Source: Mytilus galloprovincialis
Lineage: Eukaryota; Mollusca; Bivalvia; Mytilida; Mytilidae
Reading direction: 5' to 3'
Length of the DNA stretch: 64,000 nt
NCBI RefSeq assembly: GCF_965363235.1
Contig: NC_134842.1
Location: 3,003,112-3,067,111, forward strand
Part shown: positions 1-64,000 of the stretch, piece by piece
Layout of the letters: every line of letters begins with the position of its first letter
Numbering within the stretch: position 1 is the stretch's first letter
Notes under the pieces: model-generated
What the model was told of the DNA's origin: nothing
The model's database searches: none
What the model saw: only the letters and a program-made list of their open reading frames with translations
Program-made: the position numbers and the translations under genes

Positions 1-164
1 ACATATATTCAAATTTATAATACGTACAGGTAACCTCCTACATATTGGTGAACCGTATTTGTGAATGTTGTGTATCATTATAAATTTAGATAACAAAGAT
101 TGATCTCTATGAGTTTGTTTGATATCATTTTGAATTAATGCTTTTTTTTTAATGAGAGCAAAAT

Positions 165-870
165 GTAAAATTAAAACAAAAATGAACTAGACGGAAAAAT
201 CATAACGGAACATTGCTAACCATAATGGTAAAATAAAAAGGCTCAAACTATTCAATCAAATTGATAACAACTTTCACATCCCTAATTTGGTACAGACATT
301 TTATAATGTTGAAAGTATTGGATTGAACCTGGTTTAAAATAATCAAACCATCTCAATTACTTTATAATCGCTAAAAGTAACATTTTATTGACAGCTATGA
401 ATAAACAAAAACAGACATAATTGGTAAAATTGTAAAATATTAGCCACAGCAGTAATTGTGTTAAAATTTTAATCACTACAATAACAAACACATATAATAT
501 CAACGAAATACGAAAAGACAAATTACACAATGAAAAAACGAAAGATAATAATATAAAAATTACTTTAGCACAACAACACAAAAGCGGGATGTATAATTAT
601 CGAACCACGTCAAATGGATATTACCACAAATAGACTACACAGAAAAAGTAATTATTTAAAAAGACAAATTAAAGATCACTATAAGATGGAATTAAGAAGA
701 CAAACAACTTCAGTACCTAGAATCTATACTTGTGTTCTAATATTTGTCAGTTTTTCTTAGTCATTTTTTAGTTGTGACAAATCTAATTAAGACCATCGTG
801 TATTATTTGTAAGGTTGATACAGTATATTTGTTAACAAGGTCTTGGTATCCTCCGATAAATATATTCGCA
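165..870. repeat. Dispersed mussel-type repeat, family R1, long copy
   Basis: Diverged long copy of the repeat at 47565-48070. Shared landmarks, in order: a cacaaaaatactg-type start, a stretch about a 'gacttggtacaggcatt' sequence, 'ggattgaacctggttt', 'gggatgtata', and 'agaccat.gtgt.ttatttgt'. No coding capacity is conserved. Confidence 0.55.
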
Positions 871-2550
871 CCAATCGCGGGAAAAAATATACTATAATAT
901 CGCACCACTGAAAAATGTATTAAATCATCAGATAGTTTTAGATTGTCTATTCATGGAGCGCTCGTACATTTTTGTACCACACAGAGACAGAAATTGACTC
1001 GTATATCACGAAAAAAAATATGTTAAAAAATAGAAACAATGAGAAATGTTTAAGTCATCAGTGTTCTTTGTTGTCTCCTTTTCGAAGTTATTTCCTCCGA
1101 TCGAGGAGCACCTGTATAAAACCGAGACAGAAGCTACTAATTAGGCATTGAAACTATTATGAAAGAGGTATCGACAAACTAATCAAAAATATCAGTGCAT
1201 AACAACAGTTTGAGAAACACCAACTCAAGGTGCGTATCATCTGAAACATTTCACTGAGACTTCAAGACGCGCTTTTGCGTTTTTTTTTCTATCACATTAT
1301 AAATAGTCACGTTTTCATTCCCACAATTCCGCATTCTGATAGGAAATAATATACTACAATCTCGCACCACTGAAAATTGTATAAAAGGATTGGCAAAACC
1401 ACGAATCTAATATAAACGAAAGCGCAAGTTTTCCTAAATCCACGAAAACTAGTACCCACGAAAACAAAATGAATCCACAGTAGTTGTGTCGTAAAAATCA
1501 AATGAACAGCTAAATTATCACAGGAACATTATTAACACATGCATTGTGTTGATATAAATTACTAAGAATCGTAATTACATTCTTTCAAGAATACACGTGA
1601 TACTTATTTTATGACAAAATCTGTATCGACATCGATTCACACTCCCGACAGATTTTATATAAACATAAATCATTGAGACGACTGATAAGATATGACCCTT
1701 ATGATATATTTCATATTTTCAAAATTATTTCTGTTAAGAAATAACTGTAAAATGTTTTCTATTTGAAGAAATAGCATAACAAAATAAAAAGCACACTACA
1801 TAATCCTCGTAAGTCCTTTATACAAGTTATAAAATGGAGAAAAAAAAACAACAAAAGTATTCAATCCAAGCTTCATTATAAGTGCTTGAAGATAGGGTCT
1901 GCATTTCCGATTCCAATTACAATATGACACAATATATTTTTATTTTTGGACGAAGAGTTGCAGTAATAGAGCTCTCTGGCTTCGATTCATTGTGTTATTA
2001 ATATGTCAATAATCAATGGAATGATGAGTCATGTTCGATCTTGCTGTGTCCTACTTTGAACTCACATTTCTGTACTTAACTGAAAAATCTGTTAAAAAAC
2101 GATCAAATACATAGTTGCTAGTAGTGAATTGACAATAATAAAATATATGATGAATATCTTCAAATCTTAGAATTTCTTGAAGCGTTTAATGTCGAGACTT
2201 GTTTAGGTTCAAACTATACAGGTGATGTTGTTTAATTAAGTTCGAAATATTTACCATTCAAAGCAGCTTACACTTTATCAAACATATAAAGTTTGTAAAC
2301 ACAGAACCAACGCAAGTAGATTTCATGCATCCGAAGTGCTCTCTTTTGTTTTTATAATTATCAGGAACACTCGAAGTCAAATATTCATAATATGTGAATA
2401 TTTCTTTTAATATATTCACACGTCCTTATTGAACATTAATTTCGTGAAATTAAAATCCACATTGTTATCGATAAAAAAAGAAGAAATAAAACTGTAATCA
2501 AACTCGAGGATTAATATTTTGTATTTGCAACAGAAGTAAGTTTATTCTAC
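871..2550. other. AT-rich stretch without recognised genes
   Basis: No exon with paired splice sites, no RNA gene and no clear repeat copy was recognised. A tail exon for gene B could in principle lie here on the minus strand, but none with the tyrosine motifs seen in gene A was found. Confidence 0.4.
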
Positions 2551-2559
2551 AAAAGACTC

Positions 2560-3785
2560 ATAAGTGTCAAATAAAGTATGGAGTTGAAGAGCATTGAGGA
2601 CCAAAAGTCCTAAAAGTTTTGCAAAATACAGCATGAAAGTTTAAGTATTTAAAAAAATCAAAGATTTGTAAACAGTTAATATATGACCATTTCAATGATA
2701 ATTTATGTCAACACAGAAGTGACGATTAATGGGGTGGTAAGGTAGATGAATCTTTCGTTATGGTGAGTTTTTTCTAACATGGTTCAACATGTTACATGAA
2801 CTGTAACTTGAAAGATTTACTGTATTCGATTTATTCTATAATATGACAGACTTAAGCTAAAGTAATGCACACTATATTCGGTGATAGCCAATGGTCAGTG
2901 TGTTGAGCCGTACTTTGAATTATAATTGTTAACTGTTTATGCATTGTGTCATTGACGGATAGTTGTCTTTTTTTTTGGTACTCATACTACATCGTCTTTT
3001 TAATATTAAAGTTAATATTCAAACTGAAATAAGTTCACTTTTAAACAGCAAAGTGTATTTGGGCCCTTTTCAATATAAGTGTGAATTTCAGACGAAAATA
3101 ATCGAAAATCATTGCGTAGTTGACATCAACCCTATTTTATGTTGATTATAAAAAATACATGAAACTAACCCTTGTTATTTGTTTTGCACGAATATAATTG
3201 AAAAGGAGTAAAACAAAGACTGCATAGTAGTGGTATATACAGGAGGCAAAGACAAAAGGATAGAGAGTGGAAACAATATCTCTTTTTCCCTAGGCTTAGT
3301 ACTATATGTTTTCCTTAGACGATGGACTCAGGAAATATGGATTTTCTTTGATGAAAGAATCTCAATATATCCATCATGCAAGGAAATTACTTTGATTGTG
3401 TTTAGTCTGTTCCTCATTGGTACTCTCAACAATTCAAGGCGTTTTGCTTTAAGACACTTTTACACCAAAAAAGTAATCAATTATTAATTGTCAACGTGTG
3501 AGGTAGTTTTTTTTGTTATAGAATAAAAATAAAATAATAATTCTGAACTCAAAGGAAAGCTCAACACGGAAAGTCCCTCATGTCAAAAATCAAAAGTTCA
3601 AACTCAAACGGGTAGATTTGACAACACTTTGTTAATATTGTATGTACTCAATGCTCTTCAACTTTGTACTTGTTAGGGTTTCTAAATTATTTTGATCTGC
3701 GCTTCACTGATGATTCTAACGTAAACGAAACGCGTGTCTGGCGTATTAAATGATAATCCTGGTACCTTTGATAATTAAAGAAAAT
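2560..3785. repeat. Two partial copies of the ~355 bp repeat (R2), opposite orientations
   Basis: At 2560-2740 the landmarks 'gactcataagtgtcaa', 'gttgaagagcattgagga' and 'tcaacacagaagtg' mark a forward fragment. At 3640-3785 the reverse complement occurs ('caatgctcttcaactttgtac', 'acgcgtgtctggcgta', 'cctggtacctttgata'). The DNA between holds no supported gene. Confidence 0.65.
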
Positions 3786-3789
3786 ATCT

Positions 3790-4900
3790 GTCATATTCCC
3801 GATTGCGTGGAACAAGCACTTTTTTATGTAGACAAATGAGGAGTAAACTTGGTTTTAGAGCCAGCAAAACCTCTCACTTGTATGACAATCGCAGAAAATC
3901 GATTATACTGACAGCGATGTGTGAATAAAACAGACAGACAACAAAACAAAAAATATATATCAATTGACCCTTAACGTTTATATCTTATATTAAGTACGAT
4001 GCTCGACAAACAAGAAAAATTGATAAATTATACTTTGCATTTAAAAAGTATATAGACGATAGTAAGCAGAAATATAGATGTCATTAAATATGTCTTATGC
4101 TAAACTAAATCCCTATTAGCGTCACTAGAAACATTCGTTTGAAAGCTAGAGTAAAAAAATAAATAATGACAATATACAAAAAACAAACAACCAATGGTTT
4201 GTTTTTAAATATACCAATTAATTCAAAATTTTGTATATTTTGAATAAAAAAATAAACAATGACTTGTTGAAAAAACTAAAAAATAATTATATCAAAATTT
4301 ACTTGAGGATTGAAATATTAAATTTATAAATTCTTTAATTACTTGTATAGCTAGAGATTTTGGATAAAAGTGAAATTGTTATTGTTGTACAATTAGTTTC
4401 TAAACAGTGATCTGAACATTCAAAATAAAAGTAGGTGAAATTTTCTAGAACATTTTTTTTTAACAAAAATGACATATTAAATTATGCTCATTTAAACGTT
4501 TTTTTCTCCAAATTTTTGCCCGAAAACATCCATCATTTTGCATTTTTATTTAGTTTTATAATGTTACATTCCCAAATGAGGCATATTTCATCATGGTTTG
4601 ATTTTAATGTTTCTCAAATGCAACTGTTTTGAGTACTTTTCATTTTTAAATTTATATGGAAAAAGTTTTAAATGCAGTTTTGTTTTGTTTACTGTATTCA
4701 TTTTGTAATTATGATAAATATATTAATAAATGATTAAAATATGTTTATATATCTATTTTACCTCTTAAAAGTAAATTATCAAAAGCACCGATTACCAAAG
4801 AAAATTAAAATCAGGAAGTGTAAAACACTACCCACATCACATTTGTTAAGTAACATGTAGGCTAATTCAATTGTGCTAACCATTATCGTTTATCATCTTT
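3790..4900. other. AT-rich stretch without recognised genes
   Basis: Long A/T runs and short spurious frames only. It lies just downstream of the gene B transmembrane exon and would be 3' UTR or intron of that gene. Confidence 0.4.
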
Positions 4901-4908
4901 GATTGCAT

Positions 4909-7900
4909 TCACTTTATACCTTTAATTTTTTGTCTCCTCTTTACAATCACAACGACAATAAGAAATAATGCTGCTGTGACTACAGTTCCAACAATGATAC
5001 CAACACTAAAAACAATTATAGTATTAATTAAAAAAAAAAAAACTTGAATTATAAATTCCTATGAATTTGAACAAGTTTCAATGAATAAATATAAAGTGAA
5101 AGTAAATATGCATACAGACAATGTTGTTCTCAATAATAACTATAATCAATATACATAAACCAGAAACATGTGTACTATTTTAAGAGTATATTAGGAAGAC
5201 ATATGACAATGGTATAACGACATATTATGCTTTGATTTTGTCAAGCTGGGATAATAAAGAAATACAATAATTAGAATTTTTAATTAATAAAATCCACATT
5301 TTGTATTCTAGTACGTCTACATATATTCTATTCAGTTTGGCAAATTGAAATTTTACCTATTGAAGTTTTGTTGTTCTACTCTTCTGAAGAAAATTAGTCA
5401 TAACGATACAACGTATATCAGGTCGAATTTATATACGGGACTGATTTTGAAGAGTTATATTCACAATGCTAGATATTGATTGATATACACATAGACGTGT
5501 TAAAAATTTCAGATTTGATAATCAAACCAGAAAAGAGGCAGGCAAGAAAGTGCAGCAACTCATGTTGCCATGCAAAGGCTGTGATGTGGTATTATTATGA
5601 TGACAGAAGAAGGACACAATTAATATTTTAATTCGAAATCCATAACTACAAAATAGCTACAGAAAATGTAACTGTATCTGGACAATTTAAGACACCTTTC
5701 CTGTTTTATCAAAACTCTAAAAAAAATCTTTCTACAACAAGAAAAAAGAAAAAAACATTGGAGTTTTACCTTGATGTAAATTAAATGCAATCTTGTGTTA
5801 TCTGTATATGAAAGACAAACACTTACACTTGTAACTACATTAATTTGGCCTCAATATTATTTTTGACAATTGTCACTACTAAATCATGGAAACCAGACAA
5901 GTCAAAAGAAATAGCGCAAATACCTTTCACCAATCTATGGCATCCAAACACTGTTAAACATAATATGGAGTCAGACTTTCTGAATAAGAATGTGTTTCTG
6001 GAAGTATGCTGTTTCTGTTGAAACGAGAGTCCATAGGATGCGTTTGCAGGTTTAATTCACCGATTTTCTACATAAGGAATGTCTGTACGAAGTCAGAAAT
6101 GTGATAAAAAGTAAAAACACAAAAATACTGAACTCCGAGGAAAATTCAAAAAGGAAAATCAAAAATCAAATAATTGTTTACCATTCGTTTAATGTGTTTA
6201 AATTTTTGATAATGCAATTTGATAAGGGAGTTTCCGTTTTCAATTTGTTTATGAGTTCCGTATCTTTTTTGATAGTTGATTGCTGTTTGAAAAGAAACCA
6301 TTGAATTAAGTTGCAAAATCCAGATATTGAAAATATTCTTACATAGTACATCAATTAGAGAAAGACTTATCCAGTTAACAAAATAAAACTGAGGGAATGT
6401 AATGTCACAGGATGCATTTATAAAACGTTTCTAGTTAAAAAATCAAACTTCATCTACATGAATCAGATTAATCGGATCAGTGATAGCCGCAAAACACGTT
6501 CAACCAACCATGTTTTCTCAAACGGAAAAAAGTTGTTATCTTGTAGTTTGTTTCTGTGTTTGTTGCATTGTCGGTATGTTTTTTTGTTGTACCTCAGTGT
6601 TTCTGTTGTTTCGTTGTTTTTCTCTTAAAGTTGATGTGTTAACCTCAGTTTTACCAATACGATGGCATCACGCACTTGTGGATAATCTGTTTGCCCTTCC
6701 TGAACATATGCTATCGTCAGCGTCTTTTTTTATTTGTAAACTTCCAGTTTCTTGGTCTTCTGTTTTTTTGTTTTTTTTTATATATTTACTTTAGCATGTT
6801 TAGGTTGTCTTTTCATGGTTGATCCTTTGTTGACATGTATTGATTCGTGTCTTTTGGATTTTCTTTTGATATTTACTGTAAAGTACAATGATCAGACGGG
6901 TTTCTAGCCCACATCAAAAGCCAGTGAGTGGGTTTGTAGATGCATTTGATTAACCTCGTGGCATATATTTCGTTGTGCTTCAATCGGTAAAAATACTGAG
7001 AATGCTTAATAAATGGATATAATATATAACTTTTAACTTACATTTCACCATTTGGAAATCTTCTACTTTTTGTAGAGTTGGTGATATTCAACATTTCCAA
7101 TGCTGAAATCAATAAAGATTTAAGAAATAGTTAGTTCTTCACTTCATTATAAGCTGGTATTATAAAAATAAACAACAAGTCTAGTTCAAATTCCAGACAC
7201 ATAAACCTTTTTTTATTAATTGATTGATCGAAGAGAAAGTCGGAAACACATTTTCTTACTTTTTATTTTTAAAACGAGTTTGCAGATGAAAGAAAAAATC
7301 ACATATTTATTTTTTCCAAAGACATGAAAGATTTTTACTCTAGGCAACTTGAGAAAACTTCTTATTAACTGATCTTTATAAACTTAAAAAAAAAAGAATC
7401 AATGTGCTCCTTATCGACCTGATTTGCACATTTGACTTACTAGCTGTAATAAATAAAGGCAACAATAGTATACCAGTGTTCAAAAGTCATAAATTGATTG
7501 AGATAAAACAAATACGGGTTACAAATTATAACAGAGAGAAACGCATTGTCTATAAGAAAAAACGAGAAAACCAGGTACTGTATACTGTGGTGCAACAAAA
7601 ACCGTAATGACAAATAAATAGAAACGAACCATTTGATAACAGCTGCCATATTCCAGACTTGATACATGACATTTGTAGTAATAAAATGGTGGGTTGAACC
7701 TTGTTTAATGGCTAGCAAAGCCTCTTGCTTTATGGCTAAACAAATATGTTGCTAAAATCCCAACAATCTATTACAGTAAAATCATACTCAAGAACATTCA
7801 TAAAAGAGAAACGCACAAACAATAACACAAAGGTCGACAAAACATTCGAACCACAGAACAGCAACGAAAATATTACTTAAAGACAAACATGACATGATAT

Positions 7901-10900
7901 GACAAACGGTGACGAGCTTAAATGACTAAAATGCAATATCAAACGTTATACAACTATTTATGTAAGATTCGTCCAAACCAGTTTCGAATTCAGAACAATG
8001 ATGTAATGGAAGGACAATTCTATAATTATGTGACAAACGAACGATAATTAGACATAAAAGTTTATTAAATTTCCCCATCTTAGTAGCAATATACCAACTT
8101 CACCTACATATAGGATATATATTTCCCAACTTATTCGATATTCAAGACCTAGCAGCTCCTACTCAGGCTTTGTAAAACGTCATCAGTGTCAGAGCAGAAA
8201 GTTGATGAACCAGGGGTATGTCAAAGATCGTCTCGTCCTGTTTTTAAAAAGTTAATCGGAAGGTACATAGACCCTGCTGATCAATATTCCGTATCACCTT
8301 AACAAATAATATATGATGGTCTTGATGTATAGATTCTGTGCACTAATGTTGTTTATCATCTTAACAACGTGTTATATTTTTCTTTTATTTGACTTTGCTC
8401 GATTATTAATATTACTTTTACTGTTGGATTGTTTGATGTGATTTACATTTAACGTGGCTCGGTACTTAAACATCCCGTCAATGTGTTTGTATTATCTTTC
8501 TTTGTATATGCGACTTTTTGTGTTTCTTTGGTTCTTGTAACGTGACTCTGTACTTTAAAAGATCCCGTCAGTATCTTTTTGTTCTATAATATGTCAGTAT
8601 GATATAATTGTAGTATGAATTAGAAAATACGTTGAACCTCAAACGTCAAAATTATTCAATCGTGTAGTGGAATGAACTATGTGTGGATTCTTATAAATTC
8701 TATAAAACTTTTGGACTATTCTAAATCTTGGTTTATTTCTGCCCATATGAAATTTTAAAATTGTTTGAATAAACATTGAACTACAAAAATATGTGACGTA
8801 TAAAATTTGCCATGTGATTATGTACTTTCCGATTTGATCTTTCTCTGAGTTCAGTATTTTTGTGATTTTATTTTTTTGAACAGAAACCATAACAGACACA
8901 TCAAACAATGAATACATGAATGTACAAAATATAGAAATAAATCGTACAGCAATGCAAAACCAGGCTCGGTACAACAGTCATATTCAGGAGTATGAAAATG
9001 ATGGTATAGAAAGGCAATTGTAGAAATATTTAGACAACACACAACATAATTTATGAAGTGGATACGGAATATTTATCACATGTTTCTGACGTTCCAAGAT
9101 ATAATCCTGGTTTTTCAATTTTTGAATTCGAAGTTTTATTAGCGATCTGATTGCTTAAACACGTTCTGACAACGTTTGTAGTTCAATTTCTCTTTGCTTA
9201 GCCCATGTTGTGCGTAGTCCCCAATCGATTCCCTTAATATTTTAATATTAATTTACTTGATATGCTTGGGTTCTCTGATCTTACATGTAGTTTCATGATA
9301 TATCGCCTTTCAAAGACATTCATGAATAATAATGTTTTACTCCCAGTAATATCATGCATATGACAAGAAGAGCTATAAATAAAAGGCGATTTGAAACAAA
9401 CATATCTCAAAGATTTTTTAAATCATTCTCTTAAATTAAAGTCATGAAATGCTTGTTTAAAGTTGAATTGATAATCTAAATAAGAATAAAAAGTTATCAT
9501 ATCATTCCCTCGGTTATTTTTATGGAAGCAACAAACGTTTCTGTCTATTGAGTTAACTATGTTTTTTGAATTATATTTACCCAAATGACTGTTTATTCCG
9601 TTTGAATATTTGTCCGGAATTCCACCATTATTTAATTCAAACTCTTTATAAGGACAAAATTATACTGGTGAAAATTAGTGTTTTGTCTGCGAAGGTCGGT
9701 TCCCCATTTTATGACCTATAGACATTTTTTTCTTATTTCATCAATGCTATAACTCCAAATTATATAATCGTATTTTCAACAACCACGATAATCCTTTAGA
9801 ATAAACATTTGTTTTTAACTTTTTTAATTTTAATAAACCTATATACGTGTTTAGCCTTTTCAACTTTTTCGAAATAGATCTTTTGTTTGTTTGTAGTAAA
9901 TCTTAGCACCAGAAGCATATTCGTATTTTGACATAGTTGTAATAAACTAACGTGGGTGGGATCCCATATAATATTTAATCCTGCCAGATTCTGTCTTTTT
10001 GTGTCTGTCCCTAGTCAGGATCATGTAATTTAATGGTTGTCATTTGTTGATGTTTTTCAAAATTGTTTTTCGTTAAATTGTTTTTAACATAAACTAAGCC
10101 GTTAGTTTCCTCGGTTGTATATTTTACATTTGTCATTTCGGAGCCTTTTATAGCTGACTATGCGGTATGGGCTTTGCTCATTGTTGAAGGCCATACAATG
10201 ACTTTTAGTTGTATATTTCTGTGTCATTTTGTCTCTTCGTCTTTTTTATATTTCCAAAGACATTGATTTTTTTAATGAGTATAAATATTTGCAGGTAATT
10301 TAGCGCATTTAATAATGCAAATAAACCTTATGGCGTAAGCTATAGACGTAGCGTGAATATCACAAAGCCGAAGTGCTATAGATAACCTTTGTTAAGTAAA
10401 TAATAATGTCACTTGTAATAGTCAAAATTTAAAGTACCATATATCTTACGAAATACTACTTTATAATCCTTGGGATATGTGATTGGGGCATATAACAGGT
10501 AAGATATTAGTATCACGAAGTTAAATTTAATTTTTGCCGGTAGAGTTTGTGTATTCTAGAATTCCAGCCATATTTAAATCTTATGTGATTAAGAATTATT
10601 ACGTGAATCGTGGTACGTGCTTGTATGAACACTTTTTTGTACGATACAGAATGAAATACCATTTAACAAAAAAGGTCCAGTTGTTTGAGTGTTTTGATTA
10701 TTATGAAGACATCCTATTATTCCGTTGCTATGGATGAGAAGAACATTGTATTAACCTTCAAAATTTATCAATGACCTACCGAGTTGGTAATGGATATCTC
10801 GTCTCATGAAACTAACGCATGTTCAATATAACTTGTGCGTATTATACCCGTGCAAAGTGAACCGAGAAGTATATATTCGTGAAAAAGACAGATAACAGAT

Positions 10901-13900
10901 AACAACAATGAGATAAAATCGAGAATGAATTGTGTCAAAGATACATCAACCCGACCAAAAGGTGAAAAAGATAGTAAAAGGACACACGTGTTCAAAACAT
11001 TTCTGATTTATCCTACAAAAATGTATGTAACAATGCTGGAATATGCCAGTTGTTGTTGACTTGTTCCGTCCATTAATATCTTTACCTTGGAGTCGGGTAT
11101 TTTTGATTACTTTCTATCAGAAACAGTTCCGAGGAAATTGTTCTATAGATGATTTAGAATATTTATTCTCATAAATATATGTTCACTCACGTTCGCAATG
11201 TTTAACTTCGTTAGCTGCATATAAACTACTGATTGCTTTTTTTCCAATTACACAGTATGTAGTTATATTTCCACATTCATCAGTTTGATAATTTAAATCA
11301 AAAGTCATTGAGTATAAACTAGATTCGTTAGAATACTTTGTCGTAGAAAATGTTGTTATGTTTCTGGCCTGAAAAGAAATATTTAAACTAATTATTACCG
11401 TATGTTTACATCGATTTCTTCTATGTTTTATGGTTAATTTTCCACTTAGTTCCGGCATTTTGTGATTTTACATTTTAACATTATGAAATATCTGTTTCAT
11501 AGATGACGAAAGATATGTTCAAATTGTCGTGACTAAAATCATCCTCAATAAATGTTTTCTTCGTCAGAAATTCATATCCAAAAACTAAATGTCTTAACTT
11601 CATCTTAAAAGCTATTTTCTCTTCTATAAACTTCATATTTTTTATTCCAAATAATTTCTAAATAAGGACACACGTGATCATAATTTTTGTTTGTGTACAA
11701 AAGATACAAAAATGACTGCTTACAAAAGGGGGACGAAAGATACCAGAGGGACAGTCAAACTCATAAATCGAAAATAAAACTGACAACTCCTGGCTAAAAA
11801 TGGAAAGACAAACAGACAAATAATAGAACACATGACACAACATAGAAAACTAAAGAGTAAACAACACGAACCCTACCAAAAACTAGGGGTAATCTCAGGT
11901 GCTCTGGATGGGTAAGCCGATCCTGCTCCACATGTGGCACTTCGTGTTGCTTATATAGGTTATTACAAATCCTGTAAATAGTCTATTTCGGTAGGTCTGC
12001 TTACAATTGTCCACCCGAATAAAAGTTTCTTTGTAGTTAAAATATGCTTTTATAACTATTATTTAACCGATTTAAGTTTATTTTCTATTAGGTATAGGAA
12101 TTAACATTTAAATACTTTTTTATATAACACTTTATCAATATCAAGTATACGCAGTCATCATTTTAGCCCAACAGCTGGTTCAATTTTTTATTATAAAGCA
12201 GAGATTTATTTAAACATTTTTTTTATATTGATTATAATTTTATAAGTGAACCTTTTCATATAAATTAACTTCTTTTTATATTAACATAACATTGAAGATG
12301 GAAATGGGGAATGTGTCAAAGACATAGAGCAGACAACAGCCGAAGGCAAGCAATGGGTCTTCAACGCGGCGAGAAATTCCCGCACCCGGAGGCGTCCCTC
12401 AGCTGGTCCCTAATATATATGTATATTAGTTCAGTGATAATGGACGTCATACTAAACTCCCAATTATACACACAAAAATAGAATTAAAAATCATACAAGA
12501 CTAATAAAGTCAGATGCTCCTGACTTTAGATGGGCGAAAAAATGCGGCCGGGTTTAACATGTTTTTTGATATCTCAACCCTCCCCCTTTACCTCTAGACA
12601 ATGTACAAAACAAACGCACAACACTATACACAGTAAAACTCAGTTTCAGAGAAGTCCGAGTCCGATGTCAGAATTGGTAACAAAAGAAAATAAACAAAAT
12701 CACAATAGTACATAAATAACAAAAGACTCAACAGATACTGACAAGCCAGCTCCAGATCTTAATTATATACTGGTTAAAATATTATGTCTTTTACATATGA
12801 ATATCAAGCACAATCCCTTCCGTTAGGTGTTTAGTATTATACCATCAAAAAATATATGAGAAGAACAAAGCCTGCGTCATGCCAACAACTGGTTTAGAAT
12901 AATTGTGTTTTATTCGAATGACATACCCTATAAGCCAATCAATATTAAAGCCAAAATATGCAATCTTTAATGACCTGACAACAGTATCATAACTATATCC
13001 CTCCTTAATAAGTATGTTTAAAGATTTTGTTAGCTTTTTAGGTGAATACTGACATAGTTGTGCTTTGTAAAGAATATTACCATAAAAGATTGGATGTGAA
13101 ATACCTGAACGTATAAGATGTCTGCATGTTTAGTTATATTTACGTCCTTTTACCAATAATAAAATTTAGTATTATACTAAATGTTTTTACTAGTTTGTGA
13201 TATCGAAAACCCTGGTGTAATAATTTGTCAGTAATACATACATTTCCCTCGTTAAAATATCTTATGTTGTTACATACACGAGTGAATCTTACAAAAAACA
13301 GGTCCGCTATTAGTGGTGAACAGTGAGTCTCCATTTGAATTCCGATAATAAGAATATGAGGTAAAGTGGTATATAGGGTAGAAAAATCAAAACTTTAAAC
13401 AGATTCATAATCAACAATATATGCATAAAATTTGTCAAGTACTTCAAACAATTTTTTTAAACTTAAAAGAAATTAATTTCACTATTTTCAAATGCCTTAT
13501 TTGTACAATCTATTATCAGGTTTTTGTTTTAATAGACCATGTGTACTAGTAAGTAGGATAGACAATTTAGTAGTGGAATAATGGTTTGAAGTCGAAATAA
13601 ATTTTCATTTGTAAGGTATTTTTTGTAGCCGCGGAAGCCTTTGCTGCCTAGTTTTTTTATTATTGATTTGAATACCAAATTAATAATATTATAATGAAAT
13701 AAAGGAATTGTTTCATTATACTAATTTTGTTTTCTTATATCTGTAAATGTTTCATATTTCTTTCGTTAGATCTCCACCAGTTTATTGCCAAAACTTAGAA
13801 TATTGTTATAAAATTCTTGTGTGTATCGTCTATAAGACTCATCAGTGACACGTAGGTTAAAAAAGTAAAACACGTGTAAAGATGAAGAGGATTGAGGACC

Positions 13901-16900
13901 TAATACTTCACATTGTGTTACCAAATACGGCTAGGGTTTTTCGTTCCTAGGATAAGAAAATCCTTAGTATTTCAAATTATTCATACTTTCGCAAACTGTT
14001 AATATATATATATATAAAAAATATCCATATTATTAATATTCATGTCAACACCGCAGTGCTGACTTCTGGGCTAGTGATGTCCTCGAATAGGAAACGTCTA
14101 CCAGCAGTGGGATCAACCCAGTGATGTAAATAGTTATCAAAGGTATCATAATTTGATACGTCACACTTACGTTTCGTCTACATACATGTACGACTCACCA
14201 GTACGGTCTTATTAAAATAGTTTAAAAAGCCATACCAACCAGTTTGAACCAAAACTATGAAAATAGTGCGTAGGTATAGTTTTCAAATCGCTTCCACAAT
14301 CACTTACTAAATACAGAAAAGCGCATCGGAAGCATAAAATTATTTCAGTGTTATTTTAATTTTTTTACTTGTCTTTAAACCCACAAAGCTTCTAAAGAAA
14401 ATATTATCCCCTGTTCATGTGGACCAATGATCGAATTTCTTTTTATTATATCTGGCTTGTTATCCCAAAAACAATTAAAACAACCTTTTTCTATTGTTTT
14501 CAAATATTTCATTGGAGCTATAGAGTTCCCATAAAAAGTGAAAATAGGCAAACAAATTTGATTTAGTTATCAAAATTTGTCAAAAACAGTAAGATTTCTT
14601 TTATTTCAAAAATAAAATAATTGATGCATCTTTTCTTTTTCATTTTCCCAATTCGGTTTTCCGCAGTCCTCTCGTCAATAATAAAATATATGCCAAGAGT
14701 TTTAACTGGTCTATTGTTCCAGTTGATTCCCTTAATTTTGTCTTTACCCGATTTAAGCTTTGCTAACCATAACCCCTCTGTTTCTGTTAAATTTTAATCC
14801 AGAATAAGAACCAAATATTTCACTTTCTTTCATAGCGAAGTGAACGTCATGTTTAGAAGAAGAAAATAAAGTAGCATCGTCAGCTAGTTGTGACATTTTT
14901 ATTCTATGAGTTTTGCAATCCAAATTAATTTTGATACTAATAAAACCGGTATTGCTTATTAACCATGACGCTATTATTTCCACCGATAAAACAAATAGTA
15001 AGACCGATTGAAGACTTCCTTGGTGTATACCCCTGGTGTTTGTAAAGATATCAGACATCAAACCATTATATTTAAGACATGTTTGAATACCACTATACAA
15101 AGACTTAACGAATCTTATAAAAGAAACATTGAATTCGAAATGTTTTAAAACTGAAAACAGAAAATATCTTAAAAAGAGTAAAACGCTTTAGGAATATCAA
15201 CTAGACTATATCGCCTCTCTAATTTTGTATAAATCAGTGAAGTCAATAATATGTTGTATATGTCTAAGATTAAAACCAATAAATCTTTTCTGCATATATC
15301 CAGTCTGCTCTTCTTTCATATGTTTTGATAGGATTTTTTTATCTGTTGTGCTAGAGCGTACCAGAGAATTAGAACGGTAACTATAAAGTGACAAGGAAAC
15401 ACCTTTTAAAAAAAATAGTGTTAATACACTTGTATGCGGTTAATATAAAACTGTTTATACTCTATATCTAATATGAAGAATGTTTACAACTATGTAGTTA
15501 ATTTATTCCAAACTTTTCTATACAACCTGACTGTTAACTGTCTCATGCAGAAGATTTATTAAGTTCCATTTCATAAAAACATCTGATCATTCGTTTTCTG
15601 TAATATCCCAATCGCAGACCAATTTATCCCTTTCATCCATTCACTTCTCTAGTTTTGTCTCAAATATATATTAATCACTTTAGCAGGGCATTGTGTACTT
15701 TTCAATGCTATTCAGTTCATCATCTTGAACCGTTATAATCTTATAATCTTCTTTTTTCCGACGTAGTCGATAAAGTTTCGGTTTGTGCCGTATGAACTTA
15801 AGGACGCTTAACTATGGCAACAGAATACGCATCCTTTCTGTGATTGGACAAAATGCTGTCATGGTGGGTGATTTGGTTGTGTTTGAAAAAACGTCTCGTT
15901 AATTATATCGTGATGGAAAGCAAGTGAACAACTATAAATATTTGAACTAGATCTTACAAAGATTTATATTTTTATTAAACAATTGTTTCTCCAATAGCTC
16001 TTTGCATCCATGACAGCTGTTTATTCGGGACAATTATATAATTTTAATGTAAACTTTGTTGTACGAACGTACATGACTTTTAGAATATATAATTTGCGAC
16101 AGTATTAGTCTTTTTTTTCGTAAATTTTGGTAATATTTTTTTTCAAGTTCTTCAATATCTTTATCTTAAATGTATGACTATATTTTCAGTTTCTTACTCT
16201 CTCCTAATTTCTATTTTTTCAAGAGTTTTCTTACAGTTAAAACAGCTGATTTGCCCAAAAGTACGGCTAGATAATAATAAAAACACAATAATAGTGTTGG
16301 TAGAGTAATCGTTGTACAATACAATGTAATAGTAATGTAAAGACTGATTGATATTTGTTTGATTTCTTAGCATTGCATTTCACTTATGGAGGTCACCTTT
16401 GTTGTGAGACATGTAATGAGGAGTATATTATGTAGTGCTAAACCATACTCATAAGTGGGATTATTTTACATCTTACATTTTTAATCCTTTTAGAAACCTG
16501 CTTGAGTATGATTTTAACTCTACATAGTGTTCAAACGAATGATGTTTAAAGAAAACAACTATCAAATACTAATAAATAAATAAATAAATGATGATACCAA
16601 TTTGAAGATAAAGCTGATTTTTTTTAATCTATTTACCTTAAATGCAGCCACACATTTTGGGAGCGGATAAACGGATGATACTTCCAACACAACATGAATT
16701 AAGCCGTCTTTCATGGTAAATTTTCTTGATATATCTTTTTTTCGCGGTAGTGCTGTGAAACAAAGAATTTTGAGATAAGAATTCAGATATATAATTGTAT
16801 CGCAGTTGAAGCCTTTTGGACGTCCATTGCTAATTTTACTGTCGAAAATTGAGTTTTAAACGACAATTCCAAAAAAGTTTTCTAGGTGCAAAACGCTGAT

Positions 16901-19900
16901 ATGTTTGCTTATTAGTAGGAAAATTACATGTCAACACATTCCGAAAATTAAATGTTGACTTCTTCGGATACAAACAAAGAGACAGAGAGTATAACGCGTA
17001 TTGTAATCCTTTACAATAATAAACTGATCATAGATACCAGGACTAAATTTAGTATATACGCCAGACGCGCGTTTCGTCTACAAAAGACTCATCAGTGACG
17101 CCCGAATCCAAAAAAAAATTAAAAAGGCTAAATAAAGTACGAAATTGAAGAGCATTGAGGACCAAAATTCCTAAAAGTTTTGCCAAATACAGCTAAAGAA
17201 ATCTATGCCTGAGGTAGAAAAGCCTTAGTTTTTCAAAAAAATTTACAAATTATTGATAAATAATAATGGCATTAGATTTACATATATATCTGTTTTAAAT
17301 CATTCAGTTAAGTAGCGTGATATCCATCAATGAATGACAGATACAATGGTTAATTCAAGATTTTCAATGTTATATAGTAAATGCTTTATAAAGATAGTTA
17401 AAGATCATTGAACCCCTTTTTAAATATTTAAAATTGATTTTTATACTTTTACTGTCTAAACTATCCATCCTGTTATTGCACTATTGTGCTATTGTAATTT
17501 TTTTTGTATTTTAATCTGTCATTTTTGCTACTGTGCATTGTTTGTCCGCATTAGTACTATTTGTTACATATTTATTTTGGTTTTAAATGATTAAGATTAT
17601 AACATAATGTTAACTTCTGTATCCCTATTTATGACATTTTTACTGTTTGTTTTGTTCACGCATAGTTGAGAGGTTTGCCTACCTATTAAACCAGGTTTAT
17701 ATCACAATATTTCTACATTAGAACATGGCAGTACAAAGTCATGAATATAACAGTCAATATCCATTTGTTTGATGGGTTTGCATTATATTTCGCAATTTGA
17801 TTATTGTCTTTCAATTTTGAATGTTCCTCGGAGTTCATTATTTCTATGATTTCTAAAGACAAATTGCCGATAAAAGAAATACTTGTATTTTCTGAAACTG
17901 ACTTCATCGGGGTCATTTGATATTGTTGCTGATAAAGTAAGTATACAAAATGCCATTATTATATATGTATTAGCTAAACTCTAATACAATTGTAATACAA
18001 TGCTTTTTTTGAGAAATTGGTTTTTTTTCGAAATAGAGATAGTATTCAGCAGTTCAACTACACAATGGTTCTAATAGAATTGATAATAGAAATGGGGAAT
18101 GTGTCGAAGAGACAAGCCGATAACAGACCAGAAAAGTCCGAAGCAACTAAAGGGTCTTCAACACAGCAAGAAAATCCCGCACCCTAATCCGGTTTCTAGC
18201 TGGTCCCCAAAAAATGTGTACGTTTTCAGTGAAGCTGGACCTTATACTAAACTCCAAAACATATAATACTCTAAAATTGAAAAACACACCAGACAAACAA
18301 AAGCCAGAGTCTCCTGACAGGCGAAAACAAGTTTCGTGAGACCTCAATCTTCCCCCTTACTTCTAGCTAATGTAAAAAAATAGACATATGTGACATATCT
18401 TTAAAAATCAATTATTATTTGATATATATATCTGGTTTTTTTATTTCCATAAATTATATAATAGATGAACATTCTGATGCCCATGTTCGTCACGCAGACT
18501 GCAAATTTACATCAATTGGAACTTGACACATTTTGTTAAACCACAAATATATATGTTCCAGACCGTATGAGTATTTGGACCGTACGCGTACGGTCTGCAC
18601 CGTATGCGTACTTTTTCAAAATACTCATACGGTCGGACCGTACGCGTACTGTCTGATTTATATCATTAAGAAGATGCTTAAATTTATAAGTTACAAATGC
18701 ATGTAACAGATCAAAATAACTTAACTCTCAAATTAATATGGAAAAGTTCAATTGTAATTGAAATAAAAACTTTATTTTTTAACTATAAAATTCACGCTAA
18801 TTAAATCTGTTAATATCTTGTTTTAGCATGTCGATCAGAATTATACATTAATTGAATTATGATCATTGAAATTGACGATATTGGAAGTAAACATAATGTG
18901 GGAGGACAATTGTTTTAGAATATTAGAAACATTACAAAAAAATGCAAATGCAAAAGAACATGAATGAACTGCAAAAATGTAAATGTAAAACATTGTTCAT
19001 TTTATCCATCTAATTGTAATGATAAAAATTTATAAAACTAAAAATAAAGATTGTGATTAATGTTTGTTTAAATTTAACCCATATGATCCAATAACATGTA
19101 TGGTACTGTATGTAATGGACCATACGCGTATACTTATACGGTCCGACCGTACGCGTATGGTCGGACCGTACGAGTATGCGTATATGGTCCGGACCGTACG
19201 CGTACGGTCCAAATACTCATATGGACCGGAACATATACACCTCACCAAAAGTTAAGCAACGCCTGATAATTTTCAAGAATCGGTTTTTACTGAATTTATA
19301 ACTTATCGAATTATTAATACAATGAATCGAATTTTTGTTTTTATAAGAAAACATAAAGAATTTTAATTGAAAATTGAAAGTTTGGACTGTTTTAATGATT
19401 GAACTTTTGACTGTTTTATTTTGGGCAAATGGTTGTAAAATGGCAAAATAAAATGCAAAATAAAGTTTTAACTTTAACTGAAGTTTTTATTAAGTTTTCT
19501 CTGCACTATACACAAAACTCGAGAGTGACAATTTGTACAAAATTAAAGTACAATTTAGGTCAGTAGCGATTGGATCCTCCACGCTTCCGGAAAAAATCAG
19601 CCATACGTCGTCTCGTACTTTGAACTAAGTGTCGTAATGTTCTAACAGAAATTATTTGCCATTCATCAATCAAGACTGCTTGTAATTCCTGTAAATTCTT
19701 ACTAGCAGGAACCCTGATGTTGACTTTTCGAGCAATATCATCTCAAACATGCTAAATGGAAACCATATCCGGTACTATGGGTGACCAAGGAATCGTGCCA
19801 ATTGCCTCCTGATGTAAATTATCGGATATTAGCGTTCTCTCGTTGGTCAAGTATTATCGTCCATGAATATCGGTCTAGTTGCAAGATTTTTATTGTCAAA

Positions 19901-22900
19901 ATGTGGCACAACGTTATCTCGGATGATTTTATCGCGATATTTTTAACCCGTTATAGTCCAATCCAGACCATCAAGGTCAATTTTGCAGTCAAATACAAAG
20001 CATTCCCAAACTGTCAAACCCCGATAACCAAACGTTGTAGTTACAAGGATGTCATGTTTCTGGTATGCTGTATCCTGAGGACGCCATACGCGCATGTGCC
20101 TATCAATATGAAGTAGGAGGAATATGCACTCGTCAGACCAATGGACTTGACGTGATTTGTCTCAAGTCCAATTGCGGTGATCACGTGACCACTAATGACG
20201 AGCCTGGCGATGCAATGGTCTTTTGACTGGTCTACAGGCACGTAAATTGGCACAATTTAGTCTGCGGTTAACAGTTACATTTCATTGCGCTAAACATGGA
20301 AGGAATAAACGTGTATGTAGCTTCCGTAATCACGTTTTTTGATGTACCTAGGAATAAAATTCAGACCTGAATTTTCACCAGTCGATTACCAATAGATTTA
20401 AAAAAAATATATTTAATTGTAAAACAAAAATTAGAAGCAAACACATTTAGGTGTTGCTTAACTTTTGGCGAGGTGTATAGTATGAAGCGACAGTTGTGAC
20501 TGTTCTTAAGATTGTGCACTTACCTACAAATGTGTCTTCGTTTAGAGGAAGAATTCCTGCAGCTGATGAGAATCCCGATTCACACTTGTAAACCATATTT
20601 AAGTCGTCCAAGGCGACATCTTTTATTATAAGTGTGTACACCATTGAACTCATGCTGTATTTTGTAGATAATTCATATTTTGTTGAATTACTTGAAGCTA
20701 TATTCAAACCAATAAGTTTCCCATCTTTTGTCCAGGCCATGTGACCTGGTATGTCATTCTCATCAGGAATCATGCACACAATAGAAGCATTTCCTCTTAA
20801 AAATACGGGTGTTTCCAATTTCCACTCAACTTCAAAACGAATATACAAATTTAATATATGATTTGAATTTAACATCTTGTTCTTCAGTGTGGGGTGATAA
20901 TGACTTTTATTGTGTCGACAGTGTTCCAAAAATGGCCATAAGAAACCTTTCAGGAGTTCACAAGTTTGTTTCAAAGGTAGTGTAATATGGTTAGATACTG
21001 GAACAGATTGATGGATATGGACAACAGTAGACGTTGGGTTCCCGCTAACATGTTTAACCCCGCCATATTATCTATGAATGTGCCTGTCCTAAGTCAGAAG
21101 CATGTTATTAAGTGGTTGTCGTTTGTTTATGTGTTACATATTTTGTTTTTGTTCATTGTGTGTTCATGAATTATACCGTTAGTTTTCTCTTTTGAATTGT
21201 TTTACTTTGTCAAAAAGGAGCCTTTTAATAGCTGACTATGAGGTATAGGCTTCCCTCATTTTTGGAGTATATCTTGAGTGTCTTTGTCCTTTTAACGTGG
21301 TTCCAATATATCACAATATTACAAACTCTTAATCGTATTCATCTTAACATGCAGCAAAAGTTACTATTAAAGATAGATCATCGACACTTGATTATTTTTA
21401 TAACTGTACCCGCACACAGTACGATCGCTTTTTTAAATAATAATAACACAACAAGGGATATACACAAAGCACATTAGATAACATGTGGCTGCATAAAATT
21501 ATATTTTGACATGAAAGAAGGTATTACAAAAATAAACACATATTCAATAGTGTATGCAGCCACATGTTATCTAATATGCATTGTGTATATATGCCTTACT
21601 GTGTTGCTTTGTTACATATATCTTTGTTTTCATAGTGATTAAGATAATAACTCAATGGTTGATTGTGATACCCCAACATTGATAATGTTTTATCTATGAT
21701 GTCTGTTTCTTTTGTTCAAACATTGTCGTCAATTTAAAGGAATTGTATGCAACTGTTATACAAATGAGAGGTTTAGCTAGCTATAAATCCAGGTTTAAGA
21801 AAATGCATTTCCCAAATTAGGAGTATGACAGTTGTTATCCATTTGTAAGATGTGTTTGATCTTTTGAATTTGCCATATAATTGAGGACATTTCGTTTTAA
21901 TTGTCCTCGACGTTCGTTGTTTTTGTTCTTATTTTTTTTTCATAATAAATAAAGAGGTGCATTCATTTATCTAAATTATTCTTTTTGATACAGTGTTATA
22001 CCGAACGCTTAATATCTTTGGAAAATAGCAATCAGATGATTATGATGAAAATGTCCTTCTATATTTAAGCACGGAATTATTAGATATATCTATAAAATAA
22101 TTCTATAAACGTTGATGCTGTTTAATGATATTTGCTATTCTCGTTCAAGTTTTTTAAAACTAAACCAACACTTACTTGTTCGGTCACTTCCACTGACAAA
22201 ATTCAAAGCACATAAACAACTGATCGTGCAAAATAGTGTGCTAAAAACATGTCATAGTATACTTGAATTATATAACATATTTAAATGAATGCACATTCTT
22301 ACAGTATACATACATTAACAGATATGACAAAGATGTTCAGAATATTATTTCATATTAATGAAAATCAATATCAAAACCAACACACTGTTATTCATTTTCA
22401 TTCGTAGGATACAAATTTAAGTTGACCATATAAGTAACGGTAAACCATGAATTGAAACATTCAGCCAAGCCCAAATATCCAATGGATTGTCTGCAGACAT
22501 GTACCAACGAAATTAAATGAATCCACAGTTGAAATGGCTATTGCGGTTCCTCAGATGCAAAACAAGGAAAACAAATAATTGTGGTCTGTATCAAGTAAAA
22601 ATATACTAGTAATTATACTTTATGTTGAATGATAATGTATTTCTGTATAAAAATAAACAAACTACTTCTCATGATTTCAAATGATTATTTTATTCAATTG
22701 TCAAAAATAGTTTGCCATCCTAAATAAGTTCTTGCAAGTATGGCATATATGGAAATTACTAAGAACGTATGACAATACTATAATATCATAACCGACCGAT
22801 TTCCTTCTTTATATATTTTATTTAACCGTACAACATACAACTTAGTCATTAAAACATATCATATCTACCATCTGGTTTGTACAGTTGACAGATTTCGATA

Positions 22901-25900
22901 GCGTGCAAATGTTAATTGTGTTTTGAAAACAGACAAGTAATTTTTAAAACTGTTTTCACTTAAGATTGATTTACACAAATTATAACTTCAGTGACGACAA
23001 AGGCTTAACAAAAGACTAAGCTATAAGTAATCATAAAAAAGAAACGACATAAGTTTACTGAAGTTCAAATTTTATAAATTCATTAAGACCATATAATTCA
23101 GGTAAATACTAAAAAGGTAAAATTGAATCAAATCCTATAGGACCGATATCGAGTATAACGACAGTGGGAATATCTACTGCTTTACATGCACTATCCACCT
23201 TGTAAATCCCCTATGTGGTTTTGATATAATTTACACACTGTTTGCCTTGATTATATGTTCTTAATGGTTTAATGAAATAAAACTTGTAATTCAACTGTTA
23301 ATTACACCAAATTAATAATTTAATTTAAGATATTCAAAACGGTTTATTGTTGTCTCATTGGCAATCATACCACATCTTCTTTTTTAAATTATGAACAATA
23401 ATAACTGGCTATTCTGTGTCGGTTTTACTCAGTGTTAAAGGCTGTACAGTGAGGTATGGATTCACATTAACAATCATATCACACCTTCGTATTTGCAATC
23501 ACATTTAAGACTACAAGCAATTACAGACATTTCTTCCCACTAGCATTGTAGCTTAAACATGTCTTAGTTAATTTTCAAGATATATAATGTTCTGTTAATA
23601 TCTCATAATTGGTCTCTTTCTCATAAATTAATGGTCATGGTAATAAAATTATGCAAGATCCAGAGAAGATTGTTACGATTTTTCCATCTTGCCATTGGCC
23701 TTTACTTGCAAAATATTTTTTCTTGACAAATTTACTGTTCCAGCTCTCCAATTGAATCACACAAACGTCGTGATTTAAAAATTCAAGTCTATAATTATTC
23801 AATTATAAGCTAGGCATATTTGATCAGTTTTTTTTATCATTTTTTGAACGAATGTACTAGTCCGAAATAGTCCCTTACTCGATATGTTTGGCAAATACTT
23901 TAAAAATTGTGCTGCATACTAGTCTTTCATTGTAAAATTGAGAATGGAAATGGGGAATGTGCCAAAGAGACAACAACCCGACCATAGAAAAAAACAACAG
24001 CAGAAGGTCACCAACAGGTCTTCAATGTAGCGAGACATTCACTCACCCGGAGAAGTCCTTCAGCTGGCCCCTAAACAAAAATATACTAGTTCAGTGATAA
24101 TGAACGCCATACTTATTTCCAAATTGTACACAAGAAACTAAAATTAAAATAATACAAGACTAACAAAGGCCAGAGGATCCTGACTTCATAAGCATGTTTA
24201 TCGAGTGTTTTATTTCCAATTCGTTAAATTTTGTAATCTATTGGAAAGTTTGAAAGGACTTTTTATTTTTGTCTAGGTTATTATTATGTCATACACAAAC
24301 AAGATTGCTGCTCGTTGACAAATTTATAGACTACTTTGTGTGAGCTACAACTTCACTTAAACTTCAAAATAGTTGTTTTGTTTGTCATTTATTTATTACA
24401 ATACAGTTGTCAATTTCTAATGTTCTTTACAGTTACTACCATTCATGAACAAAATTACTATATGACACAAATGTAAACATTCACAAGTCGGTGTCCTACA
24501 ATTAACAGCAACATAAGTAAAATAATTGCGAATTATGAATGTTGCATACAACTTATGCTATTCAAATCAAAATAAAAAAGTAAAATTACAAAAATACTGA
24601 ACCCATTAGTTTGATGTGTTTTATCCTTTGATTTTGCCATTTGATTAGGGACTTTCCGTTTTGAATTTTCCTCGTATTTGAGTATTTTTGTGTTTTTGCA
24701 TTTGAATACCGAATATTATTCGAATGTTCGAATATCGTGAATGTTCTATTTTTTTCTGACTCCTTGCTCGTAGTACCGAATGAGAGAAATATCGAATGAC
24801 CAAAATAAACTAAATATACTAAATACACTTTAGGAACAAAATACAATTCATCAAGCTCTGTATCGTCTTAATATGAAAATCTATTCATAGCACACAATAA
24901 AGACAAGTATGAAAGCATGTTCAAGTATTTCAAACTTAATTTTAACATTAAACAACACACACACATCATACAAGGAGATGCGTTCGAAGTTATGTTGCAA
25001 ACTATTGAAATAAAGAAAGCTGTCTTTGGATATATCTAATGATCAAAACTCAAATGGTTATACGCCATTTAGTTAGGTCATATAGGTTCTATAGTCGATC
25101 GGACAATAATGATTATATTGCATGCGCTATATATATAAAACATATACAATACAATATTTTATGTTATTGTGCTGTATTGTATAAAACATACATTGATGGT
25201 ATTGTGGTTCAGTTTAAAACGATAATCAAGAGCTGAAACAAAGACAATGATACGTTTGACCTTGAACGTTTAACTATACCGATACAAAAACTAATCGAAT
25301 AAACTCCGAATGTTTTTTCATAGACATACTAAATAAATGCGCTACAGACATTGCAATAAATTTCAAGGTATAACTGTTACCAATGGCACAATGAAATTAA
25401 TTTTTTATTAAGGAATAACAAAATCTACTGGCACGGCCGTTTTAATATAACTTACAAGAGGGTCAACACTACATTTAACAATGTTGTGCGGGATAAAAAA
25501 TAAAAATCACAAAAATACTGAATTCAGAGGAAAATCAAATCGGAAAATCCCTAATCACATGGCAAAATCATATGACAAAACATATCAAAAACGAATAGAC
25601 AAACATTGTTATATTCCTGACTAGGTACAGGCATTTTCAAATGTAGAAAATGTCGGAATAAACCTGGTTTTATAGCGCTAAACCTCTCACTTTGTTGACA
25701 GTCTCATCACATTCCGTATATTTACAATATAACAGAGACAACGCATTTCGTAAAAAAATATTTCCTAATTATAGTTTGCAATTAATAAAAAGTGGAAAGA
25801 TTGGTAAAAGACAAGGCCCAATTTCTAAATAATATCCGGTTTTAGTTACCTCATAATGTGGAGAGTGTTAATAAGCTACAAATGGTATCCACTGTGCATG

Positions 25901-28900
25901 AATATGATCCTCGTGCAGGTATGGTTATAGTCGAAACAAGTTTCAGATTGTATTTCAAATGAGCAGTACCATGAGATCAGAATATGCCTAAAATGTCTAC
26001 CAGTTCCTGTCTTCATAAATACTATGTTTCTGTGCCAAATATAAAAAAACTCAGGAATCTTTGAAATAGGTTTAAACATCATACTAAATATATAAATAAG
26101 GATATATGGTATGATTGAAAATCGATCAAATACCACCACATATCAAATGACGTGAATCTTAGCAATCATAGCAACCGTGGTGCATTCAATACGCAGGTTA
26201 AGCAAGCTAAGCCTATCAAAAGAGAAGATCTCATTTTGTGTGTCGCTTCTCTTCCTTCTACAATAAATCAGACATCATACCTCATCGTCCTAAAGGTATC
26301 ACGCTAATAAGTATTCCGTTTGGGTTATTTTGGAAGGACAACGAAATTAAAGGTAACCGGATGTTGTGTCCTTCATCTGATGGACATTTAAGACTCATAG
26401 ACAAAATTTCCGTTTCGGACTATCTATAATTACACATAATTTGCAAAGGTACTTGATTTGGGGGACGGAATAAGTATTTGTTTTTTTCTGTATACTAGTA
26501 ATATCAAAATTAATAGTATATTGTATTATGTAACTTCCGAATTTCATCAATGACTTCGATTCCTTTAAGGTCTCATTATAATTGAACAGGAAAGACTAAC
26601 ACATCTAATAAACACTTAAATGCGTACACAGTTATGTTATTGACAATAAGCAAAGAAATACATATTGACACCTTTAATGCATGTGAACAAATAGCTCAAT
26701 TAACTTGCACCTGTAAATAACATTTAATGAAAAATAACACATCATAAGGTGCGAAGTGTACTACTGTACATGCTCATTACAAAGTCACAATTGTGGGTAG
26801 AATAATAAATCCAAACTATCAAATCAGATATGTTTTTGAATTTTGTCTATCGATTTTCCATACTGCGCCTGCATATCATTCTATAAACGTACTTAATATA
26901 TAATCGATATTTAAAGTCTCCTGTATAATGAAAATAGTATGTAAGCAAAGCCGTTATTTACGGAATACCGTCTTTCTTCTAGGTCAAGTTATAATCTGAT
27001 ACCTATAAAATTAAACAATCAGTTTTGAAGAGTCACAAAGGACGTTTTCCGAGAATTGTTTTTGACATAACACTATTTATTACAACTTCATTAAATTTAT
27101 TATTTATATTTTGAACATAATTTTGTAAAATACAATTATTATAAAACTTCTTTAAAATTATAACTATTTACAAACATTTTTGTATTTATATTTATTTTCA
27201 ATACATTATCACTAATATTACATAAACACTTACATTTAACGAATTTTTAACATACACTTTTAAACAAAATATGTTTATGAAACTTTTCTAATATTTTGTA
27301 ATCCAAATTAAACACTTTAGATTTCATTATTAACAAACAATAAGAAACGTCACTGTGCAGACTTTTTTTTAATTCTCGGAAGACATACTGTAAAACGTTG
27401 TCTACTACAGAAGCAGGTTTGATTGGTGTATTCGTTGTACCTAACACACATTTATATGTTACGGTTCATGCATATACAATACAGGTATCGGTAAAACATG
27501 ATACTTCAAGTTAATCTATGTATTTGATCTTAAGATGAGGTGATAAGTGATATGTGGCTTGGGTCACCGGACATATTGAAAGACTCGTGTCGCTTGTTGT
27601 TTTTTTAACAAGTCAATATGTAAATAGGAAAAGAGGATTGTGATGTAACACGTTAGCTAGCGACTGTCAAACAATTAAGGCGAAGTGTACGTAATTAAAC
27701 TACACAATGGATTTTTTTTAAATTTCACATATGAATTCTGCTTTAAAAATTTACTCCAGAAAATAAAATAATAAAAAGTGGGTAACCTTTTTCGTTTTTG
27801 AGATACGAGCCGTTGAAATTAATAGCATGATACGACAAAAATACAAAAGATATATAGGGAAAAGTATCAAAATTAGCAGATATTTTTATATTATCAACAT
27901 TTTATATTTTGTTGGTCAACAGAATTTTTTTTTAAATTGATATACGATTCAAAAACGAAAGACGAATCCCTCAGTGCAAAGAAAGTCCTTAGCAACCGTG
28001 CTAGTTTTTACGCTACTCCTTGTTAAAGTTTTTTTTTTTTGGCCGGAACATTAAAATTATTCGGCGACGTCATGGTCTACAGTAACGTCGCCACAACTTC
28101 TACGTCGTAACTCTATTATACCGTACAATGTCGTCGCAATGTCGTGCGTGTGTACCACCCATCTTCCTATGTCTATCTACAAATGATCTAGCGTGAACTA
28201 ATGTTAAAGAATATTTCTGTCGCCAAATTACCGCAAATGAAAGAAAGTTACCGCAGATTTTATTCTTTTCTATATAAGAGTGGATTCCCCCACCTTTTTT
28301 AATGCTTGCATGGATTGTAAAAACATTTATGAATCAAATTTCGAGTTTGAATTTGTCCCGGTTAACAGTGTTGTCAGAATGAACTGATTGGTTTTAATAT
28401 TAGGATCGGGTATACACCTCGTTTTCCATTTTACGTCTACATGTTTGTATTTAAAGAAGTAGACCTATTTTCTGCATATATTCATCTTCGTCATTTCGGC
28501 ATGGTGTTATTCTGAGGTATTGCACACAATACACTCTACATTATACACCTATTATATGAGTCATGTTTACACTCATGCTCGTAACGCAACTCTGCAAAAA
28601 TAAATTTAATTTTACAAAATTTTCCTCCGTCGCGATCACTTTCCCTTTTCGTTAGCTAATGACAAAGAATGATGTATAATGTTTGCCTAATGGAGTTTCA
28701 GTAACATAAGAAAATATTTATTTGTTCCATGCATTATTTGTTAAAAATCCACATACACGGATTTAAATAATAAGCATAATGCATACTATGGCTCTTCAAC
28801 TATTTCCGATCGTTTCTTATACATCCGTGGCTTTTAAATGTTCGGCCTTTAGTGTTCTATATCAAGGTTAATCCAGAAAAGCGCTTCGGACGTTTGAAAT

Positions 28901-29140
28901 TTAAAACGTGTTGATTTTATTTAATCTTCAGAATTTTTTAGGCCGTAATGAGGTTAAAAAGACGGACTCCCTCATACATTTTAACAAAAAAGAAAAGATC
29001 AGAGTAGTTGGTTCACTTCCCGTCGCAGATATTTCATACATATTCAATATGAAAACATACACCTAATACGATACTTTTGAGATCGACTTACCTAGTGCAA
29101 TTACGACAAGAACATACCCAGTACTGTTATACAATGACAT
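4909..29140 (-). CDS. Gene B: Ig-superfamily type I membrane receptor (six-exon model)
   Basis: This span covers exons 29140-29092, 20829-20524, 16752-16637, 11368-11191, 7102-7042 and 5005-4920. Every junction has AG/GT sites and the phases chain without conflict (1,1,0,1,2,1), giving 265 residues. Order: signal peptide (1-16), Ig domain (17-118), second Ig-like domain split over two exons (119-216), stalk (217-236), one transmembrane helix followed by KRR (237-265). It is probably a cell-surface recognition or adhesion receptor; the ligand is unknown. The 3' end is open: the last exon either uses a GT donor at 4919 or reads through to TGA at 4911-4909 after three more codons. Introns carry LINE, Tc1 and other repeats. 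The model rests on splice logic and domain form, not on transcripts. No orthologue name is assigned. Confidence 0.72.
4920..5005 (-). CDS. Gene B exon 6: transmembrane segment
   Basis: Acceptor ATTGTTTTTAG/TG, then 28 codons. The stretch IVGIIVGTVVTAALFLIVVV plus IV is an unbroken hydrophobic helix followed by KRRQKIK, a textbook stop-transfer sequence for a type I protein. It enters in phase 2, matching exon 5. The GT at 4919-4918 is a possible donor (AAAG/GTATAAAG), which would leave phase 1 and need further tail exons. Without it, translation ends after GIK at the TGA at 4911-4909. No tail exon was recognised between 1 and 4900, so it is either short-tailed or continues off the window. Confidence 0.75.
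5006..7041. other. Gene B intron 5
   Basis: Intron between the stalk and transmembrane exons. It contains a forward R1-like fragment around 6100-6310 and 6540-6790, where T-rich frames give hydrophobic but non-conserved peptides. No other exon is supported. Confidence 0.5.
7042..7102 (-). CDS. Gene B exon 5: juxtamembrane stalk
   Basis: A 61 bp exon, phase 1 to 2, between acceptor TTGATTTCAG/CA and donor GAAAT/GTAAGT. It encodes PLEMLNITNSTKSRRFPNGE (residues 217-236), with sequons N-I-T and N-S-T. No fold is evident; length and position suit a linker between the last Ig domain and the membrane. It is kept because its phases exactly bridge exon 4 and the transmembrane exon. Confidence 0.6.
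7440..7720 (-). repeat. R1 repeat fragment
   Basis: Reverse-oriented copy. It shows 'aataaaggcaacaatagtata', the 'caaaagtcataaa' segment and 'gggttgaaccttgttt', as in copies at 36430-36705 (opposite orientation) and 42090-42170. Confidence 0.6.
8150..8600 (+). pseudogene. Retroelement reverse-transcriptase C-terminal relic and 3' tail
   Basis: Around 8205-8285 one frame reads MNQGYVKDRLVL, and the adjacent frame reads IGRYIDPADQYSVS. This resembles the conserved C-terminal end (x-x-x-K-F-x-G-R-Y) of the reverse transcriptase seen more fully at 51000-51610. Frames are broken. The following ~300 bp repeats a unit twice ('gtactt.aa.catcccgtca' at about 8460 and 8545), probably the element's 3' tail. 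Confidence 0.5.
8640..8880 (+). repeat. R1 repeat fragment
   Basis: Ends in the family's typical 'ctgagttcagtatttttgtgatttta' block, with the 'gccatgtgattatg' segment just before. Similar ends occur at 32760-32815 and 24650-24700. Confidence 0.55.
8881..11190. other. Part of gene B intron 4, with one R4 repeat copy
   Basis: Nothing coding is supported. At 9955-10250 there is a copy of dispersed repeat R4 ('gctgactatgcggtatgggctt', 'attgttgaaggcc'), also seen at 21035-21270, 36050-36390 and 37480-37640. Confidence 0.5.
11191..11368 (-). CDS. Gene B exon 4: second half of the split Ig-like domain
   Basis: A 178 bp exon, phase 0 to 1, between acceptor TTCTTTTCAG/GCC and donor GCGAAC/GTGAGT. 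It encodes residues 158-216. The segment SLYSMTFDLNYQTDECGNITTYCVIG holds a strand E-like stretch and Cys196 in TTYCVIG, the expected partner of Cys152. Cys189 and Cys215 may form an extra bridge. Sequons N160-I-T, N171-E-S and N191-I-T predict heavy glycosylation. Described in pieces: SLYSMTFDLNYQ, then DECGNITTYC. The reading frame stays open 30 codons upstream of the acceptor, but that part reads as intron. Confidence 0.68.
11670..12020 (-). repeat. 3' tail of the retroelement family seen at 51000-51870
   Basis: Reverse-oriented copy of the tail that follows the reverse-transcriptase relic at 51610. Landmarks: 'gggacgaaagatacca', 'gggacagtcaaactcat', 'aacacgaaccctacc', 'aggtgctctggatgggtaag', 'gcacttcgtgttgctta'. 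Confidence 0.7.
12295..13334 (-). pseudogene. Second retroelement relic: broken reverse transcriptase plus 3' tail
   Basis: Read on the minus strand, 13334-13140 gives CSPLIADLFF followed at once by RFTRVCNN and LLHQGFRYHKLVKTF. The catalytic YxDD region expected between them is missing, so there is an internal deletion. After a frameshift, 13110-12844 gives GISHPIFYGNILYKAQL and further residues to a stop at 12844. The DNA from 12720 down to 12295 is then the tail and matches dispersed repeat R3 ('gaaatggggaatgtgtcaaag' end). The element lies in gene B intron 3, in the same orientation. Class is uncertain; Penelope-like or another non-LTR group is possible. Confidence 0.6.
13825..14195 (+). 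repeat. R2 (~355 bp) repeat, about one unit
   Basis: Carries 'gactcatcagtgacac', 'ccaaatacggctagg', 'gataagaaaatccttagt', 'attcatgtcaacaccg', then 'cccagtgatgtaaatagtt' and the start of a second unit. Diverged from the tandem copies at 33915. Confidence 0.75.
14640..15394 (-). pseudogene. LINE reverse-transcriptase relic
   Basis: On the minus strand, 15394-15206 reads EEQTGYMQKRFIGFNLRHIQ, the D/E-Q-x-G-F/Y-x-x-x-R-x-I-x-x-N motif of LINE reverse transcriptases. 15100-14753 reads TRGIHQGSLQSVLLFVLSVE and then MSQLADDATLFSSS, with the catalytic A-D-D intact, and ends in SGLKFNRNR. Past a frameshift, 14740-14650 gives INWNNRPVKTLGIYF, also typical. The set resembles L1/Tx1-type elements. Stops and frameshifts show it is dead. 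It lies in gene B intron 3, in the sense direction. Confidence 0.75.
15400..16636. other. Gene B intron sequence without recognised features
   Basis: No exon, RNA gene or clear repeat family was recognised here; a short aaat microsatellite lies near 16570. Confidence 0.4.
16637..16752 (-). CDS. Gene B exon 3: first half of a second Ig-like domain
   Basis: A 116 bp exon, phase 1 to 0, between acceptor TTTCACAG/CA and donor TTTAAG/GTAAAT. It encodes residues 119-157. After a basic start (LPRKKDIS) it has a strand-like run (LIHVVLEVSSVYPLP) and Cys152 in PKCVAAF. This resembles the first half of a C2-type Ig domain, but no core Trp is visible. It joins the next exon in phase 0, so the domain is interrupted by an intron, unlike the single-exon Ig1. 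Confidence 0.65.
17020..17260 (+). repeat. R2 (~355 bp) repeat, partial unit
   Basis: Landmarks 'gataccaggactaaattt', 'acgccagacgcgcgtttcgt', 'agactcatcagtgacgc', 'gttgaagagcattgagga' and 'ccaaatacagctaa'. Confidence 0.8.
17640..17860 (+). repeat. R1 repeat fragment
   Basis: 'gagaggtttgcctacctatt', 'aaaccaggttta', 'tacaaagtcatgaatataaca' and 'ttcctcggagttca' occur in the order typical of the family. Confidence 0.6.
18085..18370 (+). repeat. R3 repeat copy (retroelement tail)
   Basis: 'gaaatggggaatgtgtcgaag', 'gggtcttcaaca', 'cgcaccctaatccgg', 'agctggtcccc' and 'ctcaatcttcccccttac' match the tail part of the retroelement at 12295-12720. Other copies lie at 23940-24200 and 32460-33060. Confidence 0.7.
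18549..19235. mobile_element. Palindrome-rich element with inverted termini
   Basis: The left end (tatatgttcc, then 'accgtatgagtatttgg') and the right end (ccaaatactcatatgg, then 'ggaacatata') are inverted copies. Inside each end is the perfect 18 bp palindrome gaccgtacgcgtacggtc, with further variants between 18590-18655 and 19130-19195. The core between is AT-rich and non-coding. It looks like a non-autonomous foldback or MITE-type element. A decayed relative without clear ends lies at 46975-47100. Confidence 0.6.
19236..20477 (-). mobile_element. Decayed Tc1/mariner transposon
   Basis: The ends are inverted repeats of about 28 bp (tacacctcaccaaaagttaa at the left; its near reverse complement ending gaggtgta at 20477), each flanked by TA as expected of Tc1/mariner target sites. 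A dead transposase lies between on the minus strand: WSDECIF with the second catalytic Asp region, RVWRPQDTAYQ, LTVWECFVFD, FMDDNT (the F-M-x-D-N motif), then IPWSPIVPDM where the final acidic residue of the triad should follow but is lost. Several stops interrupt it. It sits in gene B intron 2, 46 bp past the Ig exon donor. Confidence 0.85.
20524..20829 (-). CDS. Gene B exon 2: Ig domain
   Basis: A 306 bp exon (102 codons, phase 1 to 1) between an acceptor (TTTTGAAG/TT) and a donor (TTTGTAG/GTAAGTGC). It holds one Ig fold: Cys35 in NASIVCM, core Trp49 in HMAWTKDGK, and Cys99 in MVYKCES preceded by LIIKDVALDDLN, the usual L-x-I-x-D-V F-strand approach. Possible N-glycosylation sites are N30-A-S and N64-S-T. 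The acceptor is weak, with a poor polypyrimidine tract, so the start could be off by a few codons. The donor lies 46 bp from the end of a Tc1-like transposon in the next intron. Confidence 0.75.
21035..21270 (+). repeat. R4 dispersed repeat copy
   Basis: 'gcctgtcctaagtcagaagc', 'gtggttgtcgtttgtttatg', 'gccttttaatagctgactatga' and 'ggcttccctcat' occur in the same order as at 36090-36300 and 37030-37560. Confidence 0.65.
21441..21608. repeat. Hairpin MITE-like inverted repeat
   Basis: The arms 21441-21494 and 21554-21608 are inverted copies. The core of the arm, acattagataacatgtggc plus tgcat, returns as atgcagccacatgttatcta plus at. The loop is about 60 bp. No coding content. Confidence 0.7.
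21740..21910 (+). repeat. R1 repeat fragment
   Basis: 'gagaggtttagctagctata', 'aatccaggttta', 'ggagtatgacagttgttatc' and 'ttgtcctcgacgttc' mark the family. Confidence 0.65.
21911..23930. other. Gene B intron 1, no recognised features
   Basis: AT-rich. A short R4 fragment near 23345-23470 ('gtctcattggcaatcatacc', repeated again near 23480) is all that was recognised. Confidence 0.4.
23940..24200 (+). repeat. R3 repeat copy (retroelement tail)
   Basis: 'gaaatggggaatgtgccaaag', 'caacaacccgaccata', 'cttcagctggcccctaa', 'actagttcagtgataatg' and 'tacaagactaacaaaggcca'. Confidence 0.75.
24590..25700. repeat. R1 repeat fragments in both orientations
   Basis: A forward fragment at 24590-24700 ends 'gttttgaattttcctcg'. 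A reverse fragment at 25495-25700 begins 'aaaaatcacaaaaatactga' and ends 'aataaacctggttttatagc'. The DNA between has no supported gene. Confidence 0.55.
25701..29091. other. Gene B intron 1, upstream part
   Basis: No exon with usable splice sites and matching phase was found. Around 28000-28160 the composition is less AT-rich, with several CpG (cggcgacgtcatgg, acgtcgccac), and a tctatataag sequence lies at about 28270, but no gene starts there in view. Confidence 0.4.
29092..29140 (-). CDS. Gene B exon 1: signal peptide
   Basis: ATG at 29140 opens 16 codons, MSLYNSTGYVLVVIAL, with a hydrophobic GYVLVVIAL core, then one base before a strong donor (CTAG/GTAAGT). It ends in phase 1, which matches the entry phase of the Ig exon at 20829 and is the usual phase for a signal exon joined to Ig modules. 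The start is chosen because it is the only in-frame ATG giving a signal sequence. No TATA box or upstream exon was recognised. A short non-coding exon further upstream cannot be excluded. Confidence 0.65.
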
Positions 29141-29428
29141 AGTGTATAGCGAAATGCTTAAACAATGTATATAGTGTAATGCCTTTAATTAACTGGTGTA
29201 AAATTAATGATATAGAAGAAAGTACCAAAGGCGACCTTATGAGAATGTATCATGTTCGATGCTTTAAAAATTTACAGAATAAAATTTTATAGGAATTTAC
29301 ATGGTATAATTAACGGCGATTATTCATAGTGCATTGCTACACGGGTTTACCTAAATCGTAGTGCCGTACGAATATTGTCTCTGCAAAATGCACATGCATA
29401 GATTTCCTACTTATAAAATAGAAATAAT

Positions 29429-29660
29429 AATTGAGAAGCCTGTGGTTTACTAGTCTTATAATATAAGACTTTGGAGTTCATATCTTTTTTTAAATTCAAC
29501 GTTTTTTTATTGAATATTTATTTTATTTTATTTTTTTTGGGGGGGGGGGGGGACAACATTTAGAATAAAAAATAAATATTCAATAAAAAACGTTGAATGT
29601 ATATGATATGAACTCCAAAGTCTTATATTATAAGACCAGTAAACCACAGGCTTCTCAATT
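29429..29660. repeat. Long hairpin with a poly-G loop, MITE-like
   Basis: The arms 29429-29535 and about 29554-29660 are inverted copies, near-perfect over the outer ~55 bp (aattgagaagcctgtggttt outward arm, with aaaccacaggcttctcaatt at the other end). The loop includes a run of about 14-15 G. It lies about 290 bp upstream of the gene B start. Confidence 0.8.
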
Positions 29661-29890
29661 CTTGTATGCTCATGAACTAGGTGAAAGCATAGAGATGACC
29701 GAGTGCGAGATCCTCATGGATAATCATCGAAGTCGTTAAACATCCCTTGCAGTAAACTTTGGTTAAATTGGAAAAACAAAATCTTTAAAATGCTATCGAA
29801 CACATTTCACCTCTCATTCCACTAATTATTAAATTGCATTTACAAGTGTCACAAAACTTTCCTGACCTCTTTTCTTAAACCGTAATAGAG

Positions 29891-30095
29891 GGAGGCTGTA
29901 AGGAGGAGTCCAGATCTCGAAATCCCGGGCTTAAAAACACGAAATCCCGAGGTCCTGAATTAAGATAAATTTAAATCCCGACCTCCCGAAATTCAGATAT
30001 AGAACTCCCGGATCCCGAAAGTGTCAATCCCTAGATCCAGAGCGTAAAAACACCCGATCCCGTAGTCCCGATAAAGGTCCTACCCCCCTCGTAAT
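29891..30095 (+). repeat. Repeat built of short 'aatcccg' blocks
   Basis: Runs of cgaaatcccg, aaatcccgacctcccgaaa, ctcccggatcccgaaa and cccgatcccgtagtcccgat follow each other at irregular spacing. Non-coding, GC-richer than its surroundings. Confidence 0.6.
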
Positions 30096-30099
30096 ACTA

Positions 30100-31170
30100 T
30101 ATTCTATTCATTCATAATCTTGAATTGAGATTTGTTACTTCAAAAATACATTTTCTAATTTTGAATGATGCACTCAGGCACATTTAAAGAAAACATATTT
30201 CGCTATATATCTCTTCGAAATTGGAATTTGATAGAAAAGAAATTACATGTTATACTTTATCTTACATGTGTACTTTCAATTTCAATTTGGTTCTAGATAT
30301 AGATTTAGTGTTTCCATAAATTGCGGACGGAATAGAAGACACCTGTTTATTTTCTGCACATGTAGAAACAGTTGAAAACTGGGAGTTCAATGACATAGTT
30401 ATTACTTATTCTAAGATAAATGTTAGAGTGAGACAACTTTTAAGTTACTGAGTAACTTTTTGGGCCTAATTTAGTTTTTTGTTTGTTTGTTTTCCATCTT
30501 TGTTCTTCTGACTTGTAAGTGTTGCACTAGTGTTCAAATTATTCTCTTGGTATCGTCTTATTTCTTATATGAATATAAATAATGTCCTAATAGTAATAGA
30601 ACGAAATAATTCCAAAATATTCTGCACGATATCGATGTGGATCTTTGTCAAATCGTAACGTAGCCAACTCGTACCATATACTTTATTAACTCGTACCACT
30701 ATAATGTCTACTTACTAGTACTTTTGGGTACTTGTACATATTTTGTTTATTATTTATATAAATATTTTCATGTTTTCTTGTTTAACATACAGAATACGGA
30801 AACATACAAATATATTTAAAGGTATTCTAATGCAATTTGTTTTCAAATCATAATTGTAAAATATAATAGCACGAATATACTTTTGTAAATGCTTTTATAA
30901 CGCTTGACAACAATGTATATAATTTAAATTAAAAATCATTTCCTTCCTCAATTAAATAGGAATCGATTGAAACAAAACAATTCATAGATGCATATTTCGG
31001 TAAACAGGTTTAACCAATACTGTAAGTAAATTTATCATTGGTAAGTTGTATGTATTATTACAATATATATATTTCTTGTGAAACACCACGACTATATGAT
31101 CTTTTGCATCAAACAGCATTTAGGTTTTTATTGTATTTCTGTCACATTGTGTTTTAGCGATATATTTGAA
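30100..31170. other. Intergenic DNA between genes B and A
   Basis: AT-rich; nothing was recognised. Confidence 0.4.
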
Positions 31171-31179
31171 CATTGTCAT

Positions 31180-31385
31180 AAGGTGAGGCATACCATTTAT
31201 CCAGGCTCAACCCACTATTCCTTTTTTGTAATTTCCTGTAACAAGTCAGAAATATGGCAGTTGTCATCAAATAGGCCATTTCTATGTTTGTTTGCGTCTG
31301 TTTTTGTTGCACATCGAATTCGGTCTTCCTATTAATCCTTTGTTTTCCTCTTATATTTGATGTGCCCTTATGTTTTATTGCATTA
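31180..31385 (+). repeat. R1 repeat fragment
   Basis: 'ggctcaacccactattcctt', 'aagtcagaaatatggcagtt' and 'ttttgttgcacatcgaat' match copies at 6540-6640 and 36460-36560. Confidence 0.55.
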
Positions 31386-32459
31386 AGCATGAAATATATC
31401 GATATATGTCATGAATTTGGGAGTAAAATACGATAATTGAAGGTTATCGACTACTTTTCTACTTTGGAAATATCAGTTATGCGTGTTCAACGAAAACGAA
31501 AACGTTTTGGTTGTTATTTTTAAGATGTCAAAGATTCAAAAATATAGAAACGACTTTAAACTTGTTTTCTTACAGATACATATCGTTTTATATGTAGCGA
31601 CTGCAAACTGGAAATCATATGCTTTTAAGATTGTTGATAAAAATAAAGTAATATATATAATCTTTGTTAATTCCACCAACATATATACACTTCAATAATA
31701 TACATTCCAGGAATAAGAAAACATCATGAAAAGTCATGTGTGTTTTATATTATTAAAAGGAATGTAAAGGAGTACTTTTCAAATAAACAAGTTATTTTCG
31801 TTTCATCTCTTATACGTTTTAAAAAATATATATTGTCATTTTGAAGAAATAAATAAACAAAGCTAAGTCCGGAATATGAAGGTTGTTCTTCATACGTTCG
31901 ATGTGTTTGAGATTTATAATTTCTCATTTGCTTAGGGACTTTACGTCTTGAATGTCTTCTTGTTATGGAGAATACTGTATACGTCTTATAAAAAGTGTAA
32001 TGCGCAAACTACAAAAGGAACTTTTAAACTAACATTCATCGCCTTTTGCCGAGTAAAACACTCTCAATACACGAAAGTGTATATTACAGTTCACGTTGCA
32101 CTAACATATTCACATTACCAATTAGCTGGTCTGTCATTAAGAATAAGTTCGCATAAAAGGATCACATATTATAAAACCATGTAAACTCAATTCTTTTATT
32201 ATGTCTGTACAAGATATCGATATCAAATGTCATTATACGTGCAAGAATTTGGCTTCAGACGTATTAATACAACTAAAAATGTAAATAGAAAATAAAAACA
32301 CCAACCGAATAGCACAAACAATATACGACTAATCAAACAAATGTTGAGATTACTGTAACATTGTCTTCGGCGATTTGTGAAGCTCATACAAATGAGACAA
32401 AATATACCAAAGGGACATTAAAACTCATAAGTCGAAAATAAAAAGACAAACTTAAGTAA

Positions 32460-33060
32460 AATTGAGAATTGAAATGAGGAACGTGTCAAAAAGACACAAC
32501 CTGACAAAAGAGCAGAAAACCACAGAAGATACCAACAAACAGTCACATCCGGAGCCGGACTTGGGCTGGTTTCTCATCGTTATAAATATTACGGAATTTG
32601 ACGAAACTGTCGTACTACTGAGAGGTTAAGCGCTATAAAATCAGGTTCAATCCACCATTTTCTACATTTGAAAATGGCTGTACCAAGTCAGGAATATGAC
32701 AGTTGTTGTTCATTTGTTAAATATGTTTTGTCATTTGATTTTGCCATGTGATTATGGACTTTCCGATTGAATTTTCCTCTGAGTTCAGTATTTTAGTGAT
32801 TTTACTTTTTCTTAACATAAATCTGTACTAATCTAATGAAAATGGACATCACACTAGCCTCCGAAACAAACAAATGAACTAAAAAAAACATGCAAGAGAA
32901 ACAAAGACCAGTGGCTCATGACTTTGGACAGGTTCAAAATGCGCCGGGAAAAAATATGTAGAGAGATCCCAAGCATCCCCAAAACCTCTTGCAAATGTAA
33001 ATTAACAATCGCACAGTTTACAGATAAGAAACCAAGCAAAATGACAATGATACATTAGAT
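32460..33060 (+). repeat. R3 tail copy interrupted by an R1 fragment
   Basis: R3 landmarks occur at 32460-32600 ('acgtgtcaaaaagacacaac', 'cacatccggagccgg') and resume at 32845-33060 ('catcacactagcctccgaaa', 'caaagaccagtggctcatga'). Between them, 32625-32820 is an R1 copy ('tcaggttcaatccaccattt', 'ctctgagttcagtatttta'), so R1 was inserted into R3. Confidence 0.6.
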
Positions 33061-33910
33061 AACAAAGGATTACAAGCATGTACTGCAAAACCAGCTCAAA
33101 ACAAATGAAAACAAAACACAAGCCTCGAATATTGTATCAACTTTGATATATGTACAACGGCTGCAGGCGCTACTGTAATATTGCTACATAGAAAAAAATC
33201 ACAATTAGATAGTTGAAATCAACTCTTTTGTTGTTTTTAATCAACCCTCATTGTCCATTTCTAGACATAAGTTAAGATATGAGGCAGAGCTATAGCTAAT
33301 TGTATTCGTCTTATCCATGAGCTCAAATTCGATTGGATAGATGCATTCAACATAGTCGCCAAATTTGAAATCATTCATTGAGAGAATAAGTACAGAACTC
33401 TTTTAACTTCCTTTATGTCTTCCTATGAAGTTCTTGTATGAAGTCCATAATATATAATTGAAACACAAAAAAATATAGAAACTTTTTGAGAAAATCAAAA
33501 AAAATAACCAACAATCATATAATATTTCAAAAGTACATTGACAATTAGCAAAGTCAAGGAGAAAAAGGATTTAATAAGTATTACTGCAGCTAAATATGGT
33601 TGACTGTTATAGATTTTCTGTTTTCAAGATGACGATGTGTATGTTTCTATTTTACTTACCACAATTTCCGAATATAACCTACCGAATAAGACTTAAAACC
33701 TAGTTGTACTAATATAAACGTCACGTCGGGTACCACATGAGATCGCCCCGTAGTTTTAGTTGGTTTATGTAGCTAAGTCTTCTGTTTTCCATGTTATGCT
33801 TTGTGTACAGTAGTTTTTCATTTGATCTTTTTTTTTTCGTTTTCTGCCGTCGACATTATTAGCTTACTTATGCTTTTCATTTCCCTTTCATTTCTTTTGC
33901 GATTCTTTTG
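33061..33910. other. Intergenic DNA, no recognised features
   Basis: AT-rich sequence lying between the R3 copy and the R2 tandem array. Confidence 0.4.
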
Positions 33911-33914
33911 GGAA

Positions 33915-35105
33915 ATAGTTATCAAAGGTACCAGGATTATAATTTAGTACACAAGACGCGCGTTTCGTCTACACAAGACTCATCAGTGACGCTCATATCA
34001 AAATATTTATAAAGCCAAACAAGAACAAAGTTGAAGAGCATTGAGGATCCAAAATTCCAAAAAGTTGTGCCAAATACGGTTAAGGTAATCTATGACTGGG
34101 ATAAGAAAATCCTTAGTTTTTCGATAAATTTAAAGTTTTATAACAGGAAATTTATAAAAAGGACCACATTATTGATATTCATGTCAACACCGAAATGTTG
34201 ACTACTGGGCTGGTGATACCCTCGAGACCAAACGTCAACCAGCAGTGGCATCGACCCAGTGGTGGAAATAGTTATCAAAGGTACCAGGATTATAATTTAG
34301 TAAGTCAGACGCGCGTTTCGTCTACAAAAGACTCATCAGTGACGCTCATATCAAAATATTTATAAAGCCAAACAAGTACAAAGTTGAAGAGCATTGAGGA
34401 TCCAAAATTCCAAAAAGTTGTGCCAAATACGGGTTAGGTAATCTATGCCTGGGATAAAAAAATCCTTAGTTTTTCGAAAAATTTAAAGTTTTGTAACAGG
34501 AAATTTCTAAAAAGGATCACATTATTGATATTCATGTCAACACCGAAATGTTGACTACTGGGCTGGTGATACCCTCGGGGACGAAACCTCCACCAGCAGT
34601 GACATCGACCCAGTGGTGTAAATAGTTATCAAAGGTACCAGGATTATAATTTAGTAAGCAAGACGCGCGTTTCGTCTACATAAGACTCATCAGTGACGCT
34701 CATATCAAAATATCTATAAAGTCAAACAAGTACAAAGTTGAAGAGCATTGAGGATAAAAAATTCCAAAACGTTGTGCCAAATACGGCTAAGGTAATCTAT
34801 GCCTGGGATTAGAAAATCTCTAGTTTTTCGACAAATTTAATGTTTTGTAAACAGGAAATTTATAAAAATGACCACATTATTGATATTCATGTCAACAACG
34901 AAATGTTGACTACTGGGCTGGTGATACCCTCGGGGACGAAACGTCAACCATCATTGGCATCGACCCAGTGGTGAAAATAGTCATCAAAGGATTATAATTT
35001 AGTACGCCAGACGCGCGTTTCGTCTACATAAGACTCATCATTGACGCTCATATCAAAATATTTATAAAGCCAAACAAGTACAAAGTTGAAGAGTATTGAG
35101 GATCA
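33915..35105 (+). repeat. R2 tandem array, 353-355 bp unit, about 3.3 copies
   Basis: Units begin at 33915, 34268, 34622 and 34977 with atagttatcaaaggtaccag (the last is cut). Each carries the palindromic core acgcgcgt within gacgcgcgtttcgtctaca, 'aagactcatcagtgacgctc', 'gaagagcattgaggat' and 'atgtcaacaccgaaatgttg'. Periods are 353, 354 and 355 bp. The array ends abruptly about 360 bp before the gene A start. Confidence 0.92.
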
Positions 35106-35466
35106 TGTGACCGTTGTTTGGATGTTTGTATGTATGTATAATAATTGCATTTATGTAAAAGGTAATAAAAAAAGAAAGAAAATATTAAAAGCACCGAAAA
35201 GAAAAACCACAATAAGAAAACAAGGATATATAATCTAAAAACTGAAACAGGAACCAAATAAAAACAGAATTCCTCAGTTAATTTACCGAGAGCAACAGCT
35301 CAAGTAAAACTTAACCAGTAAAAACAGATTACAAACGTTCAATAGTTCTATGTAAACCAATGCAATATATATAAACTAAGTACTATAAAGTATTATAGAT
35401 TTATTGTCCATTATAAATGTCTTATATTTATAATATGTGTAACATTGAATGTTTACAGGAAAACAA

Positions 35467-35487
35467 ATGACATGGTTGCTTTTCTAG
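35467..35487 (+). promoter_or_regulatory. Short overlapping upstream ORF before the gene A start
   Basis: An ATG at 35467 opens six codons plus a TAG at 35485-35487 and overlaps the signal-peptide start at 35472 in another frame. If it is in the transcript leader, scanning ribosomes would meet it first and gene A translation could be reduced. Its Kozak context (CAAATGA) has A at -3, similar to or better than that of the main start. Confidence 0.4.
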
Positions 35488-35517
35488 TCTTTTGGCTATT
35501 GGTTATGTCATTTCAAG
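35472..35517 (+). CDS. Gene A exon 1: signal peptide
   Basis: ATG at 35472 gives MVAFLVFWLLVMSFQ, a compact hydrophobic signal peptide, then one base before donor CAAG/GTAAGTG (phase 1). The ATG five bases upstream (35467) is out of frame and stops after six codons, so 35472 is taken as the start. A TTTACAG/GA acceptor-like site at about 35452-35458 suggests a separate 5' UTR exon further upstream. Confidence 0.72.
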
Positions 35518-38500
35518 GTAAGTGTTGTTATAAATTTTAATTAGGAAAGAGTAAATATTACAGTGAACATGTTTTGAAAAATAAGTGTGCATTTTCATTT
35601 ATCAAATGAACAAATAATGTTGCAAATCATGTGTAAAACATTTGTAATTTAAGATTTAAGACTTCGGTGTTGACATCAATATCACTAATTTGGTCATTCT
35701 TATACATATATTTTCAATTTTTCGGAAACCTAAGGATTTTCGTATCCCAGGCATAGATTACCTTAACCGATTTTGGCACAATGTTTTGGCACTTTTGGTC
35801 CACGGTGGTTTTCAGCTTTGTACTTTTGGCTTTCAAACTCCTTTCATCTGAGCGTCGCTAGTAAGTATTTGGTGGACGAGGCGCGCGTCTGGCATATTTA
35901 ATTTTCAACCTGGTACCTTTTGTTTGCTATTATTCGTTTGTGTCTCTGTCCTCTATTTTTTCCCATATTTTTGTATTGTAGACCTGTTGATATTTTATCG
36001 TATGTTTTTCTATATTGTGATGTTATGCTATTGTTTCAGAAAAGGGATAAGATTTGGATCCATTAAAACGTTTAATCCCGCTGCAAATGTTTGCACCTGT
36101 CCTAAGTCAGGAATCTCATGTACAGTAGTTGTCGGTTGTTTATGTAATTTATACGTGTTTCTCGTTTCTCGTGGTTTTATTTTTATTGTATATAGATTAG
36201 ACCGTTGGTTTTCCCGTTTGGATGGTTTTACACTAGTAATTTTGGGGCCCTTTATAGCTTGTTGCTCGGTGTGAGCTAAGGCTCCGTGTTGAAGGCTGTA
36301 CATTGACCTATAATGGTTTACCTTTTTTAAATTGTTATTTGGATGGAGAGTTGTCTCATTGGCACTCACACCACATCTTCCTATATCTGTCATGTAATGT
36401 TGTCATTTTAATGTTGTAATTAACATTGCCATTAAAGCGGGAGGTTTGGCATGCCACAAAAACCAGGTTCAACCCACTATTTTTTTCTTAAAATGTCGTT
36501 ACCAAGTCAGGAAAATTACCATTGTAACAGTTATATTATAGTTCGTTTCTGTGTGTGTTATATTTTAAAGTTGTGTCATAGTTTTCTAATATATGATATG
36601 TTTCCCACGGTTTTGGTTTGTGGCCCGGATTTGTATTTTCTCTATGGATTTATGAATTGCGAACATCAGTATACTACTGTTGCCTTTATTAGTCTTAGGT
36701 GCATGCTTTATTTTCTTAGTTGGATTTGAACTAGCTTTCAGAAACTACTCAGAGTACTCTCAGATTTATCCTTGGTATCTTTTTTATGTTGGAATATGTA
36801 AATACCAAGCCAAGTGTATTTGTTATATGAGTTTTTATTTGTACCCAGCTGATGAGTAAAAATCTATGGTCGGATTGTTGTCTCTTTGACACATTCCTCA
36901 CTTCCATTCTCAATTCTATTTTTCAACAGATTATTATAGTTCGTTCTTTTGTTGTACTGTTCCACCACTCTTCCTGGTGTTGTGAGGGTTTGGATCCTAA
37001 CATGTTTAACCCAGCCAAATTCTGAATGTATGTGCCTGACCCAAGTCAAGAGCCTGTAATTCAGTGGTTGTCTTTTTTAATGTATGTATGTGTAACATAT
37101 GTTACATGCCCTTTTCCATATTGGCCCTGGTATCATCCCGAGACTCCCAAATCGGCCTCGAGGAAAAGACATGGTATAAATTTTTTATCACATATTTAAG
37201 TTCTGCAGAAAAGAGAAAAAAGGTCAACTATAATTTAATGAAAGATAAAAGGTAAAATCTTAAACATTTTATCACAAACGTGTTGTTAAGGACGCAATGA
37301 CGTCATGTCATTTAGAATCAAGGCACAATATCAATATACTCTTTTTTGCCCCGGGCAATTTTGGGGCGATTGCATATCCAAAACCCGACGTATTTGTAAC
37401 AAACATGTAATAATGCATATTATTTTTGTTCATATTTTGTTCATAAATTATGCCATTAGTTTTGTAGTTTAAATTGGTTTACATTTGTCATTTCGCGGTC
37501 TCTTTAAGCTGACTTTGCGGTATTTGGTCACTGTTGAAGGCAATACAGTGACCTAAAGTTGTTAATTTCTTTGTCTTTTTGTCCCTCGTAGAGAGTTGTC
37601 TCATTGGCCATGTTGGCAATCTTACCACTATATCTTTTTTCATATTTTCAAATATATCGATTTTTTTTATGGTAGACTCACAGTGTACCGGCATCTTGAT
37701 ATGTATAATTGAAGTACACAGTCCGTCTCCTTCCTTTCCCAAAATCTGAAACTTATGAGACCGATATGCAATGTATGTGTAAGATTGTTAATTTGTGTAG
37801 AGGAACATTATTTATTCCATTATCAAAAAAGTCTAAAGAAATACTAATAATTGTTTCAGAACCATTTTTTTACTTGGCTAGTTAAAGGGAGATAACTCTC
37901 ACCGTAAAACTTTATTTTGAAATGATAGTGAAGTTTTAATTGTTTACTTGTCTTTTGAGATCAAATGAGTCCAATGTATGACTTTAGCGTTTGTTCATCA
38001 AGCACATCGTTGGCGTAATGATTTGAAATATATTTTACAGATATAAGCTACTGCGATATAGAAAGATATGTGTATGTTCATGAAAATGACACAGTTACGT
38101 TATCATGTAGTCTAGATGTAGCGGTATGGTGGGGACCAAGCAATTTAACAACATATGTATCAGGAAAAAAATTAGATCCACAATTTTCAAAATACAACCG
38201 ATTGACGTTCAGCTACAACCAGACCACAAACACATCCGAATTACAAATACAAGATTTTTCAAAAGAAGATGAAGGGTTGTACAGATGTTCATATCTGGAG
38301 AATGGCAAATTGGAGTCAATAGAAGAGATAGTTTTGATTAAAAGTAAATAGTTATTTAAAAACAAAATAATTGAAAGATCACGAATAAACTGAAATGAAA
38401 TTTTATAATAAAAACTATGAAGATTGGTACAAATCCTCTATCTCTCAGCAAACCATTAAGTGCATGTGTTTATTGTATATTTTGTAGTGTATGGCAATTG

Positions 38501-41500
38501 CCACTGTTAAGACCTTGCAAAACGTTTGTACACACGATCAACCTTTTAGTTTTTTCAACCAGATATTTGCATTTCGGGACCTCAAAGAGAAATATATATC
38601 GAAGAGAAACGTCAAATATATTATAAATGTTAATCTTGCATCCGCTATTGTTCTTTTTGCCTCCGTAATAGGTCGGGAAAACTATCTTGAACTGATATGC
38701 ATAAATGAGCATATTACCAATGTCGTCGCACATGTATTTGGTGTTTTTTTTTTACGTTAGACGCAATTGTTCAACTGTTTGTTTTTAACAATCCACTAAA
38801 TGAATAGCAATGCATGATGTACTACTTCTTGTTTACAATCAACCGAGAACAATGACAAACACCTTTCTAAAAGATTTTTCCAAGACTTTTAAAAGGATAT
38901 TTGCAGTAGAATACTGTGTAAAAATTTATATTCAAAATTGTATAGGTGCAAAACAATGTATAAGCATATATCATTGATTTTATTTCATTACCACTAAAAA
39001 CATTTCCTTTTTCTTGTTTGACAATGTTAACAACATCTATAAGTTGAGTTTTGGCATATCTTAGTTATATGGACTTTCTTTTCTATTTCCAACTGTTCTC
39101 TGTGATCTAAAAGTAACAAAGCAATATTTGCCTAAGTCATTGTAAGCAGCTCTAGTTTCGTTTTGTTTTCGTATTTCGTATAAGTTGTGTTCTTTTAATA
39201 TAGATCTAGGAGTTTTCCATATTTTATAAACAGACTTGGATATGTTTCTTTCTTTATAATTTTTGTTATGATAAAATCCATATTCATGTGCGACAAATTG
39301 GTTTTTTTTAATTTGCAGTGATGGGTCTAAACCTTAAATATTTTCTCATATATTGAATACTTTTTCTCCCCGTCTTGTATTAAAATTATGACATTGTTAT
39401 ACACTAGTGGTTTTCACAACATGCTTTTCATCGTTGAAGCTCGTCCTATAACCTACGGTTACTAACTTTACAATAGTGTATCTTAATTGGAGTCAACAGC
39501 TGAATCTTCGTGTTTATCATGAGTGTATTTGTTAATATCATAGAAATTAATTTAAGCACGGTATTTTATCGTATCAGATTTTGCTTTGCAGGAGATCCAA
39601 AGAATATCACTATTGTTGGAGAAAACAACACCCTTTTGTTTGCAAAAAGTAACCACATAGTAAACCTGACATGTTGTGTTGAAAGTGGTATTCCGGCGAA
39701 TGAGACGATCATCTGGATAGGGAATGAAATAGAGTTATCCCGTGGAGGACCCTCAGTACTCACCTACACTTTTACACCTAATGTTGAAGACCATCTGTTG
39801 AATTTTTCGTGTATTGTATTTACTGGTACCATTTCATTGCAAACACACATCCAGTTGTTTTTGTATTGTAAGTAAACAAAATAAACATTATGTTACGACA
39901 GATGATAAAGCCAATTAATCATGTGCATCCAGGGGCATCTATTTACTATTTGCGTGTAATGTATACTATGTATGTGTCAAAAAAATATATTATTATTATA
40001 GTTTAATTGCACTTTGTAGCAAAACTTTTGTCTTTTTAAAAATAAAAAGGTCTCTCGTCTTAAATTTGTACGTATAGTGTACACAAACTCCCAAATTAGT
40101 GTAATTACTTGGATCTACCGGAAAGCAAAAACCTTTACATCAAATACCCTGTGAAATATATTGTGTCGAATAATTTAAGGTTAAATGAGATACTTCAGTT
40201 AGAAAACTCATTTATAATGTATTAAATTCTTCTGTTCAGCTAAGATAATTGTGTTTTGTTTTATATTTCTTTGAAAATAAAACAAAATCCTGCAAAAGGA
40301 TTTCTATTTATAAATAAAGGCCACAGTCGTATACCACAGATCAAAAGTCATGTTTCGATTAAGCAAAAAACAAATCCGAAAACGAAACGAACAAACGAAA
40401 ACCGAGGAAAATACGTGAAATATAAGTGGAAATCAACATAAAATAAGAAACACAGAACAGCAATCGCTAAAGCGGAATTTGAAACATCGCCATATAAGTA
40501 AGATGATTGGTCTGCCATACACCCATGTTTTACTGAGCATTATTTCTTAACTGTTCTGTAGTAATTCAGGAATATGGCAGTTGTTATTTCCCGTCCATTT
40601 CTATTTATTTTGACACTAAAAAAATACAAGAAATAGCAAATGAAATCCCAATGATAAAAAGACAAAATGCACTTCTCAATGATATTAAATAAATTAAAAA
40701 TTAGAAACAACAAACAAAAACAAAAGTTTTATAATTACATGTCCTTATCATTACATAAAACAATTGGTATTTGCATGACATTCTTTTTTTATAAAACCTG
40801 GTTTTAACTTCTATAGATGAACCCGGTGGACACATTTTTGTTAAAACTAATTATAACTTCAAAAGATCATATTGTATAATCCTTGGACAGAATGTCATAA
40901 TATTGACCATAATTGATCTTTTACTATGCAATAGGGTTTGCTGTTTATTATTTGTGTTATATACATGCACTGCCATCAGTAGCAGTATCTGGACCACTCA
41001 TATGTCATTTACGAAAAACATATGCCGAATGAGCCGGCAATTGGTCTTCGGAAATATAGCAGGAGACTGAAAAGCTACGGCGAGACCTACACATGTATAT
41101 CTATTAACATATACATGTACATGCCTGTAGTTCACTATAAAATTCAAGGGTAATACAATGTTTAAAGAACCCCTTGAGAACAAAAATAAATTCAATAAAT
41201 GAACAAGTTAATGCCGTGCTCTCTATGTTATTGCAAGTGTTAATTGTTTTGTGGTAATGTTACTATTGACTGTTTGTTTTTTTCATTCTTTTTTTATTGC
41301 GTGATTATTTGGTGATGTGGTTTTTTTTCTAGTCCCGCCAAGTATACACATTTCGCAAGGACATTTCTTAAGCGTATTGGAGGGCACCACATTGGATTTA
41401 AAATGTGAATACACTTCTAATAGTAAAATCAAAGACATTCTGTGGCAACATGATAGTAAAACAATATCAAATGCATCTCAATTGCATTTTGAGTCTATTA

Positions 41501-44500
41501 AAAGGGAATACAATGGGACATATTTTTGTTCAGTTGTTAATCAGGCTGCAACCGTTTCTGCAAATGTGACAATAGAGGTAGTGTGTAAGTATTTATCAAT
41601 CAGTAATTTATTGAATGTACTAATATGTAATAACATTACATCATTTTGTTTACTTTTCATTTTTTCATCTTGATTAGCTACATTTTAACTCGCTCTATTT
41701 ACGTGTTTGTGATTATCAATAACTCTCAACAGTAAAATTCAAACAAATTTACTAGTAAGTATCAAATAGAACATTATCTATTCATTTCATAAATTGTACT
41801 ACATGTAAAACAAATCAAAACCTTTTAAATCAAAAGGTAGTATAAACACTACACAAACAATCAAAATAAAAAATCGGCAAAATTACCCAATACATGTTTA
41901 ACATTTGTTTACTCTGAACTATACAAAAACAGTCTGACTTTTTATTTTACTCTACCTTTACTAAACCAGTTACAAATGTATGCACTATTGTCAGGAGTCT
42001 TAATTATACTCGACCAAAGTTTAATCATACTTGGTCAAAGTCTGAAATTTACTCGATCAATGCGAAACAATACTTACCCGTGTGAATATATTGTAACCCC
42101 GATTTGTGTCCTCTAAATCGATTTAAGACTTTTGAACAGCAATATACTACTGTTGCCTTTATTTAGCAATACAAAATGTGTAAAATTAAAATATGAATCC
42201 GATAGAAGACATACAATAGAATGTGTAGTCAAAGAAGAGATTGAATGACTAACCTGAAAAAAATCTTGCTCCCGAATATCAATGATCGTTTCATGATGTC
42301 TAATGTACAGGGCTGATGGCACTGTTTAAACAATATAACCTGTTAATATCCACTCACGATTCACCATGGACATACAAGTCCAACATTTAACAGATTCAGT
42401 TAACCCAAATTTACATTCACATTCATATGTATGTATCTTAATTGCAGACCAACCTGATGTTACTATTTCTTTTTCTAATAATGATGGGATCAGACAACTG
42501 ATGTGTATCCCTAATGGTTTTCCAGATCAGTACGAGTTCAGTAATTGGGAACATATATCAGAATTTCGTGAGCATATCCGATATCTACCTCCAGCTAAAA
42601 GTGGAAAATTATATATTCCTTTCATCTCTATGGAATCGGACAGACATTACGATACAGGAGTTTATATATGCTCCGTTTCAAATAATGTATCGGTGGATGG
42701 CAGAACGTTTGTTTCTGCTGAATACTGGCTGAAAAGTTCTGGTAAGTTATGCGATAAACTCTTATCAAAGAAAGGAATTAGTTCTGATGGTATTCCCACA
42801 ATGTGGTGTTAAGTTAGAGGGTACAATCAATAAAACGTAAAACAGCTGTTGGCTGTCTTCTTGAAATTTTTGTGTAGTGACATCACGTAAAATATACTAA
42901 CCATAACTATCAGAGTGCACAACAAAATTGCCGACAGAATTTCTCGGGAAAAGTTTTTGGATAAGAAAGCAGGACAATTCTCAAGGAAAGCATACATGAA
43001 AATAAAACATAGAATGGGTCACTCCCTTGTCCTATTATCACTTGTAACAAGTAACTAAGGCTTCCGTTCTGTACTAATACAATTTTAGGGAATTTGTTTC
43101 TCCTTTCAAATATCAATTTTGAAAAGCAAATACTAGCGTATTATTTGTAAACGATCACGATTATTATTCCATTTGGACTACCAAATGTCAAGATAAGAAT
43201 CATCATATTTTTTATTGATGAAAAGATACAAGCTATCCGAAATATCTAACATTTGTTTATTATTTTTTATTTTTGAACTTCTTATATATATTTATGTATA
43301 TATGCATTTTATTTTTAGGTAAACCATACTTTGTTGCATCAAACAGTGCAGTGCAATACAGTATTTTAGGTCAAAAGTCTGTTCTAACTGCTGATGTAAG
43401 GAATTTTGAAAAACTCATGGATGTTGCATTAAATTCTGATGATATTAAAAAGTATAACAACAGTAAAATCCTGAAATCATCTGTTATAGTCAGGGACAAT
43501 GTATACGGCAAACATGTAATGGTACGTGGGACTAGGTTTATCTTTCCAATCACCACCCAGACTATCGATGACTTTCGACAGTTTATCGTCGTTGTTAATA
43601 ATACAATAGGATCATCTAGTTATGTAATTTCCCTAAGACCTGCAAGTAAGTACTTCCTTTACATTTTAGGAAATTTAAATTTAGAATAGGACTTTCATTG
43701 CACGAAATATATTTTAGGGGCAACGTTTGCTTTATATTCCAAAAACGTATGCAATATATTAAAAAATATTTTCAAAGATAGGCGAAAGATACAAAAGGGA
43801 CGTCAAGACTCGAATTTCAAAAATGAATTGAGGATGCCATGGCCGAAACGACAAACAGACAATCAAAACTGAAAACCGAAACCATAATGAGCACTATAAT
43901 ACAGTATGTCGTAGATAGACACGAAAGGAATCGCTGAAATAAAATAAGAAGAGAAAACGATACCGGATGGACGTTTAAGCTCGAAAATAAACTGACAACA
44001 CCATGGCTAAAACAAAACAAATAGACAAACAATAGTACATAAAACACAACAAAATAAAGACTGAGCAACACAAACTCTAACACAACCTTGGGTTTATTTT
44101 TGGTTTGGTTTTGAATTGTAGGTAGATCGTGCTCTACGTGTGACACCCGTCGTGTTGCTCATGTTGTAATAATAATAATAATAAAATGAATTGAGGATGC
44201 CATGGCCGAAACGACAAATAGACAATCAAAGCTGAAAACCGAAACCATGATGAGCACTTTAATACAGTATGTCGTAAATAGACACGAAAGGAATCGCTGA
44301 AATAATATAAGAAGAGAAAACGATACCGGATGGACGTTTAAGCTCGAAAATAAACTGACAACACCATGGCTAAAACAAAACAAATAGACAAACAATAGTA
44401 CATAAAACACAACAAAATAAAGACTGATCAACACAAACTCTAACACAACCTTGGGTTTATTTTTGGTTTGGTTTTGAATTGTAGGTAGATCGTGCTCTAC

Positions 44501-47500
44501 GTGTGACACCCGTCGTGTTGCTCATGTTGTAAATATTAATAATAATAAAATGAATTGAGGATTCCATGGCCGAAACGACAAACAGACAATGAAAACTGAA
44601 AACCGAAACCATGATGAGCACTATAATACAGTATGTCGTAAATAGACACGAAAGGAACCGCTGAAATAATATAAGAAGAGAAAACGATACCGGATGGACG
44701 TTGAAGCTCGAAAATAAACTGACAACACCATGGCTAAAACAAAACAAATAGACAAACAATAGTACATAAAACACAACAAAATAAAGACTGAGCAACACAA
44801 ACTCTAACACAACCTTGGGTTTATTTTTGGTTTGGTTTTGAATTGTAGGTAGATCGTGCTCTACGTGTGACACCCGTCGTGTTGCTCATGTTGTAATAAT
44901 TCTAGTGATAACGGAGTGAATACAACATTAAGATATAATTTATGCTTAGCAATGCTGGCAAATAATGGTGTCGTTTAACATGTTCAATAAATTCAGAGTT
45001 ACCAAAATTACTTATTTATGATAAACAATAAGTTGAAAAATTAGTTCAATAGTAAAATGCAATTGCATCCCCGTTGATTCGATAATTGGTGTATGTTAAC
45101 ATTTTTGCATTACTAATCATTTTGAATGTTTTGCATACTGTTTTGAATACTGTATACAATGTATAACCGAATGAACATACTGAGTAAAATGTATACACTC
45201 ATCAATGTAGATATGATAAGATTATGTTTATTTCTCTCTCATACATAAAGAGCATGATATCTACTTTTTTTTAAACAATATCTTTGTAATTTAACACTTA
45301 AAATTGTCTTGTTAGGACCGCCAAGGACACCTCAACATGTTAGGGCAGTTGCAATGGACCATTCAATAATAGTAAGATGGATAGCAGACTTAAACAGTGG
45401 ACTAAAAAGACATTTCATCGTAAAGTACCGTAAACATTTTGACCAATCTTGGAGTCAGATTTCTGTAGTAGGGAGTTATACTGCTACCATAAGTGGGTTA
45501 GAACCTGATACAGTTTACTTAGTTCGAGTGTATTCCAAAACAGGAGCTGGTGAAAGTGAAGGAACAACGGAGATTATAGTTAAGACAGGTATACATAATT
45601 TTCACATGAAGTAAATTTATTAGGTGTTATTTTCAGTGGCGGATCCAGAAATTTACATAAGTGGGGGCCCACTGACTGACCTAAGAGGGGGCCCGCTCCA
45701 GTCACGCTTCAATGATTCCCTATATAAGCAACCAAAATTTTTCCCAAAAAGGGGGCCCGGGCCCCCTGGGACCCCTCCCCTAAATCCGCCTCTGATTTGT
45801 GAAATGGAAGAGTTAGTTAAAAGGTCCAATAAACCTATTCAAAAATTCATTTTTAGATAAATGTTTGTTGCCGTCAACAATTCATTAGGGAATTAATTCA
45901 ACTATTTACTTACCTCATGCCTCGTTGAATTCCGAATACTTCCATATTGATAATTGTTTTTTATAGAACCAGCAAACATAAAATTTCAACAATCACATGC
46001 TATACAACTATTGAGATATGTTATATGAAATACAACAAATTCGAAAAACTATTCTACACCTAACCCAATCAATTGATAGGAGACACAACTTTTTTGCAAG
46101 TTTAAATGGATTGAATTAAGTTAGTCTGAACCTAAAGGGTAAAACAAACCGTTGTTATATTGTTATTCCTGTGTGTGTGTATGTTTGTGCGTTTGTGTTA
46201 TGCATACAACTTCAAAAATAGTAACATATTTTCGCAAGGTACATTGTATTATATCAACATCTATAATTTGCTCGATACTTCTATATTCATTTCCAGATAT
46301 ATTGAACATTAGAAATATCATGACAGGATATTACAGCACAAGCAAACAATTGACACGCAATGAATAAAAAAAAAAGCACGGAAGTACATCTATCCAATTC
46401 AAATCATTATGTATGTTAATAAGCTCATATGCGTATGGCCCGAGTAAATAACTAAGGACTGTGTGTGAACTATGCAAAACGTATTGCATAATTATGATTT
46501 CCTTAAAAGACATTTTGACGTATTCAATCATACGGTAACCAATGTAACATTATTAATTAATCACAGTAAATGTTACTTAAATACTTAATACTTGATGTGT
46601 TCCTGGTCATACTGATACGAACATACAATAAAACTTAGATCGTATATATGTATTTACAAGAAGACATGATAGGTTAAATGAAAATAAGTTAATTGTTGGA
46701 ATTATAAAAACATCGAAACAAGAACATAAGAAAAAAGCGGTACATGTCTCAAACGCCTGTGGTTTCACGTACAGACAAAAAAAGTAAAAATGTTGGAGAG
46801 ATGCGCATTAAAAAGACGCGAGGTAAAAAAAATAATAAATACCTCATAACTCAAACTTTATATGTCTAAGATCAAGAAATTCAATAAGTGACGTTTTTGG
46901 ACCAGAAATAAGCTTTGCGTTCTTGCATGCTATGATTATTACACAAATGCACATATGGCTTAAATACTTATATGATCCAGTATGTTAAAAAACGAGTATA
47001 ATACTTATATGGTCGGTTCATTTGCATATGGTCGGATCATATGGATATACACAAATGGTCTTGGATACGCGTATGGTTCAAATACACATACGGTCCGGGA
47101 AATACTATATAAAACACAAAACTATTGTTGCACCATCAATATTAAAGATGTAATACTCATTGTATAGTCTAACTTTTTCTTATGTTTATTTATAGAGAAA
47201 CATCATTATAAGGTTCAAGTCCTGTCTGCAGATTTCGCTGTCATAATTGGAACCATAATTTTATTCATGTTCCTGTGTTGTTGTGGATCTAGAGGTACAA
47301 TATATATGAGCTATAAACAAATTAGAGAACACGCAGTGTCATTATTTTTAGAAGAAGCGAGTTGAACTTAAATAAAACGTAAATATTTGTTAATAAGGCG
47401 ATCATTAGAAAAGATATATAAATTAGATTTAAGTATTTTATTGATGCACTGGTTTCAAAAATAATCAAAGGATATTCACCGTCAGACGTAAGCAAATTGA

Positions 47501-50500
47501 CAATGGCATGGCAAAACACGAAACAATCGAAAAAGCAAACAACAGTATATCGCTTGATATATTAAAAAATAAAATCACAAAAATACTGCACTCCGAGGAA
47601 AGTTCAAAATGGAAAGTACCTAATCAAAGGGCAAAATCAAAAGCTCATTTAACACATCAAACGAATGAATACATGTAACAACTTTCATATTCCTGACTTG
47701 GTACAGGCATTGTCTTATGTAGGAAATGATGGATTGAACCTGGTTTTATAGCTAGCTAAACCTCTCACTTGTAAAAAAAGAAACACAATTAGGCATATAA
47801 ACAAAGTATGTAAGCAAAAATAAAAGATAAGAATACAAAGATTATCAAAGAACAATAACGGGATGTATAGGTACAGAGACACGTCAAACGAATACCACAA
47901 AAAGTAGACTAAACAGTAACAATAGCATCCAAAAAGACAAATAAAAGAATACTATAACACATTATTAAAATAGTAAACAACGTCAGTACCCAGAATTTAT
48001 AATTTAAGACCATAGTGTTTTATTTGTGAAGTTGATACCGAATATTCATCAACACGGTATTTGTATCTTTTTTTTTAAAAGGATGATATTTTCTTTGTCA
48101 TACATCTGGTTCAATCTCCTAAATAACATGTTATTTGGCATATTGAGACTATACTTGCTTTACTCGTGCGCTCATCACTTTATGATATCATTAGTAAACG
48201 GTATAACATACAAATATAAACAAATCAATATTTGTATTTTCCCATTGTGCGCCATCCAATTTCCTGACGAAACCAACGTTTTGCTACGTGGATGCAACTA
48301 TGTATTTGTTACAAAATCTACATAATTAAATTATCGTTCATAGTACGGCATTTACAATGAGCAACATATACAACGTATGGTAAGCTATGACAGACACCAA
48401 CATCAAATATGTAAACTCATCCATTGAACAAAACAAATAAAAAATAAATATGACGGACACAAACGAACGACAACTAATGTGTTACATGTTTCTGACCGGG
48501 ACAAGGAACAGAACAAAAATATATTAATATAGAAAAATAAAACAGAACAATATCGTAAAATAATTTTACCGCTTGATATTAGGAATGAACACGATTTATA
48601 CCAGTAAAGGAAGACAATGTTACAGTAATGGTTTAATAATTCGTCTAGGCATTTTTATTTACGAATGCAAATTTTTATTTAATTTATCTTATTTTCTTTT
48701 CATCACTATTTTCAGCTTTGAAGAACCGACAAAGCATTAGCAGAAAAAAAGAAAGTAATTCCACTAAGTAAGTTTAATGTAATTATCTTGTATTGTTTAT
48801 GCACTATACATTTTGATATCAATATTGAAAAGATTTGCCAATTAGTTTGCTGGACGGCCAAAGTCTGTATTATAAAAGATAACACGGTACATATATGGTA
48901 TAATCTGACACAAACTTAGTTGTTTTTTTTATGATAGAAAATACACATTATCGTGTGTATAAATTTGAACACGATTGGATTTAAATATATAGAAAACGTG
49001 TTCCACATTACAACAACTCGTTTCTTCTTCAGATGTAATGTATTATATCTTTGTTCTTAAATTACACACACCGTTGAACAATTCTATCGAATTTCTAATT
49101 TTCCAATTTTCTATTCGAATCATCTATGTTCTTTGGTAAAATGTTATATCGTAACAAAAAGAGCAGAAAAGTCACCACAGTCAAGTTATAAAGTCGAATA
49201 TATCAGATTATCGATTTTCAAGAAAATGTCATCTCATTTCATTAAGCATAATGAACGTTATAAATTCAGATTCTAGACCAGATCAAATACGTTTAAAACA
49301 TGCAAAATGTAATTTTTAATTCATTTATAAATGTTTAATCATGTGAGAATTTTCAATATAATGAATCTTTGTTACAAATTGACGTTGGGTCAATCTGATG
49401 TCAGATAACGCATGACAAAACAAACAAGACTTACTCATTTGTGGCCTGATGCTGTTATCTGCTTTATGGTCGGTATGATGTCTCTTTGCTATATTCTCCA
49501 TTTTCATTCCTAGTTTAATTGATAATATAATAGTACAATAGCTATTAAAATGATAATATTATGTTTCATACTATACCTATATAAGCATCATATACCTTCA
49601 GTCTTAACCGTATATGTATGTTTGGCAGGAGAAATCCAAGAATCGACGATATATCTTCAAGAAACGATGAAACATCTACAAGACTAGATCATTACGATGA
49701 AATAACTAGTTCGTATTATAATCCTCAAGCTAAAAGGAACAACACACAACAAGAAATACATCAGCCATTAAACAGCAATGAACATTTGGAAACCTATAGC
49801 GTTTCTTGTAAAAATATAACACCCAAAACCATTCACCAAGACTCACAATGTCAAGAGAATGTATCATCACGATCATCTTCTGAAGAATCGTATCTTGCTC
49901 CTTGTAGAAGCTATGTCAATACTGATCTTACACACAATACCAAATACGAGAGTCCCGATAGAAATATTGTATTAGCAGATATACACTTACTTGAAGAATT
50001 GTCAGTTGCCAGTGACATTAGTGAAACAAATATGAAAGGCATTCTAAAATACGAATCATTACAATTATCCAACACAAACGAACATGCATATAACAAATAT
50101 AACGATACAGAGTTATAGAATGTAGGTGGTGTTACTTTTTTACAAATAGTTTTCATCAGTGTGAAATGATATTCATTTTAATTGAGAATTTTTTTTTAAT
50201 GTAAAATTAATTGTTTGTTAACTTCATTCTATTTTTGATTCCTGATTTTATTTAGACATTAATCAGTATGTACAGTTCTATTGTCCAATTGTATCTTATT
50301 AAAACTGTTTCTTTTACATCATTTTTTATAAGAAGATATAATTTATCTTTTTATAAGTCTATAACTAGAGGCTCCAAGGAGTCTGTGTCGCTCATCTGAT
50401 ATTGTTTCTTACAATTGATCCATGAAATAATGCAACTTTGGGGTCAGTTTCAGAGATAGAAGTAAAAAAACTGAATTTGTCCCCTATTTTCTAGTTTTAG

Positions 50501-53500
50501 CCATGTCTGACATGTTGGGTAGGCAGGGTCACCAGCCACATTTTTTAAACTAGATACTGTAATGCTCCCTAACCTGGTAACAACACAACATAAGAACACA
50601 CAGGTTTTGATTGACAACCAAAACCCAATACTACTAGTACATGATGTACGCAGCGGTTTTCTTGGCTACTAAAATGATTCACAATATTTAAATTCGATTC
50701 CAGAAAAAGGAAACAGATCTGAATTTGACGATTACATAGAAAACTTTTTACATTAGCAGATATGATATATGCCTTCTTTTGTACAATACTGACGAATTAA
50801 TGTCGAACATGCTATTCGCAGATTTAAATGTTTGCGCTGGTTTAGTAGAAAGATGACAAAGTTTATTGACCGAAAGTTATGAAACTTCACTTTATCATGC
50901 TCCATTTTACTTTACATTGTATTATACGATTGAAAAAACAAGCAAAACGTTTTTTGAGACGACCCCCTTAACATGTGTATTGTCTCGCAACTCTCGTTTG
51001 TTGTTTGGCAACATTAATCATTTATCTTACATGTCTATTTGTTACGTACAGAGGACGTGTTTTTCAACAGACTGGAATTGGAACCAATTGTGCCCCTCCT
51101 CTCGACGACTTGTTTCTTTGTCATTATGAGGCTGACTTCATACAGGAACTTCTCAAGAAGAAAGATAAGAATTTGGCAATATTTTTTAACTCTACTTTCC
51201 GCTATATAGACAATGATAGAAGATATTCTTTCACTAAATAATTAAAAATTTGGTGACTATGTTGAACGCACCTATCCCATCGAACTAGAGATACAGCTTA
51301 TAGCAGATACAGTTAAGTCGGCCTCATATCTTGACTTACATCTAGAAACATCTAATTAGCAACATTCCTATAGCACCTGCATACGGGATATATATCTCAC
51401 AATTGATAGTATATTCCCGTGCTTGCATTTCCTGAGACGATTTTCTTGATAGAGGGTTTTTCACAAGGAAGCTATTAAACCAAGAGTTCCAGATGGTGAA
51501 GTTGAAATTATCCCTTCGTAAATTTTACGGACGCCATCACGAGTTGGTTGACCGTTATGGAATAACCGTTTCACATTTGGTATCGGATATGTTCCTTAAG
51601 TCGTAACTACAATCCCCTTCCCTTTCATGAATGTGACCTACGGAATTAGCCTATTCACCGGATTTGTCATAACATGAGCAACACGACGGGTGTCACACGT
51701 GGAGTAGGATCTGCTTACCCTTCCGGAGCCCCTGAGATCACCCTAGTTTTTTTGTGGGGTTCGTGTTGCTTATTCCTTAGTTGTCATGTGTGCCATTGTG
51801 TGTATGTTTGTCTTTTTCATTTTTAACCATGGCGTTGTCAGTTTATTGTCGATTTATGTTAAAATGTGTAATTCGCAAAAACAACATTTTACATCAAATA
51901 ATAACCGCTCGTTTGAATAATGTCACTAGCGCTTACCTGTCTCTTCGCAATTTTAAGGCGACGATTTAACAATGTCTTTGGGGACACTACTGTGTCACTT
52001 TGTCACGTCTATAACGTAAAGAGAGATAAATCAAACGATTTTTGTGAGATTTGTTTAATTTTTGCTGAAGTATGGTTAATTCATTCACTTGCAATCGTAT
52101 GGTTGGAGGTCGTATAGGTTGTCTGTGAATATGGACCCTTTAACACATTGAATTATCAGTCTATCTGGTGTACCATTTCTTGCAATGGCGCATACATTAT
52201 AGCGAATTAGGTTTACTGGTTTTAAATCAATGTCTGTATTTGAAACAATGGTTTTGACTTTTGGTAGTGTAATTGACGTCCAGGTTTCCATATATTCACA
52301 AAAACCACACCAAGGGTTGTTACACTTTTTATGTGTTTTAAAGTAATGCATGCAACAAAATTAGCGCTTATTAAAACTTTTATTATTTTTTTTTTATACG
52401 GATCATTATTTTCAGAAAGGGAACTTTCTGTTGTTCAGACGTTTGCAATTGCAAATCAACGTACAACATAAACCAATGACATAAAGCAATACGTTATATC
52501 AAGTTCAAACATTAAAAAGAACTGCTTGACTTGAACAACCACAACAACACCAACAACAACGACGAATTATGACAAAGAGCAACCAAAGTCTAAACCATTG
52601 TATCAATTAAATTGGTTAGTGAAAAATAATATTACATTATAAATTACCAAAGGTAATCAGAAAGACAAAAAATTGGTGTTTGCATTACAGAAAAACAACA
52701 ATTAGTTGGTATTGTATTTCCATTGGAATTCGCAATAATAATTGGAGGCGTGCTAATAATACCGTACCTGTGTTTTTTTGGAATGAAAGGTAAACACATA
52801 TACGAGATATTAGTAATTACCTTTCATAACCGTTATAATAATGAATTACAAATGAAATGATTATGAAAATGAAGAATTATACTATCCCTTTGTCGGCACA
52901 TGCTCGCCATGTATAAAAATCTTCATCAATAATGAACAGAGTCAACGGATAAGATTTGCACTCACCTCTTTAGTATTGACATATAGTTGGTCACGGTAGA
53001 TAAGCTACATAAAAGAGGGACGAAAGACACCAAAAGGACAGTCAAACTACATAAACTTCGCGACCACCGAGTTCCAAAATCCATGATTAAAGAATGTCAT
53101 ACAGAAAAAAATATACTAAATCCATAGAAAAAGGGTTGTGTACTTCAATACAACGTGTGATGACAGTTTATACACTTGTGTCGTTAAAGTTACTTTCCAG
53201 ATGGGTTTACGGCCTTGGGTGATTGATTCAATAAAAAAGCTTGTCTTTTCTTTCTTAATTGAAACAAAAAATACCAGTACCTGATTCTTTTCAGAAGTGA
53301 ATTGTGCTCTTACTAGTCACATGTTTGTTTTAAAAAGAAAGGCTATATTATCGTATTAAATTGCTTTCATACGACATGGGTTACATTATATGGCGTTCCA
53401 TTTCAACATTTGCCCGAATCAAATAAATCGTCTTTCCGCAAGAAAAATGGCTTGATCGCCTTTTGAAAACACTACAACATGTAACAAAAACCGCCAGAAG

Positions 53501-56246
53501 CTATGACAAAAGGTGGAAATCACCAAGAACGTAATAAAATAAAAATCAATTTAATATTGATCGTTTATATCTGAATTATTGGTAAATGCATTTTGACAGC
53601 ATTCTAAAATCGTCATAATCACATTTGTATATTGCTACTAAATCGTTTGACGGTAAGATATAAACATTATGTGTGTTTAATTTTAAAGCAACCACTTTAA
53701 AAGAGGGACGAAAGATACCAAAGGGACAGTCAAACTCATAAATCTAAAACAAACTGACAACGCCATGGCTAAAAATGAAAAAGACAAACAGAAAAACAAT
53801 AGTACACATGACACAACATAGAAAACTAAAGAAATAAACAACACGAACCCCACCAAAAACTAGGGGTGATCTCAGGTGCTCCGGAAGGGTAAGCAGATCC
53901 TGCTCCACATGCGGCACCCGTCGTGTTGCTTATGTGATTACAAATCCGGTAAATAGTCTAATTCGGTAGGTCAAATTAAATGAAAGGGAAGGGGATTGTA
54001 GTTACGACGTGAGGAACGGGATATATAATTTGATATATAATTTCTAAATATCGGGAATAAATTATTTTACAAAACCAAATGCAAAGAGTTGTCTACAAAC
54101 TCAATCTGAAACACTGTTCATCATTATGCTTTGCAAAAGATAACCGTAATACTTGGTTGTCTAAAACAGAAATATTTGATATACAATATAACATAAATAT
54201 CACCAAACAAGGCAGTTGTTCATGTTCATTCCAAAATGAAAATAGCTTGTAATTGATGCACCATTCTCAACTAACGTTTATTTTGTTTTCTATTTAATGT
54301 AGGTTCATTTGTATGCTTTGGAGTTGAGTGTGACGTCAGTTTGGTTAAAATTATAAATTATTGTTCAGGGGAAAGCTGAAACCCGACTATTGTAGCAGGA
54401 TTTTTTCCGCTTTATTGAAGAACCATTTGTTGCCTTGCGTTTTTAGGTTAGGTAAAACGCTATGTTTGGCCTTTATGAAGTTGGTTTAATTAAGGAATGA
54501 CTGTAATATTTTTTCTGTCTATGAAAAAATAACATAAAAAATTTGGTGCACACTGAATAACGCGCGTAGCAGTGTGCACCACAATTTGTATGTTATTTCG
54601 AATAGACAGAAAAAAATATTACAGTCATTTCTTATAATTTAATTCTAAATTCCATGTTAAACCGTAGAAAACCATGAAAAAACGTTGATGACGTCACGGT
54701 CACATGACTGAATTATGTCTATGGGCTTATAACAAAATAACGTCAGCCAATCAGGAGACATCGAAAATTAAATTATATATAAATAAATGGGGAATGTGTC
54801 AAAAGGACACAGCTGATGCCCCCGATTGCATACAAAGTTGTAAAGTGACAAACTGTAAAAGTGACGCTACCCAAATTGATTTGAGTTGTGTGGAAATAAA
54901 TAATGTGTATACGTTTTATAACAGGTAGTTGAGGTAAACTTAAGTTAGAGAAGTCAACATAAATAAAAAATGCAGCATTTTTTCCATTTATAAATGCGCC
55001 TAATTCTAAAAGTATAAATGACGCCAACAAAAATCAAACTGTATCTGTGTTTTGTGGTAATAAGCATTGTGTATAAGTTTCCATACATTAAGTTCAGTCA
55101 AACTAAAGTAAAAGAACGGAAACCAATTTTGGGACGTTCGTATAGACGGACAAGGGCAAAACGTTATGCCAAATCCGCTACGACGTCGAAAGGGCTTACA
55201 CAACTAGTATATAATCTATCTGGTTAATCATATTGATTTCTGCTTAATATAAATTCTTAATGTTCCGAATACACGTTTCATACAGCTTTCAAGAACAGAC
55301 AGAAGTTTTGCAGAAATAATGAAAGGTAAAGATTTCTTTCTCGAAATAAATTTCCACGGTCGTATTTTTTTTAAAACAGCATGATGTTATTTGGCTAATA
55401 TTATAGACAAGATTTAAAGTATTTACACACAGACAGGCATATATTACACCTTAGAAGTACCTTATGATAAAATATTTGTCTGAAATAATTGCGAATAAAT
55501 AAAAAGAATTGAAAGGTACAATACGAACTGGGCAAAAAGCTGTACCTAATTACATTTCATATTATAAAGTTGACAAAAATTGTAGTTAGTAAACCAAACT
55601 TATCAGTAAAACACTTTTATAATTAATGGTGCCAGACGGGTGTTTCTAAAAATTGGAAACTTTCTAGTGTAACAGTTAGGAAATACTGTAACTTATACTT
55701 TACGAGCATCGATAACATATCATATAACTGCATGTTATCTCTTAATGTATATTTTTAAACAGGGTACATGCAGCTCATGATGAAACATCTGTACACCCAG
55801 TTCGCGCTCATTACGATGAAATTGACAGCATGTATTATAATCCAATTAACGAAACCATACCTCCTCAGAACATCAGAAGCAACACACAACGTACACCTTC
55901 AACCGGTATTGAAAATTTTAAAAACAGTGAAACTAATAACAGATTCAGTGAAACTTTTATCGACCATCAGCTTGAATCGAGTCATGAGAATAACTCTCCA
56001 GGGTCATCATCAGACGAATCCTACCTCGTTCCTTGTACAAAGTATATTGATTTCGATCTTCAGAAGTTATCTGATAACCGGGATGTAAACATGAGTAACG
56101 ACGAACCAGAAATACCCAATGTAGAATCATCTATTTCAAGTAACAATAGCGAAACAAATACTAAAAGTATTCAGAAATACGAATCATTAAAAGCGTCTGA
56201 TATTAATGAGCATTGTTACACAAATTACAATGATATCGGAGTCTGA
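35472..56246 (+). CDS. Gene A: Ig5-FN3 transmembrane receptor with two alternative TM/tail cassettes
   Basis: Shared exons: 35472-35517, 38041-38343, 39592-39867, 41333-41584, 42448-42741, 43319-43645, 45316-45588. Cassette A: 47196-47294, 48716-48767, 49629-50118. Cassette B: 52691-52789, 55286-55325, 55763-56246. The summed coding lengths are 2412 nt (803 aa plus stop) with A and 2394 nt (797 aa plus stop) with B, both in frame throughout. The ectodomain is five Ig-type domains and one FN3, built like adhesion and recognition receptors of the nephrin/NCAM style; no specific orthologue is claimed. The tails are rich in tyrosine motifs for SH2-domain binding, so a signalling role is likely. 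All ectodomain introns are phase 1, so exons could be skipped without a frameshift. Confidence 0.82.
35650..35925 (-). repeat. R2 repeat, inverted partial unit
   Basis: Reverse complement of the unit: 'cttcggtgttgacatcaat', 'ctaaggattttcgtatccca', 'ggcatagattaccttaacc' and 'ggcgcgcgtctggcatat'. It lies in gene A intron 1, facing the array at 33915-35105. Confidence 0.8.
36015..37640 (+). repeat. R4 and R1 repeat cluster in gene A intron 1
   Basis: R4 copies at 36015-36390 and 36960-37640 both contain 'gtcctaagtcagg' or 'gacccaagtcaag', 'gctgac' plus 'gcggta', and end near 'gagttgtctcattggc'. An R1 fragment lies between them at 36430-36705, and a reversed R3 end ('gacacattcctcacttccatt') at 36870-36910. 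Open frames here are repeat-derived. Confidence 0.65.
38041..38343 (+). CDS. Gene A exon 2: Ig domain 1
   Basis: A 303 bp exon, phase 1 to 1, between acceptor TATTTTACAG/AT and donor ATTAAAA/GTAAAT. It encodes residues 16-116. Core features: Cys38 in VTLSCSL, Trp45-Trp46 in VWWGP, then LQIQDFSKEDEGLYRCSY with Cys98, the D-x-G-x-Y-x-C signature of V- or I-set domains. Cys20 near the start is extra. Sequons at N50-L-T, N75-Q-T and N79-T-S. It is the membrane-distal domain and so the likeliest ligand-contacting module. Confidence 0.85.
38344..39591. other. Gene A intron 2
   Basis: No other exon or repeat family was recognised. Confidence 0.45.
39592..39867 (+). CDS. Gene A exon 3: Ig domain 2
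   Basis: A 276 bp exon, phase 1 to 1, between acceptor TTTGCTTTGCAG/GA and donor TTGTATT/GTAAGT. It encodes residues 117-208. Cys144-Cys145 lie in VNLTCCVESGIP, Trp158 in TIIWIGNE, and Cys190 in LLNFSCIV. This is a C2/I-set pattern lacking the usual D-x-G-x-Y before the second Cys (HLLNFSC instead). Sequons at N121-I-T, N129-T-L (not a sequon), N141-L-T, N153-E-T and N187-F-S. The paired CC is unusual. Confidence 0.8.
39868..41332. other. Gene A intron 3
   Basis: Holds a decayed R1 fragment near 40300-40620 ('aataaaggccacagtcgtat', 'ttcaggaatatggcagttgt'). No exon is supported. Confidence 0.45.
41333..41584 (+). CDS. Gene A exon 4: Ig domain 3
   Basis: An 84-codon exon, phase 1 to 1, between acceptor TTTTTTTTCTAG/TC and donor GTGT/GTAAGT. 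It encodes residues 209-292. It begins with PPSIHIS, the linker typical of I-set modules, then VLEGTTLDLKCEY (Cys233), ILWQHD (Trp246) and YNGTYFCSVVNQA (Cys274), a complete I-set signature of small size. It ends in EVVC, a further Cys at the domain border. Confidence 0.85.
41585..42447. other. Gene A intron 4
   Basis: An R1 end near 42090-42165 ('gaacagcaatatactactgt', 'tgcctttatt') is the only recognised feature. Confidence 0.4.
42448..42741 (+). CDS. Gene A exon 5: Ig domain 4
   Basis: A 294 bp exon, phase 1 to 1, between acceptor TTAATTGCAG/AC and donor TTCTG/GTAAGT. It encodes residues 293-390. QPDVTISFSN leads to Cys312 in QLMCIPNGFP, Trp326 in FSNWEHIS, and Cys367 in DTGVYICSVSNN. The CIPNGFPDQYEFSNWEH stretch is a form I associate with an expanded family of molluscan Ig/FN3 receptors; this is recollection and was not checked by search. 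Confidence 0.83.
43319..43645 (+). CDS. Gene A exon 6: cysteine-free Ig-like domain 5
   Basis: A 327 bp exon, phase 1 to 1, between acceptor ATTTTTAG/GT and donor CTGCAA/GTAAGT. It encodes residues 391-499. No cysteine occurs in the whole exon. It still reads as an Ig module: ILGQKSVLTADVRNF stands where a B strand with Cys is expected, and FRQFIVVVNNTIGSSSYVIS mirrors the F-G strands with Val in place of the second Cys. This is inference from spacing and position. The open frame continues before the acceptor, but only the part from 43319 is phase-consistent. Confidence 0.75.
43790..44905 (-). repeat. Three tandem copies of a retroelement 3' tail, 363-364 bp unit
   Basis: Units begin at 43823, 44186 and 44550 with atgaattgaggat. 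They are nearly identical, and each ends 'gacacccgtcgtgttgctca', the reverse complement of the tail at 51680. Long minus-strand frames in each unit differ only at scattered sites because the DNA itself is repeated; they are not genes. The units are joined by AAT/ATT microsatellite. The array lies in gene A intron 6, opposite to the gene. Confidence 0.9.
45316..45588 (+). CDS. Gene A exon 7: fibronectin type III domain
   Basis: A 273 bp exon, phase 1 to 1, between acceptor TTGTTAG/GA and donor AAGACAG/GTATAC. It encodes residues 500-590. FN3 hallmarks in order: PPRTPQHVRAV, the B-strand Trp in IIVRWIAD, FIVKYRKHF, then ISGLEPDTVYLVRVYSKTGA with the conserved L-x-P-x-T-x-Y. It is the membrane-proximal domain. 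Its phase 1 donor fits both downstream transmembrane exons, making it the branch point for the two cassettes. Confidence 0.9.
45634..45794. mobile_element. Short MITE with cagtggcggatccag termini
   Basis: The left end is cagtggcggatccag; the right end (ctaaatccgcctctg) is its inverted copy with three mismatches. The interior is rich in g and c runs (gggggcccgggccccctggg). No clear target-site duplication was seen. It lies 46 bp after the FN3 exon donor in gene A. Confidence 0.7.
46975..47100. repeat. Decayed copy of the palindrome-rich element
   Basis: Alternating catatggtcggatcatatgg, acgcgtatggttcaaatac and acatacggtccggg resemble the termini of the element at 18549-19235. It ends about 95 bp before the cassette A transmembrane exon. 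Confidence 0.5.
47196..47294 (+). CDS. Gene A exon 8A: transmembrane exon, cassette A
   Basis: A 99 bp exon, phase 1 to 1, between acceptor TTTATTTATAG/AG and donor TCTAGAG/GTACAA. It encodes residues 591-623: EKHHYKVQVLSAD, then FAVIIGTIILFMFLCCC as membrane helix, then GSR. The CCC at the inner face is a possible palmitoylation site. It has the same length, phases and EK...FA-II-G skeleton as exon 8B at 52691. Confidence 0.83.
47565..48070 (-). repeat. R1 repeat, long copy
   Basis: Starts 'aaaatcacaaaaatactgca', passes 'ttcctgacttggtacaggca', 'ggattgaacctggttttata' and 'gctagctaaacctctcactt', and ends 'aagaccatagtgttttattt'. Better preserved than the copy at 165-870. In gene A intron 8A. 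Confidence 0.7.
48716..48767 (+). CDS. Gene A exon 9A: juxtamembrane cytoplasmic exon, cassette A
   Basis: A 52 bp exon, phase 1 to 2, between acceptor CACTATTTTCAG/CT and donor ACTAA/GTAAGT. It encodes ALKNRQSISRKKESNST, a basic stop-transfer and serine-rich stretch directly inside the membrane. It is homologous to exon 9B (AFKNRQ...), with the same entry and exit phases. It is too short to recognise without the cassette comparison. Confidence 0.72.
49629..50118 (+). CDS. Gene A exon 10A: terminal tail exon, cassette A
   Basis: The acceptor is TTTGGCAG/GAGAAA, entered in phase 2; the exon runs to TAG at 50116-50118. It encodes residues 641-803, hydrophilic and rich in Ser, Asn and Tyr. Tyrosine motifs in order: HYDEI (Src-type SH2 site), SYYNP (YxN and YxxP), SSEESYLAPC (YxxP), RSYVNT (YxN), ILKYESL (fits the ITIM rule, L at -2 and L at +3) and NEHAYNKYND. 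The SH2 readings are consensus-based predictions. An ATTAAA at 50298 could serve as its poly(A) signal. Confidence 0.82.
50119..50990. other. 3' flank of cassette A and start of the inter-cassette region
   Basis: After the presumed poly(A) site, a dispersed block at 50365-50510 ('gaggctccaaggagtctgtg', 'tcgctcatctgatattg') is probably a repeat. No exon was recognised. Confidence 0.4.
50298..50303 (+). terminator. Candidate poly(A) signal for cassette A
   Basis: ATTAAA, the commonest variant hexamer, lies 180 bp after the cassette A stop codon, with T-rich sequence following. Use of this site would remove cassette B from the transcript. Confidence 0.35.
50991..51870 (+). pseudogene. Retroelement reverse-transcriptase relic with 3' tail
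   Basis: Frames read in order: GIGTNCAPPLDDLFL, then FNSTFRYIDN (the catalytic Y-x-D-D box, here degraded to YIDN), a shift to ELEIQLIADTVKSASYLDLHL, and a shift to KLSLRKFYGRHHELVDRYGI, ending at a stop near 51606. The next ~260 bp are the tail ('atgagcaacacgacgggtgt', 'ggagcccctgagatcaccct', 'tttttaaccatggcgttgtc'). It is dead by frameshifts and by loss of an active-site Asp. The family may be Penelope-like or another non-LTR type; the class was not resolved. Confidence 0.75.
52100..52351 (-). pseudogene. Possible retroelement relic with a cysteine cluster
   Basis: A minus-strand frame reads KKCNNPWCGFCEYMETW and later DLKPVNLIRYNVCA. The C-x4-C-x2-C spacing followed by a N-L-I-Y-like strand recalls the segment before the GIY-YIG region in Penelope-type proteins. 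The resemblance is weak, and the frame ends without a recognisable nuclease core. Confidence 0.25.
52691..52789 (+). CDS. Gene A exon 8B: transmembrane exon, cassette B
   Basis: A 99 bp exon, phase 1 to 1, between acceptor TTTGCATTACAG/AA and donor ATGAAAG/GTAAAC. It encodes EKQQLVGIVFPLE, then FAIIIGGVLIIPYLCFF, then GMK. Length, phases and the E-K and F-A-x-I-I-G positions match exon 8A, so it is a duplicate. No second set of Ig or FN3 exons is seen between 50119 and 52690, so it can only be used by joining the shared FN3 exon or as part of a broken duplicate gene. Confidence 0.78.
53690..54020 (-). repeat. Retroelement 3' tail copy, inverted relative to 51680
   Basis: 'gagggacgaaagatacca', 'gggacagtcaaactcata', 'cgccatggctaaaaatga', 'aacacgaaccccaccaaaa' and 'gcacccgtcgtgttgctta', ending with 'gggaaggggattgtagttac', which is the very end of the reverse-transcriptase frame. 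A 5'-truncated insertion. A shorter tail fragment lies at 53010-53055. Confidence 0.8.
54496..54629. repeat. Hairpin MITE-like inverted repeat
   Basis: The arms start aatgactgtaatattttttc and end gaaaaaaatattacagtcatt; inner arms ggtgcacactg and cagtgtgcacc meet around gcgcg. Non-coding, in gene A intron 8B. Confidence 0.85.
55286..55325 (+). CDS. Gene A exon 9B: juxtamembrane cytoplasmic exon, cassette B
   Basis: A 40 bp exon, phase 1 to 2, between acceptor ACGTTTCATACAG/CT and donor GAAAG/GTAAAG. It encodes AFKNRQKFCRNNE, homologous to ALKNRQSISRKKE of exon 9A but four codons shorter. Phases match the flanking cassette B exons exactly. Confidence 0.7.
55763..56246 (+). CDS. Gene A exon 10B: terminal tail exon, cassette B
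   Basis: The acceptor is TTTTTAAACAG/GGTACA, entered in phase 2; the exon runs to TGA at 56244-56246. It encodes residues 637-797. Motifs shared with tail A in the same order: HYDEI, MYYNP, SSDESYLVPC, TKYID, KYESL and NEHCYTNYND. Differences: the KYESL site is preceded by Q at -2 (IQKYESL) and so does not meet the strict ITIM rule, and the YVN (Grb2-type) site is replaced by YID. A long open frame with retained motifs and flanking splice sites argues that it is functional. Confidence 0.8.
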
Positions 56247-56850
56247 CACAGTAATTTGTAAATCTGCATGAAATGATTCCATACTATAAGATGACTATAC
56301 TTCAGTTGTGAAAAAGGGATCTTCTTTTGTACAAAGATGTACATTAACCAATTTTGATTAAACTTAAATCAAAATTCGACCTTAGAAAACAATTTTAGTT
56401 ATTATACTATTCAGAAAAATTTGATCATGTTATTGTGTATGTGGAGTGGGTTTAAGAGTTTTCATCAATGTCCTCGCTTATGATTAATTCGTGTCCACAG
56501 TTATAAACGTTCATTGTATTCATACATTATTTCTACACAGAAATGGAGCATTTAAAAATTTAATACTACATTGCTTTTTAAAATCATTTAAATGTGTATT
56601 GCAATCAATTGAAAAAAATGAAAAGGGAGGGGGGAGAAATGAAATGAAATTACTCTTTACTAACAATTTTTGTTTGATTTCTTAAAATATGAAGACATCT
56701 TCAGTCATCAAACTATGTTTTATACTAAAACTACATGTAAACGTAACATCTTTTTTTAAATCTGTTTTATTTTTATATCAGACATTTTTGTTGAACCATC
56801 TTAATTGTAGACATCTAACTTTGTATTTTGTACATGTTGTTTTTTATTTA
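56247..56850. other. 3' flank of gene A
   Basis: Presumed 3' UTR and downstream flank of cassette B. AT-rich, with no further exon or third cassette recognised. Confidence 0.4.
56357..56362 (+). terminator. Candidate poly(A) signal for cassette B
   Basis: ATTAAA lies about 110 bp after the cassette B stop. Further AATAAA hexamers lie at 57334 and 57351. Which one is used cannot be told from sequence. Confidence 0.3.
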
Positions 56851-56852
56851 AG

Positions 56853-57002
56853 AATTGAATGCTTCTTTTTGTAACTTTATTGGGGTGTAAAAGCGTTGAT
56901 CGAAGTACATTTTGTATAAATCGCGGAAGCGCTTCATTCTACAAATGTACGCACGGTCAACGCTTGTACAACCCTATGAAGTTACAAAAAGAAGCATTCA
57001 AT
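56853..57002. repeat. Hairpin MITE-like inverted repeat
   Basis: The left arm attgaatgcttctttttgta and right arm tacaaaaagaagcattcaat are perfect over 20 bp; inner arms aagcgttgatcg and gtcaacgctt continue the symmetry, and a core gcggaagcgcttc is itself palindromic. Confidence 0.85.
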
Positions 57003-58062
57003 ACTTATAATTACATTTTTTCGCTATGATCATGAAAGCACGAATTTAATATTTCTTTTAATTAATTTACCTGTGCACTTTTTTGTGCAACCACGTGTTA
57101 TCATGAATGATAAATTTTATTGAGTGATGCAATTGCTTCAGGAATAACACGTGATGTGCAGTTAGCCAATCAGAATAAAGTATTATAATGAAACATACAT
57201 CCAATGTAATTATATCGATGTATTATGTTTAATGAATGAAACAAACAACCATCAACTACCATAAATGTGAATATCATTACTAATGTTAACGAAGCCGTGA
57301 TAGAGTTCCTGTATTCAATGTTGTACAGATTTTAATAAATGATATATATGAATAAAAATAAATTTGAGCGTCACGCTGAAATTTTTACTTTTGATATTCA
57401 TTGGAAAGGTTTCCGTCATTCGAATTAATTTATTTTCGCTCGTTGAACAGTTATTTTATACCGTTGTGAGTAGGGGAGACCCCACTATATATAGGTTCAT
57501 GGCTTGTCTTTATTCTTGTTATGCTTCGTCCCTACCAAGTTCATAATTTTAGTGTGACTGTAATATTTGGAACGGTAATTCCAGGGCAAACCAATTAACA
57601 TTTCGTTCAAAATATGTATGACAATCTTGTTCAGATGGCTTCGGAACATCATGACGAATAGCTTTTAACATTAGAAATGGTTAGCTACATCTACAAAAAA
57701 GCCACATGTCTGGACATTGTCCGTTAACGCCAATGACGTTTTCCCCCAATTTTTCCATTATATAGACAAATATTTTACACCGCAAAAACTGACAGCATGA
57801 GGAACCTTTAACGGCTACGTATTAAATTCAATGTGTATCATTAATATATATATGTGGGTTGAAAAAAAAATTATTTCGCTACTTTGATGAGTCATATCCA
57901 GACGAAACTCTAGCCTTGTGTACACAAGTATCAGCATCGCATCTACTTGTTCTACTTGTATGAAAAGTGCTTGCCAGAACAACAGAAAATTGAAAGTATA
58001 CATACACATTAAAAATAAAATCAGTGATAAAATAGAATTATCATACGTAAATGGATACATTT

Positions 58063-59070
58063 ATATGAGCCAGTCCATGCGAAAAGGTACAAAAAGTCCT
58101 TTTGGTAAACTTTACAGGACACGCTAGCAAAGTTTGTTATAGTATTTTTGAAAAACGATTTTATCCGAAAAAAAATTACATTAATGTAAACATTCATAAG
58201 ATTGTCAATTCTATCCCGAATTTGTCAACTAAAACAGAAAAACACGTAGAAATATCTGAATTTTTGGTATTTGAGCAAGTGTAAACTCATTTGTTCCCCG
58301 GACTAATGCTATACCGACCAGAAACTATAAAAATTTATGACACTACAGAGACAAAAGTCAATAATTTCCGTCAGTTCTACAGGTTTAAAGAAAGTAAGAC
58401 AACATTAAAAAATGAGGGAGAATACAAAAACTATGACATCTTGTGTTTTAGAAATTGAAATTTAAGTTAAGTTAAGTTATTTAATATTATATAAATCAAC
58501 CTTAGTTGCACGGGATTAGAACCGTTGCCCGGTTCGATTGCATTGATTAAGTTAAGTTATTTAATATTATATAAATCAACCTTAGTTGCACGGGATCCGA
58601 ACCGTTGCCCGGTTCGATTGCATTGATATCCGCATCGTAAGCGAGAGCCTTATCCCCACTGCTACCGGGGTTAAGTTAAGTTAAGTTATTTAATATTATA
58701 TAAATCAACCTTAGTTGCACGGGATTCGAACCGTTGCCCGGTTCGATTGCATTGATATCCGCATCGTAAGCGAGAGCCTTATCCCCACTGCTACCGGGGT
58801 TAACATTATCAATTGGCAAATCAAGCCATTTAAACTGTACTTTGAAAATGATTGAAATATATGAAATAATTCACTAAAAATCTTGATAAAACTAAAGGGG
58901 GGAGGGGGGGGGTCTCAACACTCGCAGGTGCGTGTAGCTCACAGCTTGATGATATGAGGGAAAGTAAATGTGTTTTATAAATCACAAGTCTACTACCAAT
59001 AATTATGCACACTTTTTAGAATTTCGTAAATTTTTCGTTTTTGTACCTTTTCGCATGGACTGGCTCATAT
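58063..59070. repeat. 33 bp perfect inverted repeats about 940 bp apart
   Basis: 58063-58095 (atatgagccagtccatgcga, then aaaggtacaaaaa) recurs as its exact reverse complement at 59038-59070. The tRNA-derived tandem repeat lies inside. These could be the ends of one element or two copies of a short repeat. Confidence 0.75.
58461..58800 (-). repeat. tRNA-derived (SINE-like) tandem repeat, three units
   Basis: Two full units (58547-58670, 58671-58800) and one cut unit (58461-58546). On the minus strand each full unit reads ccccggtagcagtgggga (A-box-like), then an anticodon-arm-like ctcgcttacgatgcgg, and ggttcgaatcccgtgcaa, an exact B box in unit 3. Unit 2 has ggttcggatcccg and unit 1 ggttctaatcccg. 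The ends do not form a clean acceptor stem, so this is a tRNA-like repeat rather than a tRNA gene. Units are joined by (ttaag)n. Confidence 0.75.
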
Positions 59071-59094
59071 GTCATACGGCCAAACGGAGACATC

Positions 59095-59305
59095 AAGTCC
59101 TAAAAAAGGGGCAAAATATACAAGAGAGACAGTCAAACTCATACTTAAAAAATAAACTGTCAACGCCATGGCTAACAAAGAAAAAGACAAACGGACTAAT
59201 AATAGTACACAAGACACAACATAAAAAACTAAAGACTACGCAACACGAACTCCACCAAAAACTTGGATTGCAGGTACTCAGGAAGGGTAAGCAGATCCTC
59301 GTTGG
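59095..59305 (-). repeat. Retroelement 3' tail copy
   Basis: 'gagagacagtcaaactcata', 'caacgccatggctaacaa', 'caacacgaactccaccaaaa' and 'ggaagggtaagcagatcct' mark the same tail as at 53690-54020; it is cut before the hallmark gtcgtgttgct. Confidence 0.75.
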
Positions 59306-59309
59306 ACGG

Positions 59310-62300
59310 TGTTTTGTTTTTTCTTGACTTTTTTAAAATAAATGTAAAAAAAAAAAAAAAACCTAAAGATGATTTTTTATCTTTTTATTCAAAACATAAT
59401 ATAAAAACACTGCTGAAGTAAAATCAATCTGAAATTTATCGTTCAAAATCAATATTAACAAAGAAAAACTTAACAAAATATATACAATGAAATCTAAAAT
59501 TAAAAAAAAGAAATCTCAATTTTCTCGATTTCGACGTTACAACTTTAAATGACTCCGATACACATTTTGATAAGACATATATCTCTTCAGTGATGTTTGG
59601 AACCGAAATATTTAAAAATCCAACCTACAAACACTTGTTAAAGTTGACGAGATAGCCAAAACAAAAAATGCAATGTAATGGATCAGATGCAGTTATCCGA
59701 TTTGAGAAGTCATTTCAGAATCAATTTATTCATCGTAGTTTTTTCTTTATATTCCATTTGTTATAATTTGATATATTGTCCACTTTTAATTGCTATACTA
59801 ATTATTCTTTATTCTTTATAGTTCATTCGTTAATTATGTGTAATATTGTCCACTTTTAAAGTGTTATTTTAAATGGTTCATTTGTTATATTTCAAATGTA
59901 TCAGTCAATTATTCATTTACCTATCGTTTAATTCTATATTTATGTATCATTACTTTCACGGTGGGTAATGTTGTCCTGCGAGAGAACGTTTTGTGCTGGT
60001 GATTTGGTCCTGTCAGGTGTTAGTGGGTCCTGATTCTGTGCTGGTGGGTTTGTTTACATTGTATCAGAACGGCAATAAAACAACCGTTGTGTTGCTTAAT
60101 TTTTCTCTGATACGTCATTAGTACCATTCAAAGAATATTACAACAATTTGTTATTGCAAAAGTCGTGGAAGTTTGCCAAACGAAATTATCCTGACGATGT
60201 GCTGGTGATTAGAAAAGCGGTCCTGGTTCTATGCCTTTAAGTTTTAGTTAAAAGTAGCATATATTCATGATCATTGATGCTTAACTGTTATTGCTAATTA
60301 ACTGGTATCTTTTTTCTTGAAATTGCCATTGTTGTGAATCTGTTTACTGTTATTATGAGAGAAAAACATACCCCTATTTTTTTTATTTTTTTTAAAAACT
60401 AACTGTAATCTTATTTCTTGACCTGTTAATGGAACCCCTCTTACCTCTAAGATAAGAAAATATGTTTACGATTTTCGGGATTACGGTCTTTTTGCATGAT
60501 CACCAAAATACGTTGTAAATTATACAATACTTATATAAAGAAGTCTCAAGATGATGTTGTATGTTTGTTAATGGACAAATTTCCATAACAAACCAAAGGA
60601 AGTTTGTGTTAACAACCATACGTCATAGTACGACCTTCAACAATAACCCATAAAATGAAACTGTTTTAAAAAGGTTTTGCATAAAAATGGAACAAAGGAC
60701 ATTTGAATCTTTGTGAACCATTTAATGCTGACTATAAGAATGACAATAGTATTGCGTTTTGTTTTTTTGTTGTTTTTTTTTGGGGGGGGGGCGGGGGGGG
60801 GATAAGTTAGAACGAGGTCACACTGAAAGTTTTAAGCCTGGATTAGTTTCCCGTAAGATTTTAAAGTTTTATTTTAAAAGAAAAATGTGTCTTATAGCTA
60901 TTAAGAATCACTTGCTGTATCTGTAAGTTTTTTTCAACCTATTTTTTTGTCTGAACGGTTGTCAGGTATTTTTTTTTCGAAAGTTCGATAGAACACTAAA
61001 ACAAATTCACTATTTATGGATGCGCTGACTAGAATTTTTCAGAGAATGAAGACGAGATAACCTAGAGAACACTAACAGAAATACGATTTCTTAGCTTTTT
61101 CATTTCAAATTTACTTTTGATACAGAATTAAGGGGGCGGGAGTGAACAATGTGTCCTATTTTCTATATTTAAATATTTTTATGAATAAAAATCAAATGTG
61201 CCTTAACTCTAATTGAAAATGAGTAAACGGAAAAAATACAAGAAATACACTATTATTTGAATATTGGTTATATCACTAACTAAGCTTTTAAGTTGTGTGT
61301 GTCAAACACACTTTCTCTGTAGTAATGACTCGTTACTAAGATATTTCACTTTACCCAATTTTGTTCTTCATTTTTTGATATTCTGAATTCTTAGTATTAT
61401 TATATTAAAAAGTAGCCGTAATTTATATTTAAAAAACTGAATCTAAAGCCAGATAAGGACTTCAGTTATAGGTAAAATGCGTACTCGACTGTCTGTAATT
61501 GACCATTTATAGACTCCTCCCAAATAAAAACAAGCCGGGGTTGGGGAGGGGGGTTCAGAGATGCAAATTAAGTACTTGATCAATATTTTATCTTTTCGTG
61601 CATGGTTTATGACCTCTCCTGGGGCCTGTCAATTACGAAATGTGCAAACTGCAATGGTCTCAAAACAGCACAGACAATGAATAAAAGAGATGGACCATTT
61701 TGTACATATATCAAGGGGAAACTTCTTGCAAAGCTTTATTATTTATAGTTCATTATTGTATTAAGAAGAAAAAGAGAATTTGGTGAAAATAAAACCACTA
61801 TTATTATAGAAAATTCACAGACTTTTGTACAGAGATTTTTGTTATGTTTAGCATGGAATCAACACAAGGGTACATTATCCTTTTAAAATATATTTAAAGG
61901 TATTTGCAAGCCAACTACCGTTTGCTTTGTTAATTGTACCTTAAATTTAAAAAAATAAAATATCTCGTAGCTTCATACGCTTCATACTACCAATGTCTAT
62001 CTACCTTGCACATTTCAGAAAATTCAGATCAGATAATGAAACTGGGTGCAGCAACATTTATAAGCAATTCAATATTTTGACCCTCACAGCACAAGTATTC
62101 TCGTTACAACGAATCTTTTTGAATACAAAACTACCAGTTGCAGCCTTTTGTTTATATATTAATATATGTATATAAATAAAGTTATGAAAGACAGCAGGGT
62201 CATGAGGGTGAGAAGTCCATGTCATCTGAAATAAATACTAAGCATAGATCTAGAAAGCGACAGATAATCATGACATTAAAAAAAACTGTCTTCTTTTCGA

Positions 62301-62600
62301 CTTTTTTCGAACAAATTGACACATAAAATGAATTTTTAACTTATGTTCAATGCATTTGTTACACTTTTTACTAGGATAATAATCCTGTCAAGTATGAATT
62401 CGGTAAACTATTTCCGAAAAGAAGATGGTAATGTGAAAGTTTACGTGCGTCAGGTGCAACAGAATACGAATAGCTAATATGCCTCGTCAGGAAAAAAGGT
62501 GGATCAAAGTCCACGATTTTTTAATTTAAAACCTTTATTCGTTCCAACAAAGTTATTGAGAAATTGTTGAGGATTTAACCATCTACGACAACAAGACTTT
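59310..62600. other. AT-rich DNA without recognised genes
   Basis: No exon or RNA gene is supported. Minor items: a 'ggtcctg/gctggtg' patch at 59961-60050, a poly-G run at 60781-60802 and a G-rich patch at 61536-61553. Confidence 0.45.
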
Positions 62601-62611
62601 TTTTTATAATT

Positions 62612-62884
62612 TATAGCTCTTCTATAAACATATGCAAAGCAAACCATTGATCAACTTGCTTGCTATGATTGTTGGGATGTTATTAAACGGCAGGTAAGTA
62701 GAGTGTTTACTATATACTATAATTTGTTTGGACAATTCAATTCCTGTCAGTTTTTATTGACCAATCAAATCCCAGTATGTATTGAAACTCTGCCTACCTA
62801 TAAATGTTTGAAAACATTCAAGCAAACATAGCAAGCAAGTCGATCAAAGTTTTGTTTTACATCCTTTTATAGAAGAGCTGTAAT
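62612..62884. repeat. MITE-like element with inverted ends
   Basis: The end ttatagctcttctataaa and the other end ttttatagaagagctgtaa are inverted copies; inside each, ttgatcaacttgcttgctat and atagcaagcaagtcgatcaa are also inverted. The ~150 bp interior has no coding potential. Confidence 0.85.
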
Positions 62885-63354
62885 GCAAAGAAGCGTTAAA
62901 GTCTTTCGCCAAAAAATGCTATAAATTTCTTTTTATCCTATGTAAACTTCCGTACCATTTTCTTTCATTCATGATCATAATTAAATTGAACTGTAAAATA
63001 TTCCTTGGTACCTTCTTAATTCCGTTATAAGTCTTATGTATACATAATTATGACAAGAACTGTTGTGAGCACAGGATTTACTGTACTCTTTTAAAGTTCT
63101 GCTTTATCAAACATTAAAATGTAAACTTAAGTTTTGAGAAATTTTTTAATCGACACGATTGGGATTTTTATATATGAGAACATTGTTTGTCTATCAGTTG
63201 AAAATGCGGCTTTGAGCTAGCTTTCAGTACCTGCGAGCATTCGACATTCAATAATGTGAATCTTTCTATTATTATTTTATGTGATAAACTGTTGTGTTGG
63301 TATACATGTACCACTGTACCAATGAAGGAGGAAATGGGGAGGGGTTGGTTAGGT

Positions 63355-63375
63355 GGGGGTGGGGGTGGGGAGGGG
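63355..63375 (+). other. Candidate G-quadruplex
   Basis: Four runs of five, five, four and four G, separated by single T, T and A, within a longer G-rich patch (63337-63385). Single-base loops and runs of at least four G satisfy the strict G4 pattern. Confidence 0.7.
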
Positions 63376-63692
63376 TATGTGGAGCGCAAAAAATCATGTT
63401 TACGACTATGCGGCATGGGCTTTGATCATTGTTGAAGCATCAATTTATGGGGCATTTAATATCTTAATAAAACTATTCTTATTTTAGATATATATTGTTA
63501 TCTGATATTGTACGGAAGATGTTGCCCTTTTATGTAATACAAGTTACGATTATTTGAAAACACATATTAAACAGCCAAATTGATGCACAAAAGCAAAAAT
63601 AGGAGTCACAGATCCTTTTGACAATACTTTTCTGCCCAATCTTATTGATTTTGTAACATTTGTTTCAAATATGACCAACTTCTTATCCAAAA

Positions 63693-63753
63693 TCACCAGG
63701 ACCGTATCAGGACCCACCAGCACAATGACAGGACCCACCAGAACAGTATCAGG
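63693..63753 (+). repeat. Short tandem repeat of a caggacccaccag-type unit
   Basis: Three imperfect units: caccaggaccgtatcaggac, ccaccagcacaatgacagga and cccaccagaacagtatcagg. The reverse complement of the same words occurs at 59961-60050 (gctggtgggtt, ggtcctgtcagg). Confidence 0.6.
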
Positions 63754-64000
63754 AAATGAATAAATTGAGAAAATGCAAAATTTTAATAAATTGCACTGTT
63801 TTTTCACAAAATAATTTTGTCGTGTGGATTGCTGTATATAAAGCGGACTCTTTAAGCATTTTTGTTTTATTTTTTCAGTTCTAGATTTTCTGAAAATGAG
63901 CACTTTTGTGTTATGCTTACTGAAACAGTTTAGAGGGTCAACTTTTTGATGTTTTGCCTATGAACCCATAAGAAACAAAATTGAAAAATCTCAACTGTTT

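Follow-up and report, generated by a model that had tools for sequence, protein, structure and literature searches.

A mussel IgSF/FN3 receptor gene with two putative alternative transmembrane-plus-tail cassettes at its 3' end

Alternative receptor endings are a known kind of arrangement, met here in a new gene. In Drosophila Dscam1, exon 17 exists as two alternative transmembrane (TM) exons, TM1 and TM2, of which each mRNA carries one, and the choice between them is described as affecting subcellular targeting, with the two TMs favouring dendrites or axons (PMC2566808, PMC5465998). Crustacean Dscam is reported to have variable cytoplasmic tails and, through alternative splicing, a tail-less form (PMC5465998), while CEACAM1-L and CEACAM1-S place alternative cytoplasmic tails with different signalling behind one Ig head (PMC6213298). 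Chelicerate Dscam carries tandem cassettes at the 5' end (PMC4835542). In bivalves, oyster CgIgIT and CgIgIT2 are Ig-domain TM receptors with five Ig domains, no FN3 and tyrosine-motif tails (PMC11999971); the text of that article speaks of an ITAM, whereas CgIgIT2 is termed an inhibitory receptor in the title of reference 93 there. An expansion of nephrin-, contactin- and hemicentin-like genes has been described in Pinna (PMC13093298). Among the literature matches listed, judged by title and start of abstract, none presented a molluscan receptor with duplicated TM-plus-tail cassettes.

Layout of the gene and of its family

In a window of 64 kb, which is the whole stretch of DNA that was analysed, we rebuilt from the sequence a plus-strand gene made up of a signal exon, five domain exons and an FN3 exon, after which TM, juxtamembrane (JM) and tail exons come twice over, as cassettes A and B (Table 1). 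All 12 acceptors carry AG and all 11 donors GT; phase 1-1 holds for both TM exons and for every ectodomain exon but the first, phase 1-2 for the JM exons and phase 2-stop for the tail exons. The TM exons are equal in length (99 nt each) and the JM exons are not (52 nt in A versus 40 nt in B). A preliminary description of this DNA had proposed that one FN3 exon is followed by two three-exon sets that agree in order, phase and TM exon length, and that either set yields an uninterrupted protein; our reconstruction recovered the same boundaries and, upon splicing, open reading frames of the same lengths, 803 aa with cassette A and 797 aa with cassette B.

Table 1. Exons and candidate poly(A) signals of the two-cassette gene (window positions) and family tails on contig C5 (positions prefixed C5)
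Feature	Position	Strand	Remarks
First coding exon, signal-peptide-like, phase 1 donor	35472..35517	+	ATG then MVAFLVFWLLVMSFQ; donor 9/9 to consensus
Ig1 exon, V-set-like	38041..38343	+	Pfam V-set, residues 24-107 of spliced protein
Ig2 exon, Ig-like by eye	39592..39867	+	weak C2-set_2 match under Pfam cut-off
Ig3 exon	41333..41584	+	Pfam Ig_3, residues 210-278
Ig4 exon, Ig-like by eye	42448..42741	+	45-48% identical copies in P1, P2
Fifth ectodomain exon (D5), fold unassigned	43319..43645	+	35-36% identical copy in paralogue P2
FN3 exon, last ectodomain exon, common to both forms, phase 1-1	45316..45588	+	Pfam fn3, residues 505-586
Cassette A TM exon, 99 nt, phase 1-1	47196..47294	+	acceptor 78% pyrimidine, donor 5/9
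Cassette A JM exon, 52 nt, phase 1-2	48716..48767	+	
Cassette A tail exon, phase 2-stop	49629..50118	+	
ATTAAA, first candidate poly(A) signal past tail A	50298..50303	+	180 nt after stop
Cassette B TM exon, 99 nt, phase 1-1	52691..52789	+	acceptor 56% pyrimidine, donor 7/9
Cassette B JM exon, 40 nt, phase 1-2	55286..55325	+	
Cassette B tail exon, phase 2-stop	55763..56246	+	
Three AATAAA poly(A)-type signals	57334..57362	+	about 1.1 kb past tail B stop
Family tails A and B, two-cassette gene	C5, window positions as above	+	
P1 tail	C5:3140245	+	
P2 tail	C5:3624836	+	
P3 tail	C5:39960190	+	
P4 tail	C5:3491671	-	
P5 tail	C5:35377471	+	
P6 tail	C5:46913852	-	
P7 tail	C5:46758420	-	
P8 tail	C5:2827823	+	
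Q1 tail	C5:47498565	-	

Pfam searches with the 803-aa form placed Ig domains over Ig1 and Ig3 and an fn3 domain over the FN3 exon, all above the cut-off. Searched singly, the Ig2, Ig4 and D5 exons gave no Pfam match above the cut-off, and Ig2 and Ig4 are therefore labelled Ig-type by eye only; tail B contained no Pfam family. Sequence matches in the PDB were to generic Ig/FN3 proteins (best CD22 d6-d7, 4.6e-12), Rfam yielded nothing in the window at gathering scores, and a protein search with the 803-aa form returned none at E<=0.001 among the 7998 candidates scored, those with the most shared words, which we read as a gap in the collection with no bearing on expression. With its Ig-type exons, FN3, TM, JM, tyrosine-rich tail and phase-1 ectodomain exons the gene falls among the IgSF/FN3 single-pass receptors. 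Its 3' end has the anatomy of tandem terminal cassettes: a single ectodomain with two homologous sets of terminal exons after it, both complete and in frame.

The preliminary description had also stated that no second ectodomain lies between the cassettes, and this was borne out: tblastn with the Ig1-Ig4, D5 and FN3 peptides of this gene gave nothing at E<0.5 between 50118 and 52691, and an HMM of the family FN3 had no match between tail A and TM_B. A scan of exons of 40-127 nt revealed no convincing signal exon between the cassettes. Because neither a second head nor such a signal exon was detected there, the FN3 exon common to both forms is the simplest partner for cassette B.

Other features of the window include a tandem repeat in the D5-FN3 intron, in which nearly the same minus-strand ORF occurs three times in a row (43817-44885), and, also on the minus strand, a reverse transcriptase fragment (14756-15187; Pfam RVT_1, E 3.2e-8) and a 206-aa ORF that is Ig-like by eye and has no Pfam match at E<=0.5 (20450-21067). 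Inverted copies of one repeat flank TM_B (51591-51858 and 53737-54017; 79-95% complementary over 38-202 nt), and a hairpin between them could loop the TM_B exon out.

Whole-genome searches with tail A (8 matches), tail B (10) and the P5 tail (10), whose counts are lower bounds, revealed at least 11 family tails at at least 10 loci, all on contig C5, which is one chromosome. Among the 10 loci found (again a lower bound), only the two-cassette gene has two tails. P1, P2 and P3 each possess one complete FN3, one TM and one tail. HMM scans of the flanks of P1-P8, covering roughly 8-16 kb beyond the tails on the downstream side and with continuous upstream cover of about 1.5 kb for P5-P8, identified no second tail (one weak P7 match, E 0.21) and no convincing TM for P4. 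The detected exons of P1 start about 59 kb downstream of the two-cassette gene on the same strand.

Several of these relatives have peculiarities of their own. Between FN3 and TM of P1 lies a near-copy of the P1 FN3 exon (C5:3134755-3134946) that is truncated, without splice sites and, by eye, flanked by short inverted sequences. Upstream of the sole P6 tail found are two intact FN3 exons, 6 kb apart (C5:46925507-46925773 and 46931539-46931805); they may belong to two heads that lie close to a single tail, the converse of the two-cassette layout, or else to one receptor having both FN3 domains. P8 is probably decaying, with an internally shortened tail (C5:2827823-2828083) and an in-frame stop in its FN3 exon (C5:2824191-2824442), and the open tail frame of P7 (C5:46758420-46758827) ends before the KYESL-type block. 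The FN3 family exon Q2 (C5:47470857-47471123, plus strand) had no family tail nearby in the whole-genome tail searches.

Constraint on and divergence of the two cassettes

Tails A and B are both under purifying selection. With a purpose-written codon branch model, omega on the tail B branch was 0.28 (p=0.030 against 1) on the protein tree of eight taxa and 0.30, 0.32, 0.28 and 0.29 (p=0.0019-0.0073) in four other tree/taxon settings; for the tail A branch it was 0.15 (p=1.7e-4) on the protein tree and 0.14-0.19 (p=2.1e-4 to 1.9e-6) in the other four. Profile HMMs trained without A and B, the TM model being then built from P1-P3 only, recognised tail B (E 1.4e-38), tail A (4.2e-33) and TM_A (1.8e-10), and TM_B weakly (1.1e-3). 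The 27 tail residues that are invariant in P1-P6, in an alignment that included A and B, are all present in tail A, and 25 of them in tail B. In simulations of neutral drift of an unused cassette B, with survival defined as no stops and intact splice bases, 16.5% of runs still had an intact cassette after 0.05 substitutions per site, and 2.7% after 0.1; with assumed indels (one per ten substitutions) the corresponding values were 2.1% and 0.04%. That cassette B is an old relic is unlikely; the selection measured is an average over the branch, and a very recent loss of use would be compatible with it. The constraint on tail B and the intactness of the cassette together suggest that cassette B is probably expressed.

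The identity between tails A and B is just 42% (63/149), which rules out an allelic or assembly duplicate. Tail A is 47-48% and tail B 51-52% identical to the tails of P1 and P2, and over P1-P3 the ranges are 38-48% for A and 44-52% for B. TM_A is 38-41% identical to the TMs of P1-P3 and TM_B 31-34%, a range that covers all four of the other TMs in the alignment. With TM_A nearer to the P1-P3 TMs but tail B nearer to the P1-P3 tails, there is room for mosaic isoforms.

As to the origin of the pair, AU tests did not reject A and B as sisters on protein (p=0.139) or DNA (0.197 with eight taxa, 0.484 with five), and a codon model on six taxa did (p=0.028). Contrary to this rejection, under the purpose-written codon model with eight taxa the tree with A+B as sisters scored better, at an lnL of -3572.2 versus -3575.5 for the protein tree, two trees that also differ elsewhere. 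Resolution of the tail trees is poor. The FN3 trees set the two-cassette gene and P1-P3 apart from P4-P8, Q1 and Q2 (support 90% for protein, 98% for codon and 97% for DNA) and place P1-P3 together without the two-cassette gene (79% protein, 76% DNA), the codon tree arranging that side differently. We infer that the A-B split may be about as old as the split of the two-cassette gene from P1-P3.

Common to both tails are the tyrosine blocks YDEI, YYNP, SYLxP and KYESL. Tail A has 10 tyrosines, ends in DTEL and carries YVN after the SYLxP block; tail B has 8 tyrosines, ends in DIGV and has no YVN there. YVN and the two C-terminal ends might, we presume, be Grb2 or PDZ ligands. The preliminary description had portrayed one head coupled to different signalling tails: its single head with two tandem TM-plus-tail cassettes agrees with the anatomy, with the lack of a second head or convincing signal exon between them and with the selection on both tails, and its different signalling is overstated, since the two tails, 42% identical, are versions of a single module and share its three tyrosine blocks.

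The ITAM pattern, YxxL/I x6-8 YxxL/I, occurred in none of the eight tails scanned. Applying the ITIM consensus as printed in PMC6213298, we found a single match in tail A, such as 41% of its shuffled versions would be expected to give, and also one in P1. Seven patterns were tried in all; one of them, a loose x6-12 ITAM-like form, matches tail B and is expected after shuffling in 2.3% of B tails. A split into an activating and an inhibitory tail is unsupported, as the ITIM match is near chance and no tail has an x6-8 ITAM; the combination of paired receptors, an ITAM in one form and an ITIM in the other, was not found. It is very improbable that this one gene is a paired activating/inhibitory receptor whose head is switched between an activating-leaning B and an inhibitory-leaning A. 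What suggests such a reading is, in tail B, the loose pair YESL-x12-YNDI (comparable pairs, spaced x9, occur in P1, P5 and P6) and, in tail A, a second site reading YNDT together with the ITIM consensus LKYESL. Were it true, both receptor kinds would come from one invertebrate gene.

Choice between the two ends and competing explanations

We consider it likely that the locus is a single IgSF/FN3-family receptor gene with two alternative 3'-terminal cassettes, presumably chosen by splicing or poly(A). For form A, the nascent RNA would be spliced from FN3 to TM_A and cleaved past tail A (variant ATTAAA signal); for form B, cassette A would be skipped, the FN3 donor joined to TM_B and the RNA cleaved past tail B. 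Ligand specificity and the core tyrosine blocks (YDEI/YYNP, SYLxP, KYESL) would not differ between the two isoforms, which would be unlike in TM, in the length of the JM segment, in accessory tyrosines and at the C-terminus (-DTEL in A, -DIGV in B). With heads and core blocks alike and TM and C-terminus unlike, the most probable role of cassette choice is to tune partners or localisation, not to exchange one pathway for another. Against this two-ended gene count the weak recognition of TM_B and the fact that none of the nine other loci found has two tails; as judged from the genomic sequence, it is real and probably functional.

Signals at the choice points are suggestive only and not exceptional within the gene. 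The TM_A donor is the lowest of the 11 donors (5/9), and the FN3 donor is likewise weak at 6/9, as is that of Ig3. The TM_A acceptor is richer in pyrimidine than that of TM_B (78% and 56%), the latter value being found in 5/12 acceptors (those of Ig1, of tail A and of the three cassette B exons). No AATAAA lies within 2.5 kb past the tail A stop; of eight tails examined over this distance tail A alone has zero and the other seven have 2-9 each, and zero is not rare because about three are expected at that base composition. Past tail B, further poly(A)-type signals are ATTAAA at 56357 and AATAAA at 57174. Pairing of RNA from the FN3-TM_A intron with the stretch ahead of TM_B gave a best duplex of -162.2, below all 12 shuffles (-142.3 +/- 5.9, lowest -155.0), but was set aside as evidence, since whole windows were paired, local folding was ignored and the repeats are of uneven composition.

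Cassette B might instead be the stranded 3' end of a tandem neighbour whose ectodomain was deleted recently, still intact since the loss is young. Family members do lie nearby, the detected P1 exons beginning about 59 kb downstream, likewise on the plus strand. Tail B also shares more with the P1/P2 tails (51-52%) than with tail A (42%), a sister relation of A and B is rejected by the six-taxon codon tree (AU p=0.028), and inverted repeat copies sit on both sides of TM_B. However, the intact ORFs and splice sites cap the unused period at roughly 0.05-0.1 substitutions per site, the AU tests on protein (p=0.139) and DNA (0.197, 0.484) do not reject A+B as sisters, and tblastn and the FN3 HMM found no remnant of Ig, D5 or FN3 exons between A and B; we regard such a stranded end as unlikely.

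Both cassettes could also be used in part. The preliminary description had called them interchangeable, in accord with their matching phases and order, but exchange of a whole cassette is just one option, as mosaics like TM_A-JM_A-tail_B fit the phases too. Mosaic splicing proper, in which tail B would follow TM_A through either JM_A or JM_B and TM_B would seldom if ever be used, is permitted by the exon phases and in keeping with the closeness of TM_A to the P1-P3 TMs and of tail B to the P1-P3 tails, yet it is quite improbable: TM_B is open and hydrophobic, has AG/GT borders and a 7/9 donor, and is matched, though at E 1.1e-3, by an HMM trained without A and B. Finally, a promoter of its own would let cassette B encode a short headless TM-plus-tail protein, acting as decoy or adaptor. 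Three signal-like hydrophobic ATG ORFs between the cassettes (51786-51867, a nested start at 51804, and 51920-52043) have a GT in the right phase, but their donors are poor (TGT/GTAATT, TTT/GTGAGA) and the first ORF overlaps an arm of the inverted repeat, which makes this idea barely plausible.

Comparison with described receptors

If both isoforms of the two-cassette gene are made, the locus would be a natural test of the share of TM and tail in the output of an Ig receptor with the head held constant, placed in a family whose nine other tail-bearing loci found have single tails; it would also show diversity of output arising at the 3' end of a receptor gene and not in the head.

Dscam has about ten Ig and six FN3 domains. 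The mussel gene lies outside that family, with four Ig-type exons (two of them recognised by Pfam), one unassigned and one FN3. In the accounts cited at the outset, Dscam1 resembles it as an IgSF/FN3 receptor with alternative TM exons and differs in that just the TM exon comes in two variants, tail exons 19 and 23 being included or skipped, whereas in the mussel gene TM, JM, whole tail and 3' end are all duplicated. Crustacean Dscam, likened here on its published description, offers the parallel of one head with a tail that is variable or absent, but belongs to the Dscam family and has hypervariable heads. CEACAM1-L and -S, as described, differ in tail length, with ITIMs in L, whereas in the mussel gene the two tails are homologous, both are full length and each has a TM to itself. 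Oyster CgIgIT and CgIgIT2 are, by description, similar in being bivalve Ig TM receptors with tyrosine motifs; they differ in having five Ig domains and no FN3, and the portion of PMC11999971 that describes them does not mention alternative tails. Chelicerate Dscam, from the published outline, is also an IgSF gene with tandem cassettes at one of its ends; there they stand at the 5' end, the mirror image of the two 3' cassettes of the mussel gene.
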